Shown here piece after piece: positions 1 to 64,000 of a DNA stretch of 64,000 nt (its first letter is position 1; every line of letters starts with the position of its first letter). The stretch is taken from the IMG/VR virus record IMGVR_UViG_3300032296_003403, positions 1 through 64,000 of that record. One strand, 5' to 3'. This DNA is from a virus. Both the position numbers and the translations under genes were made by a program. Under the pieces are notes generated by a model. It was not told the DNA's origin. It did not search any database and worked only from the letters and a program-made list of their open reading frames with translations.

Positions 1-3000
1 ATGATCCAGATGAGCCAGATGATCCACTAGTTCCTGATGTTCCTGTAGATCCAGATGAACCAGTCGACCCTGATGATCCAGATGAGCCAGATGATCCACT
101 AGTTCCAGAAGATCCATCTTTACCTGATGATCCAGATGAGCCAGATGATCCACTAGAACCACTAGTTCCTGTTGAACCGGATGTTCCAGTACTACCTGAG
201 GAGCCTGATGAACCTCTAGTTCCAGAAGAGCCTGAGGAGCCAGATGACCCTGAAGTACCGCTAGAACCTGAAGTGCCAGTAGATCCAGAACTACCTGATG
301 TGCCAGACGATCCACTAGAACCTGTGGAACCTGAAGATCCACTAGTTCCAGAAGAGCCTGATGTGCCTGAGCTTCCGGAAGAGCCTGATGTGCCTGAGCT
401 ACCTGAACTTCCGCTAGAACCTGATGTTCCATTTTGACCATCTTGTCCAGGTCTTCCTAAAAATCCTATGCTCCAGTTACAATATGATCCAGAACCAACT
501 GATTCAATAGTTGTGTAAGTTATGGTAGTAGATGTTGAAGATAAAACTCTTCCTATTATATAGTTACTAACATCATAAGAAATTATTACATACTGTCCCG
601 GTACCCAACAAGTGTCTCCGCTATAGCTTATAGTGTTTTGTGAGCTTCCACTTCCTTGACATAATATATTTACAGTCCATGTATCAGAAGAAGAGGATAT
701 TGATGTTTCAACTACTAAATAGTAGGTATCTGTATCTACATTTATAGTAGTGTTTCCTGCTGTTGCGGCGTTGATAGAGCCTCCCCAAGGACCTGAGTAA
801 GAGGCGCTTCCAACCCAACCACTAGTCCATACATTAGTTAAAGTTGAATCTTTAACAGTAAACCTATTAGGCACATCAATAGCGTACCATTGTAAGAATA
901 TAGACCCTGAAAATGTTTCGTAGCTTAAAGTTTTTGATGGGTATGTATAAAATCCTGTGGTGCCTCCTGGAGAAGATTCTGTGAAGGAATAATCATTACA
1001 AACACTTGCTGTGCTTGAAATATTAATACATGATGTAGATGTTATACATAAATCAGGGGTTCTTCCACTTGATCCAGAGGAACCTGAGCTTCCAGAAGAT
1101 CCACTAGATCCACTAGAACCTGAAGTTCCTGAAGATCCTGTACTACCACTTGATCCGGAAGTACCGGAGCTACCTGATGAGCCGCTAGTGCCTGAAGATC
1201 CACTAGTTCCTGTACTACCACTTGATCCGGAAGTACCTGAAGAACCGCTACTACCTGAAGATCCTCTAGTACCGGAGGAGCCTGAACTTCCACTAGTTCC
1301 AGAAGACCCTGAAGATCCAGTAGAGCCAGAAGATCCTGATGTACCACTAGTTCCGGAAGAACCAGAAGTCCCACTAGAACCTGAACTTCCACTAGTTCCT
1401 GATGATCCAGAAGTACCTGAAGATCCTGATGTCCCTGAAGAGCCACTAGTTCCTGTGCTACCTGAGGAACCTGTAGAACCAGAGGAACCAGATGAGCCAG
1501 ATGTACCTGATGATCCATCTTTGCCTGAAGAACCACTAGAACCGCTAGAGCCTGAACTTCCACTAGAACCACTAGTTCCAGTAGATCCTGAAGAGCCTGA
1601 AGTTCCTGTGCTACCACTAGATCCTGACGTACCTGATGACCCTGAGGAACCAGAAGATCCACTAGTTCCTGTAGATCCTGACGTACCTGTACTACCTGAT
1701 GATCCGCTAGAGCCGCTAGTACCGGATGATCCACTTGTTCCTGTGCTACCACTTGATCCTGAAGATCCGCTAGTACCAGTAGAGCCACTAGTACCTGTTG
1801 ATCCAGAAGTACCTGAAGAGCCAGATGTTCCTGTACTACCTGATGATCCTGATGATCCACTAGAACCAGATGTTCCTGTACTACCAGAAGTACCCGTAGA
1901 CCCAGAAGACCCAGAAGTTCCACTAGATCCAGAAGTACCGAAAGTCTCTCCTGATGTTCCACTAGAACCTGCAGTTCCTGAAGAACCTGACGAACCTGAA
2001 CTTCCTGAAGATCCTCTAGTTCCTGAAGAACCTGATGATCCGCTTGTGCCAGTAGATCCAGAACTACCTGAGGTACCTGAGGAGCCACTAGTACCTGTAG
2101 ATCCACTGGACCCCGATGTGCCTGAGGAGCCAGAAGTACCAGTACTACCAGAAGAACCACTAGTACCTGAGGTACCGCTACTTCCTGATGTGCCAGAAGA
2201 ACCCGATGTTCCACTAGAACCAGAACTTCCTGAAGTTCCAGAAGACCCGCTAGATCCAGTGCTACCTGATGAACCAGTAGAACCTGATGAACCACTAGTT
2301 CCTGTAGACCCAGAAGAACCACTTGTACCAGTAGAACCTGATGAACCACTAGTTCCTGTAGACCCAGAAGAACCTGATGATCCACTAGAACCAGAAGACC
2401 CCCTAGTACCAGAGGAGCCTGATGAACCAGAAGAGCCTGAAATGCCTGATGTACCTGAAGTGCCTGTTCCTACATTTGCATATCCGTATACCCTAAAAGC
2501 TAATACTCTACTAGCTACGTTAGCATTGTTAACTACAGATTGAGAAACTGTTATTCCTAAAGTAGTATTACCTGTTTGACTTCCTGAAATAATTGAAGAT
2601 AAAGTCGTTACTATTCTATCTCCACTATCTGCACCAGCTGCGTTTGAAGATATTATTCTTTCAGTATAGGTACCTATTACAGCACTTCCTGAATAAAATC
2701 TCCAGATGTAATCTGCTCTAGAGTTAGCATCTACCTCATACCTATTTTGAACTATAGCCTCTACTTTTATATGACTGTAGCTATTAGAAGGGAGTGTATA
2801 TGCTTTTAAGTTTGTACTTTCACCACTTCCACTATAATCAGTACTAAATGTTTCATCGTAGTATATCAGATTCATAACATTAGGAATCGAGCTACTTCCT
2901 GTATCGATACCCGCTGTACTTATAGAAGCTGTTCCGTTTACTATTACTGCTGTTATGTTTTGAGCGAAATTTAAATACTGTATTCCTGTTCCCTGTACTA

Positions 3001-5263
3001 CACCATCATCCGCTATTGTCAGTGATATAGAAGATCCACTAGAACCAGACGAACCTGAAGTACCAGTAGATCCGGAAGTACCTGATGAACCTGCCGATCC
3101 ACTTGAACCCCTAGACCCGGATGAACCAGAAGTACCGCTAGATCCTGAAGTACCTGTGCTACCAGATGATCCAGAAGTGCCGGAACTACCAGTAGAACCA
3201 GAGGTTCCTGTAGATCCGGAAGTACCGGATGATCCGCTTGTACCAGTAGAACCAGATGAGCCAGTAGAACCGGAGGTGCCAGATGAACCACTAGTTCCTG
3301 TACTACCTGATGTACCTGTAGACCCAGAAGAGCCTGATGTACCTGAACTACCTGTACTACCACTAGAACCTGATGTACCTGTACTTCCACTAGAGCCACT
3401 AGTTCCTGAAGAACCAGACGAGCCACTTGTACCAGTAGATCCTGAACTTCCACTAGAACCTGAGGTACCTGTAGAGCCGGAAGAGCCGGAAGTACCAGAA
3501 GAACCATCTTTACCGGAAGAGCCAGAACTACCTGATGTACCGGAAGAACCAGATGTACCTGTAGACCCACTAGAACCTGATGATCCAGATGAACCACTAG
3601 ATCCAGAAGATCCACTAGTTCCAGAAGATCCATCTCTACCTGCTGAACCAGAAGAACCACTTGTACCTGCTGTACCGCTAGATCCGTCTCCTCCACTGGC
3701 TCCTGCTAAGTTTATTTCCCAACTAGAATAAGTTCCAGATCCTACAGTTAAGTTAGGAGTTCCATACACTAAAAGACCAGTTAAAACATTATATGATATT
3801 ACAGGAACCTCTTGATAGTTGTTTACGTCATAAGCAATTATCGCAGTTTGTCCTATAGAATAAGCTAATCCGGGTTCTACATACAAAGATCCACTTTGTC
3901 CCAATGTAATAGAACCTGTAGAAGAAGTTAAATATCTATCTCCAGAAAGTCCTGCAGATCCACTAGATCCTGAGGAACCTGATGTACCACTAGAACCAGA
4001 GGATCCAACTGTACCACTAGATCCAGAAGTGCCTGATGATCCTGAAGTACCACTAGAACCTGTTGAACCTGCTGTACCGGAACTTCCTGAGGTTCCAGAT
4101 GAACCACTAGTTCCAGTACTACCGCTAGATCCGGATGTACCTGTGCTACCAGAAGACCCAGTAGATCCTGAAGAACCTGATGAACCCGTAGATCCAGATG
4201 TTCCTGAACTACCTGAAGATCCTGCAGTTCCAGAACTGCCAGAGGAACCTGATGTACCTGTACTGCCACTAGATCCAGTACTTCCAGAAGATCCAGAGGT
4301 GCCAGAAGAACCACTAGTACCACTCGATCCTGATGTCCCGGAGGAACCAGATGTACCAGAAGATCCACTAGTTCCTGAAGATCCGCTACTACCAGACGTT
4401 CCAGATGAACCGCTAGAACCAGAAGTTCCTGATGATCCCTCTGCTCCTGAAGATCCACTAGATCCTGATGTACCGGACGATCCATCTACCCCGGAAGATC
4501 CACTAGATCCTGATGTACCGGAAGAACCCTCTGCTCCTGAAGATCCGCTAGAACCGGATGTACCAGAAGTACCTCCACTTCCTGAAGAACCAGTAGATCC
4601 AGTCATTCCACTAGTGCCTGATGTACCAGAAGTACCTCCGCTTCCTGAAGAACCAGTAGATCCTGTTGCTCCACTAGTACCAGAGGTTCCTGGGGCTCCT
4701 TGGGCTCCTGATATTCCAGAAGTACCTGAAGAACCAGAAGATCCATCACTTCCAGAACTTCCACCTATTCCACTAGTAGAGTATTTAAATTCTCCAGTAT
4801 TAGGATCTATTACTACATAATAGTCAGCACTAGATGTGAATTGTAAATAAGGGTTATATATAGATCCTGATATAAACAGAGATCCTGTAAATTCATGGGT
4901 GTCATCTATGGTATCTCCAAATTTAGTAGATCCTGATGAATACAAAATTGAAGAAGATTGATAGCTAATTACAAGAACATCTATAGAAGCTGTACCGTGT
5001 ATTACTAAATCTCCATAAATAGATTGACTTCCATAGAAAATGTTAGATCCAGTAGTGGCTAAAGAAGCAGATTCTCTAGTAAAAACAGGGTCTACTTCAT
5101 TGAAATGTGATGCAGATAAGGCATAAGAAGCAGATTCTACAGAACCAGAAAAAGATCCTGTAAAAGAACCACTAAAAGAACCTGCTGTAATTGTACCATA
5201 GGAAGTTATATTATTAAACGAAGCATCTCCTCCTTCACTCGGTACTTGTAGCCAAATAGCCAT
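1..5263 (-). CDS. Giant collagen-like tail fibre / appendage protein (C-terminus outside window)
   Basis: I read this frame codon by codon through its non-repetitive parts and found no stop from the ATG at 5263 to base 1, so at least 1754 residues are encoded and the gene continues off the left edge. Residues 1-157 form a head with short beta-type repeats (TAGSFSGSFTGSFSGS). Four blocks of Gly-X-Y triplets follow, dominated by GSS, GTS and GST: about residues 158-441, 521-744, 928-1401 and from 1611 onward. Three non-collagenous domains separate them (442-520, 745-927, 1402-1610). The last contains Cys and Trp and precedes GRPGQDGQNG. This is a trimeric-fibre design, probably a tail fibre or head/tail appendage. 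The triplets contain almost no proline, so stability must come from Ser/Thr-rich packing or glycosylation. The gene sits downstream of the gp13-gp14-gp15 cluster behind an ATATTTATA motif. Position as receptor-binding fibre is inferred. Confidence 0.85.
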   Translation of the reverse strand, partial: MAIWLQVPSEGGDASFNNITSYGTITAGSFSGSFTGSFSGSVESASYALSASHFNEVDPVFTRESASLATTGSNIFYGSQSIYGDLVIHGTASIDVLVISYQSSSILYSSGSTKFGDTIDDTHEFTGSLFISGSIYNPYLQFTSSADYYVVIDPNTGEFKYSTSGIGGSSGSDGSSGSSGTSGISGAQGAPGTSGTSGATGSTGSSGSGGTSGTSGTSGMTGSTGSSGSGGTSGTSGSSGSSGAEGSSGTSGSSGSSGVDGSSGTSGSSGSSGAEGSSGTSGSSGSSGTSGSSGSSGTSGSSGTSGSSGTSGSSGTSGSSGTSGSSGSTGSSGSTGTSGSSGSSGTAGSSGSSGTSGSTGSSGSSGSTGSSGSTGTSGSSGSTGTSGSSGTSGSSGTAGSTGSSGTSGSSGTSGSSGTVGSSGSSGTSGSSGSSGSAGLSGDRYLTSSTGSITLGQSGSLYVEPGLAYSIGQTAIIAYDVNNYQEVPVISYNVLTGLLVYGTPNLTVGSGTYSSWEINLAGASGGDGSSGTAGTSGSSGSAGRDGSSGTSGSSGSSGSSGSSGSSGSTGTSGSSGTSGSSGSSGKDGSSGTSGSSGSTGTSGSSGSSGSTGTSGSSGSSGTSGSSGSTGTSGSSGSTGSSGTSGSSGSTGTSGSTGTSGSSGTSGSTGSSGSTGTSGSSGTSGSTGTSGSTGSSGTSGSSGSTGTSGSSGTSGSSGSRGSSGSAGSSGTSGSTGTSGSSGSSGSSISLTIADDGVVQGTGIQYLNFAQNITAVIVNGTASISTAGIDTGSSSIPNVMNLIYYDETFSTDYSGSGESTNLKAYTLPSNSYSHIKVEAIVQNRYEVDANSRADYIWRFYSGSAVIGTYTERIISSNAAGADSGDRIVTTLSSIISGSQTGNTTLGITVSQSVVNNANVASRVLAFRVYGYANVGTGTSGTSGISGSSGSSGSSGTRGSSGSSGSSGSSGSTGTSGSSGSTGTSGSSGSTGTSGSSGSTGSSGSTGSSGSSGTSGSSGSSGTSGSSGTSGSSGTSGTSGSSGSTGTSGSSGTSGSSGSTGTSGSSGTSGSSGSTGTSGSSGSSGTRGSSGSSGSSGSSGTAGSSGTSGETFGTSGSSGTSGSSGSTGTSGSTGTSGSSGSSGSSGSTGTSGSSGTSGSTGTSGSTGTSGSSGSSGSTGTSGSSGTSGSSGSSGSTGTSGSTGTSGSSGSSGSSGTSGSSGSTGTSGSSGSTGTSGSSGSSGSSGSSGSSGKDGSSGTSGSSGSSGSTGSSGSTGTSGSSGTSGSSGTSGSSGTSGSSGSSGTSGSSGTSGTSGSSGSTGSSGSSGTSGSSGSSGTRGSSGSSGSSGTSGSSGSTGTSGSSGTSGSSGSSGTSGSSGSTGSSGTSGSSGSSGSSGSSGSSGSSGRTPDLCITSTSCINISSTASVCNDYSFTESSPGGTTGFYTYPSKTLSYETFSGSIFLQWYAIDVPNRFTVKDSTLTNVWTSGWVGSASYSGPWGGSINAATAGNTTINVDTDTYYLVVETSISSSSDTWTVNILCQGSGSSQNTISYSGDTCWVPGQYVIISYDVSNYIIGRVLSSTSTTITYTTIESVGSGSYCNWSIGFLGRPGQDGQNGTSGSSGSSGSSGTSGSSGSSGTSGSSGTSGSSGSTGSSGSSGTSGSSGSTGTSGSSGTSGSSGSSGSSGTRGSSGSSGSTGTSGSTGTSGSSGSSGSSGSSGKDGSSGTSGSSGSSGSSGSTGSSGSTGTSGTSGSSGSSGS

Positions 5264-5300
5264 CTATTCTTTGATTTTTTTAATTACATACTCTCTTAGA

Positions 5301-5309
5301 TATAAATAT
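5301..5309 (-). promoter_or_regulatory. ATATTTATA motif upstream of the giant fibre gene
   Basis: The sense (minus) strand reads ATATTTATA, 37 bases before the fibre start at 5263, in the 55-base gap after the preceding small gene. It matches motifs in front of many operon-head genes here. Confidence 0.5.
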
Positions 5310-5318
5310 GGAATAAGC

Positions 5319-5573
5319 CTAAAAAGACTCATTTCCAAGATCTACTACTGAGTTACTTCCAGTATTTGAAAGTGTTCCTAATCCTTGTATTGTAATTGAT
5401 CCACTATAATCGTTTATAGATGCTACTACTTGTTGAGACCCACTCACTATAATTGCTGGATAAGCTGAAGATGTCTGTACAAATGTAGAGATCCCTTGCA
5501 CAGTCAGGGATCCAGTCACTACAAAATCTCCTTCTAAATTTCTTGAAATTTGTTTTGATCTTATTATAGACAT
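5319..5573 (-). CDS. Small tail-fibre-like virion protein (84 aa)
   Basis: I start this gene at the ATG at 5573, which overlaps the TAA stop of the upstream gene in the arrangement TAATATG. A TTG nine bases earlier is possible but unnecessary. The protein has short Gly/Ser/Thr beta-strand repeats (GDFVVTGSLTVQG, then SGSITIQG), the style of phage fibre shafts and of the N-terminal head of the neighbouring giant fibre. It may be a fibre adaptor or small fibre subunit. No enzymatic motif is visible, and the assignment rests on composition and position. Confidence 0.5.
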   Translation of the reverse strand: MSIIRSKQISRNLEGDFVVTGSLTVQGISTFVQTSSAYPAIIVSGSQQVVASINDYSGSITIQGLGTLSNTGSNSVVDLGNESF

Positions 5574-5574
5574 A

Positions 5575-6831
5575 TTATTCAAATTTACCTACTGCTACAA
5601 CTTCATCTTGAGTATCTAAAGAATATCCTAAAGTAGCAGGATTTATAGTAAGTACTGTATTATTTCCGCTTTCAACAAAAGAAACTATATTTAAAGAATC
5701 TACATAGACTCCGTTAACAAAAAACCTAAAGTCATCTTTAGATGTAGCAGGTAATCCAGATTCTATAGGAGGTTGTTTTATGCTAGTATTAAGGAATGTA
5801 GCTGTGTTTGAAGTATTAGAAGCACTGTCCGCTTTAAAGGTCTTAGAAGCATTTAAATATTCTATAGTAGCTAAATCTAGCACTGTTACGGAAGTTACAT
5901 TTGTCACATTTACTCCTTCTGGTATATAAGATGTTAGGGCTTTATTAGGCTTAAGAGATGGTTTAAATACTACTTTCTCTACGTCTTGACTAGAAGCCTC
6001 CATTGTAAATAGAATCTGCGCCTTAGACCTATATTTAAAAGCATTTGTAGCTAAGTACTTGTCTATATTACTAGGAGTTAAATACCCATTCATCACTAAT
6101 GTAAAGGTACTTAAAAATCTTCTATCTGCGCCTTCTGTTATCTCATTTGTTATAGGAAAACTATCTATTCTTGCTTTAAAAAGAAACTTACCAGGTTCTC
6201 CCCAATAAGAATCAGATCTAAATCCTATAGCTTCTATTATTTTATTTAAATCTTCATAAAAAGAAACATATACATTACAAGTATAAGTTATGGTATAATA
6301 GTCAGGAACTACAACATTATAGAATTCTTTTACTGGAACTCTGTTTGTAAGTACAGAAAAATTATCGTACTGATTTTTAGTTGTGTATCTCTTCTCATAT
6401 GTCTGATAAATGTTTGCTTGATTTCCATCTAACTTGTGCGTTATGGATCTATTTCTTTCAAGATTATCTCTTTTTACAGTTATGATAGGAAGCATGACTT
6501 TTCCTTCCTTATCTCTGTAAACTCCATCTTTTTGAGCTGTTTTCCATCTCTCAGCATCTGCAAATATTACAGGAATATTTTGTTTAGTTCCTTCATTTAT
6601 TACATAAGGCTTTATAACTTCTGCAAAATAATACAGTATAGCTGAATCTATATCTTCTAGCCCTACTGATATATTTTTTACCTCTTCCCCTCTTAAAGAA
6701 TTGTCATCTCCTCTTTTGTATTTTTGTATAGGAGGCTTCTGTACATTACTATATTGAGGCTCTATTTTATCATTTAAAATCTCAGCCTCTGTTTTCGGTC
6801 TATTTTTTATTACACGTTTTTGTAGAGGCAT
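5575..6831 (-). CDS. 15: Tail sheath completion/stabiliser protein, gp15-like
   Basis: In T4, gp15 caps the tail tube and sheath and joins the tail to the neck. The core resembles T4 gp15: an N-terminal segment AILYYFAEVIKPYV followed by a short NIPVIFADAERW strand (T4 has IPITYASKEHF), then YTITYTCNVYVSFYEDLNKI (T4 IKMIYELSIFTRYEDDMFQI), and finally EITEGADRRFLSTFTLVMNG with YLTP (T4 EAIDGDNLSRRRIEWSLTFEVNGWMYPP). At 418 aa it is longer than T4 gp15 (272 aa): there are about 55 extra residues at the N-terminus and roughly 150 at the C-terminus, where a beta-rich Ser/Asn segment ends the protein. It lies directly after gp13- and gp14-like genes with a 2-base gap. The match was recalled from memory, not aligned by tool. 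Confidence 0.75.
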   Translation of the reverse strand: MPLQKRVIKNRPKTEAEILNDKIEPQYSNVQKPPIQKYKRGDDNSLRGEEVKNISVGLEDIDSAILYYFAEVIKPYVINEGTKQNIPVIFADAERWKTAQKDGVYRDKEGKVMLPIITVKRDNLERNRSITHKLDGNQANIYQTYEKRYTTKNQYDNFSVLTNRVPVKEFYNVVVPDYYTITYTCNVYVSFYEDLNKIIEAIGFRSDSYWGEPGKFLFKARIDSFPITNEITEGADRRFLSTFTLVMNGYLTPSNIDKYLATNAFKYRSKAQILFTMEASSQDVEKVVFKPSLKPNKALTSYIPEGVNVTNVTSVTVLDLATIEYLNASKTFKADSASNTSNTATFLNTSIKQPPIESGLPATSKDDFRFFVNGVYVDSLNIVSFVESGNNTVLTINPATLGYSLDTQDEVVAVGKFE

Positions 6832-6833
6832 TT

Positions 6834-7322
6834 CTATGTAGATTTAACAATATTCAGTTTATTCAATCCTGTAAGATGTGTTTTACAGATTAGTGACCAT
6901 GATTCTCCATATTTTTCTAAGTCTTCTTCTAAAGAATATTCCGGATTTTTACCCATCACTCTTTGATTTTCTACTACAAGATCCACTTCATAGTAAGATT
7001 CCTGCCAATATATTATATCTCCAGCTTCTGGTACTAAATTAATATCTATCAAATCATCTCTTAAAAATCTAAAATCTGCTAATTGAGCCCTAGATTTTCC
7101 ATAAGTAGCATCATCAGAACTTTGTTCTTGCACTAAGTACAAACATGCAACCAATAAAGGTTGTTGATACATTTTACTTTTAGATTCTCCGTAAATATTA
7201 TACTTTGTTTCTGACAAAGAAAGTTTATAATACAGAACTTCTTCGGCTATAATTCTATTGACAAGCTGTCTAGAATGATGCCTGAAAAAACTCCTTGCTC
7301 TTATTCCTCCATATAGTGCCAT
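6834..7322 (-). CDS. 14: Neck/head-completion protein, gp14-like
   Basis: T4 gp14 is a neck protein joining the filled head to the tail. Here RIIAEEVLYYKLSLSETKYNI with a following YGESKS matches the T4 pattern of an ADVLVAESIQMRG helix followed by a FGED loop. The segment LVPEAGDIIYW followed by YYEVDLVVENQRVMGKNPEYS matches T4 EPKEGDLIYFP followed by FEINWVEP and YQLGQN. The protein is 162 aa, shorter than T4 gp14 (256 aa). It overlaps the preceding gene by one base and is followed by the gp15-like gene, the expected neck/tail-completion order. Confidence 0.7.
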   Translation of the reverse strand: MALYGGIRARSFFRHHSRQLVNRIIAEEVLYYKLSLSETKYNIYGESKSKMYQQPLLVACLYLVQEQSSDDATYGKSRAQLADFRFLRDDLIDINLVPEAGDIIYWQESYYEVDLVVENQRVMGKNPEYSLEEDLEKYGESWSLICKTHLTGLNKLNIVKST

Positions 7323-7717
7323 TAATCTAGTTTTACTAAAGTATCTATTTTAGGGCTAGCTGCAACTATTCCAGGTATGTTATATATCCCAGCTTTTTTA
7401 TCTGATTTTACCATTGCTTTTTTCAAAAATTCTAAATGTTTTTTAGGATCTTTGTTAGTTATAAACTTAACTTCTAAAGTGCTATATTCATAGTCCGTTA
7501 AAGTTCTATTTATTTTATCCAATCTCTTATCTCCTCTAAGATCAACAATAGTAACAGTTTGAACTCCTCTTACTCTTTCTACTGCTTGAACTCTATTTAT
7601 TTTCTTTTTAAACTTTACAAGAAAAACACAAGAATATGTATGAAAAGTTTTCTTTATAGATTCTTTATTTTTAAATCTATAATTTACATCTTCTAATATT
7701 ATTTCTATTATTTTCAT
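7322..7717 (-). CDS. Hypothetical protein between gp13 and gp14 (131 aa)
   Basis: I do not recognise this protein. It has an alternating beta/alpha pattern: a long beta strand FHTYSCVFLVKFKKKI, a helix INRVQAVERVRGV, a strand QTVTIVDL, then TLEVKFITNKDPKKHLEFLKKAMV. That is the layout of a small ferredoxin-like (ACT/HMA-type) fold. It is translationally coupled on both sides (one-base overlaps with gp13- and gp14-like genes), so it is probably a head-tail joining component or chaperone. No catalytic motif is visible. Confidence 0.6.
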   Translation of the reverse strand: MKIIEIILEDVNYRFKNKESIKKTFHTYSCVFLVKFKKKINRVQAVERVRGVQTVTIVDLRGDKRLDKINRTLTDYEYSTLEVKFITNKDPKKHLEFLKKAMVKSDKKAGIYNIPGIVAASPKIDTLVKLD

Positions 7718-8883
7718 TACGCTATATAAATAGGCATAGGAAAATTAACAAAAGTTTCTCTCATCATAGAGGCCTCTTGTGATTTTTTCTCTAGTTGTTT
7801 TTGCCTAGAAGTATCATCAAGAGTATTTCTTAACTGCTCTATTAAAGCTGTTTTTTCGGCATTAGCTTGATCTACCAGAGTTTGTCCATTTATAGTAACT
7901 TCTGCTCCTGGAACTGGTATCTGACTATACACTCCTCTTATATTTCCTAAAGTCTCTTTGCATATAGCTAGAGCATAATCATATATCCATTTTTTAAATA
8001 TGTCATTTATTTGACTATATACTATATTATTATATGGGACATTACTGATATTAGTAATAAGACCAGTATTTGGATCTCTTATGGCAGAGGATCTTTCTGA
8101 TTTCTTTATATATGTAAAATATAAGTTTCTATCGAAAGTAGGTATAGGGAATATCCTCAATTTATTATTAATAAGTTCAAAACTATATCCTGATTTTCTT
8201 ATTTGATCATTAAATTCTATTGCTTGTATTTTTAGTACGTCAAAATATATTGGCATCAACATAAAGTTTATACCAGGAGAAAATTGCCCAAATCCAAAAG
8301 TTTCCATTAACGATTGAAGACCAGTACCAGTGCCTGCATATGGATCAAAATATCTTACTATTGCTGGAGGAGCCTCATAAAATATTCTTTTTATTTCTAT
8401 TCCATCTCCAGCAGATAAAGAAGCCGATGCACTAGCCCAAACATTCAAATCATAATACTGTTGACCGGATACTAATGGTAAAGATCCAGTGTAATAGTTT
8501 ATATTTCCACCACTACCTACTTCACTTCCATAATCTGCAGCGATTCTAAATAAATTTGCAAAATTAGGTTGTATTAAAGAGTTGTTTAAAGCACTTCCAG
8601 TAGCACTTCCTTCAAGAGATAAGTAGTTTTCTCTTATTTTATACTCGTAAAGTTCTTTTCCATAGGCAGCTACAGCATCTTCTAATGCAGCATAAAAATT
8701 TATATCCTGCAATTCTATTTCCATTATAGGATATCCTAACCTTCTCGCTGCAAATTTTACGAATTTTTGACCTTCCGATTGAAATTCGGGATCATTGTCA
8801 AAAAATCCAAACGGAGTATTACCAGATACTGGTAAAAGTGCTACCGAAGCGTCATAATACTGTATTTCAACTTGTCCGGCCAT
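7717..8883 (-). CDS. 13: Neck protein, gp13-like
   Basis: T4 gp13 acts with gp14 to complete packaged heads and create the tail-binding site. The signature is the N-terminal stretch FAARRLGYPIMEIELQDINF, then a helix AALEDAVAAYGKELYEYKIREN, matching the T4 pattern of RRLGAPIINVEL followed by a helix ending ALELYGEYH. The 388-aa length exceeds T4 (309 aa). A Ser/Gly-rich insertion lies around residues 90-150. The C-terminus is helical and charged (TALIEQLRNTLDDTSRQKQL). It starts behind two overlapping ATATTTATA motifs and is coupled to the next gene. Confidence 0.8.
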   Translation of the reverse strand: MAGQVEIQYYDASVALLPVSGNTPFGFFDNDPEFQSEGQKFVKFAARRLGYPIMEIELQDINFYAALEDAVAAYGKELYEYKIRENYLSLEGSATGSALNNSLIQPNFANLFRIAADYGSEVGSGGNINYYTGSLPLVSGQQYYDLNVWASASASLSAGDGIEIKRIFYEAPPAIVRYFDPYAGTGTGLQSLMETFGFGQFSPGINFMLMPIYFDVLKIQAIEFNDQIRKSGYSFELINNKLRIFPIPTFDRNLYFTYIKKSERSSAIRDPNTGLITNISNVPYNNIVYSQINDIFKKWIYDYALAICKETLGNIRGVYSQIPVPGAEVTINGQTLVDQANAEKTALIEQLRNTLDDTSRQKQLEKKSQEASMMRETFVNFPMPIYIA

Positions 8884-8893
8884 TATAATTCAT

Positions 8894-8908
8894 TATAAAT
8901 ATAAATAT
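8894..8908 (-). promoter_or_regulatory. Two overlapping ATATTTATA motifs before gp13
   Basis: Two copies of the nonamer overlap by three bases (8894-8902 and 8900-8908), in the sense orientation, 10-17 bases before the gp13-like start. This is the only tandem occurrence noticed. Confidence 0.5.
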
Positions 8909-8909
8909 C

Positions 8910-9599
8910 TTAACTTCTATATTGTTCAAATACAGAGAGTATAGGGCTTACTATTGGGTGTCTATGATTTGTTTGTAAGGTTATAATATTAAATCCATTT
9001 ATATCTTTCATATGTTTACATATAAAATCAAATCCTGAATCCTTTTTATTTTTTAGGTCTATTTGTGCACTATCTCCGCATATAATAAGCTTAGATCCTA
9101 GACATAATCTACCTAAAATCAACTCTAATTGTGTCTCAGAACAGTTTTGAGCCTCATCAATTATAACTACACAGTTAGTGAAATTGAATCCTCTCAAAAA
9201 TCCTACAGGTATGATCTCAATACTACCTTCTAAAACTAATTTTTCTATCTTTTCTTTCCCTGAAAGTCTGAACATATTGTCGTAAACAGGGGCTGTGAAG
9301 GGAGCCATCTTTTCTTCTTTAGTTCCAGGTAGAAATCCTATCTGTTCTCCCGCAGTTATAGCTGGTCTAGCTATGATTATCTTCTCTACTTCCTTTTTAT
9401 ACAGCATATCAAGTGCTATTTGTGCTGCTAAAAGGGATTTTCCGCTACCTGCTTTTCCCCTAATAACTGAAACATCACTTGATATTATTTTGTCTTTTGC
9501 TGCTTTTTGTTCTTCGTTTAAAGAAACGTTAAACTTGATTGGATTTTTAGGAATTCTTTTCTGTTTGAACACAGAATCTTTGTGATGATTTGAAGTCAT
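8910..9599 (-). CDS. phoH: PhoH-like P-loop ATPase
   Basis: PhoH family proteins are P-loop ATPases related to helicase domain 1 and are frequent in large phages; their phage role is unresolved (RNA metabolism or phosphate stress have been proposed). Walker A GKAGSGKS is at residues 48-55 and Walker B VVIIDEAQ at 144-151. Family motifs IIIARPAITAGEQIGFLPG (about 74-92) and the C-terminal TNHRHP are present. At 229 aa it is the compact phage form. It sits between the capsid gene terminator and gp13, with an ATATTTATA motif 11 bases before the ATG. Confidence 0.93.
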   Translation of the reverse strand: MTSNHHKDSVFKQKRIPKNPIKFNVSLNEEQKAAKDKIISSDVSVIRGKAGSGKSLLAAQIALDMLYKKEVEKIIIARPAITAGEQIGFLPGTKEEKMAPFTAPVYDNMFRLSGKEKIEKLVLEGSIEIIPVGFLRGFNFTNCVVIIDEAQNCSETQLELILGRLCLGSKLIICGDSAQIDLKNKKDSGFDFICKHMKDINGFNIITLQTNHRHPIVSPILSVFEQYRS

Positions 9600-9610
9600 A
9601 AACTGTTTTA

Positions 9611-9619
9611 TATAAATAT
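9611..9619 (-). promoter_or_regulatory. ATATTTATA motif before phoH
   Basis: Sense-strand ATATTTATA lies 11 bases before the PhoH start and just beyond the capsid-gene terminator, so it probably restarts transcription for phoH-gp13-gp14-gp15. Confidence 0.55.
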
Positions 9620-9636
9620 TTTAAATTCAATAAAAA

Positions 9637-9657
9637 AGCCGGGAAATAATCCCGGCT
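9637..9657 (-). terminator. Rho-independent terminator after the major capsid gene
   Basis: A perfect 8-bp stem AGCCGGGA/TCCCGGCT with a 5-base loop is followed on the minus strand by a T-rich run. It lies 24 bases beyond the gp23 stop, where a strong late transcript would be ended. Confidence 0.9.
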
Positions 9658-9681
9658 AATTTATTTTGATCTATATTCAGA

Positions 9682-11319
9682 TTAGAATCCGTTGTTAAGA
9701 TCTGCAACATGCACTTTACCAAAGAATTCGGCACGAAGCATTTTCTTAGCGTACCTGGTCATCAGACCTTTTCTTGGAGTGAAAGTCTCAGGATCATACA
9801 ACAATGGAGTCATGATCAATGGAATATAAGGACAGAAGGCAGCGCCAGTCTCAAGGAATTGGCTACCTTTGTAAGCCAAGAGAATAGTGTTCTCGTTCAT
9901 GTATGGGTTAACATACACTTTGTAACGGCTATTCAATTGACCAGCCTTGTGAGAGCCCATTGCAAATTCTTCTTTGCTACCATCGGTATCTGCAGCATAT
10001 CCAGGGATAGACTCGATAATTGTGGCAACAGCAGGAGAACACATTACAACGTTAGCTTGACCACGAAGGGTTTTCTTATGGATAGTCCTAGCTACACTTT
10101 GGATCTTGGTTCCGAGAGTTGCGAACCAGCCACCTTGTGTATTGTAGTAACCACCAGAACCAGCATTTTGAACACTCCACACTCCAGTAGCCTTGTTGTA
10201 GAAGGTATTGGAAGCAGCGGACCAGTATTCAGTAGTGTTGGCGTTTTGGATCAACATGTCGATGATTTCGAGGTCGATCTCAAGAGAGATATATTCTGAC
10301 AGAGTAGAGGTCAACTCAGCTTCAGCGTCAAGAGACTGGTAAGCATTCAGGTCTTGGCTGAATTCAGGAGTCCACTTAGCTTTCAGTTTCCTTGTTTTAG
10401 CAACTACAGCCTCAGAACGAAGTTCTACATTGATCTCAGGGATTGAGTTAGAACCAGTCAAAGGAGCTGCGCTTGTGTCTTCAAAGTCACCACGGCTGTT
10501 GTCAGCAGGCTGCTTTTGATAGAACAAAGAACCAGAGCTAGAACCATAGTTCAGGTGAGAACCAGAACCAGAAACTACGAAGAAAATAACTCCAGTAGTA
10601 GAGTTATAAGAAGTGAACTCAGCGATAACATTAGACTCGCTAACACCGCTACCAGTTACCATGAAGCCACGTACACCGTTCAGATCAATACCAGTATAGC
10701 TAGATGCACTGATCGCTACTTTACGGAGTTGACCAGCAGCTTGAGATGCACTATACAGTGAGTTGAAGTTGATATCGGCTTGAGAAGCAGTTGTTACTGC
10801 AGCTGTGTAAGAACCAGAGTAAGTGTTGATAGAGTAGCCAAAACGACCAGCGCCGTAAAGACCACCAGAAGGATCAACATCTTTTACGTTGGTAGTACCG
10901 TACATGCTGTCACCAATAGCGAAACGGTTGTTACCTACAGTACCTGGCTCATTCTTACCATACTTAAATTCAAGGAAGAATACAAGACCAGCAGGAAGAG
11001 TCATTGGTTGAACACTAACGAATTCTTTTGAAGAAATGTCAGCAAAAATCTTACGAACAAGAGGAAGAGCTACGCCAGCCCATTGCTCACCGCTACCTAC
11101 AGTGAAAGAACCACCAGTACCAGTTTGAGATTGTTCAACTAAAAGTTGCTTAGCTTGATTTTCGAGGATGATAGCCATACGCTCTTTACCGTAGGCTTGC
11201 TTTTGAAGGTCAGCACCTTCCAAAAGACCAGTCTCACCCCATTTTTTTACTAACCTCTGAGCTTCGTTCATCATTGAAGCATAAGGGTTAGAACTTTCTA
11301 AGAGAGATTGTACGTTCAT
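9682..11319 (-). CDS. 23: Major capsid protein, gp23-like
   Basis: This is the hexameric shell protein of the T4-like head. The N-terminal region resembles T4 gp23: a helix with ENQ (residues 53-55), then LLVE/QSQTGTGG near residues 59-70, a likely gp21 cleavage site of L-x-E type (after Glu62). EFVSVQPMTLPAGLVFFLEF matches T4 DICGVQPMNSPTGQVFALRA. The C-terminal TPRKGLMTRYAKKML is also family-like. At 545 aa it is close to T4 (521 aa). Its codons are visibly richer in G/C than neighbouring genes, as expected for the most highly expressed protein. It lies between scaffold and a strong terminator, and its leader is almost pure A/T with no Shine-Dalgarno sequence. Confidence 0.93.
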   Translation of the reverse strand: MNVQSLLESSNPYASMMNEAQRLVKKWGETGLLEGADLQKQAYGKERMAIILENQAKQLLVEQSQTGTGGSFTVGSGEQWAGVALPLVRKIFADISSKEFVSVQPMTLPAGLVFFLEFKYGKNEPGTVGNNRFAIGDSMYGTTNVKDVDPSGGLYGAGRFGYSINTYSGSYTAAVTTASQADINFNSLYSASQAAGQLRKVAISASSYTGIDLNGVRGFMVTGSGVSESNVIAEFTSYNSTTGVIFFVVSGSGSHLNYGSSSGSLFYQKQPADNSRGDFEDTSAAPLTGSNSIPEINVELRSEAVVAKTRKLKAKWTPEFSQDLNAYQSLDAEAELTSTLSEYISLEIDLEIIDMLIQNANTTEYWSAASNTFYNKATGVWSVQNAGSGGYYNTQGGWFATLGTKIQSVARTIHKKTLRGQANVVMCSPAVATIIESIPGYAADTDGSKEEFAMGSHKAGQLNSRYKVYVNPYMNENTILLAYKGSQFLETGAAFCPYIPLIMTPLLYDPETFTPRKGLMTRYAKKMLRAEFFGKVHVADLNNGF

Positions 11320-11347
11320 TTTTTGTTTTTTTATTTTGTTTTACTTT

Positions 11348-12454
11348 TTACTTGATAATACCAGCGAGTTTCTGCCACCTGTTCACTTGTTTGTCAACGT
11401 CAGAAATTACGCTTTCAGTTATAACACGTTTAGTTGAGGTACCAGCGGCGCTAGAAGCAAATCCGATAGATTCTTTAAGACCAGTTTTTACGTTGTCATT
11501 TTTAACACTAAAAGCGTGATCTAAAGATTCGTGTACAATTTTAGCTTCTTTTGCAGTTTCGGCTTTGTCGAAAGCGCTGATAACTTTGATTTTTTGTTGT
11601 TCAGATAAAGTGTACTTGCGGAGGATCTTGTTCAGATAAAGAAGTTTAGCGTTGATCAAGTTAGTTTCGTTAACTTTTTGAGCTAATTCTTCAGCTTGAC
11701 GCTTAATTTCTTGAACATCTTCTGTTTCTTCACCAAGACCTTTTGATTTAGCAGCTTGTTTTGCTATCCTCATAAGGATGTCTTGAGCTTTTTCAGGAAG
11801 AGCGCTAATAAGTTTATCAAGTACTACTGGACTTGATGCAAGACCTGCCATTCCTAGCAATACTTGTGCTAATTCAGTAGCTCCGCCTTCTTTTAGATCG
11901 GCAGATCCTTCTTCTTCTGGTTCAGCAGCTTCGTCAGCTTTTTCTTTGTCATCTTCTTCGTCCTTCATTTCAGCTAAGAGAGCGTTAATGTCGATTTCTT
12001 CGTCTACAGACTCTTCTTCCTCTTCTTCCTTTTCTTCGTCTTCTTCGTCTTCAACTTCTTTTTTCTCCATTACTTCCTTTCCTTTCTCTTCTTCACCTTT
12101 TTCCAACTCAGCTAAGATGGCGTCAAGATCAAAAGCTTCATCAGCTTCTTCTTCTTCTTTATGTCCGTAAGCTTCATGTTCGTCTTCTTCAGACTCTTTT
12201 TCAGCTTCTTCCATACCGTACCCTTCGTCGTCACCTTCTTCTTCATGCTTTTTCTCGTCCAGTTTAGCAGCTTCATCCTCGTCTTCTTCATATTTTTCTT
12301 CGAGGTCATCAGCTTCTTCAGCCAAACGTGCGGCAAGCATAGCCTTAACTTTCGAATCAAAAGCTTCGTTTAAACTTGCTTTTGCATTCTCAATAGCCAT
12401 TTTTTTGATAGCATCCGCATCAGCGATTGCATCTTTGAGCAAATTTGTGTTCAT
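11348..12454 (-). CDS. 22: Prohead core scaffold protein, gp22-like
   Basis: The scaffold protein fills the prohead and is degraded by gp21 before packaging. The 368-aa product is extremely acidic: residues about 50-190 are mostly Glu, Asp, Lys and Ala. The C-terminal third is helical (ELAQKVNETNLINAKLLYLN) and ends in VNRWQKLAGIIK, a terminus I recall from other T4-like gp22 proteins. It sits between protease and capsid genes as in T4. Unusually for this window, the start is preceded by AAGGA at Shine-Dalgarno distance, and the leader can fold. Confidence 0.85.
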   Translation of the reverse strand: MNTNLLKDAIADADAIKKMAIENAKASLNEAFDSKVKAMLAARLAEEADDLEEKYEEDEDEAAKLDEKKHEEEGDDEGYGMEEAEKESEEDEHEAYGHKEEEEADEAFDLDAILAELEKGEEEKGKEVMEKKEVEDEEDEEKEEEEEESVDEEIDINALLAEMKDEEDDKEKADEAAEPEEEGSADLKEGGATELAQVLLGMAGLASSPVVLDKLISALPEKAQDILMRIAKQAAKSKGLGEETEDVQEIKRQAEELAQKVNETNLINAKLLYLNKILRKYTLSEQQKIKVISAFDKAETAKEAKIVHESLDHAFSVKNDNVKTGLKESIGFASSAAGTSTKRVITESVISDVDKQVNRWQKLAGIIK

Positions 12455-12480
12455 TTTTCCTTAAATTTTTTTTTGGATTT

Positions 12481-12548
12481 ACGCCTATTAAAGAGGTGTA
12501 ATAGATTTCTTTTTATTCAACTCTTTATAAGAAAAAGAGTATTAGGCG
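12481..12548 (-). ncRNA. Structured leader upstream of the scaffold gene
   Basis: In the 167-base gap between the protease and scaffold genes the minus-strand RNA can form a 7-bp hairpin (12520-12526 with 12534-12540), an enclosing 6-bp stem CGCCTA/TAGGCG (12543-12548 with 12482-12487), and a competing 6-bp hairpin (12485-12490 with 12499-12504) that shares three bases with the outer stem. None is followed by a U-run, so it is not an ordinary terminator. A leader-regulation role is inference. Confidence 0.35.
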
Positions 12549-12606
12549 AATATGTCTACAATAAATATAACAAAAAATTAAAAAAATATAATTTATATTA
12601 AAAAAA

Positions 12607-12615
12607 TATAAATAT
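12607..12615 (-). promoter_or_regulatory. ATATTTATA motif at the head of the scaffold leader
   Basis: Sense-strand ATATTTATA is 152 bases before the gp22 start and partly abuts the end of the protease gene. A weaker copy (ATATTTATT) is at 12560-12568. If active they would give long leaders containing the hairpins. Confidence 0.4.
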
Positions 12616-12621
12616 TTCTAA

Positions 12622-13230
12622 TTAACAATGACAAACTCCTGTATTATTGCATATAAGATCTTTAACTATATTGTCTATAGTTTTGAAGTTTTCAGTGTGT
12701 TGATACCCTTCTCTTAAACTTAAATTAGCTCCTTGAGTAGACTCAAAAGACACTAAATCAAAAGTTAAAAGCTTAAAATCATCATTAACAATTACTGTAC
12801 CGTCATGTGCTTCTTGCACACTTCCCATTCCTCTGGAACTTATTCCGACTGGAATTCCTCTCCGGAGTAATCCTGCAGCTATTCTTCCAGCTGGGAATTC
12901 ATCTCCATCTAATATTTCTATATCGCCTTTAACATCATCTCCATCCCAGTAAATTCTTACTATATTATGAGATACGTTTTTAAGATTTACTACATTAGAA
13001 TCACTATGATCTAACTCACCTAAAGCACGATTATGCTTTACCATAGTATCATTGTAATTATCTATCTCTTGACGAAGTACTCCTTCAGGGTACACCCTAC
13101 CGTTCCTATTTTTTGCATTAGCCCTCTGTATAATAACATCCTTTATAATCATCTTATCCCCAGGCTTATATGCCTCTGTTAACTGGGACGGAGCTATGTT
13201 CAACTTAAAATATTCTGTAAGTACTTGCAT
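12622..13230 (-). CDS. 21: Prohead core protease, gp21-like
   Basis: Gp21 is the serine protease of the prohead; it processes shell, scaffold and internal proteins after L/I-x-E sites. Candidate catalytic residues are His75 in GELDHSDSN and Ser131 (or Ser132) in GIPVGISSRGMGS, the pattern of the U9/S80 herpesvirus-type proteases. The 202-aa length agrees with T4 gp21 (212 aa). The N-terminal MIIKDVIIQRANAKNRNGR with the following VYP is characteristic. The tail ends in Cys-His-Cys. It lies upstream of the scaffold and capsid genes, and its presence makes the capsid-targeting peptides seen at 22-27 kb meaningful. Confidence 0.9.
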   Translation of the reverse strand: MQVLTEYFKLNIAPSQLTEAYKPGDKMIIKDVIIQRANAKNRNGRVYPEGVLRQEIDNYNDTMVKHNRALGELDHSDSNVVNLKNVSHNIVRIYWDGDDVKGDIEILDGDEFPAGRIAAGLLRRGIPVGISSRGMGSVQEAHDGTVIVNDDFKLLTFDLVSFESTQGANLSLREGYQHTENFKTIDNIVKDLICNNTGVCHC

Positions 13231-13241
13231 CTTATATATAA

Positions 13242-15773
13242 TTATATGCTACTTTTTAAATCTTCATCACTAATACTCATAAACGCTTTTCTAAGTTCAG
13301 GGGATGCTTTTGAAGCATCTTTTCCGTATTCTTGAGATATTAGCTTTTCTATGTTCTTCTTAAGGGTGGGAGACTTTTGTATCTCTATATCTTTTTTGTT
13401 ATAGCCAACAGCTAAATCTTCTATATTCTTGTATTTATTCTCTACGTCTCTCTTTGCTTGGTTATATAAAGAATCATATTTAGCATCTTCAGCTACTCTA
13501 CCACCTCTTGCAGTAAGAGAATTTGGATCGTATGGTTGATGTAATTGAGATCCTAAAGGAGTATCAGCCATGTCGTTTAAGTCATCAGGGCGAGCTATTT
13601 CTTGACCTTTAGGAGCGTATGAATTGAATATAGCAACTCCTTCATCTCCCAACTCATGAACAAGTTTACTTACAATAGCATGTTTTTCTGATCCATTAGC
13701 CCTTACGTATGGGTCTTCACTGTTTTGAAATCCCCATTCATACTTTTTCATATACTCCTCAAGACGCTTTTTTTTTACGTCTGGGCCTTGATATCCCCAA
13801 TACTGGCTTACTTCTGCTTCTTTGATTGCTTGTTGAACACGCTTACGAATATAGGCTTCTAACTTAGATTCTGCTACTGGGGCTGGGAATACTTTATCCA
13901 ATAATTCTTTTAAAGGACTTTGTATATCATTTATTTTATGAACATTTCCTAGTTTATCATTAGGATCTGGGTTATAAATTCCTGTTACATTTCCTGATTT
14001 AGTGCTTGTAAACATTGCCTGAGATCCATTATCTAATGTAAGCACTAATTCTTTCTTGTCTTTATTAAAAGAAGCATTTTTTACTACTCCTTTAACTTCT
14101 GCTACGGAATCTGAATCGTTAGGATCTGATTCTATTTTAAAAGATACTGCTTTAGATACAGTTTCTTTCTTGTCTTTATCAGACAACTCTTCGTTTACTT
14201 TTACTCCTAAAGCAGGTAAAGCTGATTTTTGTACTGCTTTAAATTTATCTCCTAAAGAAGCAGCTTTTTCTTTTGTTTCTTTCCAATCATTACTACCATG
14301 AACCATTTCTTTACTATCTGTATCTATTATATAGTACTTATAAGAAAGTTGAGATGGTTTTACGTCTACCATTTTAATGCCCATATTAACAGGCACTTTA
14401 TAAGATCTAGCGCCTTGTCCAGATACACTAGTACTAAAAGTTTTATACTTGATTCCGTCATCTTTCTTTTCTGGTTCTTTAGATGATGGATCGTACATTA
14501 TAGGATCTCCTTCTGGGGTTCTTCTTCCTATCAAAGTAAGTTTTCTTTCTTTTCCAGGAGGTACTAATATTTTTATAAATCCTTTTATGGATTGCATACC
14601 TCTTCTAGGATCATCTACTGTTTTTTCAAATGGAATGTCTTGATTATAGACAAATTTGTCTGTTTTTATTAGATTCTTCAATCCTTTTCCAGACATTGCC
14701 CCATCTTTACTTTTTCCGTCTCCGTATTTTACAGATACTTTATAAGTTTCTTCGTCTTTTATTTGAGTATCTTCTCTCAAATAACTTTCTTTAATAGATT
14801 CCATGTTATCGTAAGATGTTTGAATAATTTTATATAATCCAGGTTTTTTTTCTAATTTTTTTGCGACACTATAATCTATAACTGCTTTTCTTTCTAATTC
14901 ATCTTTATTCATGTCAAATAATGACATCATGAATCTTTTTAATAAATCAGATAAAGTATCTTTAGCTTGTTTCTTTTCTTTTTCAGGAGTTGATGGAGTA
15001 GCTGTTATATCGTAGTTTTTGATGATTTGAGTAAACATCCTTTCTACTTTGTCGTCTAACATAAAAACAGCTGCTTGCTGTTTAGCTTTCTTTAAATTTT
15101 CAGGCTCTTCTTCTGGTGTATCTTTTTCCGGCTCAAATTCGTCGTCCGCTAAAAATCCTAAATCAATATCTATAGGATCTTCTTTTGCTTTAGTAGAAAC
15201 TACTTGTTTAGGAACTCTATACTTTTTCTTCTTTTCATCACTAAGAAAAGAACTTAAAGTAAATAAATCCAAAGGTCTTTTATCTAATCCATTTGCTATA
15301 TCAGAAATAGGAACTAAAGAAAGTTTTATTTTATCTTTTTGTTCAGATGTTAGGCTTTTTACAACATCATCTGTCAAATATATAAAGTATGTATACTGTG
15401 CTCCTTTCCTAGCCCCGTAGAAAACTTTAGGAATAGTTATATAGTATACGTCTCTATAATGTTCGTTTTCTGAGGAGGGCTGTATTAGTGTGGAAACTTT
15501 AGGACTGAGTTTTACTTTTAAAGTATTATACTCTTCCTCTGTTATTTTTCTATATATAGAGTATGCTTTCTGAGTTACTCCCTTAGTTGTATTATTAAAT
15601 ACTATCTCATGTACGGAACCATCTTTAAAAGATGATTTTAGAGCTTCTGGATTTACTTCTGGTCTAGGTCTTTTTTTACTAGACGGGGGTTCCATCTCAT
15701 CCCTAGTCCTTCTAGCCCTTTTTGGTTGCTCCTCTTCTTTAAAAAAATCATATATCTCTTTATGTAGAGCCAT
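13242..15773 (-). CDS. Large head-module protein of unknown function (843 aa)
   Basis: I do not recognise a family. The protein is highly charged. Residues about 15-45 are Arg/Lys/Pro-rich (KRARRTRDEMEPPSSKKRPR). A middle region of 50-600 has several beta-rich segments (YTYFIYLTDDVVKSL, RRTPEGDPIMYDPSS). A distinct C-terminal part from about residue 650 starts with KLEAYIRKRVQQAIKEAEVS and continues with YWGYQGPDVKKKRLEEYMKK. IKEA resembles a gp21-type cleavage context. It lies immediately upstream of the prohead protease, 11 bases away, where T4 encodes core proteins, so an internal head or core role is likely. It is far larger than T4 gp67 or gp68. Confidence 0.55.
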   Translation of the reverse strand: MALHKEIYDFFKEEEQPKRARRTRDEMEPPSSKKRPRPEVNPEALKSSFKDGSVHEIVFNNTTKGVTQKAYSIYRKITEEEYNTLKVKLSPKVSTLIQPSSENEHYRDVYYITIPKVFYGARKGAQYTYFIYLTDDVVKSLTSEQKDKIKLSLVPISDIANGLDKRPLDLFTLSSFLSDEKKKKYRVPKQVVSTKAKEDPIDIDLGFLADDEFEPEKDTPEEEPENLKKAKQQAAVFMLDDKVERMFTQIIKNYDITATPSTPEKEKKQAKDTLSDLLKRFMMSLFDMNKDELERKAVIDYSVAKKLEKKPGLYKIIQTSYDNMESIKESYLREDTQIKDEETYKVSVKYGDGKSKDGAMSGKGLKNLIKTDKFVYNQDIPFEKTVDDPRRGMQSIKGFIKILVPPGKERKLTLIGRRTPEGDPIMYDPSSKEPEKKDDGIKYKTFSTSVSGQGARSYKVPVNMGIKMVDVKPSQLSYKYYIIDTDSKEMVHGSNDWKETKEKAASLGDKFKAVQKSALPALGVKVNEELSDKDKKETVSKAVSFKIESDPNDSDSVAEVKGVVKNASFNKDKKELVLTLDNGSQAMFTSTKSGNVTGIYNPDPNDKLGNVHKINDIQSPLKELLDKVFPAPVAESKLEAYIRKRVQQAIKEAEVSQYWGYQGPDVKKKRLEEYMKKYEWGFQNSEDPYVRANGSEKHAIVSKLVHELGDEGVAIFNSYAPKGQEIARPDDLNDMADTPLGSQLHQPYDPNSLTARGGRVAEDAKYDSLYNQAKRDVENKYKNIEDLAVGYNKKDIEIQKSPTLKKNIEKLISQEYGKDASKASPELRKAFMSISDEDLKSSI

Positions 15774-15775
15774 TC

Positions 15776-16312
15776 TTATTTTTTCTTAGGAGCTTTTTTC
15801 TTTGGAGCATTTTTCATCTGATTATCCTTGTCCTTGAAGTTCTTCTTTTTAACTTCTACCGGAAGATCAGCTCTGTTCTTCTTTTTAGCTTTATACTCAA
15901 TCATATCCAAACGAGTATAATAGTTTGGATCTTCAGCCAAATGATCTAAAGCTATCTCTTTTGCTTTGTCTATATCATCCGTGTGTTCTAACTCATGCTT
16001 CCAACCTTTAGTGAACTCATGATAGTTAACTTGATCAGGAGTTAATTTATCTCCTTTTCCGCCTTTTATCTTCTGCTTAGCCCCTTCATGTAAGGCTTTA
16101 AAAGCACTAAAAAAGTTAAATCCTTGTTTAACTTCTGCTTTCTGTGCATCCCAGATATGTCCCTTACCTTTGAGTTTTGATACTGTGTCTTCATATGACA
16201 TAGTACTAGTCAAAGAATCTTGGTAAGCAGGATTCCTTCTTACATGCCAAAGAAAATCAGATTTGGACATTTCTTCTTTTATCACCTTCTGATAGAGTTG
16301 CTGTGTTGTCAT
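15776..16312 (-). CDS. DUF5661-like head-module protein (178 aa)
   Basis: I choose the ATG at 16312, which follows the upstream stop in TAAAATG, over a start 14 codons earlier that would overlap. The segment HELEHTDDIDKAKEIALDHL followed by AEDPNYYTRL is the hallmark of a family I recall as DUF5661. The N-terminus (MTTQQLYQKVIKEEMSKSDF, then LWHVRRNP) is a helical module also seen in phage proteins. The C-terminus is a Lys-rich tail ending in repeated PKKK, suggesting contact with DNA or acidic scaffold. No function is known; position suggests a core or internal head component. Confidence 0.6.
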   Translation of the reverse strand: MTTQQLYQKVIKEEMSKSDFLWHVRRNPAYQDSLTSTMSYEDTVSKLKGKGHIWDAQKAEVKQGFNFFSAFKALHEGAKQKIKGGKGDKLTPDQVNYHEFTKGWKHELEHTDDIDKAKEIALDHLAEDPNYYTRLDMIEYKAKKKNRADLPVEVKKKNFKDKDNQMKNAPKKKAPKKK

Positions 16313-16313
16313 T

Positions 16314-16529
16314 TTATAGTTCCTTTTTAAAAAGTCTTTTATACTCAGAGGCAAGATCTATAGATTCTGCCCATTTTCCTATTTTTTTGGTATCAAGTAT
16401 ACCTTTTTTTCTTTTTGCTTTAGTTCCACCAGCACCACCAAATGAGTACTTAGTAGCAACTCCTTCACCGTCTCCAGCATTTACATGTCCTTGATCAGCA
16501 GCAGGCGCTCCACCTCCAGTAGTGGACAT
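16314..16529 (-). CDS. Small head-module protein (71 aa)
   Basis: I prefer the ATG at 16529, ten bases after the upstream stop; a TTG at 16571 would add 14 residues with a 32-base overlap. The product begins MSTTGGGAPAADQG and has a Gly-rich segment (GVATKYSFGGAGGTKAKRKK) followed by a short amphipathic helix ending FKKEL. T4-like phages often have a comparable small Gly-rich protein in this position, but I cannot name it. Confidence 0.45.
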   Translation of the reverse strand: MSTTGGGAPAADQGHVNAGDGEGVATKYSFGGAGGTKAKRKKGILDTKKIGKWAESIDLASEYKRLFKKEL

Positions 16530-16539
16530 TTCTTCTACT

Positions 16540-17388
16540 TTACTTTTTGATATTTTCGAGTTCTTTTTCAAGTTGATAGAAATATAAAAGATTTTCTAAT
16601 TCTAAATCTGTAACTTGTCTTCCTGTTGGTATAGGCTTTATGATATTTATAACCTCTTCAAGTTTAACTTTTCTTACTGTATCGTTTATATTTTTAGTAA
16701 GCTTGTTCAATTTTAATTTGAGCCTATCGTACTCTTCGTTAACGTATTCCTTAAATGTTTCAGGAGTTGATATGTCGCTTATGTATCTTTTCAAAAGCTT
16801 TTTCTGGCTTTCATTAAGATCAGCATATTTTTCATTGAATTTTTGGATCATTAACTTATATACCAAAGCCTTAGTTCCTTTATCATAAGAAGCAAATTCC
16901 GTGATAAGAGGATCCACTTCCTTGTTTTTAAATCCGTCACAGATGTCTTCCATTATGGAAAACTTATATTTTATCTCAGATTCCGGATCTACTTTGTCAC
17001 TTTGGCTGATTTCAAACAGCATATAAACAGACGCCAAAGTTTTATAGTTTTCTATCTTAGTTTTAAAGAACTCTTCTAGATTATAGTTTTCTTTAATTTG
17101 AGATATTAAATCATATTTCTGCCTACTTAAAGCATTTTTATTAATCTTTTTATAAGCTTGCAAAGCTGTGTCAATCACTAGATTTGCTTTGGCTTCTGAA
17201 AGATTTTTATTAGCTAACAATGCTTTATAAATACGATATTCTTTGGCAATAAGAGTATTGTTGAAATTCTTCTTAAGAATATCTACGGCCTTAGACTCTT
17301 TGTTATTTAAAGTATCTGTTGTAATCTGTCTTACTAACAGTTCAAATAAGAGTCCCGTGTTTCGAAGTTTATTATGTTTAAGCTTCAT
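16540..17388 (-). CDS. Conserved T4-like head-module protein (282 aa)
   Basis: The N-terminus MKLKHNKLRNTGLLFELLVR resembles a protein family I recall in many T4-like phages, encoded next to the portal (their version begins MKLKHNKKRNT). The rest is almost entirely alpha-helical and Lys-rich, with several coiled-coil stretches (EYDRLKLKLNKLTKNINDT). The function is unknown; gene order suggests a role in head assembly or packaging. It follows the portal gene with a 26-base gap containing an ATATTTATA motif. Confidence 0.6.
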   Translation of the reverse strand: MKLKHNKLRNTGLLFELLVRQITTDTLNNKESKAVDILKKNFNNTLIAKEYRIYKALLANKNLSEAKANLVIDTALQAYKKINKNALSRQKYDLISQIKENYNLEEFFKTKIENYKTLASVYMLFEISQSDKVDPESEIKYKFSIMEDICDGFKNKEVDPLITEFASYDKGTKALVYKLMIQKFNEKYADLNESQKKLLKRYISDISTPETFKEYVNEEYDRLKLKLNKLTKNINDTVRKVKLEEVINIIKPIPTGRQVTDLELENLLYFYQLEKELENIKK

Positions 17389-17403
17389 TTTATGTTGATC
17401 TTC

Positions 17404-17412
17404 TATAAATAT
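17404..17412 (-). promoter_or_regulatory. ATATTTATA motif downstream of the portal gene
   Basis: Sense-strand ATATTTATA, 15 bases before the start at 17388, in a 26-base gap. It could start a transcript for the protease-scaffold-capsid series. Confidence 0.5.
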
Positions 17413-17414
17413 TA

Positions 17415-19268
17415 CTAAATATCCTGATTAAGTATGTTATTCTCATCTAAAAGCTTAGATTCTTCTTGTTTTTCTTCAAAAAGTACTATTGGCTTCTTTC
17501 TTTTCGATGCCAGCTTGCCTAAAGAGTTCTCTAACTGAAAGGCACTTATCTTGTCTTTCCTAGTTTTATCGAACGGACTTTCTGGTTTCATATCCTTGCT
17601 TCCTAGAGGATCCCTTCCAAATGCAGATTTATCTGTCTTGAAAATTGATGCCTTTTCTTTAGGCCTTCCTACAGGATTCTTATCCAACTCATCGTACCCG
17701 TCAGGAACATCTGCACCTGGTTTCTCATCATTGCTGGAGTATACGGATGCTAAATCATGCGGGGTACCGTAAGATTCTCCGGAAAGTGCAGGATCATTTC
17801 CTTCATTTTCGATTTGATTGTATCTAAACAACCTCTTAACATCTTCAACTATGAGGTCTCTTTCTTGGTTAAGTTGATCTTCAGACATTTGGAATATCTT
17901 ATCTCCTATCCAATCACTAGAGAATATCTTCTTATCCATTATATCCCCTGCAAGAGCTACCTTTTCTTTCAATAAGGCTATTTTCTCTTGTTCGTAAATT
18001 ATAGAAGGATTATTAAGTTCTAAACTAAAATTAAGAAGATCAGCATCTTCAAACCCTTGTACATACAAATGTATTATGGCTATCTTCTCTAATTCACTTA
18101 TTATTATCCTTTGAATTCTTTCTACAGTTCTGCTAAATCTTACGTCTAATGCACTTATAGTAGACTTTCCGTTAAGTTCGTCAGAGTAGTTTAAAAAGGC
18201 TTTAGGAACTTTCAAAGAACCCAACATCAAGTCTCTAAGGAACTCCACGTCTTCTATACCAGCATAATCTAATCCTTTTGTAGTATCTATTTTGGTAGTG
18301 TTATCACCAGGACGTACTGGAATATAAAAATCCTCCAGCATGTTCTGTACGTTAAACTTAAGATTGTAATCCCCTGTCTGCTGATCTAAAAACGGAGTTT
18401 TCTTCATTCCATTAATAGTCTGCTGAACAAAAGCATTTACTTCATTTGGAGGGATATTACCTACGTTTATATAGAAAACACGCTTTTCTGGGGCTCTCAT
18501 TATTCTATGAAGGAGCATAGCATCCATCATTAGAATATACTGTTTGAAATACTTCCTTGCTGGTTCTACATAAGATCTACCAAAAGGTAAGTAGTTGGTA
18601 TCTGTAAGAAGCCTGAAATGGGCTATCTCAAAGTTTTCAAAAGATTCTTTATTTTTAGTTGCAGTAGTTCCACCAGCCACTGCTACCGGATCATATATAA
18701 ATTTAATGTAAGATGGGTTGTTTGGGTCTTGTCCTTCTTCTCTAATCATATCATATACGGAAAGAGGTCTTACATTGTATATACCGTACTTTTCTGCTAT
18801 ATCCAACTTCAAGAAAAAATCTCCATACTTACACATAGACCTAATCCACATAGGCAGATTAAATTCTATGTTTAATATTTGATAGAAAAGATTGTACAAA
18901 ATTTTCTGTATGTTTTCATTGCTACTTCTAATTTTTAAAACTTCATTAGTTTCTCCTTTTAACGTAGCTTCTTCTGACAATATATCCAATACAGAAGATA
19001 TCAGACCATCGGTATCCATAGCCTCATAATCTGCATACAGCTGTAATCTTAAAGTTTGATAGTTTAAGGTAGGATTAAATTGCATTCTTTGACCTGCCTT
19101 ATGGAGACGAGTAAATCTATCCACTAAGCTATTTGTCTGAAGCTGGCCAAAAGACTGTATCCTTTCTACATCGGCTACTTTCAATTGTTTTCCACCTACG
19201 TTTCTAATTACAACGTCGGTTGAAAATAAGCGTTTTAGCCTGGGAAATAACGAACGATCTACTGGCAT
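17415..19268 (-). CDS. 20: Portal vertex protein, gp20-like
   Basis: The portal forms the dodecameric channel at the special vertex and nucleates head assembly. Diagnostic stretches are RSMCKYGDFFLKLDI, LPFGRSYVEPARKYFKQYIL, and RIMRAPEKRVFYINVGNIPP, which are typical of T4-like portals. A stretch of LDYAGIEDVEFLRD followed by LMLGSLKVPKAFLNY and GKSTISALDVRFSRTVERIQ is also diagnostic. The 617-aa length is above T4 (524 aa). The C-terminus (from about 500) is a charged low-complexity tail with Pro/Asp/Lys. It lies 41 bases after the terminase gene. Confidence 0.93.
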   Translation of the reverse strand: MPVDRSLFPRLKRLFSTDVVIRNVGGKQLKVADVERIQSFGQLQTNSLVDRFTRLHKAGQRMQFNPTLNYQTLRLQLYADYEAMDTDGLISSVLDILSEEATLKGETNEVLKIRSSNENIQKILYNLFYQILNIEFNLPMWIRSMCKYGDFFLKLDIAEKYGIYNVRPLSVYDMIREEGQDPNNPSYIKFIYDPVAVAGGTTATKNKESFENFEIAHFRLLTDTNYLPFGRSYVEPARKYFKQYILMMDAMLLHRIMRAPEKRVFYINVGNIPPNEVNAFVQQTINGMKKTPFLDQQTGDYNLKFNVQNMLEDFYIPVRPGDNTTKIDTTKGLDYAGIEDVEFLRDLMLGSLKVPKAFLNYSDELNGKSTISALDVRFSRTVERIQRIIISELEKIAIIHLYVQGFEDADLLNFSLELNNPSIIYEQEKIALLKEKVALAGDIMDKKIFSSDWIGDKIFQMSEDQLNQERDLIVEDVKRLFRYNQIENEGNDPALSGESYGTPHDLASVYSSNDEKPGADVPDGYDELDKNPVGRPKEKASIFKTDKSAFGRDPLGSKDMKPESPFDKTRKDKISAFQLENSLGKLASKRKKPIVLFEEKQEESKLLDENNILNQDI

Positions 19269-19294
19269 TTATTTAAATTTACAGTTTTAATATA

Positions 19295-19303
19295 TATAAA
19301 TAT
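19295..19303 (-). promoter_or_regulatory. ATATTTATA motif before the portal gene
   Basis: Sense-strand ATATTTATA, 26 bases before the portal start, in the terminase-portal gap. Confidence 0.5.
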
Positions 19304-19309
19304 TGATTT

Positions 19310-20890
19310 TTACCTTATTAACCAGCTTATATCCTCTTGTTGACCATTGACATTCAACTGATAAGGATTCTGGAAGTTATTAGAGGTTGGGTTTTTAGTG
19401 TTGTTGTAACTAGTACCTCTAGATATATTGTTAATTAAAGCCCTCTGCAAGTCTATTCCTCTAGATCTGTACTCCACAGCACTGTCTCTAAGATATAATC
19501 CTATAGCGTAGGCCATAACACAATCATCATGATATCCAGTTTGAGCTATTGGTTTTCCATTTTTCCATACAAATGTAGACATTTCTGATGACAATCTCCT
19601 GGAATTCAATGATATACTGTGATCTCTCACGTATTGTTTAAATGATAACAGAACTTCAGGCCTTGTTTTGGTAGAAGTTGTGAATCCAGGAGTCATTTTA
19701 CTAGTATCGTAATCGTAAAATTTATTAATATACTGTGATACATTTGTAGTATCTCCTTTAGGAGAATAGTATATGTTATTGTAATTAAGCTCTAGAACAT
19801 CGGAAACTGTTGCATGTCCTAATCCTGTATTTTCAACTACCAAAAGAGCTGAGTTGTACTCGGTGGCTATAGAAACTCCAAATTTAGATAAGGATTTAGT
19901 GTCCATATCTCCTTTATACTCTGCTACTTGAGACCCTGTAAATACATCTATAACTTGAATTACTGAGGAGTCAGATCCATCCCCTTTAGCGGTATCTATA
20001 ATAACCATGTAAGATCTTTCAAGAATGGGATATTCCCAAATCCAGTAATCTTTTTTAGGACCCCTCATTTCTATAGGATCCTTAGTTCTTTCAGAATAGT
20101 ACTCCAAATCTTCAGATTCAAAATAGGTGTCTCCAGAAGATATAAAACTACAGTCACATTCTTGTGCTGCAAATCTTTTTCCTAGTTCTTTATCTTGGTC
20201 TTCTCTCCATTTTTTATCTCTAAGAGGATGGACGTTCCAAGGAAGTCTAACAGGTACAAAATTATTCTCTTCCGTTTCAGCTCCAACCCATTGTTGATGA
20301 AACCATTGTCCAACACCATTAGGAGTTGAAAGTACTATAGCTCTACCACCTGTAGCTAATGTTTGTTGAGCTGATCCCCATAGATCTTCTGCGTTTTCTA
20401 TAAAAGCAGCCTCATCTAATATAAGAACATTGGCTGTATATCCCCTGGCACTCTCAGAAGCTCCAGAAGCGGCTTTTATCTTAGATCCATTTTCCAGTAT
20501 TAGACTTAATTTATTATCTTCAATAGAAGGAACTCTTAACCAGCTGGGCAGTTGGGAATATGCAAACCTGACTTTATCAACAATATTCCTAGCTTTTTCT
20601 TGAGTAGGAGCTAAAGCTAATATTGATTGATCTTTCTTAAAAATCATTAACCACAGAGCATATGCTGCTGTTAAAGTGGTTATACCTAATTGCCTGGATT
20701 TTAAGATGAGAATCCTATCATGTTTATTTAAAAGAAACAACAGCTTTTCTTGAAAAAGATAAGGGCTAAATAGCATTCTGCCCTCTGAAGTCTGTATATA
20801 AACAAATTTTTTAAGGAAGTATATAGGATCTCCGGCACACTTCAAATACTCCTCACGAATTATCTCTTTTAATGATTTCTCACTTGACAT
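19310..20890 (-). CDS. 17: Terminase large subunit, gp17-like packaging motor and nuclease
   Basis: This is the ATPase that drives DNA into the prohead and the nuclease that cuts the concatemer. The P-loop region is KSRQLGITT at 64-72; the Lys of a classical GKT is replaced by Ile, so the upstream Lys64 would serve. Walker B VLILDEAAF is at 155-163 and the coupling motif STPNG near 188-192. The RNase H-like nuclease has Asp299 in VIIDTAKGDGSD and HDD at 454-456. The 526-aa length is a little below T4 (610 aa). It is encoded just upstream of the portal. I saw no small terminase in the window. Confidence 0.93.
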   Translation of the reverse strand: MSSEKSLKEIIREEYLKCAGDPIYFLKKFVYIQTSEGRMLFSPYLFQEKLLFLLNKHDRILILKSRQLGITTLTAAYALWLMIFKKDQSILALAPTQEKARNIVDKVRFAYSQLPSWLRVPSIEDNKLSLILENGSKIKAASGASESARGYTANVLILDEAAFIENAEDLWGSAQQTLATGGRAIVLSTPNGVGQWFHQQWVGAETEENNFVPVRLPWNVHPLRDKKWREDQDKELGKRFAAQECDCSFISSGDTYFESEDLEYYSERTKDPIEMRGPKKDYWIWEYPILERSYMVIIDTAKGDGSDSSVIQVIDVFTGSQVAEYKGDMDTKSLSKFGVSIATEYNSALLVVENTGLGHATVSDVLELNYNNIYYSPKGDTTNVSQYINKFYDYDTSKMTPGFTTSTKTRPEVLLSFKQYVRDHSISLNSRRLSSEMSTFVWKNGKPIAQTGYHDDCVMAYAIGLYLRDSAVEYRSRGIDLQRALINNISRGTSYNNTKNPTSNNFQNPYQLNVNGQQEDISWLIR

Positions 20891-20891
20891 A

Positions 20892-21311
20892 TTACTTCAT
20901 AATCAAAAAGCCTAATGATAACGCCAAAAGTCCTATTAAAGTCTTTTTTTGTAACTTTTGCTTTTTTAATTCTTTGTTTAATGTATTAATTCTTGAGTTG
21001 TAGACATCTTCTTTTTGATTCTGTATTTTAACTATGCCCTGATATGATTCTATTTGTTTATCTTTATAAGAGATTATAGAATCTTTATATATTTTTTGAC
21101 TCTTTAAAGTATCTATATTTTCTAATAAAAGAATTCGCTCTTGTTTAAGAGCGTCAGAATATACTAAATCTTTTACTACTTTTTTAGCTACTTCTTTATG
21201 GAGCCTCAGAGTATCAGTATTTGGTACTGTCTGATTCTTTATAACGACTTGCGAAAAAGCTTTCAAGTTCATCAATATCGTAGCTATCAATAGAAAGTAA
21301 ATGTACTTCAT
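20892..21311 (-). CDS. Spanin-like protein with signal peptide and C-terminal membrane segment
   Basis: The 139-aa product has an N-terminal signal-type segment (YIYFLLIATILMNLKAFSQ), a long coiled-coil middle rich in Lys, Glu and Gln, and a C-terminal hydrophobic segment (TLIGLLALSLGFLIM). Its start lies inside the preceding gene in another frame (98-base overlap), the nested layout of Rz/Rz1 spanin genes. It has no lipobox cysteine, so it is not a classical o-spanin; a signal plus C-terminal membrane helix is nearer a unimolecular spanin. I recall similar proteins in Bacteroidota prophages. Lysis function is inferred. Confidence 0.5.
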   Translation of the reverse strand: MKYIYFLLIATILMNLKAFSQVVIKNQTVPNTDTLRLHKEVAKKVVKDLVYSDALKQERILLLENIDTLKSQKIYKDSIISYKDKQIESYQGIVKIQNQKEDVYNSRINTLNKELKKQKLQKKTLIGLLALSLGFLIMK

Positions 21312-21558
21312 ACTCCTTATATAATTTTTTAATTTTATTTTGATTCTCTTCTAGTTTTACTTCTGCTCTATTAACTCTATCCACAAATATATCAACTTTT
21401 TCTTTAAAAGCAATTATTGAGTCTTCTTTAAGTTGTATCTGTGTATTTAAACTATCTATTTTACTTTTATAATCTAATTCACGTTTTTTAATTGATCTGT
21501 CAAGAAATATGATTATTCCAGCAGCTATAAAAACAATAAGAACTAAAAGTTTTTTCAT
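21214..21558 (-). CDS. i-spanin-like membrane-anchored coiled-coil protein (114 aa)
   Basis: I place the start at the ATG at 21558, after the upstream stop, because the protein then begins MKKLLVLIVFIAAGIIIFLD, a clean membrane anchor. Starts farther upstream would overlap the metalloprotease gene. The remainder is a coiled coil (KSKIDSLNTQIQLKEDSIIA) with an acidic C-terminal half. The anchor-plus-coiled-coil plan is that of Rz-type inner-membrane spanins, and the next gene starts inside its 3' end. No enzymatic domain is visible. Confidence 0.5.
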   Translation of the reverse strand: MKKLLVLIVFIAAGIIIFLDRSIKKRELDYKSKIDSLNTQIQLKEDSIIAFKEKVDIFVDRVNRAEVKLEENQNKIKKLYKEYEVHLLSIDSYDIDELESFFASRYKESDSTKY

Positions 21559-21559
21559 A

Positions 21560-21994
21560 TTATTTAATTGAATCTTCCCAAAACCTGAACAAAATATTTC
21601 CTCTAAGATACGCATCTTTTTCCATTTCTAACAAATGTTTATCTTTTTCTGCGTATCTAGGATCGGACAATGACTGTATATGGGATATATCGAATTTACC
21701 AGATAAATTTTGATTATGGTGTATCAACTCATGTGAAAAACTCCTTAAAACATCTTTTATATGTCTTCCGGCTACAAAAAGAGTTATTGAGCTTTCTTCT
21801 GGATTATAAAAAGCAGTTTTGCCAAAGGGATCAGTTGCATACTCTTGGCTATTAGATATTATAACTCTAGGATATGGCATTATTTGAACTCCTGAATTTT
21901 GTATCCATTCAGCAAGATTAAGCAAATAAGGGACTATATTATGTCCAGAAACTACTGCTTGTTGATTTATATTTTGATATTTAGTTAAATCCAT
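21560..21994 (-). CDS. Putative zinc metallopeptidase (HEXXH)
   Basis: The motif SFSHELIHHNQ places a zincin HEXXH at residues 88-92, and a glutamate in LLEMEKDAYLRGN downstream could be the third zinc ligand. At 144 aa it is a minimal catalytic domain. I recall related proteins in T4-like phages with the same HELIHH core and a closing NxLFRxWxD segment, here NILFRFWEDSIK. The substrate is unknown; candidates are head-associated processing or host proteins. It overlaps the preceding gene by one base and precedes the spanin-like pair. Confidence 0.7.
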   Translation of the reverse strand: MDLTKYQNINQQAVVSGHNIVPYLLNLAEWIQNSGVQIMPYPRVIISNSQEYATDPFGKTAFYNPEESSITLFVAGRHIKDVLRSFSHELIHHNQNLSGKFDISHIQSLSDPRYAEKDKHLLEMEKDAYLRGNILFRFWEDSIK

Positions 21995-22530
21995 TAGGCT
22001 TCTGGTTCTGGGGTTTCTTCTTCTGGAGGAGCTTCTCCTTCTGGCGGGGTTTCCCCTCCTTCTGCTGGTACTGGTTCTTCTTCAGGGGATGGTTCTTTAG
22101 TTATAGCATTATTTTTCAATAGTATATTTATCTGATCTAAAGCTTGTTCAAATTCAGATTTATTTACTATATCGTATTTTTTACCATTTGCTATTACTTG
22201 AAATAAATCAGAATCTTGAAAATCCTCCTTATATCTTAATTCTAGAGGGCTTGGATTATATTTTAAATCAAAAAAATTACCATTAGGAATTATAACTCTA
22301 AAAGTAGTAGGTTTATAAGCTATACATCTTATGTCTGATACGATTTCTCTAAGTTGTTCTACAGCCTTGTCATTCTTTTTATTTTGAGTTGTCAAAAGTT
22401 TTATTAAAGTATTAGTCACTTTTGGAGATTTTTTTATTATTTTCTCCAAATTTGACTCATTCTCTATCTGAGTTATTTCGACTTCGTATAGAACTTTGTT
22501 TCTAAATATTTCGTAAAATCTAGGCTTCAT
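21994..22530 (-). CDS. Hypothetical protein with Pro/Glu-rich tail (178 aa)
   Basis: Not recognised. Residues 1-130 look like a folded alpha/beta domain. The N-terminal MKPRFYEIFRNKVLYEVE is loosely similar to the capsid-targeting helices of neighbouring genes but less convincing. From about residue 145 the protein is low complexity: Pro, Glu, Gly and Ala dominate (EEEPVPAEGGETPPEGEAPP), a disordered acidic tail. An ATATTTATA motif sits only four bases before its ATG. Confidence 0.5.
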   Translation of the reverse strand: MKPRFYEIFRNKVLYEVEITQIENESNLEKIIKKSPKVTNTLIKLLTTQNKKNDKAVEQLREIVSDIRCIAYKPTTFRVIIPNGNFFDLKYNPSPLELRYKEDFQDSDLFQVIANGKKYDIVNKSEFEQALDQINILLKNNAITKEPSPEEEPVPAEGGETPPEGEAPPEEETPEPEA

Positions 22531-22534
22531 TATT

Positions 22535-22543
22535 TATAAATAT
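22535..22543 (-). promoter_or_regulatory. ATATTTATA motif four bases before a start codon
   Basis: Sense-strand ATATTTATA ends four bases before the ATG at 22530. If it is a promoter the transcript would be leaderless or nearly so. Confidence 0.4.
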
Positions 22544-22828
22544 CTAATTATCTTTAGATTGCTTCTTTTTAGGTTCAGATCCTTTCTTAGGCTCCCACCA
22601 ATTGGTACAATATTCATTTGGATCGTATGGTATAGAGTCAGTTCCAGCCCATTTTTGATAATACTCATTTATACAATGATACTCTTCACTATTATCTTTA
22701 TGAACCCACCATTTGCAATTTGCACAACAAGATCCTCCATATGGAACTTTTAAACCAGCCTTATGGTTTTCCGGTACTTCGTATGGCCCTCCGCCATATT
22801 CTTCCATTAATTTTAAAAAACTTATCAT
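22544..22828 (-). CDS. Cys-rich small protein, possible metal/Fe-S binder with targeting-like N-terminus
   Basis: The 94-aa protein starts MISFLKLMEEYGGG, resembling a capsid-targeting peptide with an L-x-E step. It then has VPYGGSCCANCKWWV, a further Cys in YHC, and a C-terminal YCTNWWEP, giving five cysteines. I recall phage proteins with this GGS-C-x-NC-K pattern, compared with high-potential iron-sulfur proteins, but the ligand is not proven. The C-terminus is a Lys-rich tail. Start and stop overlap neighbours, so it is co-translated with the GAF-like gene. Confidence 0.5.
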   Translation of the reverse strand: MISFLKLMEEYGGGPYEVPENHKAGLKVPYGGSCCANCKWWVHKDNSEEYHCINEYYQKWAGTDSIPYDPNEYCTNWWEPKKGSEPKKKQSKDN

Positions 22829-23439
22829 ATTTTTAAATAGTTGTTTAGTACTCCTCCTATTGCAGATAACTCTAATTCTAAATCAATTACTTGTTTGTCA
22901 TCCAGCTCTTTTTTCTTAGTACAGTAGTCTATACCAACAATTCCCACAAATTCATCTTTTATAGTATATAAAGGAAAAAGATACGTACTTTTTACATTAG
23001 CCCCAGGAATTACAGAAGTAAAGCCTTCAAATTGCCTGTTTTCTAATGATGTATCAGGTATTGATAGTACCTTTCCCTTATACAAAGTATTAATAGCAGA
23101 ACTAAATAAGCTTACAGGTATATTTTGAAATTGATTCTGGCAAGGTACTATCCCGGTAGAAGTTATTTCATATACAATACTAAATTTTTGTATAGACTTT
23201 CCAGTAGGGTAAAAAGTTCCTCCATTATGAAACTGTGCAAGCCAAACTCTATCCGCAGAAGAACAATTTTTTATGTTTTCTAGTTTAGAATTTACTGTTT
23301 CGTTAACTTCTATAGACTCTGATAATGGGTCTTTTTTCTTAGGAGAAGTCCATAAATTAACATAATGAACTGCTATTGGACCTATTATAGAAGTTGTTAC
23401 AGCAGTTATTAAAGCTATCACAATTTCAGCATTCATCAT
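22825..23439 (-). CDS. Membrane-anchored GAF-like protein
   Basis: Residues 3-26 (AEIVIALITAVTTSIIGPIA and following) form one membrane segment. From about residue 55 the protein has a GAF-type small-molecule-sensor pattern: ADRVWLAQFHNGGTF, KFSIVYEITSTGI, FQNIPVSLFSSA, then YLFPLYTIKDEFVGIVGIDY and a closing helix. No output domain (kinase, cyclase, DNA-binding) follows; the protein ends at 204 aa. A stand-alone membrane GAF protein could sense a nucleotide signal or act as an interaction module. It sits among putative internal head proteins but lacks a targeting peptide. Confidence 0.6.
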   Translation of the reverse strand: MMNAEIVIALITAVTTSIIGPIAVHYVNLWTSPKKKDPLSESIEVNETVNSKLENIKNCSSADRVWLAQFHNGGTFYPTGKSIQKFSIVYEITSTGIVPCQNQFQNIPVSLFSSAINTLYKGKVLSIPDTSLENRQFEGFTSVIPGANVKSTYLFPLYTIKDEFVGIVGIDYCTKKKELDDKQVIDLELELSAIGGVLNNYLKI

Positions 23440-23720
23440 TTCTTTTTCTTTCCTTTTTTAGCCCTAGCCCATAATTTAGCGTCAGCCTTTCTAGCACCGC
23501 CTTTACCTGTAGCAAAACTATTAACTCTGCCCATAGCCCACTGATGTTGGGGCACTCCCGGTCTATGACCTCCTTTCCAAGCAGCTAAACCTTTACGATA
23601 CACTGCTTTTAATATTGATTTAGATATTCCAGTAGATTTAGCTTTTTTTTCTAATGCTTTTTCTACGTTTGCACTCATAGCCTCTTGTAAAGCTTCTATT
23701 AAAATATCTTTAAGTTTCAT
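23436..23720 (-). CDS. Small basic protein with capsid-targeting-like N-terminus (DUF5824-like)
   Basis: The 94-aa product begins MKLKDILIEALQEAMS, an amphipathic helix ending LQEA, which fits the gp21 cleavage pattern L-x-E/A. The core ISKSILKAVYRKGLAAW followed by KGGHRPGVPQHQWAMGRVNS and FATGKGGARKADAKLW is a phage family I believe is catalogued as DUF5824. The C-terminus is Lys-rich. It overlaps its neighbours by four bases on each side. A packaged, DNA-contacting head protein is the likeliest role. Confidence 0.65.
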   Translation of the reverse strand: MKLKDILIEALQEAMSANVEKALEKKAKSTGISKSILKAVYRKGLAAWKGGHRPGVPQHQWAMGRVNSFATGKGGARKADAKLWARAKKGKKKK

Positions 23721-23989
23721 TTTCCAAATTTTTTATGAAATGCTTTTGTTGCTGCTGAAACTTTTGTTTTATACTTTTTTTTCTTGCCTTTATCTGCATA
23801 ATCAGCTTTCCATTTACCATATGCTGATGGATCGTCTGATTTTAACTTGCTTACTCTTTCTATCTCATCTTTCATATCAGCCTTATCCTTTGTGAGATAC
23901 TTTCCAGGTACTTTTTTACCTGACTTAGTTCTCTCAGCTTTAGGTTTAGCCTCTAATAAAATATGTTTTAAAGCATCTATGAGTTTCAC
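23717..23989 (-). CDS. Small Lys-rich protein with capsid-targeting-like N-terminus (DUF5872-like)
   Basis: The 90-aa protein begins MKLIDALKHILLEAKPK; LLE/A is an exact L-x-E/A processing site. The remainder (GKYLTKDKADMKDEIERVSK followed by AYGKWKADYADKGKKKKYKT and a closing HKKFG) matches a family I recall as DUF5872, found in phages and giant viruses. It is strongly basic, consistent with a DNA-contacting internal head protein. It starts on the stop of the upstream gene. Confidence 0.65.
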   Translation of the reverse strand: MKLIDALKHILLEAKPKAERTKSGKKVPGKYLTKDKADMKDEIERVSKLKSDDPSAYGKWKADYADKGKKKKYKTKVSAATKAFHKKFGK

Positions 23990-24891
23990 TATTCAGCAGA
24001 TTTTATAGCTTGTGCAGTTGCTATGGCATATTGTTTTGGTCCCATTTTAGCTTTACCCCCACCTTTCATAGCCATTGCTTTTATTATATCTTCTTTCTTA
24101 GACTTTTCAGCTTTTGTGAGTTTTTTTTCATCTACAGGATTAATCATGGCTTCCTCTTCATCATCTTCTTCCTCTTCCTCGTGTCCTCCTAATTCATGGA
24201 ATCCTTGAGCTGCTTGATCTATAAAGTTTTCTGCATTAGTTATGTGATCTTGTATCCATCCTGGGATATCTCTCTCATCATCTCCTAATTTATTCATTAA
24301 ATCTGCGCAAGACTGCATTATGGACTTCAAGCTATTTTGGGCCATGGATACTTCGTGGTCTTCCCCTTCGGTAACTGCCCCACTGTTTTTACCCTCAATG
24401 AAATCCTCTAGCTTATCAATAGGATATTGTTTAGGGCTTACAGTATGCTTAAGGTAGTATTGTACAATTCTTTTTTTCTGATCAGTATTGGGGTATTTTT
24501 TAAAGGCTTCATAAAAAGCAGGGATATTTCCAAAAAGACTTTTAGTTAATAGATATCCTGTTGCTGTTTTTGCTGACAAAACTATAAATTCATATAAGGC
24601 TTCCCAATTCTTTGGATCAGTAAGAATAGACTGTAAATCCTCATTTACATTTTCTTTCTTGATATTCTTCCACATGGCTGCAGCGGCTACTTTCTCACCT
24701 TTTTCTTTTGATCCGTATTCCTTAGCGGCTTTTGAAGCAATTTTTTCAAATCCCTTGCCTTTTTTACCTATATCTTTACCTGCTTTAGCTTTTTTTGCTA
24801 CATCAGATTTTTGTTTTTTAGTTAAACCAGCAGATGGTTTTTTCTTTTTTGCCTCAAGAAGAGACTCTTTAAACATTTCAAACAGGTTCAT
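23989..24891 (-). CDS. Internal head protein candidate with capsid-targeting peptide (300 aa)
   Basis: The N-terminus MNLFEMFKESLLEAKKKK is the clearest capsid-targeting-like sequence here, with LLE/A at the expected cut. Next comes a Lys/Ala-rich segment with EYGSKEKGEKVAAAAMWK. A helical domain follows around 95-160. Then there is a segment I have seen in phage proteins (SLKSIMQSCADLMNKLGDDE, DIPGWIQDHITNAENFIDQA). An acidic run EEEEEDDEEE at about 235-245 precedes a basic C-terminus with MGPKQYAIATAQAIKSA. Several modules appear to be strung together, as in polyvalent injected proteins. Confidence 0.6.
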   Translation of the reverse strand: MNLFEMFKESLLEAKKKKPSAGLTKKQKSDVAKKAKAGKDIGKKGKGFEKIASKAAKEYGSKEKGEKVAAAAMWKNIKKENVNEDLQSILTDPKNWEALYEFIVLSAKTATGYLLTKSLFGNIPAFYEAFKKYPNTDQKKRIVQYYLKHTVSPKQYPIDKLEDFIEGKNSGAVTEGEDHEVSMAQNSLKSIMQSCADLMNKLGDDERDIPGWIQDHITNAENFIDQAAQGFHELGGHEEEEEDDEEEAMINPVDEKKLTKAEKSKKEDIIKAMAMKGGGKAKMGPKQYAIATAQAIKSAE

Positions 24892-24908
24892 TTTAATTCG
24901 TTTATAGA

Positions 24909-24917
24909 TATAAATAG
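24909..24917 (-). promoter_or_regulatory. CTATTTATA motif before the internal-protein cassette
   Basis: Sense-strand CTATTTATA, 17 bases before the start at 24891, at the head of a run of overlapping genes. Confidence 0.45.
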
Positions 24918-25496
24918 TTAATTTTCTAACCTTTCTTTCATTTCTTTAAGCTCCTCTTTCCATTTTTCGACCATTTTATCCTTATCTATACCACCTTCCC
25001 ACTCTTCCACATCTCCTTGTTCAGTTACATAGGTTTCTTTTACATTAGACCTTACAAATTCTTCTATAAACTGTTCCGCTTCCTCTATATGGGTTATTAT
25101 GTTTTTAGTAATCATATTTTTCTTATACTCCTCATATTTTCCTTCCATTTTAAGCCTGCTTTCCATTACAACTACGCAATTAAAACACATACCGTGTAAA
25201 GGGTACATTTTTTTATCTAAAGCGTTTTTTGTCGGTTGTGAACATTTGGGACAGAGTAAAGGAATTCTAGTTAGCTTTTTAATCCTATCTAGTTTAGTTA
25301 CGGTTTGTTTTATACCGTCTTTTATAGTCCAGGTTTTATCCCCCTCTTCCCAAACATCACCTTCTACGTGATCTTCTGTTTGTTTTTCATACCCTACTTG
25401 TACGCCTGTAGAATCTCCGTATTTCTTAGTAATAATGTTCCTGAGGCGTTGTACGTCCCTTTCCCTAAACTCTTTCTTTAATTTTGTTTCTGACAT
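24918..25496 (-). CDS. Zinc-ribbon protein of unknown function (192 aa)
   Basis: A treble-clef-like Cys arrangement is seen in LLCPKCSQPTKN followed by MYPLHGMCFNCVVVMESR, giving CPxC and CxxC pairs that could hold one zinc. The N-terminal part has a helix (EFRERDVQRLRNIITKKYGD) followed by a beta segment. The C-terminal half is an acidic/basic coiled coil (VEKWKEELKEMKERLE). I recall similar proteins in large T4-like phages without assigned function. No capsid-targeting-like N-terminus is present. Confidence 0.6.
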   Translation of the reverse strand: MSETKLKKEFRERDVQRLRNIITKKYGDSTGVQVGYEKQTEDHVEGDVWEEGDKTWTIKDGIKQTVTKLDRIKKLTRIPLLCPKCSQPTKNALDKKMYPLHGMCFNCVVVMESRLKMEGKYEEYKKNMITKNIITHIEEAEQFIEEFVRSNVKETYVTEQGDVEEWEGGIDKDKMVEKWKEELKEMKERLEN

Positions 25497-25511
25497 AACT
25501 ATAGTTTTATT

Positions 25512-25946
25512 TTATAATTCTTTAAATTTTTCCGGTTCAAATAGAATGACTTCTATTCCTCTTTTTATTCCATCGTATCCTTTAGATTTTAGATATTCTA
25601 CATCTCCGTAACCGGATCCTTGGGTTACTGGAAATGAATATCCTGATTCTTTTGATGCTTTTTCCGCCTTATCTTTTAGTTCTTTGGATTTTTCTGGAGA
25701 ATCTAGTTTATACAGGTTAGCTCCAGTTATATCTATCTTATAAACATTTTTACCTCTGAATTTATTGTCTCTTAGATTATCCTCAGCTCCTTTTCCAGTA
25801 TAAAAATAAACTCCTGGATAATACCCTGAAGGGGTTGAATTAGATTTTCTATCTTTCCAATGGTAGTCACTGACTCTTATTGCTATGTTGTCATCGACTA
25901 TTTCACTCAATACAGAGTTTTTTAATATATCGATAAACTTTATCAT
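25512..25946 (-). CDS. Putative ADP-ribosyltransferase-like protein with capsid-targeting-like N-terminus
   Basis: The 144-aa protein begins MIKFIDILKNSVLSEI, an amphipathic helix with an L-x-E step like its neighbours. The remainder has the pattern of the small ADP-ribosyltransferase-like domains of phage polyvalent and MuF-linked proteins: GVYFYTGKGAEDNL (45-58), NVYKIDITGANLYKL (67-81), then LKSKGYDGIKRGIEVILFEP (119-138). The YDGI followed by a valine-rich strand and FxPE is the most characteristic part. A complete R-S-E triad cannot be assigned with certainty. T4 Alt is a targeted, injected ADP-ribosyltransferase, so this could be a miniature analogue. Confidence 0.5.
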   Translation of the reverse strand: MIKFIDILKNSVLSEIVDDNIAIRVSDYHWKDRKSNSTPSGYYPGVYFYTGKGAEDNLRDNKFRGKNVYKIDITGANLYKLDSPEKSKELKDKAEKASKESGYSFPVTQGSGYGDVEYLKSKGYDGIKRGIEVILFEPEKFKEL

Positions 25947-26206
25947 AGTTTTTTTATTCTTATTTTTAAATCACCTGTTCCTTTTATAGCCCTATGCCAC
26001 TCTCCCATTGGTATATAAATCTGCCCTTCTATTTTAATAGGAAGTTCCCCGTCTTTCTGAAAAAACCAATCGGTAGGTTCTATGGGCTCAATTATTCTGT
26101 CCTCCCTGTCTCTATGCCACCTTAATTCCCCAGAGTCTACGTCTGCTTTAAACACCCTTTCGTACCAACCTTCATTATATAACTCAGTATAGGGTCTGTT
26201 TTCCAT
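25943..26206 (-). CDS. Cupin-like small phage protein (87 aa)
   Basis: After an N-terminal helix (YTELYNEGWYERVFKADVDS) the protein has ELRWHRDREDRIIEPIEPTD, then QIYIPMGEWHRAIKG and a final strand. The spaced His residues (WHRD and EWHR) on predicted beta strands suggest a small cupin-like barrel, with the His and Glu possibly holding a metal. I recall similar WHRDxEDR proteins in T4-like phages of unknown function. It overlaps the next gene by four bases. Confidence 0.55.
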   Translation of the reverse strand: MENRPYTELYNEGWYERVFKADVDSGELRWHRDREDRIIEPIEPTDWFFQKDGELPIKIEGQIYIPMGEWHRAIKGTGDLKIRIKKL

Positions 26207-26212
26207 TTTACT

Positions 26213-26590
26213 TTATTCTATGCTATATTTAGATTTTATGTACTTTTCTACTTCTTCTGGATCATAAGAAAGCAGTCCTCCTATTTCTCTGGTCTCTTCT
26301 GGTGTGGCTTTGTAGCTAAGGTACCCTCCGTACTTATTTGCTATTTTTTCTAACCTCTCTACTTTTTTTTCACTCCCCGGTCTATAAACTATATAAAGAC
26401 CTTGAGGATTCTTTTCTACTTTCTTTATTAAGAGCCCTTCTTTTTCTATCTTATCTCTTAAAAAAGAATAGTGATTTCCTAGAACTCCTACATCTCTTCT
26501 ACGATCTATAACAGTTTGAAGAGAGTCTTCATCATCATAGGCTTCTTCTGGCTTTATGTATTCCAATAATATGTTTACAAGCTTTACCAT
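26213..26590 (-). CDS. Hypothetical protein with capsid-targeting-like N-terminus (125 aa)
   Basis: It begins MVKLVNILLEYIKPEEAYDD, where LLE resembles the gp21 processing site, followed by an acidic stretch. The rest appears to be an alpha/beta domain (LRDKIEKEGLLIKKVEKNP, GLYIVYRPGSEKKVERLEKI) ending in a helix. No family recognised. The start overlaps the upstream stop (TAATG), so it belongs to the same translational unit as the surrounding putative internal head proteins. Confidence 0.5.
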   Translation of the reverse strand: MVKLVNILLEYIKPEEAYDDEDSLQTVIDRRRDVGVLGNHYSFLRDKIEKEGLLIKKVEKNPQGLYIVYRPGSEKKVERLEKIANKYGGYLSYKATPEETREIGGLLSYDPEEVEKYIKSKYSIE

Positions 26591-27183
26591 TACCAGTATC
26601 CTGTAAAACTTGATTTTAATCCTAACATTGAAGCATATCTAGGGAGCCTGCAAGCCCAATATCCTGCACTAGTTCTGTCTTTATTCTGTGCGCACTTATG
26701 TCTAGCTGCAAAAGATTTACGTGCCTTAGGATCATTTATTTTAGCCTTTAAGCCACTTGTATCTCCAAAAGAAACTTTCTTAATACCTCCACCTGGTTTA
26801 CGTACATATACGTAGAATTTTTTTGATCCTCCACGCTTAGGTTTATTTAATGCAGGTTGTTTTTTCTTTGCCTTTGCTTCTAATATCTGCTCTTCGCTCA
26901 TAGGAAAATCAAGAGGAACTTTAATACCTTCATAATAGCCAAACTCACCAAGATCTGTATTTTTCATTAGCTTTTCTTCCTCTTCGCTTAATATGATCTC
27001 TCCTTTTCTATAAAGCTCTCTAGCTTCTCTAAACAGCTCAAAGTACTTACTTGAAAATGGACGATATATATTTTCAGTAAGAGGCCTTTCATTTTTTATA
27101 TGGTATGACAGACCTTCAGAAATAGTAGATTGTCCACAATTACAATCTTCAGTAATTTCTTTTAAAAAACTAGTCAACTTCAT
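26590..27183 (-). CDS. Basic phage protein with Cys/His C-terminal module (197 aa)
   Basis: The N-terminus MKLTSFLKEITEDCNCGQ resembles the targeting peptides of the cassette. Residues 70-120 include LSEEEEKLMKNTDLGEFGYY and ILEAKAKKKQP, which contains a second possible LEA step. The C-terminal part (KKFYVYVRKPGGGIKKVSFG, then KARKSFAARHKCAQNKDRTS and AGYWACRLPRY) is a module I recall from T4-like phage virion-associated proteins ending in YWxCR. It is strongly basic and may bind DNA or scaffold. Function unproven. Confidence 0.6.
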   Translation of the reverse strand: MKLTSFLKEITEDCNCGQSTISEGLSYHIKNERPLTENIYRPFSSKYFELFREARELYRKGEIILSEEEEKLMKNTDLGEFGYYEGIKVPLDFPMSEEQILEAKAKKKQPALNKPKRGGSKKFYVYVRKPGGGIKKVSFGDTSGLKAKINDPKARKSFAARHKCAQNKDRTSAGYWACRLPRYASMLGLKSSFTGYW

Positions 27184-27554
27184 TATTGTAGATTTATAAG
27201 TTTATATTTAGTACTTTGTATTAAAGATTCTATCTCATCGTATTGATTTTGCAAATAAGTATCTTGAGGAAGATTTGGTTTTATAGATTCCATAAATCTA
27301 CACAATCCTTCAAAATACATCGTATACGCTCCGTCCTCTCTTAAAGTTCCAGTCATTTTATACCCTTGTAAGATACCGTACTTTCCTTGATAAGATTCTA
27401 CTAACTCATCTACAAGAGGTACTATACCTTCATAGTAATCTTGAAGAGCTTTATGTGCTTGTCCTGACCCTACACCTTTTGTCTGCCAATGGTAGATATG
27501 TGCCTGATTTCGACTTTGTAATAAGGTTCCTACTAGTATACTTAAGGGATTCAT
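27183..27554 (-). CDS. Ferritin/Dps-like small helical protein (DUF5856-like)
   Basis: The 123-aa protein has the pattern QAHIYHWQTKG, AHKALQDYYEGIVPLVDELV and ESYQGKYG, which I recognise as a phage family listed, I believe, as DUF5856. Its HxxHW/HKAL spacing resembles Dps and bacterioferritin-type four-helix bundles. A di-iron or DNA-protection role is possible but not shown. It precedes the targeting-peptide cassette with a one-base overlap. Confidence 0.65.
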   Translation of the reverse strand: MNPLSILVGTLLQSRNQAHIYHWQTKGVGSGQAHKALQDYYEGIVPLVDELVESYQGKYGILQGYKMTGTLREDGAYTMYFEGLCRFMESIKPNLPQDTYLQNQYDEIESLIQSTKYKLINLQ

Positions 27555-27555
27555 A

Positions 27556-28188
27556 TTAATTATTTTCTTCTGCTACTGGGTTAAATACATTTTTCCAAAA
27601 ACCATCATTAAACATCTCTTGATATTGTTGCTTATAATTTTTTAATAATGGAGATTTGTCTACCAAAGGTTCATCATGAGATTTCTCGTTCATTATTGAC
27701 AAATACTCATTAACCTGTTCGTCGCTAAAGTCATCTGGCAACTCTTCTTTTGCAGCTTGTACATCATTATTCTGGGCTGCTTGTTGTAAAGCTGCGGATG
27801 ATTTATAAAACTGAGATGGGACAAGTTGCATTCCGTAGTAAGGAAATCTTGAAAACTTAGCCTGTAATTTCTTATTTCTGGCTGATTTTTCGTCTAAAGC
27901 TATATAAGCAGGGTTTTGAGGTTTTACTTCAAAAATAGAATACACTTCTGATAAAGGGCCTTTTTCTTTGGCTTTTATTATAGTAGCTTGTGGGGAAAAG
28001 CTTGATTTAATAAGTACTTCCCACATTCTAGCTTTCTGGTCTTGTGTTATGGGACCGTTAGTTTTTCCTATTACGACATTTACATGACCTACTTCTGGCC
28101 TAGTTAAAAGCCAGTGTAAAGCATTTAAATGCATTTTTGTTGGAGGGGCGAACTCTCCAGGATAGTAGCATGGATACTGTTCTTGCAT
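27556..28188 (-). CDS. Nucleotidylyltransferase-fold protein with divergent active-site motifs
   Basis: The N-terminus GEFAPPTKMHLNALHWLLTR follows the plan of HIGH-superfamily nucleotidylyltransferases such as NMN or phosphopantetheine adenylyltransferases. The canonical T/H-x-G-H is here T-K-M-H (17-20), with Met replacing Gly. The second motif, usually ISSTxxR, appears as KSSAALQQA with the Arg replaced by Gln. Either the enzyme uses an altered active site or only the fold is kept. A C-terminal extension (about 150-210) ends EMFNDGFWKNVFNP. It lies behind an ATATTTATA motif overlapped by a hairpin. Confidence 0.65.
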   Translation of the reverse strand: MQEQYPCYYPGEFAPPTKMHLNALHWLLTRPEVGHVNVVIGKTNGPITQDQKARMWEVLIKSSFSPQATIIKAKEKGPLSEVYSIFEVKPQNPAYIALDEKSARNKKLQAKFSRFPYYGMQLVPSQFYKSSAALQQAAQNNDVQAAKEELPDDFSDEQVNEYLSIMNEKSHDEPLVDKSPLLKNYKQQYQEMFNDGFWKNVFNPVAEENN

Positions 28189-28192
28189 ATTT

Positions 28193-28218
28193 ATTCGATA
28201 CTACTATAAATATCGAAT
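28193..28218 (-). promoter_or_regulatory. Perfect inverted repeat overlapping an ATATTTATA motif
   Basis: ATTCGATA (28193-28200) and TATCGAAT (28211-28218) form an 8-bp inverted repeat around a 10-base loop. The motif ATATTTATA (28205-28213) lies within it, 16 bases before the start at 28188. It could be an operator or a hairpin marking the end of the upstream gene. Confidence 0.4.
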
Positions 28219-28767
28219 TTATCCATTAATCATGGTCTGCTTATAGGTAGACGTAGATGACTTGGCGGGAGGAAAAAGTTGCACATTCTCGTAAAATTCG
28301 GAAGTGTCTGGGTCTACAATATTCATTATGGTGGATTCTTTCATACTTTTTAGGAAAGACTCCCTCTCTTTCATTTTCATTTTTACCAGTTCCAATTCCT
28401 TATTCAACTTATTCCATATAGGATCCCCACAAGACTCATAATCAAATTTGGTAGCAGCTTCGTATAGCTCAAATTTAACCCCATGTTTTGTATTGTAGGT
28501 CTTTCCATCATCTGAATTTTTCTCTATTTCTTCTCTTACTAGATCCACAAAAGTATTCTTACCGTTATCATCTGTTAATTCTTTTAACTGTTTTCCAGTT
28601 TCTTCAACAAACTTAAGCATAACAGCTACATCCACTGCGGACATATTACCATCCATAATAGAGGAATAAATGTTAGTAGCAGCTCTAGTAACCCCTTTCT
28701 TAGTTATATCAGGGGTTTGGTACTGTGTTTGGTCTAATTTGATTAAAAAATTCGTATTATTTTCCAT
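28219..28767 (-). CDS. Hypothetical phage protein downstream of primase (182 aa)
   Basis: Not named. It is mainly helical: VAVMLKFVEETGKQLKEL, TFVDLVREEIEK, then GVKFELYEAATKFDYESCGD and DPIWNKLNKELELVKMKMKE. I recall similar proteins in Bacteroidota phages, where the segment before DPxW is also conserved, but know of no function. The product overlaps the primase stop by one base, so a replication or recombination link is possible. The C-terminal 45 residues look disordered. Confidence 0.5.
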   Translation of the reverse strand: MENNTNFLIKLDQTQYQTPDITKKGVTRAATNIYSSIMDGNMSAVDVAVMLKFVEETGKQLKELTDDNGKNTFVDLVREEIEKNSDDGKTYNTKHGVKFELYEAATKFDYESCGDPIWNKLNKELELVKMKMKERESFLKSMKESTIMNIVDPDTSEFYENVQLFPPAKSSTSTYKQTMING

Positions 28768-29708
28768 TATATCATCATTTTATATTTGAGTAATCTATCA
28801 GAAGTTAGAGGCTGGACTTTCTGTATTAATGATAAAAATGCTTCAAATCCCATGGAAGATGGGTCTTTATCTTGCATTTCTACCAGGAATACCTTTTTAC
28901 CTAAAGATATTAAGGTTTCACAGTGTTTTAAAGCCATAGCTATAGCATCATTGTCTAGTGCTATATATACCTTTTGTATCCTAGATTCCACTAGCTTTTT
29001 CATCAGCTTAGGGGTAATTGATTTCCCTAAAAGAGGAATAGCATTTCTCTTTATAGCCAACATATCAAATCCCCCTTCACACAAAACTACTGGTATATCC
29101 CAATTTATATACATCTCAAATGGTATAATATCTCTAGAAGCTTGTGGGTATTTATACTTAAGTTTTACTTCTGGGTCAAAGGATCTGCCTACAAAAAAAT
29201 TTATTTTCCCTGCGGAGTCGAAGGATGGCATTATTATCCTTTCAGCATAAGGACCCTCCTCACAATACCCTATTTGGTATTTTATAATATCTTGTTCGGT
29301 TACTCCCCTCTTTTTTAAATATAACATTGCATGCTTAGCCAAAATATCGCTTTTTTTAGCATCCAATAAGAACTTATATTCTACAGGTAAAACTCCAGTA
29401 AATTCTGCTGTATCTTGATCTTCTCTATCAGACCTTACTATTATTCCGGACAGGTCTTTTAGGTAGTTAGATGTTACCCCTATCTTTCTAAAAAGAGACC
29501 TTATAGTTCTTCCTTTATTTCCACAAACCCAGCAAGCCCACCTATTATTACCTTCAGAATCGGTAACAATGTCTATTTCTAGTTTCTTTTTTACAGTTCC
29601 ATAAGTAGGACAATCTGGAAAGGGACAATGATATTTCCTGTTTGTTTTGGTAGCTTTTTCCCCATACCCTAAAACCTGATCTATGAGTCCTGAAAGAATA
29701 TTCTCCAT
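28767..29708 (-). CDS. DNA primase, DnaG/gp61-like
   Basis: Primases make RNA primers for lagging-strand synthesis. The N-terminal zinc finger has ligands at His27/Cys28, Cys33, Cys59 and Cys62 (YHCPFPDC, WACWVCGNKG). The TOPRIM catalytic part has Glu211 in VVLCEGGFD, the acidic LDND at 251-254 and DKDPSSMG at 280-287. A segment RIIMPSFDSAGKINFFVGRS is typical of DnaG-type catalytic cores. At 313 aa it resembles T4 gp61 (342 aa) and has no helicase fusion. It is the only clear replication gene in the window. Confidence 0.9.
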   Translation of the reverse strand: MENILSGLIDQVLGYGEKATKTNRKYHCPFPDCPTYGTVKKKLEIDIVTDSEGNNRWACWVCGNKGRTIRSLFRKIGVTSNYLKDLSGIIVRSDREDQDTAEFTGVLPVEYKFLLDAKKSDILAKHAMLYLKKRGVTEQDIIKYQIGYCEEGPYAERIIMPSFDSAGKINFFVGRSFDPEVKLKYKYPQASRDIIPFEMYINWDIPVVLCEGGFDMLAIKRNAIPLLGKSITPKLMKKLVESRIQKVYIALDNDAIAMALKHCETLISLGKKVFLVEMQDKDPSSMGFEAFLSLIQKVQPLTSDRLLKYKMMI

Positions 29709-29727
29709 TTCTCAAAGATATGTATTA

Positions 29728-30162
29728 TTAAACGTCTTTTCTAAAAAATTTTCCTAAAATATTATCGTTCCAGCAATTCTCGCTTTCCAGACATCCTTCT
29801 AATATTTGATATCTAAACTCCTGGTAAGTCATTTGTTTTTTATGAAAACAAACATGAAGTATCTCTCTTGTAAAACCTTCTTTGCCTACTTGCTTTATAT
29901 CCTCTTTAAGAAGTGGATTAGACCCATAATAAGATTTCCAATCACTTTCGGAAACTACTAGCTTTTTAGTAGGTTTTTTACCTTTCCCGGTGTGTTCTAG
30001 CAGTTCTTTTTTAGTTAAAGGTTTTTTCCTTTCAGAATATAAATTTTTTCTCCCCACATAGAACTTTCCGTCTGATATTCTAATTACTTTATATATAAAA
30101 CCTTGTGTATTTTCTGGGAGATCTGATATTTCGTTTATAACTTTTCCTTTGTACAACCACAT
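29728..30162 (-). CDS. GIY-YIG / Seg-like endonuclease-related protein
   Basis: The segment GFIYKVIRISDGKFYVGRKN has GIY-YIG spacing with divergent residues (FIY ... YVG). ESDWKSYYGSNPLLKEDI, GFTREILHVC and a Glu in MTYQEFRYQIL follow in the order seen in a family often annotated as Seg-like homing endonuclease in T4-like phages. At 144 aa it is a bare catalytic domain without an obvious DNA-binding tail. It could be a free-standing homing endonuclease or a domesticated nuclease. It lies 19 bases upstream of the primase gene. Confidence 0.65.
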   Translation of the reverse strand: MWLYKGKVINEISDLPENTQGFIYKVIRISDGKFYVGRKNLYSERKKPLTKKELLEHTGKGKKPTKKLVVSESDWKSYYGSNPLLKEDIKQVGKEGFTREILHVCFHKKQMTYQEFRYQILEGCLESENCWNDNILGKFFRKDV

Positions 30163-30163
30163 A

Positions 30164-30463
30164 TTATATGTCCATTCTTATTAGGAAATTTGTATCTGTA
30201 TTTGGAGAAATTGGTACTGGTTGTGAAAACTTAGCTACCATAAGCAAATCGTTAGAATCATTATAGAAACCAACCATTGTTGCATAAGGTGAGAAACTAG
30301 ATCCACTAGCAAAAGCCAACATATTTTCTTCACTACCGCATGTTAATATACTGGGATTGTATGTGTACCCCATTTCATAATCTTTGATCGTGCATTTTAT
30401 AACACGTTCCATGATCATGTGATTATTAGTAAAATTTAACTTAAAATCTTGATATTGTACCAT
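30164..30463 (-). CDS. Small virion protein sharing the C-terminal module of the 42.0-43.1 kb protein
   Basis: The 99-aa product contains YTYNPSIL, then MVGFYNDSNDLLMVAKFSQP and VPISPNTDTNFLIRMDI. These align by eye with the C-terminus of the 356-aa protein encoded at 42009-43079 (YTTNPSII, TIGLYNDANELLAVAKLSKP, LPKDFTKQITCRVKLEF). I recall the same closing module in structural proteins of other T4-like phages. The gene is therefore a stand-alone copy of a virion module, at the edge of the appendage block. Confidence 0.6.
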   Translation of the reverse strand: MVQYQDFKLNFTNNHMIMERVIKCTIKDYEMGYTYNPSILTCGSEENMLAFASGSSFSPYATMVGFYNDSNDLLMVAKFSQPVPISPNTDTNFLIRMDI

Positions 30464-30473
30464 CTATTTTCTT

Positions 30474-31232
30474 TTAACAAACTTGAGAGTCAGAACATAC
30501 ATACCAAGTATATATCAAATCTCCTCCTGCTACTGGGGTTCCATTTATAGCTGTAATAGTAGCACTGAACCTTCCATTAGAGAAGTTAGACCCGATATTT
30601 TTAGTATTGTATTTTAAAAGTAGGTCTTTATATCCGGAAGCTGGTATTGTTATATTTGTGGTGTCACTATCAGTTAAATAATAAGGCAGGCTTCCTACTC
30701 CTATAGTAGCGCTTACGTCTGCTATTAAAGTTCCTATGGTAGGAATGGACGCAGGTAAGTTTGTATTATACAATCCGCCATACAAACAAACAGAAGTTCC
30801 GCTTGTAGTACTGCTTATATATTGGAATGCATTTAGAGTCAATTGAACAACAGTTCCTGCTGGGCCTACTAATCTGGTCCAAACTCTGCCTCCCTGACCA
30901 CAAACATTGCTATATCCTCCATAGTTTGAATCAAACCCTACAGGAACCGGAGTAGCTGTTGGAGTAAGCGTTGGGGTAGCAGTAGGACCAACAGTAGGAG
31001 TAGGAGTAGGAGTAGGAGTAGGTAAAAATATATCAATACTATTAGTACAAACTCCTTGAGAAGCTACTGTTATTTTTGTTGAGTTTACATCTGTATTTAC
31101 TGAATAACCAGATAAAAGTTGAGCCCTAGTAACCCCAGTGGCTATAGTACCTATAACATCATCTGATATAGTAAAAGGCCCTGTTGTAGTGCCTATAGTG
31201 CTTACTGTTACTGTTACTGATCTTGTTGGCAT
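30474..31232 (-). CDS. Thr-Pro-linked appendage protein A (252 aa)
   Basis: Residues 1-70 form a module shared with two other proteins here: TGPFTISDD, GVTRAQLLSGYSV, a beta region and VCTNSIDIFLP. A Thr-Pro linker ([20 protein letters not shown] and a little more) follows. The C-terminal domain, about residues 98-252, has Gly/Thr/Ser-rich beta character and Cys pairs. The plan is adaptor, flexible mucin-like stalk, terminal domain. The Thr-rich linker is a plausible O-glycosylation substrate for the glycosyltransferases encoded just upstream on the same strand. Confidence 0.65.
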   Translation of the reverse strand: MPTRSVTVTVSTIGTTTGPFTISDDVIGTIATGVTRAQLLSGYSVNTDVNSTKITVASQGVCTNSIDIFLPTPTPTPTPTVGPTATPTLTPTATPVPVGFDSNYGGYSNVCGQGGRVWTRLVGPAGTVVQLTLNAFQYISSTTSGTSVCLYGGLYNTNLPASIPTIGTLIADVSATIGVGSLPYYLTDSDTTNITIPASGYKDLLLKYNTKNIGSNFSNGRFSATITAINGTPVAGGDLIYTWYVCSDSQVC

Positions 31233-31233
31233 A

Positions 31234-32001
31234 TTATCCTTCGAATATTTCTATTTTTACAGAATCGCTACTTATTATATCTACAGCTAAGAAGTAGAAA
31301 TTAATCGTAGCTCCTAGATTGAAATTTATAGTTTGTCTAACACTTCCATTTACAGAAAGTATCACCGATCCTCCATCAGTAGCTATAGCGGATGGAGTTG
31401 TCTTTCTTACTTGGTATACAACAGATGTTGGAGTAGGTCCTGTAGAAACAAAAGAATCATTCCTTCCATATACTATGTTTCCTACTGAAGCAGCTCCTAT
31501 AGTGTCTATAGTTGCTCCTGGAGAGCTATTCCTTATCTCAAAATAGCTAGAAATAAATGCGCCATTTAATACTACCTGGGCTCTATTTCTAGCTGTTGAA
31601 TTAGTAGGTGTAGGAGTTGGAGTATAGGTCGGAGTTGGAGTAATTGTAGGCGTAGCGGTAGGAGTTTGAGTAGGCGGAGGAGGGGGAATATTTATAGTAA
31701 CAGACCCTCCAGAAAGTTGACAATCCACTATAGTAGGAGTTGGAGTAACAGTAGGAGTCGGAGTAACAGTAGGAGTAGGTGTAGGGGTAGATAGATAGTA
31801 TATTTGACTATTTTGACAGTCAGCGTCTGTATTATATACTATTATAGATGTCGCAGAACTAGGGACACCACTTACCACATACCCATTAATTAAAGTATTT
31901 CTACTTATGTTTGTAGCTAATTCAGTTCCTACTGAAATAGAATCATAGTAAATATTAAAAGGTCCTGTGGCGTCCCCTGTTATTTTGACAGTTAATATCA
32001 T
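31234..32001 (-). CDS. Thr-Pro-linked appendage protein B (255 aa)
   Basis: The first 72 residues repeat the shared adaptor (ATGPFNIYYD, NISRNTLINGYVVSG, DADCQNSQIYYL). Two Thr-Pro stretches follow, one [19 protein letters not shown] and the other after a short insert [20 protein letters not shown]. The C-terminal domain (about 140-255) begins NSTARNRAQVVLNGAFIS and is beta-rich. Its start is four bases after an ATATTTATA motif, and it directly follows the UDP-galactopyranose mutase gene. Confidence 0.65.
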   Translation of the reverse strand: MILTVKITGDATGPFNIYYDSISVGTELATNISRNTLINGYVVSGVPSSATSIIVYNTDADCQNSQIYYLSTPTPTPTVTPTPTVTPTPTIVDCQLSGGSVTINIPPPPPTQTPTATPTITPTPTYTPTPTPTNSTARNRAQVVLNGAFISSYFEIRNSSPGATIDTIGAASVGNIVYGRNDSFVSTGPTPTSVVYQVRKTTPSAIATDGGSVILSVNGSVRQTINFNLGATINFYFLAVDIISSDSVKIEIFEG

Positions 32002-32002
32002 A

Positions 32003-33088
32003 TTATATAAATATGTTTTTAGATACTTTTGTCAAGGCAGAGGCCACTACTTGATGCATATCATAATATTTGTAATCTGCTAATCTACCTCCAAATATGT
32101 ATTTATCCTCTTTATCCATCATATTTCTGTATTTTTGATACATCTCATTATTAATATTATCATTTATAGGATAATAAGGCTCTCCTGAGGACTCTGGGTA
32201 TTCGAAAGTAACTATTGTGTTTTTTTGTTTCCCGAATTCAAAATGTTTATGTTCTACTACCCTAGTAAAAGGAACGCTTTCATCTGTATAGTTTACACAA
32301 GCAACTCCTTGATAATCTGGCACATTCATACTAACCGTCTCAAATCTGAGACTCCTGTAGTCTAATTTTCCGTGTACATAAGAATAAAACCTGTCTACAG
32401 GCCCCGTATATATTACTTTTCTAGCTATGTTATCAAAATAATCCTTATAATCAAAATAATCAGTCTTTAATTTTACTTCTATTCCGTTTAGTAAATTTTC
32501 AAACATTTTAGTGTACCCTCCTATTGGGATACCGGAATAAGTATCCTCGTAGTAATTATCTTCAAAAGAAAGTCTTATTGGTAATCTTCTTATTATGCTA
32601 GAAGGTAAATCTTTTGGATCTCTTTTCCATTGTTTTTTTGTATAACCTTTAACAAACATATTATACAATTCTGGGCCTACTTGAGACAATATCCACTCTT
32701 CTAGGTTTTTTGGATTAGGGATGTCTACTTTTACATCTTCAATTTTTCTAATGGCATCTTCTGGGGTGGTTACTCCATATACTTGGTATAAGGTCATTAA
32801 ATTTATAGGAAAAGAATATATTTTTCCTTTATAATTTACTTTAGGCCTGTAAGTAAAATTATTAAATGTTACAAAACGATTGACGTACTCCCATACTTTT
32901 TTATCTGATGTGTGGAATATGTGAGGACCGTATTTATGAACATTTATACCGTCTATATTTTCCGTATAACAATTTCCTCCTATATGATCTCTTTTTTCTA
33001 AAACTAGACACTTGTGCCCAGAATCAGTCAATTCCCTAGCACAAATAGAACCAAAAATACCAGAACCCACAATTACAAAATCGTACAT
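32003..33088 (-). CDS. glf: UDP-galactopyranose mutase
   Basis: This flavoenzyme interconverts UDP-galactopyranose and UDP-galactofuranose, supplying galactofuranose for glycans. The N-terminal FAD site VGSGIFGS (7-14) and GGNCYTE (residues 37-43), HKYGPHIFHTSD, FVKGYTKKQW, and the closing YIFGGRLADYKYYDMHQVV are family hallmarks. Length 361 aa agrees with bacterial Glf (about 367 aa). It ends the sugar block, one base before appendage protein B. Its presence suggests that galactofuranose is added by one of the adjacent transferases. Confidence 0.95.
   Translation of the reverse strand: MYDFVIVGSGIFGSICARELTDSGHKCLVLEKRDHIGGNCYTENIDGINVHKYGPHIFHTSDKKVWEYVNRFVTFNNFTYRPKVNYKGKIYSFPINLMTLYQVYGVTTPEDAIRKIEDVKVDIPNPKNLEEWILSQVGPELYNMFVKGYTKKQWKRDPKDLPSSIIRRLPIRLSFEDNYYEDTYSGIPIGGYTKMFENLLNGIEVKLKTDYFDYKDYFDNIARKVIYTGPVDRFYSYVHGKLDYRSLRFETVSMNVPDYQGVACVNYTDESVPFTRVVEHKHFEFGKQKNTIVTFEYPESSGEPYYPINDNINNEMYQKYRNMMDKEDKYIFGGRLADYKYYDMHQVVASALTKVSKNIFI
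32006..32014 (-). promoter_or_regulatory. ATATTTATA motif before appendage protein B
   Basis: Sense-strand ATATTTATA four bases before the ATG at 32001, overlapping the end of the glf gene. The extremely short spacing repeats that seen at 22535. Confidence 0.4.
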
Positions 33089-33094
33089 GTTTTT

Positions 33095-33886
33095 TTATTG
33101 TTGGTAAAACTCCAATTGTTTTTTTACAAAAACTTTCTCTTCTTCTGTCGGATAGTAATAAGGTTTCCAACAATGTACTATTGCTGAATCCCTCTGGAAG
33201 GACTCTAGTTCTTGCATGGTGCCCAACCATGCCTTCCTATCGGCAAGAGACTCTACATTAGGATTTACGTATTGGGATAACTCTCTCCAACTTCCAACTG
33301 TAAACTTTGAATACAAAAACAAAAAGGTAAGAGCAGAATCAGTCCATTCGGAAGGTTTTGGATCAACAGCCATATTGTCTATAAAATTCCAATCTAAATC
33401 TTTTACATTATTGTAAGCTTCTATAAATTTTAGTCTGTTAAAAAAAGATCCTCCACATCCATAAGCTCCTCTAACTTTAGTATCTAAATACTCATACAAC
33501 TTTTCATTCCAACCTCTTCCTCCTATGCCTGATAAATCAAAAGGAGGTTCTTCTTTAATTTCCCTTTTAACCCAAACATCATCTTCAAAATTTACAACCC
33601 AATCAACATTAGATAAAGTAGTTAAACAAGATTCATATACCCTATCTAACCATCCCTTAATAGTTTCAACATCAAAAGCTGGTCTTCCACTATTTGGATC
33701 ATTTCTACCATTAACTTTTGTTCTTTTGTATTCACAGTTAAACTTTTTTGCAACTGGCTCTAAAATAGTAGAATTATCTTCATAAAAAGCTACTGGGGCT
33801 TCCGGATAAAACTTTCTAAATTGTTCTAACGCATGGTAACAAGCTTCTATTCTATATCCTGACTGGTAATATAATCCTAATTTCAT
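33095..33886 (-). CDS. GT-A-type glycosyltransferase (263 aa)
   Basis: The N-terminal half has a Rossmann-like GT-A pattern: MKLGLYYQSGYRIEACYHAL, PVAFYEDNST, then DWVVNFEDDVWVKREI with an acidic EDD at 101-103 in the place of a metal-binding DxD. Aromatic- and acid-rich segments follow (GCGGSFFNRLKFIEAY, PSEWTDSALTFLFLY). No membrane segment is visible, so it probably acts in the cytoplasm on nucleotide-sugar donors. Donor and acceptor are unknown. It lies between glf and the three-domain fusion, with gaps of 6 and 1 bases. Confidence 0.75.
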   Translation of the reverse strand: MKLGLYYQSGYRIEACYHALEQFRKFYPEAPVAFYEDNSTILEPVAKKFNCEYKRTKVNGRNDPNSGRPAFDVETIKGWLDRVYESCLTTLSNVDWVVNFEDDVWVKREIKEEPPFDLSGIGGRGWNEKLYEYLDTKVRGAYGCGGSFFNRLKFIEAYNNVKDLDWNFIDNMAVDPKPSEWTDSALTFLFLYSKFTVGSWRELSQYVNPNVESLADRKAWLGTMQELESFQRDSAIVHCWKPYYYPTEEEKVFVKKQLEFYQQ

Positions 33887-33887
33887 A

Positions 33888-35795
33888 TTATAGTATTTCT
33901 AATATTCCTGTACCTGACCAATGACCCACGTGAGATATGTCTGTCTTTCTTCCCTCCAGAGAATTGAAGAAGTTTCTCATTTCATCATTCAATTTTATAT
34001 CATCATACAATATATAACCTTTGTACCCCAGTTTTATTATATGATTAGTTATTATTTTTTCATCTTCCCCATTATGAGTTATATCTATAAAAATAAATTT
34101 TGAATACTTAATAAGACTTTCGTATTTAGGGTTTAATATATTGTCCGTATAAAATAAAACATTAGAAGGAGTTGACACCAAATCTAATTTATTTACAATA
34201 TCAAAACTATGAACTCTATTTTTAGAGTTATAAGACAAAGCTAACGCAGATAACCCAGAAAAGGATCCTATATCGAGAATGTCAGAATTTATATATTTTG
34301 TAGAAAAATAGGCTAACAATCTGTAGTGTTCTACTCCTGGTCTATCTAGAAAATGATTTTTTTCATTTTGGTGTTTAATTAAAGGGACACATTTTGAAAC
34401 ATCTAAACTATTGATTTCTTCATATTTAAAATTTTGTTTAGAATCTTCTTCTAAAAAATTTTTAAAAAGTATTTTATCTAAATAAGATTTAACATATAAA
34501 TTGTAGGGATCAATATTAGAACTGTTTTTTCCATTATTATCTACGGATCCATAACGCTGTCCGGCTGGTCCTGGATACACTGAATACTTATTCTCTAATG
34601 CTAAAAGTAATATATCTATGGCAACACCGTCTGCTTTGTAAAAATTTAATATTCTATCATAAGATCTCTTATTTACAATATATGCATGGGCTCCTAATAA
34701 ATTTTCTACCTTCATCAAAAAAGGACGTTCTAAAAAAATGCTATCTTGATGAATTGTCCCTCCCAAATATAAAACATCCCAATCCTTAATTTTTTTTATT
34801 TCATTAATACAGTTGTTTATAAAATAAAATGGATCTTGAAAATTAACAGGTAAAAAAGTAATATCGTCTTCTAATATGAGAATTCTATCTAAATCTAGTT
34901 CTTTAGCTTTTTTTATAGCCTCTAAATGAGACAGTGTTATAGCATTATTATTCCTCCTATAATCATCAGATCCATAAGAAAAAGTAAGAGAATCTGTCCC
35001 TTTAAAAGCAGATACCCTCTCAGACATTTCATACAGTCCCCATTTTTTTAGTTCTTCTATAGTGTCTTCATTCCTGTCTGTTCTAGAATCTAGATTTATA
35101 TAATAAATTTTATCAATAAAATCTTTAATTTCTATAAAATTTATAATTTCTTCGGCTTTTTCTACAAAGTAGCTAGAGTTAACTCCGGAAAGAGATCCAA
35201 AATTGTGATACACAAGATCTTCATAAGTTGTGCCGGGTCCATACATTTCACCTTCCCTTAAAGTCCACAACTTTTCTTTGCTAGATTTAAACTTTATAAA
35301 TTCTACAGAATATCCATTCTCTCTACATAAATGCGTTAATTCCTGAGCTACATCCCCTCTAGGGGTGGCTTCAAAACTGGGCTCTCCTAAAATATTATAA
35401 AACTCTTTAGAAATGCAGAAACAAGATGGAGCAGCAAACGGGCCTTTAGTAATATCCTCTGATATATGGCTAGTTATTTGTTCGGGTCCTAGTATAGCAT
35501 TTTTATTATATATTCTTTCTAATATTTTATGTATAAAATCTTTGCGTAGTGGTATAGAATCGATATCAAAAAAAATAAAATAATCTACATCTTCTGTTCT
35601 GGCTATAAAATTAAGAAAGTTACTGTGCCCTGGATACCCTTCATTTGGCCACTCTATTTGGTTTATATTGATATTGAATTTTTCAAAAACTTTTTTTTGG
35701 TAATCTACAAACTCTCGTTTTACACTACTATAGTGCATTGAGTATATTCCTATTTTTAATACTTTATTATCCCAATCTATATAGTTATAAACCAT
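33888..35795 (-). CDS. Three-domain fusion: GT-A-like / GT25-like / methyltransferase-like
   Basis: The 635-aa protein appears to fuse three enzymes. Residues 1-215 resemble a GT-A domain with IFFDIDSIPL (DID at 77-79). Residues 228-445 match the LPS-type GT25 family: KIYYINLDSRTDRNEDTIEE, ITLSHLEAIKKAKE, RILILEDDITFLP and GAHAYIVNKRSYDRIL. Residues 488-635 look like a class I SAM-dependent methyltransferase: SDILDIGSFSGLSALAL (glycine loop), VHSFDIV (acidic residue after strand 2), KFIFIDITHNGEDEK, ILYDDI. One polypeptide could add two sugars and cap one with a methyl group. Confidence 0.75.
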   Translation of the reverse strand: MVYNYIDWDNKVLKIGIYSMHYSSVKREFVDYQKKVFEKFNININQIEWPNEGYPGHSNFLNFIARTEDVDYFIFFDIDSIPLRKDFIHKILERIYNKNAILGPEQITSHISEDITKGPFAAPSCFCISKEFYNILGEPSFEATPRGDVAQELTHLCRENGYSVEFIKFKSSKEKLWTLREGEMYGPGTTYEDLVYHNFGSLSGVNSSYFVEKAEEIINFIEIKDFIDKIYYINLDSRTDRNEDTIEELKKWGLYEMSERVSAFKGTDSLTFSYGSDDYRRNNNAITLSHLEAIKKAKELDLDRILILEDDITFLPVNFQDPFYFINNCINEIKKIKDWDVLYLGGTIHQDSIFLERPFLMKVENLLGAHAYIVNKRSYDRILNFYKADGVAIDILLLALENKYSVYPGPAGQRYGSVDNNGKNSSNIDPYNLYVKSYLDKILFKNFLEEDSKQNFKYEEINSLDVSKCVPLIKHQNEKNHFLDRPGVEHYRLLAYFSTKYINSDILDIGSFSGLSALALSYNSKNRVHSFDIVNKLDLVSTPSNVLFYTDNILNPKYESLIKYSKFIFIDITHNGEDEKIITNHIIKLGYKGYILYDDIKLNDEMRNFFNSLEGRKTDISHVGHWSGTGILEIL

Positions 35796-35796
35796 C

Positions 35797-36975
35797 TTAT
35801 ATTAGTTCATTTATAAAATCAACCCACATAACTCCTATTTTATTATAATTAAAATTGTCTATAATATATCTAGTTCCTTTTGATCTTAATTCTTCTTTTA
35901 TCTTAGGATTATCTTCTAAGTACCTTACCTTTTCTAATATTTTATAAACATTATTTTTAAATATTCCATCTAGATCTTTTGACAAAGGTTCAGATTGCAT
36001 TTTTATTGGATCCGAATTTTCTGGAAAATCTATCCACACACAATGACCTTCGAAATTCTCAGGCAGGGCTCCCAAAGGATACGTAATAGGAATAGCTCCT
36101 AATGCTATAGCTTCAGCAACAACACAAGAAAAAGTGTCTTTATGAACATCCTGATAAGGGGTATAAAGAGGATATATAAAATATTCGCTCTCGGCTAAAT
36201 TTGTAAATAGTGTTTTTTTATCTACTCCATTATGAAGATAAAAAAATCGATCTTGATGAGCATGGGTAGCCATTAAATAATCAAAAGCATGAAACTCCGA
36301 ATCTGGGTAGTTTAATTGTCTTACTGTTTCTACAGCTACGTCTCCCCCTCTAGCCCAAGCAGCGTGAAAAATAAACTTGTGGGGTTTTTTAACTGGCTTT
36401 GTTTCTAAAACTTCATTTATAATATCATGCATTATTGGATTTGGTATCAAAGTTGTTTTTACTTTGCTATACCTATTTATAGCTCTATCAACAGTGTTCT
36501 GATTCATTTTCTTTTCCCACTTTGATATATTCACAAATCCTATAGACAAATCATTTTTTTCTGCATATTCTATTAATTGATCTATTCCGTATACCCACTG
36601 CATGTGATTCCAATAAATTACCGTTTTAGTAACTTTTATAGGAAGAGAGTTATACTTATCAAACCATAAACTATTAATTAATATGTCAAAAGTTTTATTT
36701 TCTATTCCATCAAAATTAAAATTAGTGTAATATACCCCCCTAACTTTATTTCCAGGATTAAAAACTATCCCTTTTTCTTCGTATGTTTTTTTTAATTGTG
36801 GCTCTAATTCATCGTGTGCAAACACAACTTCATGTCCCATAGATGACAAATACTCGGCTACCAGTACCGAACTTGTATCTGTTCCAGATGCCCCTCCATT
36901 CCCATACCTTATGTTATAACCATTTAAATAATTGCTTCTCCTACTATTACCTACTACTGTAAAAACTATTCTCAT
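35797..36975 (-). CDS. GT-B-type glycosyltransferase (GT4-like)
   Basis: The 392-aa length and two-lobed pattern fit GT-B enzymes. The N-lobe has MRIVFTVVGNSRRSNYLNGY followed by a Gly-rich loop (RYGNGGASGTDTS) and SMGHEVVFAHDE. The C-lobe donor site carries KDTFSCVVAEAIALGAIPIT with the following YPLGALPE, the E-x7-E-like segment of retaining GT4-type enzymes. The donor is unknown. No transmembrane segment is evident. It is separated from both neighbours by one base. Confidence 0.75.
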   Translation of the reverse strand: MRIVFTVVGNSRRSNYLNGYNIRYGNGGASGTDTSSVLVAEYLSSMGHEVVFAHDELEPQLKKTYEEKGIVFNPGNKVRGVYYTNFNFDGIENKTFDILINSLWFDKYNSLPIKVTKTVIYWNHMQWVYGIDQLIEYAEKNDLSIGFVNISKWEKKMNQNTVDRAINRYSKVKTTLIPNPIMHDIINEVLETKPVKKPHKFIFHAAWARGGDVAVETVRQLNYPDSEFHAFDYLMATHAHQDRFFYLHNGVDKKTLFTNLAESEYFIYPLYTPYQDVHKDTFSCVVAEAIALGAIPITYPLGALPENFEGHCVWIDFPENSDPIKMQSEPLSKDLDGIFKNNVYKILEKVRYLEDNPKIKEELRSKGTRYIIDNFNYNKIGVMWVDFINELI

Positions 36976-36976
36976 T

Positions 36977-38236
36977 TTATATCATTTTTTCGTATGGGGC
37001 ACTCCATGTTTTATCCTCATCAAAAAGATACATTACTATTTTAGCAGGTTTGTCTATTGTCTCTATTGATATTGTATACTTATTTAGATCAAAATTTACA
37101 TAACTAGGCTCTCTTTCTATAGTAAAATCTTTTCTATATAATTCGACTCCTGATCTAGTCTGTACTCCTAATGTTAAAAACTTAGGCTTTTCAAATTCAA
37201 ATTTTTTAAAGAACTCTGTATCCCATTCTAAATTTAAATTATACTTTGTAGTTATAAATTGATTTTCCCAATCAACAGGATTTGGCGGTTCTTTAACTTT
37301 TAAAGTATAGTCTTGTATTCTGCAATTTTTAAAATCAAATCCTCCATATACTTCATAATCATGTAAAGTTCTCACATCTCCTAACCCATATATGCCCATA
37401 TCTATTCCATGATTTTCTTGACCAAATAACTGTCTGGTTTTGTTCCTGGCATATACATCCCTTTCGCCTGAGGTCTTTTTAGTTGGGCTTTCAGTTCCAT
37501 GATCTTCCCAATGTTTCTTGCGATAGTTTCTAGTATACTCATGCCACATTACTAGTCTATATGGACTATAAAAATCATATCCTTTAGTGAATGCTCTTAC
37601 ACTCAAAGTAGTTTCCTCAGTATAGCCTCCAAAATAAATGTCAGGATCATATGGAACTTCGTTTACAAAATTACCTTCCGTAAAATAAAAGTGACCGCTT
37701 ATTGTTCTAGCTTTTATAACCCTAGTTCTATCTTTATAATCTTGAATGTACCAAGGCATACTCATTAATAATCTGTCTGCTGAGAACTCATACTGGGACA
37801 TTAGACTCGGAGTATTTTCGTATTTGCATGAACACTCTTGAGGATTAAATGGAGTACAATAAGTAGTTATTACAGGTTTTTCTGATGTTTCTAAAGCCTG
37901 ATTATAATCTTCAAGAAGTATTTCATCCCAATTTTCTACAAATCTATGATGGCTATCTATTTGTAATGTATACTTTTCCCCTTCATATAAACTGTTAGTA
38001 ACATTTCTAGCCCACCCTAATCCTTGACTTTCGGAATAGTGATACTTTTTCACTCTAAAATTTGGTAAATGATCAAAAGTGTCTGTTTTTTCAGATTCAT
38101 CATATTGCCAACAAATTCCAAAAGTAAGCCTATCTGGATACTTGGCTTTTTCTATCATGTCGTTCACGGTGGGCAACAACTCCGGATCTCTATAACTTGC
38201 TATCTGAACAAAAACTTTATTATTTTCTAAGCTCAT
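36977..38236 (-). CDS. GlcNAc-type polypeptide glycosyltransferase (PF11397-like)
   Basis: The opening NKVFVQIASYRDPELLPTVN, then LTFGICWQYDES, QGLGWARNVTNSLYEGEKYT and LQIDSHHRFVENWDE are the signature of the GlcNAc glycosyltransferase family that I recall as PF11397. It includes the Dictyostelium Skp1 hydroxyproline GlcNAc-transferase. The D-S-H at 94-96 would be the metal site. Later motifs include ISGHFYFTEGNFVNEVPYDP, DPDIYFGGYTEETTLSVRAF and HEYTRNYRKKHW. Residues 290-419 are an extra C-terminal domain. Because family members modify Pro/Thr-containing proteins, the adjacent Thr-Pro-repeat product is an attractive acceptor; that is inference. Confidence 0.88.
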   Translation of the reverse strand: MSLENNKVFVQIASYRDPELLPTVNDMIEKAKYPDRLTFGICWQYDESEKTDTFDHLPNFRVKKYHYSESQGLGWARNVTNSLYEGEKYTLQIDSHHRFVENWDEILLEDYNQALETSEKPVITTYCTPFNPQECSCKYENTPSLMSQYEFSADRLLMSMPWYIQDYKDRTRVIKARTISGHFYFTEGNFVNEVPYDPDIYFGGYTEETTLSVRAFTKGYDFYSPYRLVMWHEYTRNYRKKHWEDHGTESPTKKTSGERDVYARNKTRQLFGQENHGIDMGIYGLGDVRTLHDYEVYGGFDFKNCRIQDYTLKVKEPPNPVDWENQFITTKYNLNLEWDTEFFKKFEFEKPKFLTLGVQTRSGVELYRKDFTIEREPSYVNFDLNKYTISIETIDKPAKIVMYLFDEDKTWSAPYEKMI

Positions 38237-38300
38237 ATACTACTTTTTACAAAGCTAAAAAACTTTTTTTGTATAATAAAACTAATTATTTATTGTTTAA

Positions 38301-40646
38301 TTATGGAGGAGTACAAAGTGTTCCAGGAGTTGTAGAAAGTGTCCATGTGCTTTGTGAAACTGCGGTCTGGTCATTTCCTGGGCCTGTCAATATGTAGATG
38401 GCCTGGGTTTCCTGGATACATATAGGATCGCTTGGTGTGGTAGTGCCTCTTGCTATAGTAGTAGTGCCAGTACCGCCACAAGCCTTATACTGGAAGTATA
38501 CATTACCATCATTTGAAGCATCGATGTTTGCTTGATCTGCTGTAGCTACCCATAAATAACAAACAGGAGTCTCTGTTGGTGTAGGTGTAGGAGTGCTAGT
38601 AGGTTCAGGAGTAGGTGTAGGAGTGTTAGTAGGTTCAGGAGTTGAGGTAGGAGTAGATGTTGGAGTAGGGGTAGGTGTTGCTGTAGGTACTGGTGTACAA
38701 TCGCCAGCTCCCATACAAGAAGTTCCTAAGTAGGTCTTAATTACTATATCAGATCCTCCCGAACATGAACTAGGTGATGCACCTGTATATGTTCCAAGTA
38801 TACTATTTCCTGTATTCGCCTGTATACATATTACAGATGTTTCTCCTCCTGAGCCTGCTGGTCCTAAATTAGTGAAAGTTGCAGTACCATCTCTGTAAAT
38901 GTAAGATACACACAAATAATCAGTACTTGAACTATTAGTTATTTGCCAACAATCACCTGGTGTTGGAGTGGGAGTAACGGTGGGGTCAGGGGTTACAGTT
39001 GGAGTTGAGGTAGGAGTAGATGTCGGGGTAGCAGTAGGAGTTGCTGTTGGAGTAGGAGTTGGGACACATCCTCCACAAGGGGTGTTACCTTTATTCCAAG
39101 TAATACAATCTACATTTGTATTGTCACAAACAGTATCATTTGTATAAACAGATCCATCTTGGGCACAAGTTATATAGGTAGTGTTGCCATTCCCAGAACA
39201 AATTATACTTGTGTTATTTCCAGCACAATCAGTATAGTATACAGTTTTACTTATTGAATAATAGTTTGTTACTTCATATTGATAACAACAAAGTGGAGTA
39301 GGAGTAGGAGTACTAGTAGGTGTTTCAGTCGGAGTATTAGTTGGAGTAGGAGTAGGAGTATCTGTTGGAGTAGGAGTTATAGTAGGTGTATTTGTAGGAG
39401 TGTTAGTTGGAGTAGGTGTTGGAGTTTCAGTAGGAGTATTAGTTGGCGTAGGTGTAGCTGTTGGAGGTTCAGGAGTAGGGGTGTTAGTAGCAGTAGGAGT
39501 TGCTGTTGGAGTAGGAGTATCTGTTGGAGTAGGAGTTATAGTAGGTGTAGCTGTTGGAGGTTCAGGAGTAGGAGTCGGTGTTTCAGTTGGTGTATTAGTT
39601 GGCGTAGATGTAGGAGTAGGTGTAGCAGTATCTGTTGGAGTAGGAGTCGGTGTTTCAGTTGGAGTATTTGTAGGAGTATTTGTAGGAGTATTAGTTGGAG
39701 TAGGAGTAGGAGTATCTGTTGGAGTTGAAGTTGGAGTAGGGGTACTAGTAGGCTCAGGAGTTGGAGTTAAAGTCGGAGTTGGTGTTGGTGTTGGAGAATC
39801 TCCACAAGTTCCAGGACTTACAGAAGAACAAACACTTACTGATTGAACTACTCCATTAGAATCTATCAGTACAGAATACCCATTTCCTAAAGATCCAACT
39901 CTAGTAATTCTATGATAATCATTTAGACCCCCCTGTAAAGTATTTCCAGAAGTGTCTGAGTATAATTGTTTGCCTACTAACTCATTAGGACCATCAACTA
40001 AAGCATATGCAAAAACTCCTACAGTTACTGTAGAATCGCACGCTTCACCGCAAGTTCCAAACCCAGCCGCTGACACTAAATAAGCATAGTACACAGGAGT
40101 GGCGGTTGGTGTGGCTGTTGGAGTGTTAGTAGGTGTAGGGGTGCTAGTTGGAGTAGAAGTAGGAGTATTTGTAGGAGTATTAGTTGGAGTGGATGTAGGA
40201 GTATTAGTTGGAGTTGAAGTTGGTGTATTAGTAGGGGTAGGAGTACTGGTTGGCGTATTAGTTGGGGTAGGTGTAGGAGTCTCTGTTGGAGTAGGAGTTG
40301 GCGTATCAGTTGGCATTACAAAAGGAGCAGTGGGGGTAGGCGTAGAGGTAGGAGTGTTGGTAGGCGTAGCCGTAGGAGTTGGTGTTACAGTAGGAGTAGG
40401 AGTAGGAGTGTGAGTTGGAGTTATAGCACACGGAACAGATATATTAACATATTCCGCACAATCATCTGTAGATAACACTTTTACATACAAAGTAGTATCT
40501 GGCACACTGGTTACATATCCAGACACTAGCTGAGATCTAGTAACCCCTGTCTCAAACGGAGTTACTAAGTCAGTATCTAAATACAGATCAAAAGGACCTG
40601 CGTTAGCGGCTACTGAAGTTAGTGTTATTTTTATATACTGTGCCAA
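38301..40646 (-). CDS. Mucin-like multi-domain appendage protein C (781 aa)
   Basis: The start is TTG (40646); an in-frame stop lies just upstream and no early ATG exists. Residues 1-70 are the adaptor also found in proteins A and B ([23 protein letters not shown]). Then four Thr-Pro/Ser/Glu linkers (about 75-182, 283-452, 527-564 and 650-693) alternate with four small Cys-containing domains. Domains at about 452-526, 565-650 and 693-781 look like relatives (start [24 protein letters not shown]; later [24 protein letters not shown]). The layout is beads on a glycosylatable string, lying 64 bases upstream of the GlcNAc-transferase gene. Confidence 0.75.
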
Positions 40647-40665
40647 TTTTTATATGCCGTCTTTT

Positions 40666-40674
40666 TATAAATAC
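40666..40674 (-). promoter_or_regulatory. GTATTTATA motif before appendage protein C
   Basis: Sense-strand GTATTTATA, 19 bases before the TTG start at 40646, in a 61-base gap. It would head the transcript through the glycosyltransferase genes. Confidence 0.45.
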
Positions 40675-40707
40675 TTTTTAATATGCAAATATACTTTTTT
40701 TATTTAA

Positions 40708-41991
40708 TTAACAAGGCGCCCCTGTACATCCACAATCTAAATATTCTATGTAACTTCCACAACTTCCATCAGCTCTTATTATATACCTCTGCCCTCCTAA
40801 TCCATAGCATGGATTTCCGCTATCACAATTTGCTGTTGCGTTACAAAGAACATCACTTAATTGTGTTCCATAAGCAGGACATGGAGTAGGTGTCGGAGTA
40901 CTAGTAGGAGTTGGAGTCACCGTAGGAGTAGATGTTGGAGTAGGTGTTGGAGTAGAAGTAGGGGTAGGTGTTACTGTTGGAGTAGAAGTAGGGGTAGGTG
41001 TTGCTGTTGGAGTAGGCGTTACTGTGGGAGTAGGTGTAGGTGTTGGTTCTAAAACACATTCTATTGTTCCTACTAACGGTTCACAATTAATTTTAACATC
41101 AATTTCAAAGTTACAAGGAGGAAGAATAACTGATATTTTGATTTTTGCATAGTTAGATTCTAAACTACACAAGCTAGAACTGCTATATGTAGAGAACTTA
41201 TAATATGTTTCATAGGTTGATATGGCAGATCCAGAAAAAGCAACTGTTCCGTCTCCCACAGCAGAAAAAAATGAAGAATCAGATCCAGATATTATTATGG
41301 AACCAGTTAAAGCAGTCCAACCTCTTGTATTGTCATTTAAAAGAGGATTGAATAGATATGGTACTTGAGACCGCCTTATTACATATGTATCATCTTTTGC
41401 AAAAGGAGGTAAAGGAAAAATATTTTGGTAATCGGGATTAGTTACAATAACTAGTCCGTGTTCATAAAAAATATTACCTACTAAAGTATCTGGGGATGTT
41501 AAAGTATCGTAAACATTTCCTTTTCCATCATCTTGAAGATTATAAAAAGAAGTGGATATGTTAAAAGACAGTTTTTTAACAGATTGTCCGTAAACTTCTT
41601 TTGATATAGATAATACTTTTATCTCTGCATTAGATCCTGTAGGGAATTCTTTTACCATATACCCCACAGGAGTATAATCAACATACGAAGAAGATGCCCT
41701 ATATACAGAGGCATCTGCATAGAATATAGATTCCAGATTTAAACTATTATCTAGCAGAGATCCGGAAAACTCTTGATAATAAAGGTGATTTATGGAATTA
41801 AATACGAATCTGTCATATTCATTGTTTGTTTTGACATCATTATAGCTGTCAAATAAACTTGAAGTCTTTACTCCATTAAATACTCTGATTCCGTAAGAAC
41901 TTAGATCACAAACGCTTATACCCCACTCCTTATTAGCGATGTAAGGAGTGCTAACTACATCTGACTTATATAAACGTTTGTATGCTGACAT
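40708..41991 (-). CDS. Virion structural protein with Thr-Pro stalk and Cys-rich tip (427 aa)
   Basis: Residues 1-315 form a virion-type domain that begins MSAYKRLYKSDVVSTPYIAN. It includes KSDVVSTPYIANKEWGI and QEFSGSLLDN, typical of phage structural proteins that fold around Ser/Gly loops. The segment from about 315-375 is a Thr-Pro stalk ([20 protein letters not shown]). The last 50 residues are Cys-rich (CPAYGTQLSDVLCNATANCD, YIEYLDCGCTGAPC), eight to nine cysteines for a small disulfide-held tip. It lacks the adaptor of proteins A-C, so its own N-terminal domain probably attaches it to the particle. Confidence 0.65.
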   Translation of the reverse strand: MSAYKRLYKSDVVSTPYIANKEWGISVCDLSSYGIRVFNGVKTSSLFDSYNDVKTNNEYDRFVFNSINHLYYQEFSGSLLDNSLNLESIFYADASVYRASSSYVDYTPVGYMVKEFPTGSNAEIKVLSISKEVYGQSVKKLSFNISTSFYNLQDDGKGNVYDTLTSPDTLVGNIFYEHGLVIVTNPDYQNIFPLPPFAKDDTYVIRRSQVPYLFNPLLNDNTRGWTALTGSIIISGSDSSFFSAVGDGTVAFSGSAISTYETYYKFSTYSSSSLCSLESNYAKIKISVILPPCNFEIDVKINCEPLVGTIECVLEPTPTPTPTVTPTPTATPTPTSTPTVTPTPTSTPTPTPTSTPTVTPTPTSTPTPTPCPAYGTQLSDVLCNATANCDSGNPCYGLGGQRYIIRADGSCGSYIEYLDCGCTGAPC

Positions 41992-42008
41992 ATGTAGTCA
42001 TGGAGAAT

Positions 42009-43079
42009 TTAAAATTCTAACTTGACTCTACATGTTATCTGCTTAGTAAAATCTTTTGGAAGAGGTTTACTCAATTTAGCAACAGCTAAAAGTTCGTTAG
42101 CATCATTATATAGTCCTATAGTTGTTGGAAATACTTGAGGGCTGTCTATAAGGACAGGGTATAGTATGTTACCGTTATTATCAATTATAGAAGGATTAGT
42201 TGTATAATTAAGCTGGGAGCTCTTAGCATTTACGAAGAAATACCTAGCAGAAATTGTTTCTTGACTATTAGCTTTAAATGATTGTCCGTTATTTATTAAC
42301 TTAAACAATCTATCAGTATTTAAATTATATGGAGAAGAATAAGAGCTAGCAGCAGTTTCATCTACTGTCATACCTATACCTCCATTAGCATAAGAAAGAG
42401 ACAAAGCTCTTGGATTGAGAATATAAACTCCCATATCTGGAAGGAATATGCCGTAGCTTCCGCTATTTGTTTGGATTGCTGTGCTGTTATAACTATTCCC
42501 GTTTGATCCACTAACTATATAATAAAACCTATTACCTGCAACATAGTTAGTTGTGGTGGAATCTTTGCTATTATCAGTTAAATACAAGTAATCAGAGCCA
42601 TTTCTCAGGGTCAAGTTCCAGGTACCAGCATTTATTTTTTCTTTGTACCTAGATCTATTAACACTTACTACCATTATGTCCCTAGAATACCCAGCTGTTG
42701 CCCCTGCTATTGGTGCGCAAGAAGATCCAACATTGGCGCTTCCTCCAAAATTAAAAACAGCCGATTCATCCCCGTATACCAAATTCCTATACTGTCCATA
42801 AATGTCTCTAGTAGGAGACTTCTCATTTACTAATGAATTAAAAAGTGCAGACCCACTTCCGGATATGTGTCCATATGCCAAAGAATATTGAACCTCGGAA
42901 CCACTAGTTCCTAATGGAAGGTTATACACACTCAAATAGTACTTACCACTTACGCTGGCTTGTTGAGTACTAGAAGTAAAAGAAGAAGTTAAATTATACA
43001 CATTTGATGTAAATAGCCCAGCTGTTATACTATCCGAGCTTATTACGCTATCATCTTCCTGAAATGCTATATAGGACAT
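42009..43079 (-). CDS. Virion structural protein (356 aa) with conserved C-terminal module
   Basis: I recall proteins of this kind in T4-like phages as structural proteins encoded near the baseplate genes. They begin with a short MSYIAFQEDD-like segment and end with the module seen here (TIGLYNDANELLAVAKLSKP, KQITCRVKLEF). Middle segments such as RDIMVVSVNRSRYKEKINAG, GTWNLTLRNG and YGIFLPDMGVYILNPRALSL are characteristic. The same closing module stands alone in the 99-aa protein at 30164-30463. Exact position in the virion is unknown. Confidence 0.65.
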   Translation of the reverse strand: MSYIAFQEDDSVISSDSITAGLFTSNVYNLTSSFTSSTQQASVSGKYYLSVYNLPLGTSGSEVQYSLAYGHISGSGSALFNSLVNEKSPTRDIYGQYRNLVYGDESAVFNFGGSANVGSSCAPIAGATAGYSRDIMVVSVNRSRYKEKINAGTWNLTLRNGSDYLYLTDNSKDSTTTNYVAGNRFYYIVSGSNGNSYNSTAIQTNSGSYGIFLPDMGVYILNPRALSLSYANGGIGMTVDETAASSYSSPYNLNTDRLFKLINNGQSFKANSQETISARYFFVNAKSSQLNYTTNPSIIDNNGNILYPVLIDSPQVFPTTIGLYNDANELLAVAKLSKPLPKDFTKQITCRVKLEF

Positions 43080-43082
43080 TTT

Positions 43083-43742
43083 TTATTTATTTTTAGTCAC
43101 TGTTAATGGTATGCTAATCCTAGCTCCTGAATCTCTTCCTGTTACGGTAACTGTAGTTGTAAGACTAGTTAAGGTGCTTCCGAATAGGGTATCTATAGTA
43201 GTACCTACAAGAGTAAAGGATGTTCCGATAGCTGTTTTACTAATCTGAGTACCTGTAGTTGTATTCAAATCTGAAATGCCTAAATTGGTCGTGTCTATTC
43301 CTATTCCAGTAAATGTAGACAACAATCTAGCATCCCCTACGGTAACCACATATCCACTAGGCTCGAATGTTGAGACAGCCCCCAAATAGTTTAAGGTTTG
43401 AGGAGTTATAACTAAAGAAGCAGCTTGCTTCAAAGTTATACTACTGTATCCAACATTGATAACTGGTAGCTTACTTGTACCCCTAGGGAGAGTAACCAGC
43501 TTGTATTTCATTATCTGAGTCTCGTCTGGAAAAGCCTCAAGCAAAGGCATATTTTCTATGGCTTCTCCGTAAAAAGCAGACCCAGAAGGGTGTTCTGGGT
43601 TATACAAAGTATAATCTACTTCATCGTCAGCCAAAGCAAATTGCGTAATTCTAAAAGATCCGTCATTTCTAGCCAAAAGTTCCCTTCCTTTTTTAGTAAG
43701 GATGGCATCTACAGTTACTATGACATTGTTTAAATATCCCAT
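43083..43742 (-). CDS. Conserved virion structural protein (219 aa)
   Basis: The N-terminal half is a recognisable phage structural family: NVIVTVDAILTKKGRELLAR, NDGSFRITQFALADDEVDYT, then FYGEAIENMPLLEAFPDETQ and MKYKLVTLPRGTSKLPVI. The C-terminal half, from about residue 110, is a Thr/Gly-rich beta region that ends in VTGRDSGARISIPLTV, resembling an immunoglobulin-like domain. It is probably a baseplate- or fibre-associated protein. It follows an ATATTTATA motif at a 44-base gap, so it may head the next transcription unit. Confidence 0.7.
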   Translation of the reverse strand: MGYLNNVIVTVDAILTKKGRELLARNDGSFRITQFALADDEVDYTLYNPEHPSGSAFYGEAIENMPLLEAFPDETQIMKYKLVTLPRGTSKLPVINVGYSSITLKQAASLVITPQTLNYLGAVSTFEPSGYVVTVGDARLLSTFTGIGIDTTNLGISDLNTTTGTQISKTAIGTSFTLVGTTIDTLFGSTLTSLTTTVTVTGRDSGARISIPLTVTKNK

Positions 43743-43758
43743 TTTCCTAATTTGTATA

Positions 43759-43767
43759 TATAAATAT
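43759..43767 (-). promoter_or_regulatory. ATATTTATA motif at 43.76 kb
   Basis: Sense-strand ATATTTATA, 16 bases before the start at 43742, separating the large baseplate genes from the appendage block. Confidence 0.5.
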
Positions 43768-43786
43768 TGTAATTTACTCTTTTATA

Positions 43787-45889
43787 CTATCCCACAACTA
43801 ATACCTTAGAAAGGACTGTATCCTTCAATGGTGCCATTATATTACCTATATCTTTACGAATACTTTCCTCCAAATTAAAAGGCAAAACTACTGCATTTGA
43901 AGTCATTCCTTCTCTTTTTTTGAAATTAATCATCACACACGTTTCATCCGGAGTTTTTCTAAAAAAAGCAAAATTAGCACTAGAAATAGCATTTGGGACA
44001 AACTCTTTATCTAACACTATTTGAAGGGGCCTTAAAACACTAAAATTGTTTCCTATTTGCTGAATTACTGGCTCTATTATTTCTAGTATGTAATAGTAAT
44101 CTGCGTTTACAGTAAAAAATTTAGTAAACCTTACTATATCATACTTTTTAAACTCAAAAGGATAATCTACAAAGCTATATAAATTAGCAATAGAATCTGG
44201 ATTTTTTACATCTTGGGGCTCAAATATAACATTTTTATACAATAAAGAAGCGGAGTCGCTGAAAGTAATTGTTCTATTATCTGGCTCAGCTATAAAAAAG
44301 TCAGGATTTTGAGGTATAGTTACGTTACTTACCAAAGTAGTATTTGAGTTATTCAAATCAAAAACTTCAAAATAACTTTTAGAATCATCTCCAGAAGGAA
44401 CTTCAAAATAGATATTATCACTTCTTCTAAACAATGTAGTTACTTCTGCTAGATAGAACTTTAATCTTAATTTATCGTTTAAATTTAATTTTATTTTTTT
44501 ATTTAAAAGTTGACATCTTCCCTCAAAATATTCGCTTATAAACCTTCCGTTTACTGTACCACTTATTGTATCTGCTGAGAAATATATAAAACTCTTACTT
44601 TCGTTTACTAACGCCCTAGTAGTGCCTGTAGCTTGTCTTCCTCCATTTGCTATTGGTATGTTGGTAGCAACAAAATTAGTATAGCCATAAGGGACTGGGC
44701 TTGATGAGTTTGTATAATCTAAATAATCCCAAGTAGAAGTTCCTGCTTTTTGGACTTCCAAAATTGCAACTATTTTTATTATAGAAGGTCCCTTTTCTTC
44801 CCCTCTTTCCCCAGGAGTTTCTGCATTTCTAGCCTTTATTTTTATCGGGATATCAACATTTACAGAATAGTCAGACAATCTAGGAGCTTGTACATAGGTA
44901 TACTTCTCCGAACTATTTTGAACAACCTGAAGTTTTCCTGTCATATCATTAGTTTGATACCCTCCTGCGCCTGCTGAAGTATCGCTAGGTAAAAAATAAT
45001 CGATAGTGAAAAAAGAAGGATTATCAGCAGTGTCATGAGCTCCTATATAACGGAATTGATTTAAATAGTCTTTATACTCAACATTCAAATATTCATATAA
45101 AGGTATTTGAGTATAAGGCCAGTTAACACTTTGAGCTATTGATAAAGATAAAGGCCCTGTCTGGTTTGTACCATTTACAGTAAATATTGTATCAGCTGAA
45201 GGGGTGCTACTAAATGCTGTGTTTGTATCTCCTATAGTTTTCCACACTATTGAGTTTGGACTTACAGCTCTCACTCCTAATCTATTAGTCGTGGTTGTTA
45301 CTGGATTTATGTAACTAAAATACATTGTTTCTCCGAGTTCCCTATATGCGAGGGGGGAATAGCTAAATCCGCCTTCAAATATAATCTTCTCACCGTCTAA
45401 AGTAGATTGGTTAGTTGGATTATACTTGTCCATTAAGGAGATAGTCACCTTATCTCCTTTTTTAAACATATTTTGTACTTCGAAAATATTATTATTAGCC
45501 GAGGATAACTCGGTTATTGACCCAGACTTGTCTATTAAAAATTTTATATTAACTACTGATTTGTCGTAAAAATTTAAATTTTTTTTGTTTATGTTATTAG
45601 AGAAAGCAAATTTTGATACGTTATAATCTACAGCTGCTGTTTTTCCGTAAGATGTATCTCCTTCTGTATAAAAATTATATTTAGCGCTAACTGTTTTACA
45701 CCCATCATATCTTGGCAATGTATATCTAGGATCACTATAATTTTCGTCTAATAACTGGACAGGCTCTAATACTCCTGATTGATTGGGAGTTATTTTTTTG
45801 TATATATTTGATATAGCCGCCCCTGATACATTATTTAATAACGTATTGTAATCACTATGTTCAAAAGCATTTAAATCTATAGAAGTCAT
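43787..45889 (-). CDS. Large virion/baseplate-associated protein (700 aa)
   Basis: Not assigned to a T4 gene. The 700-aa protein is beta-rich with many Asn, Ser, Tyr and Thr residues. Distinct segments are YDGCKTVSAKYNFYTEGDTS, LNNKINLKLN-like core strands around residue 460 (RCQLLNKKIKLNLNDKLRLK) and the C-terminal KREGMTSNAVVLPFNLEESI. It overlaps the larger upstream gene by four bases. I recall homologous large proteins in this position in other T4-like Bacteroidota or marine phages but not their function. A baseplate-periphery or fibre-connector role is inferred. Confidence 0.55.
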   Translation of the reverse strand: MTSIDLNAFEHSDYNTLLNNVSGAAISNIYKKITPNQSGVLEPVQLLDENYSDPRYTLPRYDGCKTVSAKYNFYTEGDTSYGKTAAVDYNVSKFAFSNNINKKNLNFYDKSVVNIKFLIDKSGSITELSSANNNIFEVQNMFKKGDKVTISLMDKYNPTNQSTLDGEKIIFEGGFSYSPLAYRELGETMYFSYINPVTTTTNRLGVRAVSPNSIVWKTIGDTNTAFSSTPSADTIFTVNGTNQTGPLSLSIAQSVNWPYTQIPLYEYLNVEYKDYLNQFRYIGAHDTADNPSFFTIDYFLPSDTSAGAGGYQTNDMTGKLQVVQNSSEKYTYVQAPRLSDYSVNVDIPIKIKARNAETPGERGEEKGPSIIKIVAILEVQKAGTSTWDYLDYTNSSSPVPYGYTNFVATNIPIANGGRQATGTTRALVNESKSFIYFSADTISGTVNGRFISEYFEGRCQLLNKKIKLNLNDKLRLKFYLAEVTTLFRRSDNIYFEVPSGDDSKSYFEVFDLNNSNTTLVSNVTIPQNPDFFIAEPDNRTITFSDSASLLYKNVIFEPQDVKNPDSIANLYSFVDYPFEFKKYDIVRFTKFFTVNADYYYILEIIEPVIQQIGNNFSVLRPLQIVLDKEFVPNAISSANFAFFRKTPDETCVMINFKKREGMTSNAVVLPFNLEESIRKDIGNIMAPLKDTVLSKVLVVG

Positions 45890-48800
45890 AGATAAGGGTT
45901 TCTATTTTTTGTTTCAAATTGTTTGTGTACGTTTATTGAAGACCCAGAAAGCTCTCCTAAGAAGAAATCTTTTCCGTCTTCATATCCACTAATATATATA
46001 CTACTTCCCTCTATTTCTCCAGATTTTACATAACCTTCTAAATTATTATAATTTTCTGTCAGGCCAGTATACGCTCTTTTTGCCTTAGGCCTCTCTATCA
46101 TAGGAGATTTTATAGTTAGACCTGTCTGTAAACTACTTCTAGCAGGTACATAATCCTTTATCATCTTGAATAAAGAATTATCGAAGAACTTTATGAGTCT
46201 TATATAATCATTTAAATCGTATCTTTCAAAATACTTTTTATAGTATTCTTCATTAAATTCTACAAGATCTGGATACTCATCTTTATAATCGTCTCTCGGA
46301 TCTCCTATATATCTATCTACGTCTATAGAATTACCATACTCCGATATGATGTCTTTATTTACTTCATTTGCAGGAGAAAAAGACACATCTATAAAATGTA
46401 CATCTTTAGTTAGATAATTTTCTGTTTCATCTTCTAACTTCAAGAAAGGAGATAAAACACTTCCAGTTATATCATTATCAACTATTCTTACTTTTTGATT
46501 TACAGGTATAGAATATACCATGTTAGGAGAGTCTGTTACATACTCCTCATCATTTTGTACATAATTAATTTGATTAGGGAAGTTTACAAAACTAGCTGAC
46601 TTTATGAAAGATCCTGATATACTCAGCCTTTCTTTATAATTAGGTTGAATAGAATATACAGAAGAAGTTAAAGTGTGATTATAGTATAATAAATCATTTC
46701 CTAAAGGAAATCTAGCAGATAAATCAGTGTAGGCGGAGCTACTATAATTTCCTCTATAAGACTCAGGATTTAATACATGATAATTAAACACAGATTCTGA
46801 TAGAGGGGCTGTCCAATATCTAAGTTCTTGAAAATAAGCTAATCCACTAGCTCCTCCCAAATAAAAACTCTGAGTTACTTTATTCCAGGAAGCATTGAAG
46901 GAAGAAGATATGGACCCGCTTAAATATATACTAGAGGAAGCTTGGTGTCCTATTCTAGTTCCTATTTTATTTTTTACATATAGATCATAGTACTGGATTT
47001 GATCATTTGTAATCACATCATAATGATTCCTTCTCCTAACCATGACATTCCACCAATACGTATCACCTTCTGACCCTGTCATGAATATGGGTAAAGATAC
47101 TCTAGCTTCTTTATATCCAGAAGACCCCTTTAAATAGAATTTTAAAACACTATATGGGAATCCTTTAGATGTATCAGGATATAAATCTGAATCTAAATTG
47201 ACACTTAAAGGTCCAGTAGATAAAGTAAAGAATAATTTTGATGTTTTATCATAAGTTCCTTTTATTGGCTTAAATCTAAACTCAAAAGTGTCAGGAACAT
47301 AATCAGTTACCGATCCTGTAGGATAATCATACCTTGCTCCCCAATAAGTTTTAACATAAGATCCTGATGCGTTCAAAGCATAGGAAAATCTCTGGTAAGT
47401 ATATTCTACGTTAGAGTTACTTTTATCTGAGCCCCCGAATTCATTTACTGATAATATAGTATCTGGTATACCAAAAGTTGTTATTAAGGATTTTAACCCT
47501 CTTGCTGTTCCTTTTGATTTTAATAAATGGGGAATATTGTGGTATATTCTTTTAAGAAGTTCTTTCTGTATGTCTTGGCCTGGGGTACTAAATTGAGAAG
47601 CTGTTACTAGGGTATCTAAAGAAGATCCTGTTGGTATAAAACTTCCAGAAACAGTACTTCCTATCAAATACTCAAATATATTCTCATTGCTCTTTGAGTT
47701 ATATAATTTAACACCTAAAGACCTTAGAGCATAATAAACCAAATCTTTTGATATGCCCTTATATAAATTGTTCTTATTCTTATATAAATCAGTTATAGAT
47801 TTTATGAATATCCATATATTATCAAAATGCTGACCCACCATGTTTAAAAACAAGGTATATCCATCATTTACAGTATCCATTGATATATACTCAGGAACTA
47901 TATAAGATAGGTTGTCCTGATTTTCTAAATCATATAAAGAGGCTGTAGCTAGTTGTCCTCCATATAAAAGATTCGATTCATTATCACTTCCTAACCAAGT
48001 TCTAGCTTCAGTAGAATTAACAGAATATAATGAATATGGTTTTACTGAATTTGACTTAGGCCAAGCTGCTGATTCTGATGTGAAATACAAATAATATTCG
48101 TACCCATCAAAATTTTTGATTATAGTATCTATGCTTCCCTGCAGAGAAGATATGCTAGCACTAGAATTAAAAGAAGTATTGTAGTTAGTTGTTGATTTTA
48201 TAGAGGATATGTCAGAATTATACTGCTCTATAAGATTTAACTTATATGTAAAGTTTAACAACCTCTCTTTAGCTGATGAAAAATGTATAAAATCAGAATA
48301 ATCGGAATAATCTACATTTATGTAAATTCCCTTTCTATTTAAAAGATTTATTAATTCTTGATAAGATCCAGACGACTTGTTAGATAACAGACCTGATATA
48401 TTAAGATAATCAGAAGGTTTTATAGAATTGTCATCAATTTCTAAATCAAAATTAGCACTCTTTAGAAACGGAGTCTTATTTTCTATAGGAGTTGGAGCTA
48501 TCTCTATTTCATAAACAACAGCTTCTGATAGCTCTTCTACTATCCAAAAACTAGATTTTAAATCAAACTCAGCAGGTAATGGCTGATATAACTTAAAAAG
48601 TATAGAATAAGGATCCGTATTTTGATCCAATGCTATATTAACTGCATTTATAAGTTTATTGTCCCCAAAATTTAAAAGAAAATCTTTAAAGTAAGAAGAT
48701 GTTTCTATCTCATACAAGAAATTTATAACACCTTCTTGTATACTAAGATTTGATATATCATTTGTAGATACTCTTATTTCCTTTCTATCAGCTGATATTT

Positions 48801-49152
48801 CTTTTATAAAAAATATCTTTTGATTTATATCTACAACCTTCTTTCTGAAGATATTAAATTGTACTTTGTATACGCCAAAAGTAAAACCTAAATTTTCTAA
48901 TATCTGTTCTGGAAAAAATTCTAACTCTTCGGTATATGTTTCAGAAGATCCTTGTAAGTCTCCAGGTACTTTATAATCAGTGTAGTTGTAGTTTGAAGAT
49001 AGTAGTACATCATTTTTAGTGTACAAGTGATACTCTACATAATCTTCTTTTAACCCAAATTGCCTAATATAGTCCCTAGAAGCGATTAAAGAATCGTCTA
49101 TAACATCATATTTATCTAACTTTGATTCTATTCTGTTTACGGAGACTACCAT
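45886..49152 (-). CDS. Very large virion protein with lectin-like central domain (1088 aa)
   Basis: The N-terminal 500 residues are mixed. A conserved stretch at about 530-560 reads LLKRIYHNIPHLLKSKGTAR followed by GLKSLITTFGIPD, which I recall from phage baseplate-region proteins. Residues about 620-800 look like a concanavalin/LamG-type jelly roll: DTFEFRFKPIKG, YWWNVMVRRRNHYD, then SFYLGGASGLAYFQELRYWT and NYHVLNPESYRGN. The C-terminal 280 residues contain RYDLNDYIRLIKFFDNSLFK. Size and position suggest a T4 gp7- or gp10-class baseplate wedge component, with the lectin-like domain facing outward. The specific assignment is uncertain. Confidence 0.6.
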   Translation of the reverse strand: MVVSVNRIESKLDKYDVIDDSLIASRDYIRQFGLKEDYVEYHLYTKNDVLLSSNYNYTDYKVPGDLQGSSETYTEELEFFPEQILENLGFTFGVYKVQFNIFRKKVVDINQKIFFIKEISADRKEIRVSTNDISNLSIQEGVINFLYEIETSSYFKDFLLNFGDNKLINAVNIALDQNTDPYSILFKLYQPLPAEFDLKSSFWIVEELSEAVVYEIEIAPTPIENKTPFLKSANFDLEIDDNSIKPSDYLNISGLLSNKSSGSYQELINLLNRKGIYINVDYSDYSDFIHFSSAKERLLNFTYKLNLIEQYNSDISSIKSTTNYNTSFNSSASISSLQGSIDTIIKNFDGYEYYLYFTSESAAWPKSNSVKPYSLYSVNSTEARTWLGSDNESNLLYGGQLATASLYDLENQDNLSYIVPEYISMDTVNDGYTLFLNMVGQHFDNIWIFIKSITDLYKNKNNLYKGISKDLVYYALRSLGVKLYNSKSNENIFEYLIGSTVSGSFIPTGSSLDTLVTASQFSTPGQDIQKELLKRIYHNIPHLLKSKGTARGLKSLITTFGIPDTILSVNEFGGSDKSNSNVEYTYQRFSYALNASGSYVKTYWGARYDYPTGSVTDYVPDTFEFRFKPIKGTYDKTSKLFFTLSTGPLSVNLDSDLYPDTSKGFPYSVLKFYLKGSSGYKEARVSLPIFMTGSEGDTYWWNVMVRRRNHYDVITNDQIQYYDLYVKNKIGTRIGHQASSSIYLSGSISSSFNASWNKVTQSFYLGGASGLAYFQELRYWTAPLSESVFNYHVLNPESYRGNYSSSAYTDLSARFPLGNDLLYYNHTLTSSVYSIQPNYKERLSISGSFIKSASFVNFPNQINYVQNDEEYVTDSPNMVYSIPVNQKVRIVDNDITGSVLSPFLKLEDETENYLTKDVHFIDVSFSPANEVNKDIISEYGNSIDVDRYIGDPRDDYKDEYPDLVEFNEEYYKKYFERYDLNDYIRLIKFFDNSLFKMIKDYVPARSSLQTGLTIKSPMIERPKAKRAYTGLTENYNNLEGYVKSGEIEGSSIYISGYEDGKDFFLGELSGSSINVHKQFETKNRNPYL

Positions 49153-49487
49153 TATTTGCTTGTATTTGTTAGTATCAGTATTTGACTTTTTAATACTACG
49201 TTTTCTTCTCTTAAGTTAGCTATTTCTTCTCTTAAATCTTCTAAATTTAATCCTAAATAATCAGCACTTTTTTCTACTAAAGATAGGTGAGAGTTCTCTG
49301 ATCCACTTGGGGGAATATCATAGAATAAACTTTCATAGTCTGAAAAAAAAGTTTCTAAAGTGGGAGACCTTTCAGTATCAGCGGTATCTCCATCTTTAGG
49401 AACTAGTTGACTAAAAGACACGTCAACAACATTAGTAAACGTATTCTTTCCATATATCTTTCTTACTATGTTTACTGGTTCAGCCAT
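49152..49487 (-). CDS. Small structural protein with C-terminal coiled coil (111 aa)
   Basis: Residues 1-55 begin MAEPVNIVRKIYGKNTFTNV and include the phage-style VDVSFSQLVP. Residues 70-111 form a clear coiled coil (LNLEDLREEIANLREENVVL, KSQILIL). It overlaps both neighbouring virion genes by one base, so it is probably an oligomeric connector in the baseplate. I cannot name a T4 equivalent. Confidence 0.55.
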   Translation of the reverse strand: MAEPVNIVRKIYGKNTFTNVVDVSFSQLVPKDGDTADTERSPTLETFFSDYESLFYDIPPSGSENSHLSLVEKSADYLGLNLEDLREEIANLREENVVLKSQILILTNTSK

Positions 49488-50584
49488 TATTCTTTTACTT
49501 TAAAAAAGTATTGATCATCGAATATTAAAGTAGATCCGCTTATTACAGTTTTTATTAATATCTTATAATATCTTTCCGGCTCTAATCCATACATATAAAC
49601 ATCAAAGTAATTACCTGTTAAATCAGCACTTATTTTTGTATAGTTATCGTCAAAATCTACTATTGTCATGTCTGACTTTACATCTTTTATTGAGTAATAA
49701 GAGGATGAAGGTAAATATTTTTGAGTGGTATATATAGAAGAGGTAGCGTATGTCCTAACAGGGAATTGATCTCTTACATTCAATCTAAATCTGTGTACTT
49801 CATACTGATTAAACTCTCCTTTATTATTAGACAAAGATACTCTAATATCTGCAGAACCAACAGGAGAATAAGTAGATCCTGATATTGAATATGCAGAATC
49901 GTCCCACTTAAATTCCATTACTGGAGGATACACAGTATTTGTATCTCTTCCAAAGTAATTTAATAAAAAGTTATAGGCTTCATTAAACTCTAAAGAACCG
50001 GATAACTTAAGTAAAAATCCGTTATTAGGGAGTGATCCAGATAAGTAAGAAACAACTGCTGGGGTTACATTTATGTCCAAATCTTTATCATTGTAAACCC
50101 CATAACTTTTTAAGAACTCAAAACCAGTGTACCATGTACCTCCACCAGGATTCTGAGATGTATAGGAACCAGTAGACCCATTAAAATTAGTTAAAAGCCA
50201 TGGCCTAGTTTTACCAGATCCCATGTACTTCCAACTAGCACCATCTGTTGGAATTGGCTCATCTCCGAATCTACCAGTTCCCATATCCCAGCTACCAGAA
50301 ACACACAAGGCTTGTACTGTGTAATCTGTGGGCAATCCTGTAGAATTGGCTAAGTATAATTTTATACTTGCACTATAAGAAGAGCTTTTTATATATTTAG
50401 TCAATACATCAGACATATCTGCATCAGCAAACTTTATCAATATTCTTGCTGCTGTTGATTGTGATGTATAATTTAAACTAATATTTTTAGAAAGCTCTAA
50501 TATAGGATCCAACCCTGAGTTTAGAGTTTCGTAGTCAGAGTACAGGGTCGTATCTTTTTCAGCAAATATTTTATATACTGCCAT
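49487..50584 (-). CDS. Virion protein with DNRLRE-like domain (365 aa)
   Basis: The N-terminal MAVYKIFAEKDTTLYSDYET with following ARILIKFADAD, SIKLYLANSTG and YTVQALCVSGSWDMGTGRFG resembles DNRLRE-type beta-sandwich domains, where DTTIYS and RALIKFD are typical; SWxxGTGR is also familiar. The C-terminal half has EFNQYEVHRFRLNVRDQFPV and a fibronectin-like end (YGLEPERYYKILIKTV). I recall similar proteins in T4-like phages near baseplate genes. A structural, carbohydrate-facing role is inferred. The gap to the endolysin gene is three bases. Confidence 0.6.
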   Translation of the reverse strand: MAVYKIFAEKDTTLYSDYETLNSGLDPILELSKNISLNYTSQSTAARILIKFADADMSDVLTKYIKSSSYSASIKLYLANSTGLPTDYTVQALCVSGSWDMGTGRFGDEPIPTDGASWKYMGSGKTRPWLLTNFNGSTGSYTSQNPGGGTWYTGFEFLKSYGVYNDKDLDINVTPAVVSYLSGSLPNNGFLLKLSGSLEFNEAYNFLLNYFGRDTNTVYPPVMEFKWDDSAYSISGSTYSPVGSADIRVSLSNNKGEFNQYEVHRFRLNVRDQFPVRTYATSSIYTTQKYLPSSSYYSIKDVKSDMTIVDFDDNYTKISADLTGNYFDVYMYGLEPERYYKILIKTVISGSTLIFDDQYFFKVKE

Positions 50585-50587
50585 TTT

Positions 50588-51208
50588 TTATTTTTGAAGT
50601 AAGCTGTAATATTCTTTAAAATGCTTTATACGATCAGGAAGACCTATAGTCCCACCGTTAACACGTTTAGTGATAGCAGTAACATCAGCATCTGTTGCTC
50701 CTTTATCAGCTAAAGCATTTAAACCGTTTTTATTCCAGAACCATGCAGCACTTATTAAAGGATACTTAGTTGCTACTAGATCTGGGTTAGCTATTATATC
50801 ATCTTCAACTGTAGCATCAAATGCTTTATAGTTGTCTTTACCGGTCAGCTGGATATATCCCCTTCCTTTAAATTTGAACCCTTCTTTTGAGGCCTCGTCA
50901 GCATTTCCCATTCTTGAAGCATACACTCTTGATCCAATTTTCTCTTGGTTTCTAGCATACTGTTCTGCTAACTTTAAACTAGGCTTTCCATCAGCTCCTT
51001 TAAAGTACTTAGGAAATATACTCAACAATCCTTGTGCTGAATAATTCAAATTCTCAGTCACTAATTTAAATCCACCACTTTCATGGCCTGCTTGAGCTAA
51101 AAAATGCCCTAATCTTAATGCAGTATTTAACTGGTATTTTGCTATTGTGTCTGGGAGTTGGGCAATTACTGAATCTGGGATGTGTCCTTTTAGGTTTTCT
51201 ATTTTCAT
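50588..51208 (-). CDS. Endolysin, glycoside hydrolase family 19 (chitinase-like)
   Basis: GH19 enzymes cut beta-1,4 links in chitin or peptidoglycan glycan strands. LRLGHFLAQAGHESGGFKLV carries the catalytic Glu43; TENLNYSAQGLLSIFPKYF and FKGRGYIQLTGKDNYKAF are the classical substrate-groove motifs. The 206-aa single domain is the usual size for GH19 phage endolysins. There is no signal peptide, so release would need a holin or a signal-independent route. It lies among baseplate genes and could instead be a tail-associated wall-degrading enzyme; endolysin is likelier. Confidence 0.9.
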   Translation of the reverse strand: MKIENLKGHIPDSVIAQLPDTIAKYQLNTALRLGHFLAQAGHESGGFKLVTENLNYSAQGLLSIFPKYFKGADGKPSLKLAEQYARNQEKIGSRVYASRMGNADEASKEGFKFKGRGYIQLTGKDNYKAFDATVEDDIIANPDLVATKYPLISAAWFWNKNGLNALADKGATDADVTAITKRVNGGTIGLPDRIKHFKEYYSLLQK

Positions 51209-51218
51209 ATGAATTCTT

Positions 51219-53114
51219 TTAATATGTTACTACTCTTCCGTATATATCCGTATCTGGATATCTTACTTCAAAAATTGAGGGATCTAAACTTGGATATATT
51301 ACTCCGTTTTTAGTAGCCCCTTTTATATCGTAACCATACTTAGAATATCCATTAACTTCTCCATACTTATTGACTACTTCTACTTTTATTACACTTTGTA
51401 CACCTCTTACGTTTCCGCAGCTTATTACGTTGTACAGTTCGGACAATATTATTGGTTGGTTTATTTGCCATTTATCTATATTAAAATAATCTTTTACTGC
51501 ATTTAAACAATCATTCAAAACTTCTCTGCTATTATAGGCAGGTAAAACAACTATGTCAAAATTTATACCTATATTAATGTAAAAAGCGTTTTTAATATTT
51601 ATTGCATCTGTCAGTATTTTATACTGCATTAAATAATTTTTCAGATTCTCTTTTACTCCAAGAGACGCTTCTGTCAATCTTTTATTTGCGTCATAGGACA
51701 GAACGTAAAAACTTAATGCTAATGGATTACTGCTTATAAAATCTTGAGGTTTATCTTCTACATTTAAAGAAAGATCTTGTGTTATATAAGCTTTAGATAC
51801 AGTACCGAATTTAGGCGGCATGCTTAAAGCTCTTATGATATGATCTTCTTTAGTTACATTTCTTAGTTGAGCTGGGAAAGAAGCTAAAGTCCTAAGTCTC
51901 AGATCTTCTAAACTATCTCCGTCTCCTCCTCCTGAGGAAGGTTGATCATTATTGAAAGTAACGCTTCTTTGTATGTATCCTAGTAAAGATGAGTTTAAAG
52001 AAGTAGGAGTTAATGATACAGGAGTTGTTATAATATCATATATCTGAGATACATCATTTGATGGTACATTAGTTGCTGCGCCACCTCCAACAGTATATCT
52101 AACAGTTAATATAGTATTACTTGGAGCTAATCCGTAATCTTTTGTGTAAGTAAAATTAGAAGGATCAAAAGCCGTGTATATTTTAGATAGAGAATCCACG
52201 ACACCTATCCCAACGTTGTCTGGGTTAGGGATTATCTCTTCATCTGCATCTCCTACTATTCCGGCGCCGAACTCTAATACAAGTTGATTATCTTCGTTAT
52301 ACCTTGTTACAAATCTTCTGCTTACTTTCTTAGGTTTTAACAAATAAGGAGTTGTATCACTATATTGAGATAAGAACGGATCATTAAGCTCATTATTTTT
52401 TACTTCTAAGAAAACAGTATTTTGTGCTAAGTAAGGAACTTCGTACCATTTATTACCATCACTATCTATAACATCTAAAATCTGTATAACATTGTTCTCA
52501 GGTAATACTACACTATCGAATTTTATCGGAGATCCAAAATTAAAATTTTGAGTTTTTATAGTACCAGCTGCTGCTTTTACTTTCTTTTTTAAAAGATAAT
52601 ACTCCGGTTGATTTGTAGTATTGTTAATCTGATAAACACTTATATCAGTAGGATCATACGAAGAAGAGAAACTGAAATCTACGGAATCCTGGCATATAAA
52701 CAATGTATCACTATTGCTTAAAGATTTTATCTTTGCCTCTTTCTCTATTATCAAAGAGTAGTTATAGTCGGGAGCGGCAACTCCTCCACTTATAACAGCT
52801 GGTAGTTGTTGATACACATTTAGCTCTACTAATGCTGTGCTTGTTACTTTAGGTCTGTATCCTAAAGTGTAAGCAAGTGACATCAAATTTTGCTTATCCT
52901 GTGCAAACAGTAAAAAGTTCTCTTGAGTTTGTTTATCTATATAAAATGAAAGAACATCTCCTACATAAGAAGCCATTTCAATAAACATATTACCAGGAGT
53001 AGCTTCCGTAAAGTCATTATACACTTCTGGGAAGTAGCTTCTGGCATAATCTATTAAGGCTTCCTTAAAGCTTGTAAAATCTTTATTTATATATTTAATG
53101 TCTTTTTGTGTCAT
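51219..53114 (-). CDS. 6: Baseplate wedge protein, gp6/baseplate-J-like
   Basis: Gp6-type proteins form the ring of wedges that holds the contractile baseplate together. The N-terminus IKYINKDFTSFKEALIDYAR followed by SYFPEVYNDFTEATPGNMFI and EMASYVGDVLSFYIDKQTQE is the hallmark of T4-like gp6. The middle has FGAGIVGDADEEIIPNPDNV, and SSGGGDGDSLEDLRLRTLAS, with NVTKEDHIIRALSMPPKFG, is typical of baseplate-J proteins. At 631 aa it is close to T4 gp6 (660 aa). It is coupled to gp25 with a one-base overlap, as in T4-like wedge operons. Confidence 0.92.
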   Translation of the reverse strand: MTQKDIKYINKDFTSFKEALIDYARSYFPEVYNDFTEATPGNMFIEMASYVGDVLSFYIDKQTQENFLLFAQDKQNLMSLAYTLGYRPKVTSTALVELNVYQQLPAVISGGVAAPDYNYSLIIEKEAKIKSLSNSDTLFICQDSVDFSFSSSYDPTDISVYQINNTTNQPEYYLLKKKVKAAAGTIKTQNFNFGSPIKFDSVVLPENNVIQILDVIDSDGNKWYEVPYLAQNTVFLEVKNNELNDPFLSQYSDTTPYLLKPKKVSRRFVTRYNEDNQLVLEFGAGIVGDADEEIIPNPDNVGIGVVDSLSKIYTAFDPSNFTYTKDYGLAPSNTILTVRYTVGGGAATNVPSNDVSQIYDIITTPVSLTPTSLNSSLLGYIQRSVTFNNDQPSSGGGDGDSLEDLRLRTLASFPAQLRNVTKEDHIIRALSMPPKFGTVSKAYITQDLSLNVEDKPQDFISSNPLALSFYVLSYDANKRLTEASLGVKENLKNYLMQYKILTDAINIKNAFYINIGINFDIVVLPAYNSREVLNDCLNAVKDYFNIDKWQINQPIILSELYNVISCGNVRGVQSVIKVEVVNKYGEVNGYSKYGYDIKGATKNGVIYPSLDPSIFEVRYPDTDIYGRVVTY

Positions 53115-53512
53115 TAGGTTATCTGTATTAATATTGAATCCGCATCATTTTTCAAGGAGTAATCTAATTTTATATTAAGTAGATTCCTATCGGCATCTGG
53201 CATGAAATCTAAGTTGTTTACAGTAATCATTGGAAAATAAATACCTAAATTATCCAATAATACGTCCTTAGCGATGGTAAAATCAGATTGTTGATCAAAC
53301 AGTAACCTTCTTAAGTCAGCACCAAACTCAGGATTAAAAGGCCTTTCTCCTTTGTTTGTAAGCATATAATTTATCAAATTGCTTTTTACCTGATCTTTTG
53401 TGGTGTAGTTTATGACAAAAATAGAATATGGACTAAATGGAAGTCTCAAACCCAACCCTTTGTTAGGGTTTCTTGTACTACTATCTATTTTATATTCTAT
53501 TCTTTTTCTCAT
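53114..53512 (-). CDS. 25: Baseplate wedge protein, gp25-like
   Basis: The 132-aa protein has the GPW/gp25 pattern: GLGLRLPFSPYSIFVINYTT, LINYMLTNKGERPFNPEFGA followed by DLRRLLFDQ, and a terminal strand pair with LNIKLDYSLK. In T4, gp25 joins the sheath to the wedge and is a sheath-assembly nucleus. The gene overlaps gp6 by one base, the usual order. Confidence 0.93.
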   Translation of the reverse strand: MRKRIEYKIDSSTRNPNKGLGLRLPFSPYSIFVINYTTKDQVKSNLINYMLTNKGERPFNPEFGADLRRLLFDQQSDFTIAKDVLLDNLGIYFPMITVNNLDFMPDADRNLLNIKLDYSLKNDADSILIQIT

Positions 53513-53513
53513 T

Positions 53514-53900
53514 CTATCCTATCTTTTCTCTAAACTCTTTCCAAGCTATTGAATCTTTCTTTATAAATGGAATAGGCGCATCTATGTTTGGAAGAGAACC
53601 ATTAATAGAAACTTCCATAGCAGCTTCGCTACTCATTCTAGGAAGAGGGGAAGACTTTTTAAAATCTGAACCTACTGCCTCCCTAAGCTTGGTTCTATAT
53701 TCTTCTGGATTTACGCTTGGTTGGTGATTATTAAGATTGTTCTCCCTGGCTTCTTTTATTGATTTTGCTATGAGGGTTTTTACCTCTTTTAAATCTTTTT
53801 TAAAAGATGACTCTAGTTCTTCTTTTACAGCTTCCTTTACAGCCGATCTAACAGCTTCTTTTATAAGCTCTTTGAATAAAATTAATTGATCTTGTGTCAT
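53514..53900 (-). CDS. Hypothetical helical protein (128 aa)
   Basis: The N-terminal 60 residues are one long amphipathic helix rich in Glu, Lys and Ala (LFKELIKEAVRSAVKEAVKE). The rest appears disordered, with a Pro/Ser-rich linker and a terminal AWKEFREKIG helix. No family recognised. It precedes gp25 by one base and follows an ATATTTATT motif. It could be a small baseplate or assembly factor. Confidence 0.5.
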   Translation of the reverse strand: MTQDQLILFKELIKEAVRSAVKEAVKEELESSFKKDLKEVKTLIAKSIKEARENNLNNHQPSVNPEEYRTKLREAVGSDFKKSSPLPRMSSEAAMEVSINGSLPNIDAPIPFIKKDSIAWKEFREKIG

Positions 53901-53903
53901 ATT

Positions 53904-53912
53904 AATAAATAT
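53904..53912 (-). promoter_or_regulatory. ATATTTATT motif before the gp25/gp6 unit
   Basis: Sense-strand ATATTTATT, a one-base variant of the recurrent motif, three bases before the ATG at 53900. Confidence 0.35.
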
Positions 53913-53925
53913 TTAGTTACACATT

Positions 53926-54987
53926 TTATATTTGGGAATTAATTATAGCCTTTATTTCTTCAAACAACTGATCAGGAGTAGAAAAATAGCTAGGGGCTGT
54001 CTGTGCTTTTATTAAACCAGAAAACTCATCATAAGCTCTTCCTATGAGCTGTTTTTCGTCATACTTTTCTACTTTTAATATATACGTATTAAAGTTATTA
54101 TCTATAAACTGTTGAGAATCAGTATCTAAGTTCTGATCTGGGTCAATATTCCTATAATTTAATAAATCTTGTGCCAGTAAAATTTCAGCTGCGTCTTGGT
54201 CTATGAAATTCCCTTTGGTAGATTCGTTTTCTATTTTAACAGATACCTGTAAGGCCCTAAACCTTTCAGATAGTTTAAATAAGGATCTCTTATTAGATAA
54301 CAAAGTTTTTTCTAATACTTTTAAATACTCTCCCACTACTTGTTTTGTAAAAACTATTTTTATAGATTGTTTGAAAACTTTAAAAATTGGGCCTGTGGCT
54401 GGGTTAGCTATAAGCAGTGTTTCTTGTACATCTAGTAAAGCCTTATAAACTTCAATAGCAGTTTTTATAGCGATCAAAGTGTTTATTAAATTATTAAGTA
54501 TTACTATAGTATTTCTTATAGAATTTATCTTTAATTCTACTTTTGTCTTTATTTTAATTGCATCATTAATATTTTCTTGGGTTGCTGTAATAACCAAGTT
54601 ATTTCCTTGTAGAGAAACTCTGCCTTTTGAGTCTGCCTTCTTTAATATATCTGTTACTAGTCCATCTATTTTACTTTCTATGATTACAAACAAACTATTT
54701 ACTCTAAACAGCACATTTTTTATAGCAGCCCCAAAAGGATCTTTTACGGCTGAAGACACCGTATCTTTAATTCCTTCTATAGATTTTTTAGGATTTATTA
54801 AAGGTTCTTTAGACTCCTCAGAAGCCCCTTGAAATATATTAGGATTTAATTTTCCTTTTGATAAATCTTTTATGCCAATTGATGCATCTTTTATGCCAGA
54901 AGATAGTTTATCTTTTGTAGAAGATAATTTATCTTTTATGCCAGAAGTTAATTTATCTTTTGATATATTTTTTATACTTAGAGCCAT
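53926..54987 (-). CDS. Baseplate-region helical protein with N-terminal repeats (353 aa)
   Basis: Residues 8-45 are imperfect short repeats of the type KDKLSSxIKD. The middle, about 90-250, is nearly all helix (VELKINSIRNTIVILNNLIN, TLLSNKRSLFKLSERFRALQ). It has no recognised T4 counterpart. The C-terminus has SYFSTPDQLFEEIKAIINSQ. The gene is coupled on its upstream side to the 161-aa gene by one base. A tail-tube-initiator or wedge-connector role is a guess from position only. Confidence 0.5.
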   Translation of the reverse strand: MALSIKNISKDKLTSGIKDKLSSTKDKLSSGIKDASIGIKDLSKGKLNPNIFQGASEESKEPLINPKKSIEGIKDTVSSAVKDPFGAAIKNVLFRVNSLFVIIESKIDGLVTDILKKADSKGRVSLQGNNLVITATQENINDAIKIKTKVELKINSIRNTIVILNNLINTLIAIKTAIEVYKALLDVQETLLIANPATGPIFKVFKQSIKIVFTKQVVGEYLKVLEKTLLSNKRSLFKLSERFRALQVSVKIENESTKGNFIDQDAAEILLAQDLLNYRNIDPDQNLDTDSQQFIDNNFNTYILKVEKYDEKQLIGRAYDEFSGLIKAQTAPSYFSTPDQLFEEIKAIINSQI

Positions 54988-55472
54988 TATAAAGTTTTTG
55001 ATACGGTAGATTTAATCGGAGAATCTTCTCCTAAATACTGGTTTTTTATAGCATCTAAAGTCTTTTTAAGTTTGTCAGAAGCTATAGATATGTCTGGAAT
55101 TGTAGATACTCCTAAACCAAGTGCGGTAGCTGTTTTCACTTCTTGTGAAAAATTAGATAAAGCCAGTAAGATTCTGTTTAAACAATCTACTGTAGAATCT
55201 CCTTTAGCTACTGATTCATTTTTTGCTACTACTCCGTTTTGTACATTAGAATCTATTCCTAACTGTATTCTAGGGGAATTTACTATAAAAATATACTTTT
55301 CATCTTTCGATCCTACAGGACCTACGTCAAAATGTATGGATTCCACAGCAGACGCCCCTACCGTTTTTTTAGAAAGTATAAAAACAGAATCATCTTTACT
55401 GTTAAGTATTAACCTATCAGAATTTAAGATTACAGTGTCTTTATCGTATTTATTAAAATCTGTAAATGACAT
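54987..55472 (-). CDS. Baseplate-hub-associated protein (161 aa)
   Basis: The segments DKDTVILNSDRLILNSKDDS and VFILSKKTVGASAVESIHFD with IFIVNSPRIQLG are repeats of a short beta motif that appears in phage hub/spike proteins. These are followed by a helix STVDCLNRILLALSNFSQEV. I recall this N-terminal LNSDRIxLNSKxD pattern downstream of gp5-like genes in other phages. It is coupled to the gp5-like gene by a one-base overlap. It may be a spike tip or hub adaptor. Confidence 0.55.
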   Translation of the reverse strand: MSFTDFNKYDKDTVILNSDRLILNSKDDSVFILSKKTVGASAVESIHFDVGPVGSKDEKYIFIVNSPRIQLGIDSNVQNGVVAKNESVAKGDSTVDCLNRILLALSNFSQEVKTATALGLGVSTIPDISIASDKLKKTLDAIKNQYLGEDSPIKSTVSKTL

Positions 55473-57157
55473 TATCTGTTATATAAAGAGTCAATCATAT
55501 TTTTAAAAGATCTAATAGAGATAGGATAACCTCCATTTATAGCAGGATTAGCTTTTCCTATAGTAACAGCCCTTTGCCAACTTTTCTCAGTCCCTAATAT
55601 AAAAGAATCCCCGTATTTTGGATCCAATCTTCCATTTTTTACTATTAAAGGATAGAAAATTAATCCATAAAGAGCATACCTATCGGCTCCAAAAACTCTA
55701 TTACCCTGTGACTTAAAATACTGTTCTACTAGATCTATTTGATCAAAATTGTATTTTGATTTTAAACCTGGGGTTAACACAGCTGGTACATCTAAAATAT
55801 CAGCCAGAGTTTTTAATTCAGGGTATTTTTTTCTTAATCCATCAAATGCTGCGTCTGTAAATTGTATTAGTCCTACTGCTTTTGCTTTGCCATTTTTAGC
55901 CAAAAAAGCCCTTTCCCATTTTCCAGCACTTTCAAAAGCCATGAAAACTAATAGATCTGCTAAATTTAATTTAAAGGGAATAGCAACTTTTTTATTTAAC
56001 TTGTCTATAAACCCTTTTTTTTCTGTGGTGTAAGATGCTACTATTCTTGTAAAATCTGTTCCTCTATTTTTATGGATTTTCAAATACGTTTTTGTAGCAG
56101 CCGTCTCTTCTAGTTTTATATCACTAGCTGTTATTACCAAATTAGAAGTTTCTGCTGTGCCTAAAGAAGATGGGACATCTTCAATTTGTACATTTATTTG
56201 CATTAAATCTTCCCTCTCTGGCAGATCTTCTTCATCCTCTTGTTTTTTATTTGTATTTGGTGGAGGCTCAGGAACTTTTACAGGAATGCTTCCAGTAACA
56301 GGAGTATCTTTAGGTACTGGAGCACTATCGACTTGCTGTAATGATTGGGATGGGGGAGCCTGTATTTTTGGATCCGTTACTACTACATTTTGTTTTTGAG
56401 GTATTGTATATTTTTGATTGTATGAATCAAAGTTAGTAGAAGCAGCTTGGAATCCTATGTTGTGGCCAGACATCATAACAAAGGATGATCCATCTTTGTT
56501 AATATCTTCAAACCTTACTTCCTTAGATCCAGACACCACTGCTGGATTGTGGGATAGTATGAATATTGGACTTGACTTAGTGTTTGTCCAAGGAGTTTTG
56601 AAACCTAATGTGTTAGCTCCCATCCTTATACTAGTGCCTCTTCTACTTTCAATAGATATATCTCCAGGAGCTTTTACTAATCTTTTTATATCTCCTTTTG
56701 AATCATAGATCCCTGTTACAGATTTCTCATTTGGGTTTATCTTAAAGAAAGAAGAATCTGGTAAAGCGTTCTGTTCAGTAGCATTAAATACAGAGATAAT
56801 ATCTGTATAATAATAAGCAGGCTCGTAGTTTCCTAGATTATTTTGAGCTTTCTTTGTTATTAAAGTTTTAATTATAACAGTCTCATTTATTAAAGGGAAA
56901 TGGGTAATGTTACTGTGTAAAGGCCTCGCTATTAGGGGATCACTATTAGGATCATTAAAATTTATAAAAGGTAAAAATTCTATAGCTCCTATATTTTTCC
57001 AACCGCCTAGTTTATTAAACTTTTCTTCATTACTATTATCAAGAAGAACATAAGTTACCCTTGCTATAAAATAACTACTTTGTCCTGGAATACCGGATGC
57101 TACTGTAGTTCCAAGAGCTTGCTTTAAAGCGAATGATATAGTATTCGGTCCTGTCAT
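55472..57157 (-). CDS. gp5-like baseplate hub with C-terminal transglycosylase-like domain
   Basis: The N-terminal 140 residues form an OB-type module like gp5/VgrG-type hubs: a beta region with IEFLPF, then LINETVIIKTLITKKAQNNL, and YYYTDIISVFNATEQN. Residues 170-260 contain a repeating beta segment (GDISIESRRGTSIRMGANTL). A Pro-rich linker is at about 270-330. The C-terminal domain (about 390-561) looks like a lysozyme/transglycosylase: LADLLVFMAFESAGKWERAF (Glu in FES), KAVGLIQFTDAAFDGLRKKY, and YALYGLIFYPLI. In T4 the lysozyme sits in the middle of gp5; here it is a C-terminal fusion. Confidence 0.65.
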   Translation of the reverse strand: MTGPNTISFALKQALGTTVASGIPGQSSYFIARVTYVLLDNSNEEKFNKLGGWKNIGAIEFLPFINFNDPNSDPLIARPLHSNITHFPLINETVIIKTLITKKAQNNLGNYEPAYYYTDIISVFNATEQNALPDSSFFKINPNEKSVTGIYDSKGDIKRLVKAPGDISIESRRGTSIRMGANTLGFKTPWTNTKSSPIFILSHNPAVVSGSKEVRFEDINKDGSSFVMMSGHNIGFQAASTNFDSYNQKYTIPQKQNVVVTDPKIQAPPSQSLQQVDSAPVPKDTPVTGSIPVKVPEPPPNTNKKQEDEEDLPEREDLMQINVQIEDVPSSLGTAETSNLVITASDIKLEETAATKTYLKIHKNRGTDFTRIVASYTTEKKGFIDKLNKKVAIPFKLNLADLLVFMAFESAGKWERAFLAKNGKAKAVGLIQFTDAAFDGLRKKYPELKTLADILDVPAVLTPGLKSKYNFDQIDLVEQYFKSQGNRVFGADRYALYGLIFYPLIVKNGRLDPKYGDSFILGTEKSWQRAVTIGKANPAINGGYPISIRSFKNMIDSLYNR

Positions 57158-57525
57158 TATGCTTCAGGCATATTTTGGCTAGTCAAAGCTTTTTTCTCAG
57201 CTACGGACTCTTGAGCTAATTTTAATAACTCTTCTTTTTCACTTTCGGGAAGTAAGAAATCTCCCGTCTCTTTTCCTCTAGTCATAGCTTTTTGAACTAT
57301 AGCTAACATCTTTATCAGCACATCATCGTTCTTTAAATTCAGATCCATGTAACTAGCTATCAAAGGTACCATCATAACAGCATCCCCTGTATTTTGTATC
57401 AGGTCTCTAAGCTGTTCAATCATATCAGTGATCTGCTTTTCCTTGTTGCTAGACCTATCGTAAACCTCCTTTAATAGATCGGAAAACTTTTTTTTACCGA
57501 AAACTACTTGATCAAAATCTGACAT
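57157..57525 (-). CDS. Conserved hypothetical protein upstream of hub gene (122 aa)
   Basis: The protein is all helical: FSDLLKEVYDRSSNKEKQIT, DMIEQLRDLIQNTGDAVMMV, then LIASYMDLNLKNDDVLIKML. It resembles a phage family I have seen between late sigma factor and hub genes. No motif suggests an enzyme. It starts with an AAAGGA Shine-Dalgarno-like sequence and an ATATTTATT motif, and overlaps the hub gene by one base. It may be a baseplate assembly factor. Confidence 0.55.
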   Translation of the reverse strand: MSDFDQVVFGKKKFSDLLKEVYDRSSNKEKQITDMIEQLRDLIQNTGDAVMMVPLIASYMDLNLKNDDVLIKMLAIVQKAMTRGKETGDFLLPESEKEELLKLAQESVAEKKALTSQNMPEA

Positions 57526-57536
57526 ATTTATCCTTT

Positions 57537-58316
57537 TTAATAAATATGATTTTCGTCGGTTTCTAACTCTCCCTCCATGTATATAACGTTTAATTGCGTT
57601 TTATAGACGGATTTAAGCGTTTTTATGACTTTTGTTACGTTTGATGTGTTTTGTCCTGTTATCTCCCTTACGTAGAGGTAAAAATGCTGTTTATTGAAAA
57701 CTTCAAGGTTTTCTCTCCTCTTAAAGATTTGAAGCACTGCGTATGCTATAGATTTGTCAGCTTCGAGAGAAAATAAGGATTCTATGTTCTCATCAACATA
57801 CTTTACATAAGAATCTATGAATTGAGACAACTCAACGTTATCTCCCTCCCTTACTATCTCTGTATACACTTTCTTATCATCATCAACCTCTTCAATAGCC
57901 CCTCTTATTTTCATTTGTTTATAATTATTTTCATTATAAACTATAAGATACCTTTTTGCTATGGTACCAAAATATGAGAAGGCTTTTCCTTTTTCTGGAT
58001 TGTAATGATGGAGTTTGTCCAATAAAAAAGCCACGACCTCGTGTTTCAGATCTTCTACATTTGTCATTTCAGTGTAGTAGAACTTAAAGGTGTGGATTAT
58101 AAACTCAGCTAATTTATGAAAACTATAATCTATCTTCTCATTAAATAATCTATTTCTTTCTACAGGATCCTCTGATTTTAGATATGCTACTATCGCATCT
58201 TCAGTATCCTTTGTGAAGTACTCTCTAGATTTTTTTCTTCTTCTCTTTCTAAGCTTTCCTGATTTCGTATAAAGTTCCGGGTCTAATTCTTCCCTCTCTT
58301 TCTTTTTCCTCGGCAT
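57537..58316 (-). CDS. 55: Late-transcription sigma factor, gp55-like
   Basis: T4 gp55 is the minimal sigma that directs host RNA polymerase to late promoters. Here the region-2 core is HHYNPEKGKAFSYFGTIAKR with the following YLIVYNENNYKQ (about 103-133), matching T4 gp55 (KFDPTKGKAFSYFNSIAKNY). An N-terminal Lys/Arg-rich segment precedes it and a C-terminal extension follows (259 aa against 185 aa in T4). The C-terminal part could contain the sliding-clamp contact. It is the best candidate reader of the ATATTTATA motif. It lies at the head of the late baseplate genes. Confidence 0.88.
   Translation of the reverse strand: MPRKKKEREELDPELYTKSGKLRKRRRKKSREYFTKDTEDAIVAYLKSEDPVERNRLFNEKIDYSFHKLAEFIIHTFKFYYTEMTNVEDLKHEVVAFLLDKLHHYNPEKGKAFSYFGTIAKRYLIVYNENNYKQMKIRGAIEEVDDDKKVYTEIVREGDNVELSQFIDSYVKYVDENIESLFSLEADKSIAYAVLQIFKRRENLEVFNKQHFYLYVREITGQNTSNVTKVIKTLKSVYKTQLNVIYMEGELETDENHIY
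57539..57547 (-). promoter_or_regulatory. ATATTTATT motif and Shine-Dalgarno-like leader
   Basis: Sense-strand ATATTTATT overlaps the sigma-factor stop and is 13 bases before the start at 57525; AAAGGA sits between motif and start. Confidence 0.35.
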
Positions 58317-58359
58317 TAAAAATAGTTATAATATTATTTAATGTCATAACCTTTATTTT

Positions 58360-58638
58360 TTAGTTTAAATAATTTTTTGTGTAACCGTCTATTGTTATAA
58401 TAATTTCTTTTAATTTCTTAAAGAAGAAACCAACTTCATCATCAGATTCAAAAGCCTGCATAGTGTCCAGCTTTTCTAATTCTCTGTAAGATTGCTCGCT
58501 GACCTCTTTTAATTTTTTAATAAACTCATCTTTTAGAAGTATGTCTGCTTCATACTTCTCAACTTTGTTTAATAAATTAACTATTACAAATATAGAAACT
58601 ACTAATAAAATTAATGAAAAAATTAGAATTGTCAACAT
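58360..58638 (-). CDS. Membrane-anchored coiled-coil protein (92 aa)
   Basis: Residues 1-24 are a membrane segment (LTILIFSLILLVVSIFVIVN). The rest is a coiled coil with an acidic stretch and the motif FESDDEVGFFFKKLKEI, which I recall from small proteins in many T4-like phages. Function unknown; its position before the late sigma gene is conserved in my recollection but not verified. It is a possible membrane-associated replication or lysis factor. Confidence 0.55.
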   Translation of the reverse strand: MLTILIFSLILLVVSIFVIVNLLNKVEKYEADILLKDEFIKKLKEVSEQSYRELEKLDTMQAFESDDEVGFFFKKLKEIIITIDGYTKNYLN

Positions 58639-58655
58639 ATTTACTCAATATTATT

Positions 58656-59276
58656 TTATTCTGTCTTAGAAGCTATCAAATCCGCCTGATGCAGCACATA
58701 CGGGAGATCAGTCTTCAAAGCATAATCTTCACTGTAAGATATAAAGTAAGCCTTGTTAGAATCTTCATATAATCCATCATGCAGCTTTATACCTAAATAC
58801 TCTTTCTCAGACATTTTAATGCCTCTAGATTGCAAAACCATCAATGACCTCTCCGCTACCTTCATGTACTGAATAGATGGATTTATAACGTATTTCTGGC
58901 CTTTCTTAAGCATCCACTGTTCCTCACAGGGAACATAATAATCCTGATCCTCAGTACCTATTTTCCCTAAATCATGACATATAGCAGAGAAGTACATTTC
59001 TTCTGGGGTAAAATCAAGATCCTTTCCTTTCATCTTCTTCCAAGCATCTGAAACTAGTCCAACTGCCTTTATAACATTCAGAACATGTAACACATATCCT
59101 CCTGGAAAACAATTATGATAGCTTACTTTCATTGATGCAGGAGCAGTTACGATCCTACTATACCAATCTTCATGTAAACCTAGAAGTTGCTCTTTCCTTC
59201 CCCCAGTAATTTTAGTTTCAATAACTTTTGCAAGAACTTCATAGTTCTCAGATAACTGAGTTGCATTTAATTCCAT
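58656..59276 (-). CDS. HD-domain phosphohydrolase
   Basis: The HD superfamily hydrolyses phosphate esters, including nucleotides and signalling nucleotides. The pattern is YVLHVLNVIKA (His64), then SAICHDLGKIGTE (His101-Asp102) and LGIKLHDGLYEDSN, with a terminal LHQADLIAS Asp. The 206-aa protein has no partner domain, so it may be a nucleotidase or phosphodiesterase acting on host pools. The segment LHEDWYSRIVTAPASMKVSY before the HD core is well defined. It starts close to an AAAGG sequence. Confidence 0.85.
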   Translation of the reverse strand: MELNATQLSENYEVLAKVIETKITGGRKEQLLGLHEDWYSRIVTAPASMKVSYHNCFPGGYVLHVLNVIKAVGLVSDAWKKMKGKDLDFTPEEMYFSAICHDLGKIGTEDQDYYVPCEEQWMLKKGQKYVINPSIQYMKVAERSLMVLQSRGIKMSEKEYLGIKLHDGLYEDSNKAYFISYSEDYALKTDLPYVLHQADLIASKTE

Positions 59277-59294
59277 AACCTTTATTTTAAAAAA

Positions 59295-59495
59295 TTAAAG
59301 GCCTCTATAGGGCCTGTCTAAATTGTTTCCTTGTTCGCTTTGTACTATGCTCTCTAATTGATCAAGCATTTCCTCTAAATTATCAAATTGATTTTCAAGA
59401 GCATCTGTATCACACCTATATGCGCTTGATTTTATGTTTACAAGATAGTTTTTAATTTGGTCTATCCTGTTTAATACGTTATCTTTGTTAATCAT
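59295..59495 (-). CDS. Small helical protein (66 aa)
   Basis: The protein is two helices: NVLNRIDQIKNYLVNIKSSA and LENQFDNLEEMLDQLESIVQ, with a disordered C-terminus ending DRPYRGL. I recall this type of small coiled coil in other T4-like phages, but no function. It heads the minus-strand unit that includes the HD hydrolase and sigma factor, downstream of the divergent promoter region. Confidence 0.55.
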   Translation of the reverse strand: MINKDNVLNRIDQIKNYLVNIKSSAYRCDTDALENQFDNLEEMLDQLESIVQSEQGNNLDRPYRGL

Positions 59496-59520
59496 GCTTA
59501 CTTATTTACTTTATATTATA

Positions 59521-59529
59521 TATAAATAT
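59521..59529 (-). promoter_or_regulatory. ATATTTATA motif, minus-strand side of divergent region
   Basis: Minus-strand ATATTTATA, 25 bases before the start at 59495. A plus-strand copy (ATATTTATT) lies at 59548-59556, giving a back-to-back arrangement. A 7-bp inverted repeat ACTAATA/TATTAGT (59532-59538, 59553-59559) is between and overlapping them. Confidence 0.5.
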
Positions 59530-59560
59530 ATACTAATAGTATATTATATATTTATTAGTA

Positions 59561-59621
59561 GCGCGGGCACCGCGACCGTGCTAGCCCCGTCAACGGGGAC
59601 TATATATAATGCTAGCGCATT
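59561..59621 (+). ncRNA. GC-rich structured leader element in divergent intergenic region
   Basis: In an otherwise strongly AT-rich 182-base gap, about 40 bases are GC-rich and can form consecutive hairpins: GCAC/GTGC with flanking GGG/CCC (59565-59588), CCCCG-TCAA-CGGGG (59585-59598, sharing the CCC run) and AATGC-TAGC-GCATT (59608-59621). TGCTAGC occurs twice. It would be transcribed in the leader of the plus-strand nuclease gene. It could be a structured RNA, an origin or a regulatory region; no U-run marks it as a terminator. Confidence 0.35.
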
Positions 59622-59677
59622 ACAAATGTATGTAGATATAAAATACCAACCAAATTTTTTATTAAAAATTTATACAC

Positions 59678-60235
59678 ATGTTAATAGATTTTTCTAAATT
59701 AGAAAAGACAGATATAAAAAAACCTTCATATAAGAAGAAAAAATCAGCTAAAAATATAGTTTCTAATGGTAATTTGACTTCCAAAGATATAATAAAATCT
59801 CTGAGATTGAGGTTTATAAACCATAAATATATTATAAATAATGCTTATATTTTTGAATGGGAGAGTGATTTTTTCTCAGTATCTGAGAGTGGTTACGTTT
59901 ATGAAATAGAAATTAAGGTTACTAGAGGAGATTTTAAGGATGATTTCAATAAAACTTCTAAACATATGCTACTATCAGAGTCAAAAGACACTAAAAATAA
60001 CATAAAAAGACCAAATAAATTCTTCTATGCAGCTCCAAAAGGGCTGTTAAATACTATAGAAATTCCAGAATATGCAGGATTAATTGAAGTGGAATCTATC
60101 TCAGAATTAAAAATAACTAAAGAAGCTCCTTTTTTACACAGAGAAAATTCCCTAAATTTGCTAAAAGATGTACTTTTAGATAAATTTTATTACAGATACA
60201 GAGATTTTATACTAAAAGAAGAGGAAAATTTTTAA
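59678..60235 (+). CDS. MmcB-like PD-(D/E)XK family nuclease
   Basis: The segment GYVYEIEIKVTRGDFKDDFN contains a PD-(D/E)XK-type E-x-K (Glu78, Lys80), and RPNKFFYAAPKGLLNTIEIP, EYAGLIEV follows, the pattern of MmcB-like DNA repair or restriction-type nucleases. The N-terminal 30 residues are Lys-rich. At 185 aa it is a single domain. It is on the plus strand, opposite to almost all neighbours, and starts after a GC-rich structured leader. DNA repair or degradation of host DNA is possible. Confidence 0.7.
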   Translation: MLIDFSKLEKTDIKKPSYKKKKSAKNIVSNGNLTSKDIIKSLRLRFINHKYIINNAYIFEWESDFFSVSESGYVYEIEIKVTRGDFKDDFNKTSKHMLLSESKDTKNNIKRPNKFFYAAPKGLLNTIEIPEYAGLIEVESISELKITKEAPFLHRENSLNLLKDVLLDKFYYRYRDFILKEEENF

Positions 60236-60243
60236 AAAAAATT

Positions 60244-60516
60244 ATGGAAAATACTAGAATTTTTATAGAAAATTTAGAGAAATTAGTAGAAGAAGCTGAT
60301 GAATGTACTCTTTCTAACTTCACATATGATCTTTTTGACTGCTTTTATTTCGATATTGTAGCAGAAAAAGATAAAATACCTGCTAAAAACTTAATAGAAG
60401 GATATATTTCAGAGATAGTAAACTCTCTAGAAATAATGAATCCCGAGCTAGAAGAGGACATTAGAATGCTAAATAAAGCCCTAACAGAGCTAGAGCTTTA
60501 TCTAGAATCTATTTAG
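60244..60516 (+). CDS. Hypothetical acidic helical protein (90 aa)
   Basis: The protein is predominantly helix with many Glu and Leu (FIENLEKLVEEADECTLSNF, NPELEEDIRMLNKALTELEL). No family recognised. It begins 8 bases after the nuclease gene, so the two are likely co-transcribed. Its stop overlaps the stop of the convergent tail-fibre gene by four bases, leaving no room for a terminator. Confidence 0.5.
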   Translation: MENTRIFIENLEKLVEEADECTLSNFTYDLFDCFYFDIVAEKDKIPAKNLIEGYISEIVNSLEIMNPELEEDIRMLNKALTELELYLESI

Positions 60517-61262
60517 AATACTGGAATCCCTTTATCTAATATAAGGAGCCTCATTCTAAATTTGTAAGTTTTGGTAGGGAATGAAGCCCCTATACTCATT
60601 AACCAAGTAAAGTATATAGGACTATTCAATGTTGGATTTAGATCTATAGTAAAAGGAGCAGCTTGAGCTACATACAAAGTTCCTCCGTCCATTATTTCTG
60701 TAGGAGTGTTTGATATAGCCCCAGCAGACATTACTTTAAAATCTTTACCCCCAGGATTGTATGTACCAGCTTGACTATTATACATTAAATCAGATATATA
60801 TTGTCCGCTTGTAGCTGATCCTCCGTCTGTTTGAAACGCTACTCCTAAAGAAACGTATGATACGGTAGGACCGTTAGTATTGTTATCATATGCTGGGAAA
60901 TCAGAGCCAGTGAAATTAGTATACACCTCATAATGAGTTATCTCAGCGTTTCTCCACAGGCTTTTAAATGTCGCATATTTTGCGGACGGAGCAGAAGCTG
61001 TTGGATACAATACCAACTTTCCTCCGTCTAAACCAGCTCCGAATACAGATGCTGTAAAAGGAGTTCCTACACCTGCAAAAAATGATCTACTTCCTGATTC
61101 ATGATTTATTATCATGTCATCAAAATCTATTGCATAGGTAATTCCTGGTGAGCTAACATACCCACTTAAAACAGTTACAGATCCTGAAACTAAAGTCACT
61201 GATCCTGTTTCTATTGTTATGGATCCTGTTAGATTTAAAGATCCTGATAGTTGAAGTCCCAT
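60513..61262 (-). CDS. Tail-fibre-like virion protein (249 aa)
   Basis: The N-terminus is a ladder of short beta repeats (LSGSLNLTGSITIETGSVTL, VSGSVTVLSG), like the shafts of phage fibres. From about residue 40 a single globular domain follows: YAIDFDDMIINHESGSRSFF, then THYEVYTNFTG and YFTWLMSIGASFPTKTYKFR. It may be a knob or receptor-contact domain. The gene is one of three consecutive minus-strand fibre-type genes. It is separated from the next by 22 bases. Confidence 0.6.
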   Translation of the reverse strand: MGLQLSGSLNLTGSITIETGSVTLVSGSVTVLSGYVSSPGITYAIDFDDMIINHESGSRSFFAGVGTPFTASVFGAGLDGGKLVLYPTASAPSAKYATFKSLWRNAEITHYEVYTNFTGSDFPAYDNNTNGPTVSYVSLGVAFQTDGGSATSGQYISDLMYNSQAGTYNPGGKDFKVMSAGAISNTPTEIMDGGTLYVAQAAPFTIDLNPTLNSPIYFTWLMSIGASFPTKTYKFRMRLLILDKGIPVF

Positions 61263-61284
61263 TTATTTAAATATTATAGTTTTA

Positions 61285-61986
61285 TTAGGTTATTCTTATT
61301 AAAACAAAGTTTCCATTTCTATAGAGACCTCCTACAGGAACTCCATTTGCTGCAGCTTCGGTATCATCAGCAAAATTCAGGCTTTCAGAAACCTTAGTTA
61401 GAATAACAAAACCATTTTGTGTAAACGATCCTGTTACTGCAAGACTACCTGTTATTACAGCACTCCCTGAATAAGGGAATATTACAAATTCACCGGATTT
61501 AGCAGGCAGATAATAATTGTAATAAGTTGATCCCCAATTACTGCCTGTCATAATAAGTCCAGTACCTACCCCATTACTTATAGCTAAATATGGACCGAAA
61601 GGATTATTGTAGCCTATTCTTGCATAAGTTAAACTGTTGCCACTTTCAGCACTTATATAAGCATTATTATTATTTGTGTAATCTCTTGCTATTATTGAAC
61701 TATCATATGCAAAAAATCCTGAATAGCCTGCTTCTGGATAAGCTGTGATTGATCCACTTACCGACAAAGACCCAGTTTGTGAAATGGAACCAGAAACTAA
61801 TAAGGATCCTGTAACAACAGTAGGCCCTAAAGATCCTGTCTGATAACTTTTTAGGAATGATCCTGTCTGCTCTTGAGTTATAAAAGATCCTGTATTTGTT
61901 GATAGACCATATAGGTAATCTAAGTTACCGTCTCCTTCCTCAAATGTTAATGGAGTTCCTTTTACTAATCTTTTTACTAATGCCAT
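61285..61986 (-). CDS. Tail fibre protein (233 aa)
   Basis: The opening MALVKRLVKGTPLTFEEGDG followed by NLDYL is a marker of marine and freshwater phage fibre proteins (KGxPLTxxExDxNxxxL). Then come TGSF repeats (TGSLGPTVVTGSLLVSGSIS). A central domain spans about residues 80-170. The C-terminus NFADDTEAAANGVPVGGLYR with the final NGNFVLIRIT is a recurrent fibre C-terminus I recognise. It is probably a trimeric short fibre or tip. Confidence 0.75.
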   Translation of the reverse strand: MALVKRLVKGTPLTFEEGDGNLDYLYGLSTNTGSFITQEQTGSFLKSYQTGSLGPTVVTGSLLVSGSISQTGSLSVSGSITAYPEAGYSGFFAYDSSIIARDYTNNNNAYISAESGNSLTYARIGYNNPFGPYLAISNGVGTGLIMTGSNWGSTYYNYYLPAKSGEFVIFPYSGSAVITGSLAVTGSFTQNGFVILTKVSESLNFADDTEAAANGVPVGGLYRNGNFVLIRIT

Positions 61987-62004
61987 TTTATTCTATATTA
62001 TTTT

Positions 62005-62877
62005 TTATGATTCACCAAAATAACCTTCGTCATGGTAACCAAGATTTGTATCATCACCATAGTAGTAATCATCTACTGTTCCACAGAAAACAAGGTTTCC
62101 TGAAACCACATTTACGTTAATTGTAGCCGCAAAAACTTTTCCTTGAGTGCTAATGTTTAAGAACTTAGCAGGATTAGCTCTACCACATCTAGAAGTAAAG
62201 TCTCCTGTAAACATGCCTCTTCCGAATACCACATCAGCTTCAGTAACATAATCTTCTACTGTAACCCAAAGATTATCCCCTTCAGTAACTTTAATTTCGC
62301 CTCTTCTACCTATATAGAAAACACCTCCACTATGATATTGAAGTTCCCAATCTGTTATAAATGTTTTCCAGGTAACTCCTTCGTCTATGCTATAGTAAAT
62401 ATTAATTCTGCCTGTAGAAGCTTCTTTTCTTTGGAGAGCTATTTGCAGTTCATAAGTTGCCGGACCAGCAACAACATTTGAATCAGAGTTAGGAGGGATC
62501 ACAGAAGACAAAGAACCTCCAGCGTTAGTAGTTCTTCTATCGCTAGTTATATTTCCACTGCCCCCTGTTGATACTTGAGGATAAGTAGAGAATATTCCTG
62601 AACTGTTAAATTCAAAAGGCCTATAGAAAGATCCTTTCCTAGAAATATCAGGAACTGGTAGTTTAATACTAGCATTTGGATTAGAGTACAAAGAAGTTTT
62701 CTTGCCTAAATCTTGTCTAACTAACTCTTCCTTCTTGTAAAAATTAGAAGTTTTCTTGTCTAAAGGATCTTGTTTGACAACTTGGCCTGTAGTAAGTGTT
62801 GTACTCTTACTCTCCAAACTCTCTTTCTTCTTTGCTTCGTCCTTATATAAGAAAGATTTTAAATCCTCTAAAGCCAT
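62005..62877 (-). CDS. Virion-associated protein with beta-rich C-terminus (290 aa)
   Basis: Residues 1-75 are Lys/Ser-rich and probably unstructured (MALEDLKSFLYKDEAKKKES). From about 90, a beta-rich domain includes GPATYELQIALQRKEASTGR, INIYYSIDEGVTWKTFITDW, WVTVEDYVTEADVVFGRGMF and a terminal Tyr/Asp-rich tail. IYYSIDEGVTWKTF recalls the Asp-box type repeat (SxDxGxTW) of sialidase-like or BNR proteins, but only one copy is present. It lies beside fibre genes, so a fibre or baseplate tip is likely. Confidence 0.55.
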   Translation of the reverse strand: MALEDLKSFLYKDEAKKKESLESKSTTLTTGQVVKQDPLDKKTSNFYKKEELVRQDLGKKTSLYSNPNASIKLPVPDISRKGSFYRPFEFNSSGIFSTYPQVSTGGSGNITSDRRTTNAGGSLSSVIPPNSDSNVVAGPATYELQIALQRKEASTGRINIYYSIDEGVTWKTFITDWELQYHSGGVFYIGRRGEIKVTEGDNLWVTVEDYVTEADVVFGRGMFTGDFTSRCGRANPAKFLNISTQGKVFAATINVNVVSGNLVFCGTVDDYYYGDDTNLGYHDEGYFGES

Positions 62878-62892
62878 TGTGGTCTATTTGTA

Positions 62893-62901
62893 TATAAATA
62901 G
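62893..62901 (-). promoter_or_regulatory. CTATTTATA motif, minus side of divergent pair
   Basis: Minus-strand CTATTTATA, 15 bases before the start at 62877, back-to-back with the plus-strand copy at 62923. Confidence 0.5.
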
Positions 62902-62922
62902 ATAAATTAATTGAAAAATTAA

Positions 62923-62931
62923 ATATTTATA
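62923..62931 (+). promoter_or_regulatory. ATATTTATA motif, plus side of divergent pair
   Basis: Plus-strand ATATTTATA, 9 bases before the plus-strand ATG at 62941. The motif changes strand with gene orientation here, which supports a promoter-type role. Confidence 0.55.
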
Positions 62932-62940
62932 GAAAAAGTC

Positions 62941-63075
62941 ATGGCAGCAAAAAAAGGATCAGGTTCAAAGGAAGCAGTAAAAATCACTTTCGGTAAAAGA
63001 AAATTAGGCGCAGCAAAAAAATCATACAATAAACACACTCCAAGGCCAAAGGCATACAGAGGTCAAGGAAGATAA
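62941..63075 (+). CDS. Tiny basic protein (44 aa)
   Basis: I translated this short plus-strand frame by hand. It encodes MAAKKGSGSKEAVKITFGKR and closes with NKHTPRPKAYRGQGR, highly basic (Lys/Arg/His with Gly). The closing HTPxPKxYRGQGR is a pattern I recall in small proteins of Bacteroidota-infecting phages. It starts 9 bases after an ATATTTATA motif, which favours it being real. A DNA- or RNA-binding role is possible. Confidence 0.7.
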   Translation: MAAKKGSGSKEAVKITFGKRKLGAAKKSYNKHTPRPKAYRGQGR

Positions 63076-63085
63076 AAATAAAGAC

Positions 63086-63262
63086 ATGGACACAATAGGA
63101 TTAATTATCGTAGGAGGGCTCGTTGTACTCTCAATAGTTGCTATAATCTCCCTTGCTTTTGATAAGAAAAAGAAAGACGATGTAAAAGGAGGCAGCAGCA
63201 GTGGCGGAGGAGTATCTCCATCTAATCCAAGCTCTAGCTCTAACGAAGAGTCCTTAAACTAA
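63086..63262 (+). CDS. Small single-pass membrane protein (58 aa)
   Basis: I translated this plus-strand frame by hand. It encodes a protein beginning MDTIGLIIVGGLVVLSIVAI with a clear membrane helix (about residues 4-25), then a Lys/Asp patch and a Gly/Ser-rich tail ending EESLN. It begins 10 bases after the 44-aa gene. Holin-like or small regulatory membrane roles are possible; size alone is not evidence of either. It ends at a hairpin shared with the convergent gene. Confidence 0.6.
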   Translation: MDTIGLIIVGGLVVLSIVAIISLAFDKKKKDDVKGGSSSGGGVSPSNPSSSSNEESLN

Positions 63263-63263
63263 A

Positions 63264-63288
63264 AGAGACCTAGTATTTCTAGGCCTCT
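63264..63288. terminator. Hairpin terminator between convergent genes
   Basis: AGAGACCTAG (63264-63273) and CTAGGCCTCT (63279-63288) form a 10-bp stem with one mismatch on the plus strand (a G-U pair on the minus strand), with a 5-base loop. On the minus strand it is followed by TTTTAG. It overlaps the stop codon of the minus-strand gene and follows the plus-strand gene by one base, so it probably ends transcripts from both sides. Confidence 0.65.
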
Positions 63289-63551
63289 CCTTTAACAGCA
63301 TCTCTTAGATCCGAGAGCTGATTTTGCATTTTCAGTACTTTGTTCATCAGATCAGAAATCTGATCATATGCCTTTTCATCATCCTCATACTTTGTCTCTA
63401 GCTTAGAGATCGCCTTATAGGCTCTCTCCATATCAGCTTCAAGTTTATCAACAACAGCAGGTTGATTCAAAAGATCATCCACAGTAACAGACAAGAATCT
63501 GTTAGTCAGAAGTTCTAATACCTTCTCACTATTTTGAATATCCGGATTCAA
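63279..63551 (-). CDS. Coiled-coil protein (90 aa, TTG start)
   Basis: The start is taken as the TTG at 63551, which directly follows the upstream stop; the next in-frame Met is residue 41. The protein is helical throughout (EKVLELLTNRFLSVTVDDLL, DKLEADMERAYKAISKLETK) and ends in a Lys/Glu tail. It is richer in G/C codons than most neighbours. I do not recognise it. It is probably translated with the 125-aa protein. Confidence 0.55.
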   Translation of the reverse strand: MNPDIQNSEKVLELLTNRFLSVTVDDLLNQPAVVDKLEADMERAYKAISKLETKYEDDEKAYDQISDLMNKVLKMQNQLSDLRDAVKGEA

Positions 63552-63552
63552 A

Positions 63553-63930
63553 TTACTTTCTATTAATTCTATTGAAAGCTTCTTTCAGATCAGGAAGATT
63601 CATTTTTTCAGCATCGTCAGCTGATACATCAGGAGTTTCAGAATCTTTACCAGCTTTAACACCAGCGATTCTCTCAAGGTTAGCCATGATGCTATTCCAA
63701 CCGCTCTTATCTTCAATTCCCTTCATAGAAGGTTCGTTAGCTAAAATCTCTTTAATCAAATCAAGGATAGCAAGCGCTAAATCTTTTTGATTAGCAATAC
63801 TAGCGTTGATCCTAGCAAGGATAGCATCAGGGAGATTGTATTTAGCTCCATCATACTCTTCTTTTACAGTGCCAGCTATGTTAGCAGCAATTTCCGAAAT
63901 TCTCTTTTTAAATTCTTGTTCGTTTCTCAT
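63553..63930 (-). CDS. Hypothetical helical protein (125 aa)
   Basis: The protein is a helical bundle with Ala/Ile/Leu-rich segments (QEFKKRISEIAANIAGTVKE, LALAILDLIKEILANEPSMK) and a charged C-terminus. Not recognised. It is separated from the next gene by one base. An ATATTTATA motif stands 17 bases before its start. Its G/C-richer codon use suggests strong expression, comparable to the capsid and scaffold genes. Confidence 0.5.
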   Translation of the reverse strand: MRNEQEFKKRISEIAANIAGTVKEEYDGAKYNLPDAILARINASIANQKDLALAILDLIKEILANEPSMKGIEDKSGWNSIMANLERIAGVKAGKDSETPDVSADDAEKMNLPDLKEAFNRINRK

Positions 63931-63947
63931 TATTGTCTATTATATAC

Positions 63948-63956
63948 TATAAATAT
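63948..63956 (-). promoter_or_regulatory. ATATTTATA motif near right edge
   Basis: Sense-strand ATATTTATA, 17 bases before the start at 63930. Confidence 0.5.
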
Positions 63957-63961
63957 TAATT

Positions 63962-64000
63962 TTATCTTGATCTAGAGAGGTTAAACCTAGAAACTCTTTT
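63962..64000 (-). CDS. C-terminal end of a further minus-strand gene (partial)
   Basis: From the right edge one minus-strand frame reads KRVSRFNLSRSR and then a TAA stop at 63962-63964. With gene density this high it is probably the last 12 residues of another gene whose start lies outside. Nothing can be said of its function. Confidence 0.35.
   Translation of the reverse strand, partial: KRVSRFNLSRSR

Follow-up and report, generated by a model that had tools for sequence, protein, structure and literature searches.

Putative T4-type capsid-targeting N-termini on a cassette of small phage proteins and their resemblance to scaffold ends

The window analysed here is the first 64 kb (positions 1 to 64,000) of the virus record IMGVR_UViG_3300032296_003403, which totals 71,299 bases. 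Judging by the head genes of the window, this is a T4-like phage, with Flavobacterium phage immuto and Microcystis phage Mel-JY01 as the nearest named relatives (50-54% identity of the major capsid protein). Positions 1-5000 hold a long low-complexity repetitive coding region whose open frames overlap on both strands and which may encode collagen-like fibre repeats. Head genes are listed below; a slash in a sequence marks the predicted cut.

9682..11319, minus strand: gp23 major capsid protein, predicted propeptide ending LLVE62/Q
11348..12454, minus strand: gp22-like scaffold, N-terminus tag-like, C-terminus ..NRWQKLAGIIK, a motif that serves as tag in relatives
12622..13230, minus strand: gp21-family prohead protease, presumed processing enzyme (phrog_207, E=4e-46)
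17415-19268: portal
19310-20890: terminase

The presence of a gp21 in the window, as the earlier note had claimed, was thus confirmed. The scaffold gene was assigned from its position, its acidic composition and a C-terminus conserved among relatives; a PHROG search gave no match for it. The window therefore encodes both a gp21-family protease and a gp22-type scaffold core, as for a T4-type capsid-targeting sequence (CTS). Beside the terminase lies a late cassette of small genes, seven of them for predicted head cargo.

22544..22828, minus strand: tagged cysteine-rich cargo, MISFLKLME/EY..
22825..23439, minus strand: untagged cassette gene, hydrophobic N-terminal segment
23436..23720, minus strand: tagged cargo, DUF5824 (Pfam E=6e-16), MKLKDILIEALQE/A..
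23717..23989, minus strand: tagged basic cargo, GTG start, MKLIDALKHILLE/A..
23989..24891, minus strand: tagged cargo, MNLFEMFKESLLE/A..
24918..25496, minus strand: untagged cassette gene, conserved among relatives
25512..25946, minus strand: tagged cargo in a variable slot, no relatives detected, MIKFIDILKNSVLSE/I..
25943..26206, minus strand: untagged cassette gene, domain that other phages have joined to those of 23717 and 23436
26213..26590, minus strand: tagged cargo in a variable slot, no relatives detected, MVKLVNILLE/Y..
26590..27183, minus strand: tagged cargo, MKLTSFLKEITE/D.., further conserved site LTE37/N, C-terminal domain phrog_7595

The minus strand of the interval 22544-27183 encodes all seven N-termini precisely as they had been quoted. 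A similar short N-terminal peptide is thus found on seven unrelated proteins of one phage (genes 22544, 23436, 23717, 23989, 25512, 26213 and 26590), and each of the seven contains an L/I-x-E step among roughly its first 20 residues: LME9 in 22544, LQE13 in 23436, LLE13 in 23717, LLE13 in 23989, LSE15 in 25512, LLE10 in 26213 and ITE12 in 26590. The genes 22825, 24918 and 25943 carry no tag. For the 25512 protein, a by-eye guess of an Alt-like ADP-ribosyltransferase domain was rejected as unsupported, because no relatives were found in viral contigs or named phages and there was no PDB or meaningful Pfam match; an AlphaFold2 model of it made without alignment (mean pLDDT 38) was discarded. For 26213, weak hits to BrxB (PADLOC) and to NleE (Pfam, under the cut-off) were set aside because of their shortness or sub-threshold scores.

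DUF5824 proteins of other contigs have varied starts of one design (MINKLDILKQILILE/Y, MNFLNIIKEILLE/V, MISLLKLLLE/Y and MKDYKNLINCIQE/A), and a tag profile was trained solely on these, with the record's own DUF5824 gene 23436 left out of the ranking. Among 84 N-termini of the record, the profile placed 23717 first, 23989 second, 22544 fifth, 26590 sixth, 26213 seventh and 25512 twelfth. Scores above 3.5 were reached by 7 of the 84 N-termini versus 1 of 174 in the control phages, Flavobacterium phage 11b and crAss001 (Fisher p=0.002), and at thresholds from 2 to 5 the p value of this enrichment ranged from 0.002 to 0.023. By these statistics the likeness of the seven N-termini is not due to chance. 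By itself, the tag profile is too unspecific for naming single genes; its false positives comprise the terminase of the window phage and the DNA ligase in T4.

The earlier note had proposed a search of the record with an N-terminal profile. When run, the search recovered the tags of the interval, while tag-like starts were not confined to it. One possible candidate is the following.

7322..7717, minus strand: possible further tagged protein beside the neck genes, MKIIEIILE/D..

Other tag-like starts lie at or past the window end in the same record, at 63962-64576, 64573-65181 and in a ParB-like gene at 65809-66345, which looks tagged when read from an internal ATG (MKLIDILLKEA). The two adjacent proteins at record positions 63962-65181 (L002 5962-7181), starting MRFILLLKE and MRFTSILFEMLKE, are each weakly DUF6934-like. 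An untagged nucleotidyltransferase-like gene occupies 27556-28188 of the window; its relatives in L089, L090, L095, L096 and L104 are tagged (e.g. ..EILKE/V).

Tags recur in relatives of every tagged family that has relatives. With start sites of the contigs taken from a simple ORF caller and DUF5824 left out, the tag was kept (profile score at least 2) in 22 of 47 relatives of tagged families versus 5 of 82 relatives of untagged cassette genes (p=9e-8, indicative because relatives are not phylogenetically independent), and four of these five scorers belong to one nucleotidyltransferase family whose relatives are tagged. The profile was preferred here because a loose regular-expression rule also fires in untagged families (28/82). 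Across related contigs, 241 of 3,238 genes scored at least 4 and were spread over 72 cargo clusters, a figure to be read as a census and not as an independent test, since DUF5824 training loci and redundant contigs are included. The same cassette occurs in three relatives (L250, L258 and L092), where the two slots that the window fills with genes lacking relatives are either empty or taken up by other proteins, mostly tagged. In the slot flanked by the relatives of 26590 and 25943, the MVKLVNILLE protein of the window is replaced by a 921-residue MANKNKEIQDLIKKILRE protein in L250 and by MIKLSKLLLE in L258; between 25943 and 24918, the slot contains MIKFIDILKNSVLSE in the window, two tagged genes in L258 and one in L092, and is empty in L250. 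In L090, a zeta-toxin-like kinase (1887-2672, Pfam E=8e-13) has the tag MIKLLDLLLE/A in front.

The presumed gp23 junction in relatives, located via the preceding NQAK motif, which excludes the E, reads [LI][VIM]xE/[QASVT], with E in 48 of 48 distinct variants. The tags follow this same rule, which also comes close to that of T4 gp21, a protease cutting at L/I-x-E (PMC9026906); compared with gp23, the tags vary more in the residue that follows the cut (A, Y, I, D, E). Domains that are separate, individually tagged genes in the window cassette are single fused proteins in other phages, in the orders 25943-23717-23436, 23717-23436-26590 and cytidyltransferase-23436-26590. In 27 of 29 fusions, an L/I/V/M-x-E site lies at most 28 residues before the DUF5824 domain, compared with 7.9 +/- 2.4 sites in random windows of the same proteins (0 of 2,000 draws reached 27), a count that overstates independence because several fusions share kinship. 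Fused cytidyltransferases start MIKFSEIRE/A or MKSFREIRE/A. The LIE/S before the 26590-like domain in a fused L141 protein aligns with LTE37/N of 26590, which suggests that the conserved cut in 26590 is probably LTE37/N, deeper than the first L-x-E, and hence a longer propeptide.

Measured virions offered a comparison for packaging. The N-termini of cyanophage S-CREM2, also a T4-like phage, in two genome stretches were compared with the published virion table (PMC10665884), using a regular-expression rule and the DUF5824-trained profile, both set before the S-CREM2 sequences were viewed. Tags were enriched in non-structural virion proteins by the rule (p=0.002) and by the profile (Mann-Whitney p=8e-4; p from 6e-5 to 0.004 at thresholds 0 to 3). 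Virion-positive non-structural proteins include some that start MKDFDSFLEE (SAM hydrolase), MKDLHSFLTE, MKRFDAFLTE (kinase), MQTFSMFFSE and MKNFSSFLTE (cytidylyltransferase); a strict pattern that found 5 virion-positive and 0 negative proteins was devised after the sequences had been viewed and is not one of the tests. At a score of at least 0, 7 of the 14 non-structural virion proteins, about half, carry a tag, so that entry by other routes, or contamination, also plays a part; the authors of the table warn that highly expressed proteins may occur in the samples unpackaged (PMC10665884). A Cas9-like protein reported in the S-CREM2 virion (L264 7704-10313) has LRFASFMAE/A, a possible targeting tag, near its annotated start. 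Cytidylyltransferases have been found in the virions of the cyanophages S-SM1 (PMC3037559), S-CREM2 (PMC10665884) and S-SZBM1 (PMC9146016), and an NMNAT-like cytidylyltransferase in that of S-SCSM1 (PMC9602691).

The tags were also compared with the scaffold ends. For the N-terminus, a profile was built from the scaffold starts (such as MANRDLLKEAIADAK) of related phages with the window lineage excluded; of the seven tags, it placed five at ranks 2, 3, 6, 9 and 11 of 85 and the other two at 38 and 44, while 0 of 174 control N-termini reached 3; tags 22544 and 26213 score low on it and do not resemble the scaffold. Among 99 T4 genes, the scaffold profile placed IPIII first and IPII second, both proven CTS proteins, and gp22 fourth, whereas the DUF5824-trained profile gives IPIII just -1.2. 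In place of the tags' E, scaffold N-termini mostly have D; in T4 IPIII, Asp at position 10 stops cutting but not targeting (PMC9026906). At the other end, the last residues [KR][MW]QKLAGII are nearly invariant in scaffolds of related phages, and this motif recurs as an N-terminal tag in 20 proteins of 17 cargo clusters (typically MKKQILSEEFxRMQKLAGIITES), compared with 6 internal matches in 753,000 residues. RMQKLAGII was seen as tag on unrelated small proteins at L003 21676-22140 and L005 25061-25456, in L256, L084, L230, L017 and others, usually with an I-x-E site next; the record that contains the window yielded no such tag. Two further repeated N-terminal types, MKKSQLRxIIKExL and MENxFDLKKFLVENKLTxNSKLL, occur in L003 (immuto gp072, gp080, gp094, gp095; gp076, gp077, gp092) and at L005 1803-2318 (gp003), the former also on one gene between portal and protease. 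Because the scaffold N-terminus profile finds T4 IPIII and IPII and the C-terminal motif recurs as a tag, the tags look like copies of scaffold ends.

Sequence statistics, retention of tags in relatives, the sites in fused relatives and the virion mass spectrometry of S-CREM2 together support the earlier proposal of capsid targeting followed by gp21 processing. The seven proteins of the window phage are probably head cargo bearing a T4-type CTS that ends in a gp21 site. The amphipathic N-terminal peptide of 9-15 residues would act as a T4 capsid-targeting sequence and would bind the scaffold core during prohead assembly, apparently by imitating the terminal peptide of the scaffold; the gp21 protease would then cut after the L/I-x-E step, leaving the cargo free inside the head, from where it would enter the next host together with the DNA. 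It is improbable that the tags target the prohead but that the proteins are core or scaffold accessories similar to T4 gp67 and gp68, degraded or left behind instead of being delivered as effectors: similar N-termini do occur on genes of relatives between portal and protease, the position of T4 gp67/gp68, but the cargo domains are varied, can be exchanged from one relative to another, include nucleotidyltransferases, phosphatases and a zeta-toxin-like kinase, unlike core proteins, and cytidylyltransferases occur in mature virions. More improbable still are generic amphipathic helices for membrane contact, folding or oligomerisation, with an incidental L-x-E of residues common in helices and no packaging role. 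In their favour, small phage proteins commonly start amphipathic and the profile has false positives among unrelated proteins, but the enrichment over control phages, the retention in relatives, the sites before the shared domain in fusions and the S-CREM2 virion data argue against them.

Among the closest known systems is the T4 CTS (Mullaney and Black 1996), which Alt and the internal proteins carry and which is reviewed in PMC9026906; the start MKTYQEFIAEA, attributed by the earlier note to T4 internal and injected proteins, holds for IPII and IPIII, while IPI and Alt start differently. As in T4, a short N-terminal peptide with an L/I-x-E end stands on unrelated proteins of a phage that has gp21, gp22 and gp23. 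Unlike in T4, the cargos of the window are different, more numerous and grouped in a single late cassette next to the terminase, the tags are more diverse, and relatives have fused multi-domain versions and a second tag class that copies the scaffold C-terminus. In phage P1, an N-terminal segment directs DarB into the head, the first 30 residues sufficing for a reporter (PMC9024508); the likeness is one of description, and DarB is one large antirestriction protein, unlike the cargos here. In phiKZ and SPN3US, a gp21-related protease trims the N-terminal propeptides of inner head proteins behind a short motif that ends in E, as predicted here; in the parts of PMC5694885 and PMC10052503 covered, these propeptides are mostly long (over 100 residues), the SPN3US motif is A-x-E, unlike the tags of the window, and no tag common to many small unrelated cargos is described.

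The T4 CTS is thus already known; the breadth of tag use and the scaffold mimicry look new, and in the literature searched, in which few subscription papers were covered, we found no description of mimicry of the scaffold N- or C-terminus. We are evenly divided on whether scaffold ends form a general address code across a large T4-like clade, in which cargo would copy the N-terminus (DLLKEAIAxA-like) or the C-terminus ([KR]MQKLAGII, often with its own I-x-E), so that many exchangeable proteins would be co-delivered with the genome. If true, this would give a concrete answer to how capsid-targeting sequences are recognised, namely by imitation of the scaffold's own ends. Moreover, a short N-terminal signature would suffice to pick out, by sequence only, the phage proteins that are likely injected at infection, and thus counter-defence and take-over proteins might be found in uncultured phages.

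What the first reader, a model, noticed from the sequence alone, without database searches (positions are those of the whole stretch)
25512..25946. Possible miniature Alt: ADP-ribosyltransferase-like domain behind a capsid-targeting peptide
The 144-aa product joins the targeting-like N-terminus to a domain resembling phage polyvalent-protein ADP-ribosyltransferases (GVYFYTGKG; NVYKIDITGANLYKL; GYDGIKRGIEVILFEPEKF). T4 Alt, also targeted by such a peptide and injected, ADP-ribosylates host RNA polymerase. A small, single-domain injected version at this size would be new to my knowledge.
Basis: partly seen in the sequence, partly recalled or inferred. Interest (0 to 1): 0.72.

Follow-up and report, generated by a model that had tools for sequence, protein, structure and literature searches.

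The report
Small head-packaged ADP-ribosyltransferase-like phage cargo
A T4-like phage carries, at a spot where its relatives carry other genes or nothing, a small gene whose product has a capsid-import tag joined to what looks like a compact ADP-ribosyltransferase, so it is probably one of several swappable proteins injected into the host with the phage DNA.

Summary
A 144-aa ORF lies on the minus strand at 25512-25946, with coding-like codon usage and an ATGA overlap with the gene before it. Its N-terminus is the window's best match to a targeting-peptide profile trained on relatives. The genome encodes a T4 gp21-type prohead protease, gp23 and gp20. Residues 28-144 carry phage ADP-ribosyltransferase (ART) motifs in order: YH, PGVYF, NVYKIDITGANL, GYDGI, EVILFEP. 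ART profiles score it above 300 shuffles and 18 other window proteins. It misses Pfam's ART-PolyVal cut-off and has no close homologue in the collections searched. A model made with an ART alignment is fair (pLDDT 77); a single-sequence model failed (pLDDT 38). It is not a T4 Alt family member. The gene sits exactly at a junction that is empty in seven relatives and filled with other tagged ORFs in three. Most likely it is a swappable, virion-delivered, compact ART-fold effector. Packaging, catalysis and target are inferred; a usual glycine and second tyrosine are missing. Head-packaged phage ARTs and hotspots of injected proteins sharing a leader are known, so this is a new variant of a known kind.

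The parts
25512..25946 (-). Focal gene, 144 aa: targeting-like leader plus ART-like domain
   Evidence: ORF and coding statistics
25902..25946 (-). Putative capsid-targeting leader MIKFIDILKNSVLSE (residues 1-15), ending in a candidate gp21-type site L-S-E
   Evidence: Best of 73 N-termini against a profile trained on relatives; processing after LxE is inferred from T4 (PMC9026906)
25860..25865 (-). Motif I, Tyr28-His29, aligned with the YHGT of phage ARTs; Trp follows where most have Gly
   Evidence: Alignments A1, A3, A5; placement was ambiguous when the leader was included
25803..25817 (-). Motif II, Pro44-Gly-Val-Tyr47-Phe48 (GxGVYF of ARTs); the second downstream Tyr is absent
25551..25580 (-). 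Motif III region, GYDGIKRGIE (residues 123-132), followed by VILFEP; Glu132 is the candidate catalytic glutamate
   Evidence: 23 of 28 viral stretches matching the degenerate motif are ART-like ORFs
25943..26206 (-). Upstream neighbour, 87 aa, strongly conserved in relatives; left border of the cargo slot
   Evidence: 73-94% identity in relatives
24918..25496 (-). Downstream neighbour, 192 aa, strongly conserved; right border of the cargo slot
   Evidence: 71-91% identity in relatives; 40% in Flavobacterium phage immuto
26213..27183 (-). Two further genes with targeting-like leaders (125 and 197 aa)
   Evidence: 12.9 and 14.0 bits
23436..24891 (-). Three further genes with targeting-like leaders (94, 90 and 300 aa)
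   Evidence: 15.9, 14.2 and 9.2 bits
12622..13230 (-). Prohead protease, gp21 type, the presumed processing enzyme
   Evidence: Pfam Peptidase_S77 E 1.3e-26; phrog_207 head maturation protease E 3.6e-46
9682..11319 (-). Major capsid protein gp23
   Evidence: Pfam Gp23 E 3.3e-76

Best explanation
The gene encodes a head-packaged, injected effector. Its leader (MIKFIDILKNSVLSE) takes it into the prohead core. The gp21-type protease probably cuts after Leu-Ser-Glu15, leaving a domain of about 129 residues with an H-Y-E-type ADP-ribosyltransferase fold (His29, Tyr47, Glu132). The protein enters the host with the DNA and uses NAD+ to modify a host or defence component early in infection. Shown here: the ORF, the leader class shared with neighbouring genes, the T4-type head genes, the ART profile similarity and motif order, and the variable slot. 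Inferred: packaging, cleavage, fold, catalysis and target.
For: Leader: 17.0 bits, best of 73; the six highest-scoring leaders lie in one cluster at 23.4-27.2 kb. Head genes: gp21, gp23 and gp20. ART: the degenerate motif G[YF]DG[IV]x4E[IVM]hxF gives ART-like ORFs in 23 of 28 viral stretches; ART profile 16.3 bits, E 6e-4, and 13.4 bits, E 0.005 without motif-chosen seeds, against a shuffle maximum of 8.8; hhalign probability 92, E 7e-7 over residues 31-144, with none of 18 other window proteins above probability 5. Model with 24 ART rows: pLDDT 76.9, pTM 0.71; its BFVD matches include several proteins named polyvalent or PolyVal ART, and the only PDB chain with Z above 2 (9k3a_B, Z 5.8, 113 residues, rmsd 4.5) maps by residue number to a YHGT...GSGTYFS stretch of an Anabaena phage A-4L protein. 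Slot: a relative carries a tagged ART-PolyVal-like protein in the same cluster (L018, E 9e-7). About 44% of phage ARTs in a published survey lie in head-packaging contexts (PMC9503650).
Against: No match above Pfam's ART-PolyVal cut-off. No homologue close enough to confirm conservation of the active site. The single-sequence model failed (pLDDT 38), and the better model was made with an ART alignment, so it leans towards that fold. Foldseek found no PDB match with E below 5. Most of the similarity sits in the C-terminal motif; residues 15-117 alone are not significant (E 0.04-0.05). Trp replaces the usual Gly after His29 and the second motif-II Tyr is missing, so activity may be lost.
Confidence: 0.58

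Rival explanations
1. The domain has an ART fold but no transferase activity. It is injected as a binding protein, for example an inhibitor of a host defence, like the small T4 internal proteins Ip1-Ip3.
For: Trp instead of Gly after His29 and no second Tyr. The hotspot resembles that of T4 Ip proteins, which share only the leader and each inhibit a particular restriction enzyme (PMC12373910).
Against: Tyr28-His29, Tyr47 and Glu132 all align with conserved ART positions. Some other phage ART domains also lack the Gly after His (YHYT, YHKS, FHTT).
Confidence: 0.17
2. A leader-tagged cargo protein of another fold, with the GYDGI...EVILFEP similarity arising by chance or convergence.
For: No library match; failed single-sequence model; the N-terminal two thirds alone give no significant ART match.
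Against: Motifs occur in the right order; profile scores exceed 300 shuffles and 18 other window proteins; the C-terminal motif is strongly ART-specific in viral DNA.
Confidence: 0.15
3. An ART made in the infected cell but not packaged; the N-terminal helix is not a capsid-targeting signal.
For: No virion proteomics exists for this phage; the leader's role is inferred from analogy with T4.
Against: The same leader type heads five neighbouring genes and unrelated proteins at the same slot in relatives; a gp21-type protease is present.
Confidence: 0.08

Closest known systems
ART-PolyVal (Pfam PF18760) domains of phage polyvalent proteins
   Same: Motif order YH, GxGVYF, NVxPVYL..NP, GYDG[IV], E[IV][IV]xFDP; profile similarity to a set of such domains
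   Different: Below the curated cut-off; shorter motif I-II spacing, no Gly after His, no second Tyr; a stand-alone protein with a leader, not part of a large polyvalent protein
T4 Alt
   Same: Proposed strategy: packaged in the head behind a short cleaved propeptide and injected (PMC9026906, PMC9503650)
   Different: No detectable sequence-family match; H-Y-E-like rather than R-S-E-like motifs, and about one fifth of Alt's length (both from general knowledge of Alt)
T4 internal proteins Ip1-Ip3 and their hotspot
   Same: Small, mutually unrelated proteins sharing only an N-terminal packaging leader, variable between related phages (PMC12373910)
   Different: Ip1-Ip3 are inhibitors of type IV restriction enzymes; no ART resemblance is reported for them there
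330-aa tagged ART-PolyVal-like protein of a related phage (L018)
   Same: Same cluster, same leader type (MIKLIDLLIEVLDE), ART-PolyVal E 9e-7
   Different: Larger, with extra N- and C-terminal segments; two genes upstream of this slot; not detectably homologous to the focal protein by pairwise search
Stand-alone ART-like proteins of contig L074 (189 and 273 aa)
   Same: MKKF/MKTF leaders, stand-alone ART-like domain, contig encodes a gp21-type protease
   Different: Another phage lineage; larger; canonical YHGT motif in the 273-aa protein

Membership tests
ART-PolyVal (PF18760) | Score above Pfam's curated cut-off | tested here: not met
   No hit at E up to 5 or E up to 10 in the genome search
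Phage H-Y-E-type ART domain (broad) | Conserved His, motif-II Tyr and Glu in order | tested here: met
   His29, Tyr47, Glu132 in alignments A1, A3, A5; alignment-dependent for His29
Phage H-Y-E-type ART domain (broad) | Significant profile similarity | tested here: met
   E 6e-4 (0.005 without motif-chosen seeds) for a search space of 1000; hhalign E 7e-7
Phage H-Y-E-type ART domain (broad) | ART fold with NAD cleft | tested here: inconclusive
   Model biased by the ART alignment; BFVD matches weak but partly ART; one PDB match Z 5.8
Phage H-Y-E-type ART domain (broad) | NAD+-dependent transferase or glycohydrolase activity | not testable with these tools
   Needs biochemistry
T4 Alt family | Sequence-family match to Alt-type ARTs | tested here: not met
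   No Alt-type ART model among Pfam, PHROGs or NCBIfam hits
Capsid-targeted internal protein of T4-like phages | N-terminal leader shared with other cargo, with a candidate LxE processing site | tested here: met
   17.0 bits, best in window; VLSE at residues 12-15
Capsid-targeted internal protein of T4-like phages | gp21-type protease and T4-type head genes in the same genome | tested here: met
   Peptidase_S77 1.3e-26, Gp23 3.3e-76, Portal_T4 1.4e-66
Capsid-targeted internal protein of T4-like phages | Present in virions and processed | not testable with these tools
   Needs virion mass spectrometry

The most novel reading that the evidence does not exclude
A fixed cargo slot in this group of T4-like phages exchanges whole effector genes behind a common leader, and one cassette is an active ART of about 129 residues with a reduced active site (no Gly after His, no second Tyr). 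That would make it one of the smallest virion-delivered ADP-ribosyltransferases, perhaps with a target other than that of Alt.
Probability: 0.3. Interest if true: 0.62.

Novelty: new variant of a known kind. Interest (0 to 1): 0.46.

Why it matters
If true, capsid-tagged single-domain ARTs are exchangeable cargo in T4-like phages far from the T-even group, so the leader could be used to list injected effectors of uncultured phages directly from sequence. The compact domain would also test which ART active-site residues are dispensable.

Tried and rejected
Direct homologue searches found nothing: viral contigs, phages, PDB sequences, twelve whole relative records (an empty answer without a positive control shows little), genome contigs and viral contigs with alignment A2 (the one viral hit, L092, is the contig of L087 again). 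Alignment A1 was too diverse to search with. Membership in the Alt family was rejected for lack of any family match. The L005 (181 aa) and L019 (175 aa) proteins look ART-like by eye but did not score against the ART profile, so they are not counted as ARTs. The weak NleE match of the 125-aa neighbour (26213-26590) covers only 21 residues and is treated as chance. The Foldseek PDB search gave no match below E 5. Flavobacterium phage immuto, the nearest isolate by terminase (49%), has no ART-like protein in the corresponding region by this profile.

Full report
What is there. The ORF is on the minus strand, 25946 to 25512, 144 aa. In-frame codon usage matches the rest of the genome (0.284 bits per codon, other frames -0.89 to 0.115, best of 200 shuffles -0.30). 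It starts inside the stop of the upstream gene (ATGA) and ends 15 nt before the downstream gene. The window belongs to a 71.3-kb viral record with T4-type head genes: prohead protease of the gp21 family (Peptidase_S77, E 1.3e-26), major capsid protein gp23 (3.3e-76) and portal gp20 (1.4e-66). By terminase the nearest isolate is Flavobacterium phage immuto at 49% identity.

The leader. I trained a short profile on N-termini of relatives' proteins, none from this window. Of 73 window gene starts, the focal one scores highest (17.0 bits). Six reach 8 bits and all lie between 23.4 and 27.2 kb; of 17,729 internal positions only six do. The training peptides were picked by eye, so the bit values are relative, but the window genes were not used. 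T4 capsid-targeting sequences are short N-terminal propeptides removed by gp21, and ten residues sufficed for targeting (PMC9026906). VLSE at 12-15 fits the gp21 pattern; that it is cut is inferred.

The slot. In about 20 relatives the two flanking genes are 71-94% identical to the window's, while the focal gene is absent. At the exact junction, seven relatives (L007, L008, L009, L010, L012, L018, L020) have nothing (stop, TT, start). L002, L004 and L005 have other ORFs there of 246, 158 and 181 aa, each beginning with a similar leader. L013 is also empty, and L019 has an untagged 65-aa ORF. In the window AAAACTAT stands on both sides of the insert. Replacement of tagged genes at a fixed point is therefore seen directly; the recombination route is not known. 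The same idea is established for T4 internal proteins, which share only their leader (PMC12373910).

The domain. Library searches find nothing. I searched viral DNA for the C-terminal motif in degenerate form; 28 stretches matched and 23 were ART-like ORFs, mostly with YHG and GxGxYF elements (my reading of the sequences). That set was chosen with the focal motif, so I then collected ARTs with patterns from other parts of the domain and built a profile from 42. The focal protein scores 16.3 bits (E 6e-4); without the three seeds that came through its own motif it scores 13.4 bits (E 0.005). The best of 300 shuffles scores 8.8, and no other window protein comes close. hhalign gives probability 92 and E 7e-7 over residues 31-144. 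Removing the C-terminal motif leaves nothing significant, so the case rests largely on that motif plus the ordered PGVYF and NVYKIDITGANL blocks.

Residues. With the leader removed, alignment places Tyr28-His29 on YHGT, Tyr47 on the motif-II Tyr, and Glu132 on the motif-III Glu. With the leader included, one alignment placed YHGT on the leader instead, so His29 is likely but not certain. Trp follows His29 where most ARTs have Gly, and the second motif-II Tyr is missing.

Structure. A single-sequence model failed (pLDDT 38), though its low-confidence strands at 21-30 and 41-50 coincide with motifs I and II. With 24 ART rows the model reaches pLDDT 76.9 and pTM 0.71; this is biased by the alignment and no shuffled control could be run. 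BFVD matches are weak (best E 0.015) but include proteins named PolyVal ADP-ribosyltransferase and a MuF fusion. Foldseek finds no good PDB match. The second look lists one chain, 9k3a_B of the cyanophage A4 pre-ejectosome, Z 5.8 over 113 residues, rmsd 4.5, which is within the range where matches can be coincidental. If that chain is ORF27L of Anabaena phage A-4L (an assumption from name and numbering), the matched residues begin at a YHGT...GSGTYFS stretch, which hmmscan links only weakly to ART-PolyVal (E 0.8).

Reading. The best explanation is a leader-tagged, virion-delivered ART-fold effector at an exchangeable slot. 'Works like Alt' is reasonable as a strategy; 'is an Alt' is not supported. 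Head packaging of phage ARTs is already described as common (PMC9503650), and other stand-alone ART-like proteins with similar leaders occur in a contig with a gp21-type protease (L074). I therefore call it a new variant of a known kind.

Noticed in passing
L018:4-996: A relative has a 330-aa leader-tagged protein with an ART-PolyVal-like domain (E 9e-7, just under the cut-off) and a DUF5872-like N-terminal part.
   Followed up: partly
L074:739-1308 and L074:7115-7936: Two stand-alone ART-like ORFs (189 and 273 aa) with MKKF/MKTF leaders, in a 184.5-kb contig that also has a gp21-type protease.
   Followed up: partly
L002:2819-5269, L013:3293-5614, L020:2605-5370: Large proteins (773-921 aa) with an N-terminus like LIKKILLEE are inserted near the window's 26213-26590 position in some relatives only.
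   Followed up: no
L004:3771-4247: The focal slot in L004 holds a leader-tagged protein with a weak GNAT acetyltransferase match (E 0.04).
   Followed up: no
L005:4741-5286: The focal slot in L005 holds a leader-tagged protein matching phrog_8582 (E 2.5e-7), with a WYYPWDIASGCIW motif; ART-like by eye but not by profile.
   Followed up: partly
L181:4837-5436: In Flavobacterium phage immuto the gene just before the 24918-25496 homologue is an annotated 5'-3' deoxyribonucleotidase whose start (MKKVMGNLADLLLEES) resembles the leader.
   Followed up: no
window 25501-25508 and 25945-25952: AAAACTAT direct repeat at both ends of the focal cassette, at the junction that is empty in relatives.
   Followed up: partly
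window 1011-4820: Long overlapping repeat ORFs on both strands (Pro/Val/Glu/Asp-rich on the plus strand); one reading is probably a collagen-like repeat protein.
   Followed up: no
window 38301-40646: 781-aa ORF with long Thr-Pro repeats between short cysteine-containing domains.
   Followed up: no
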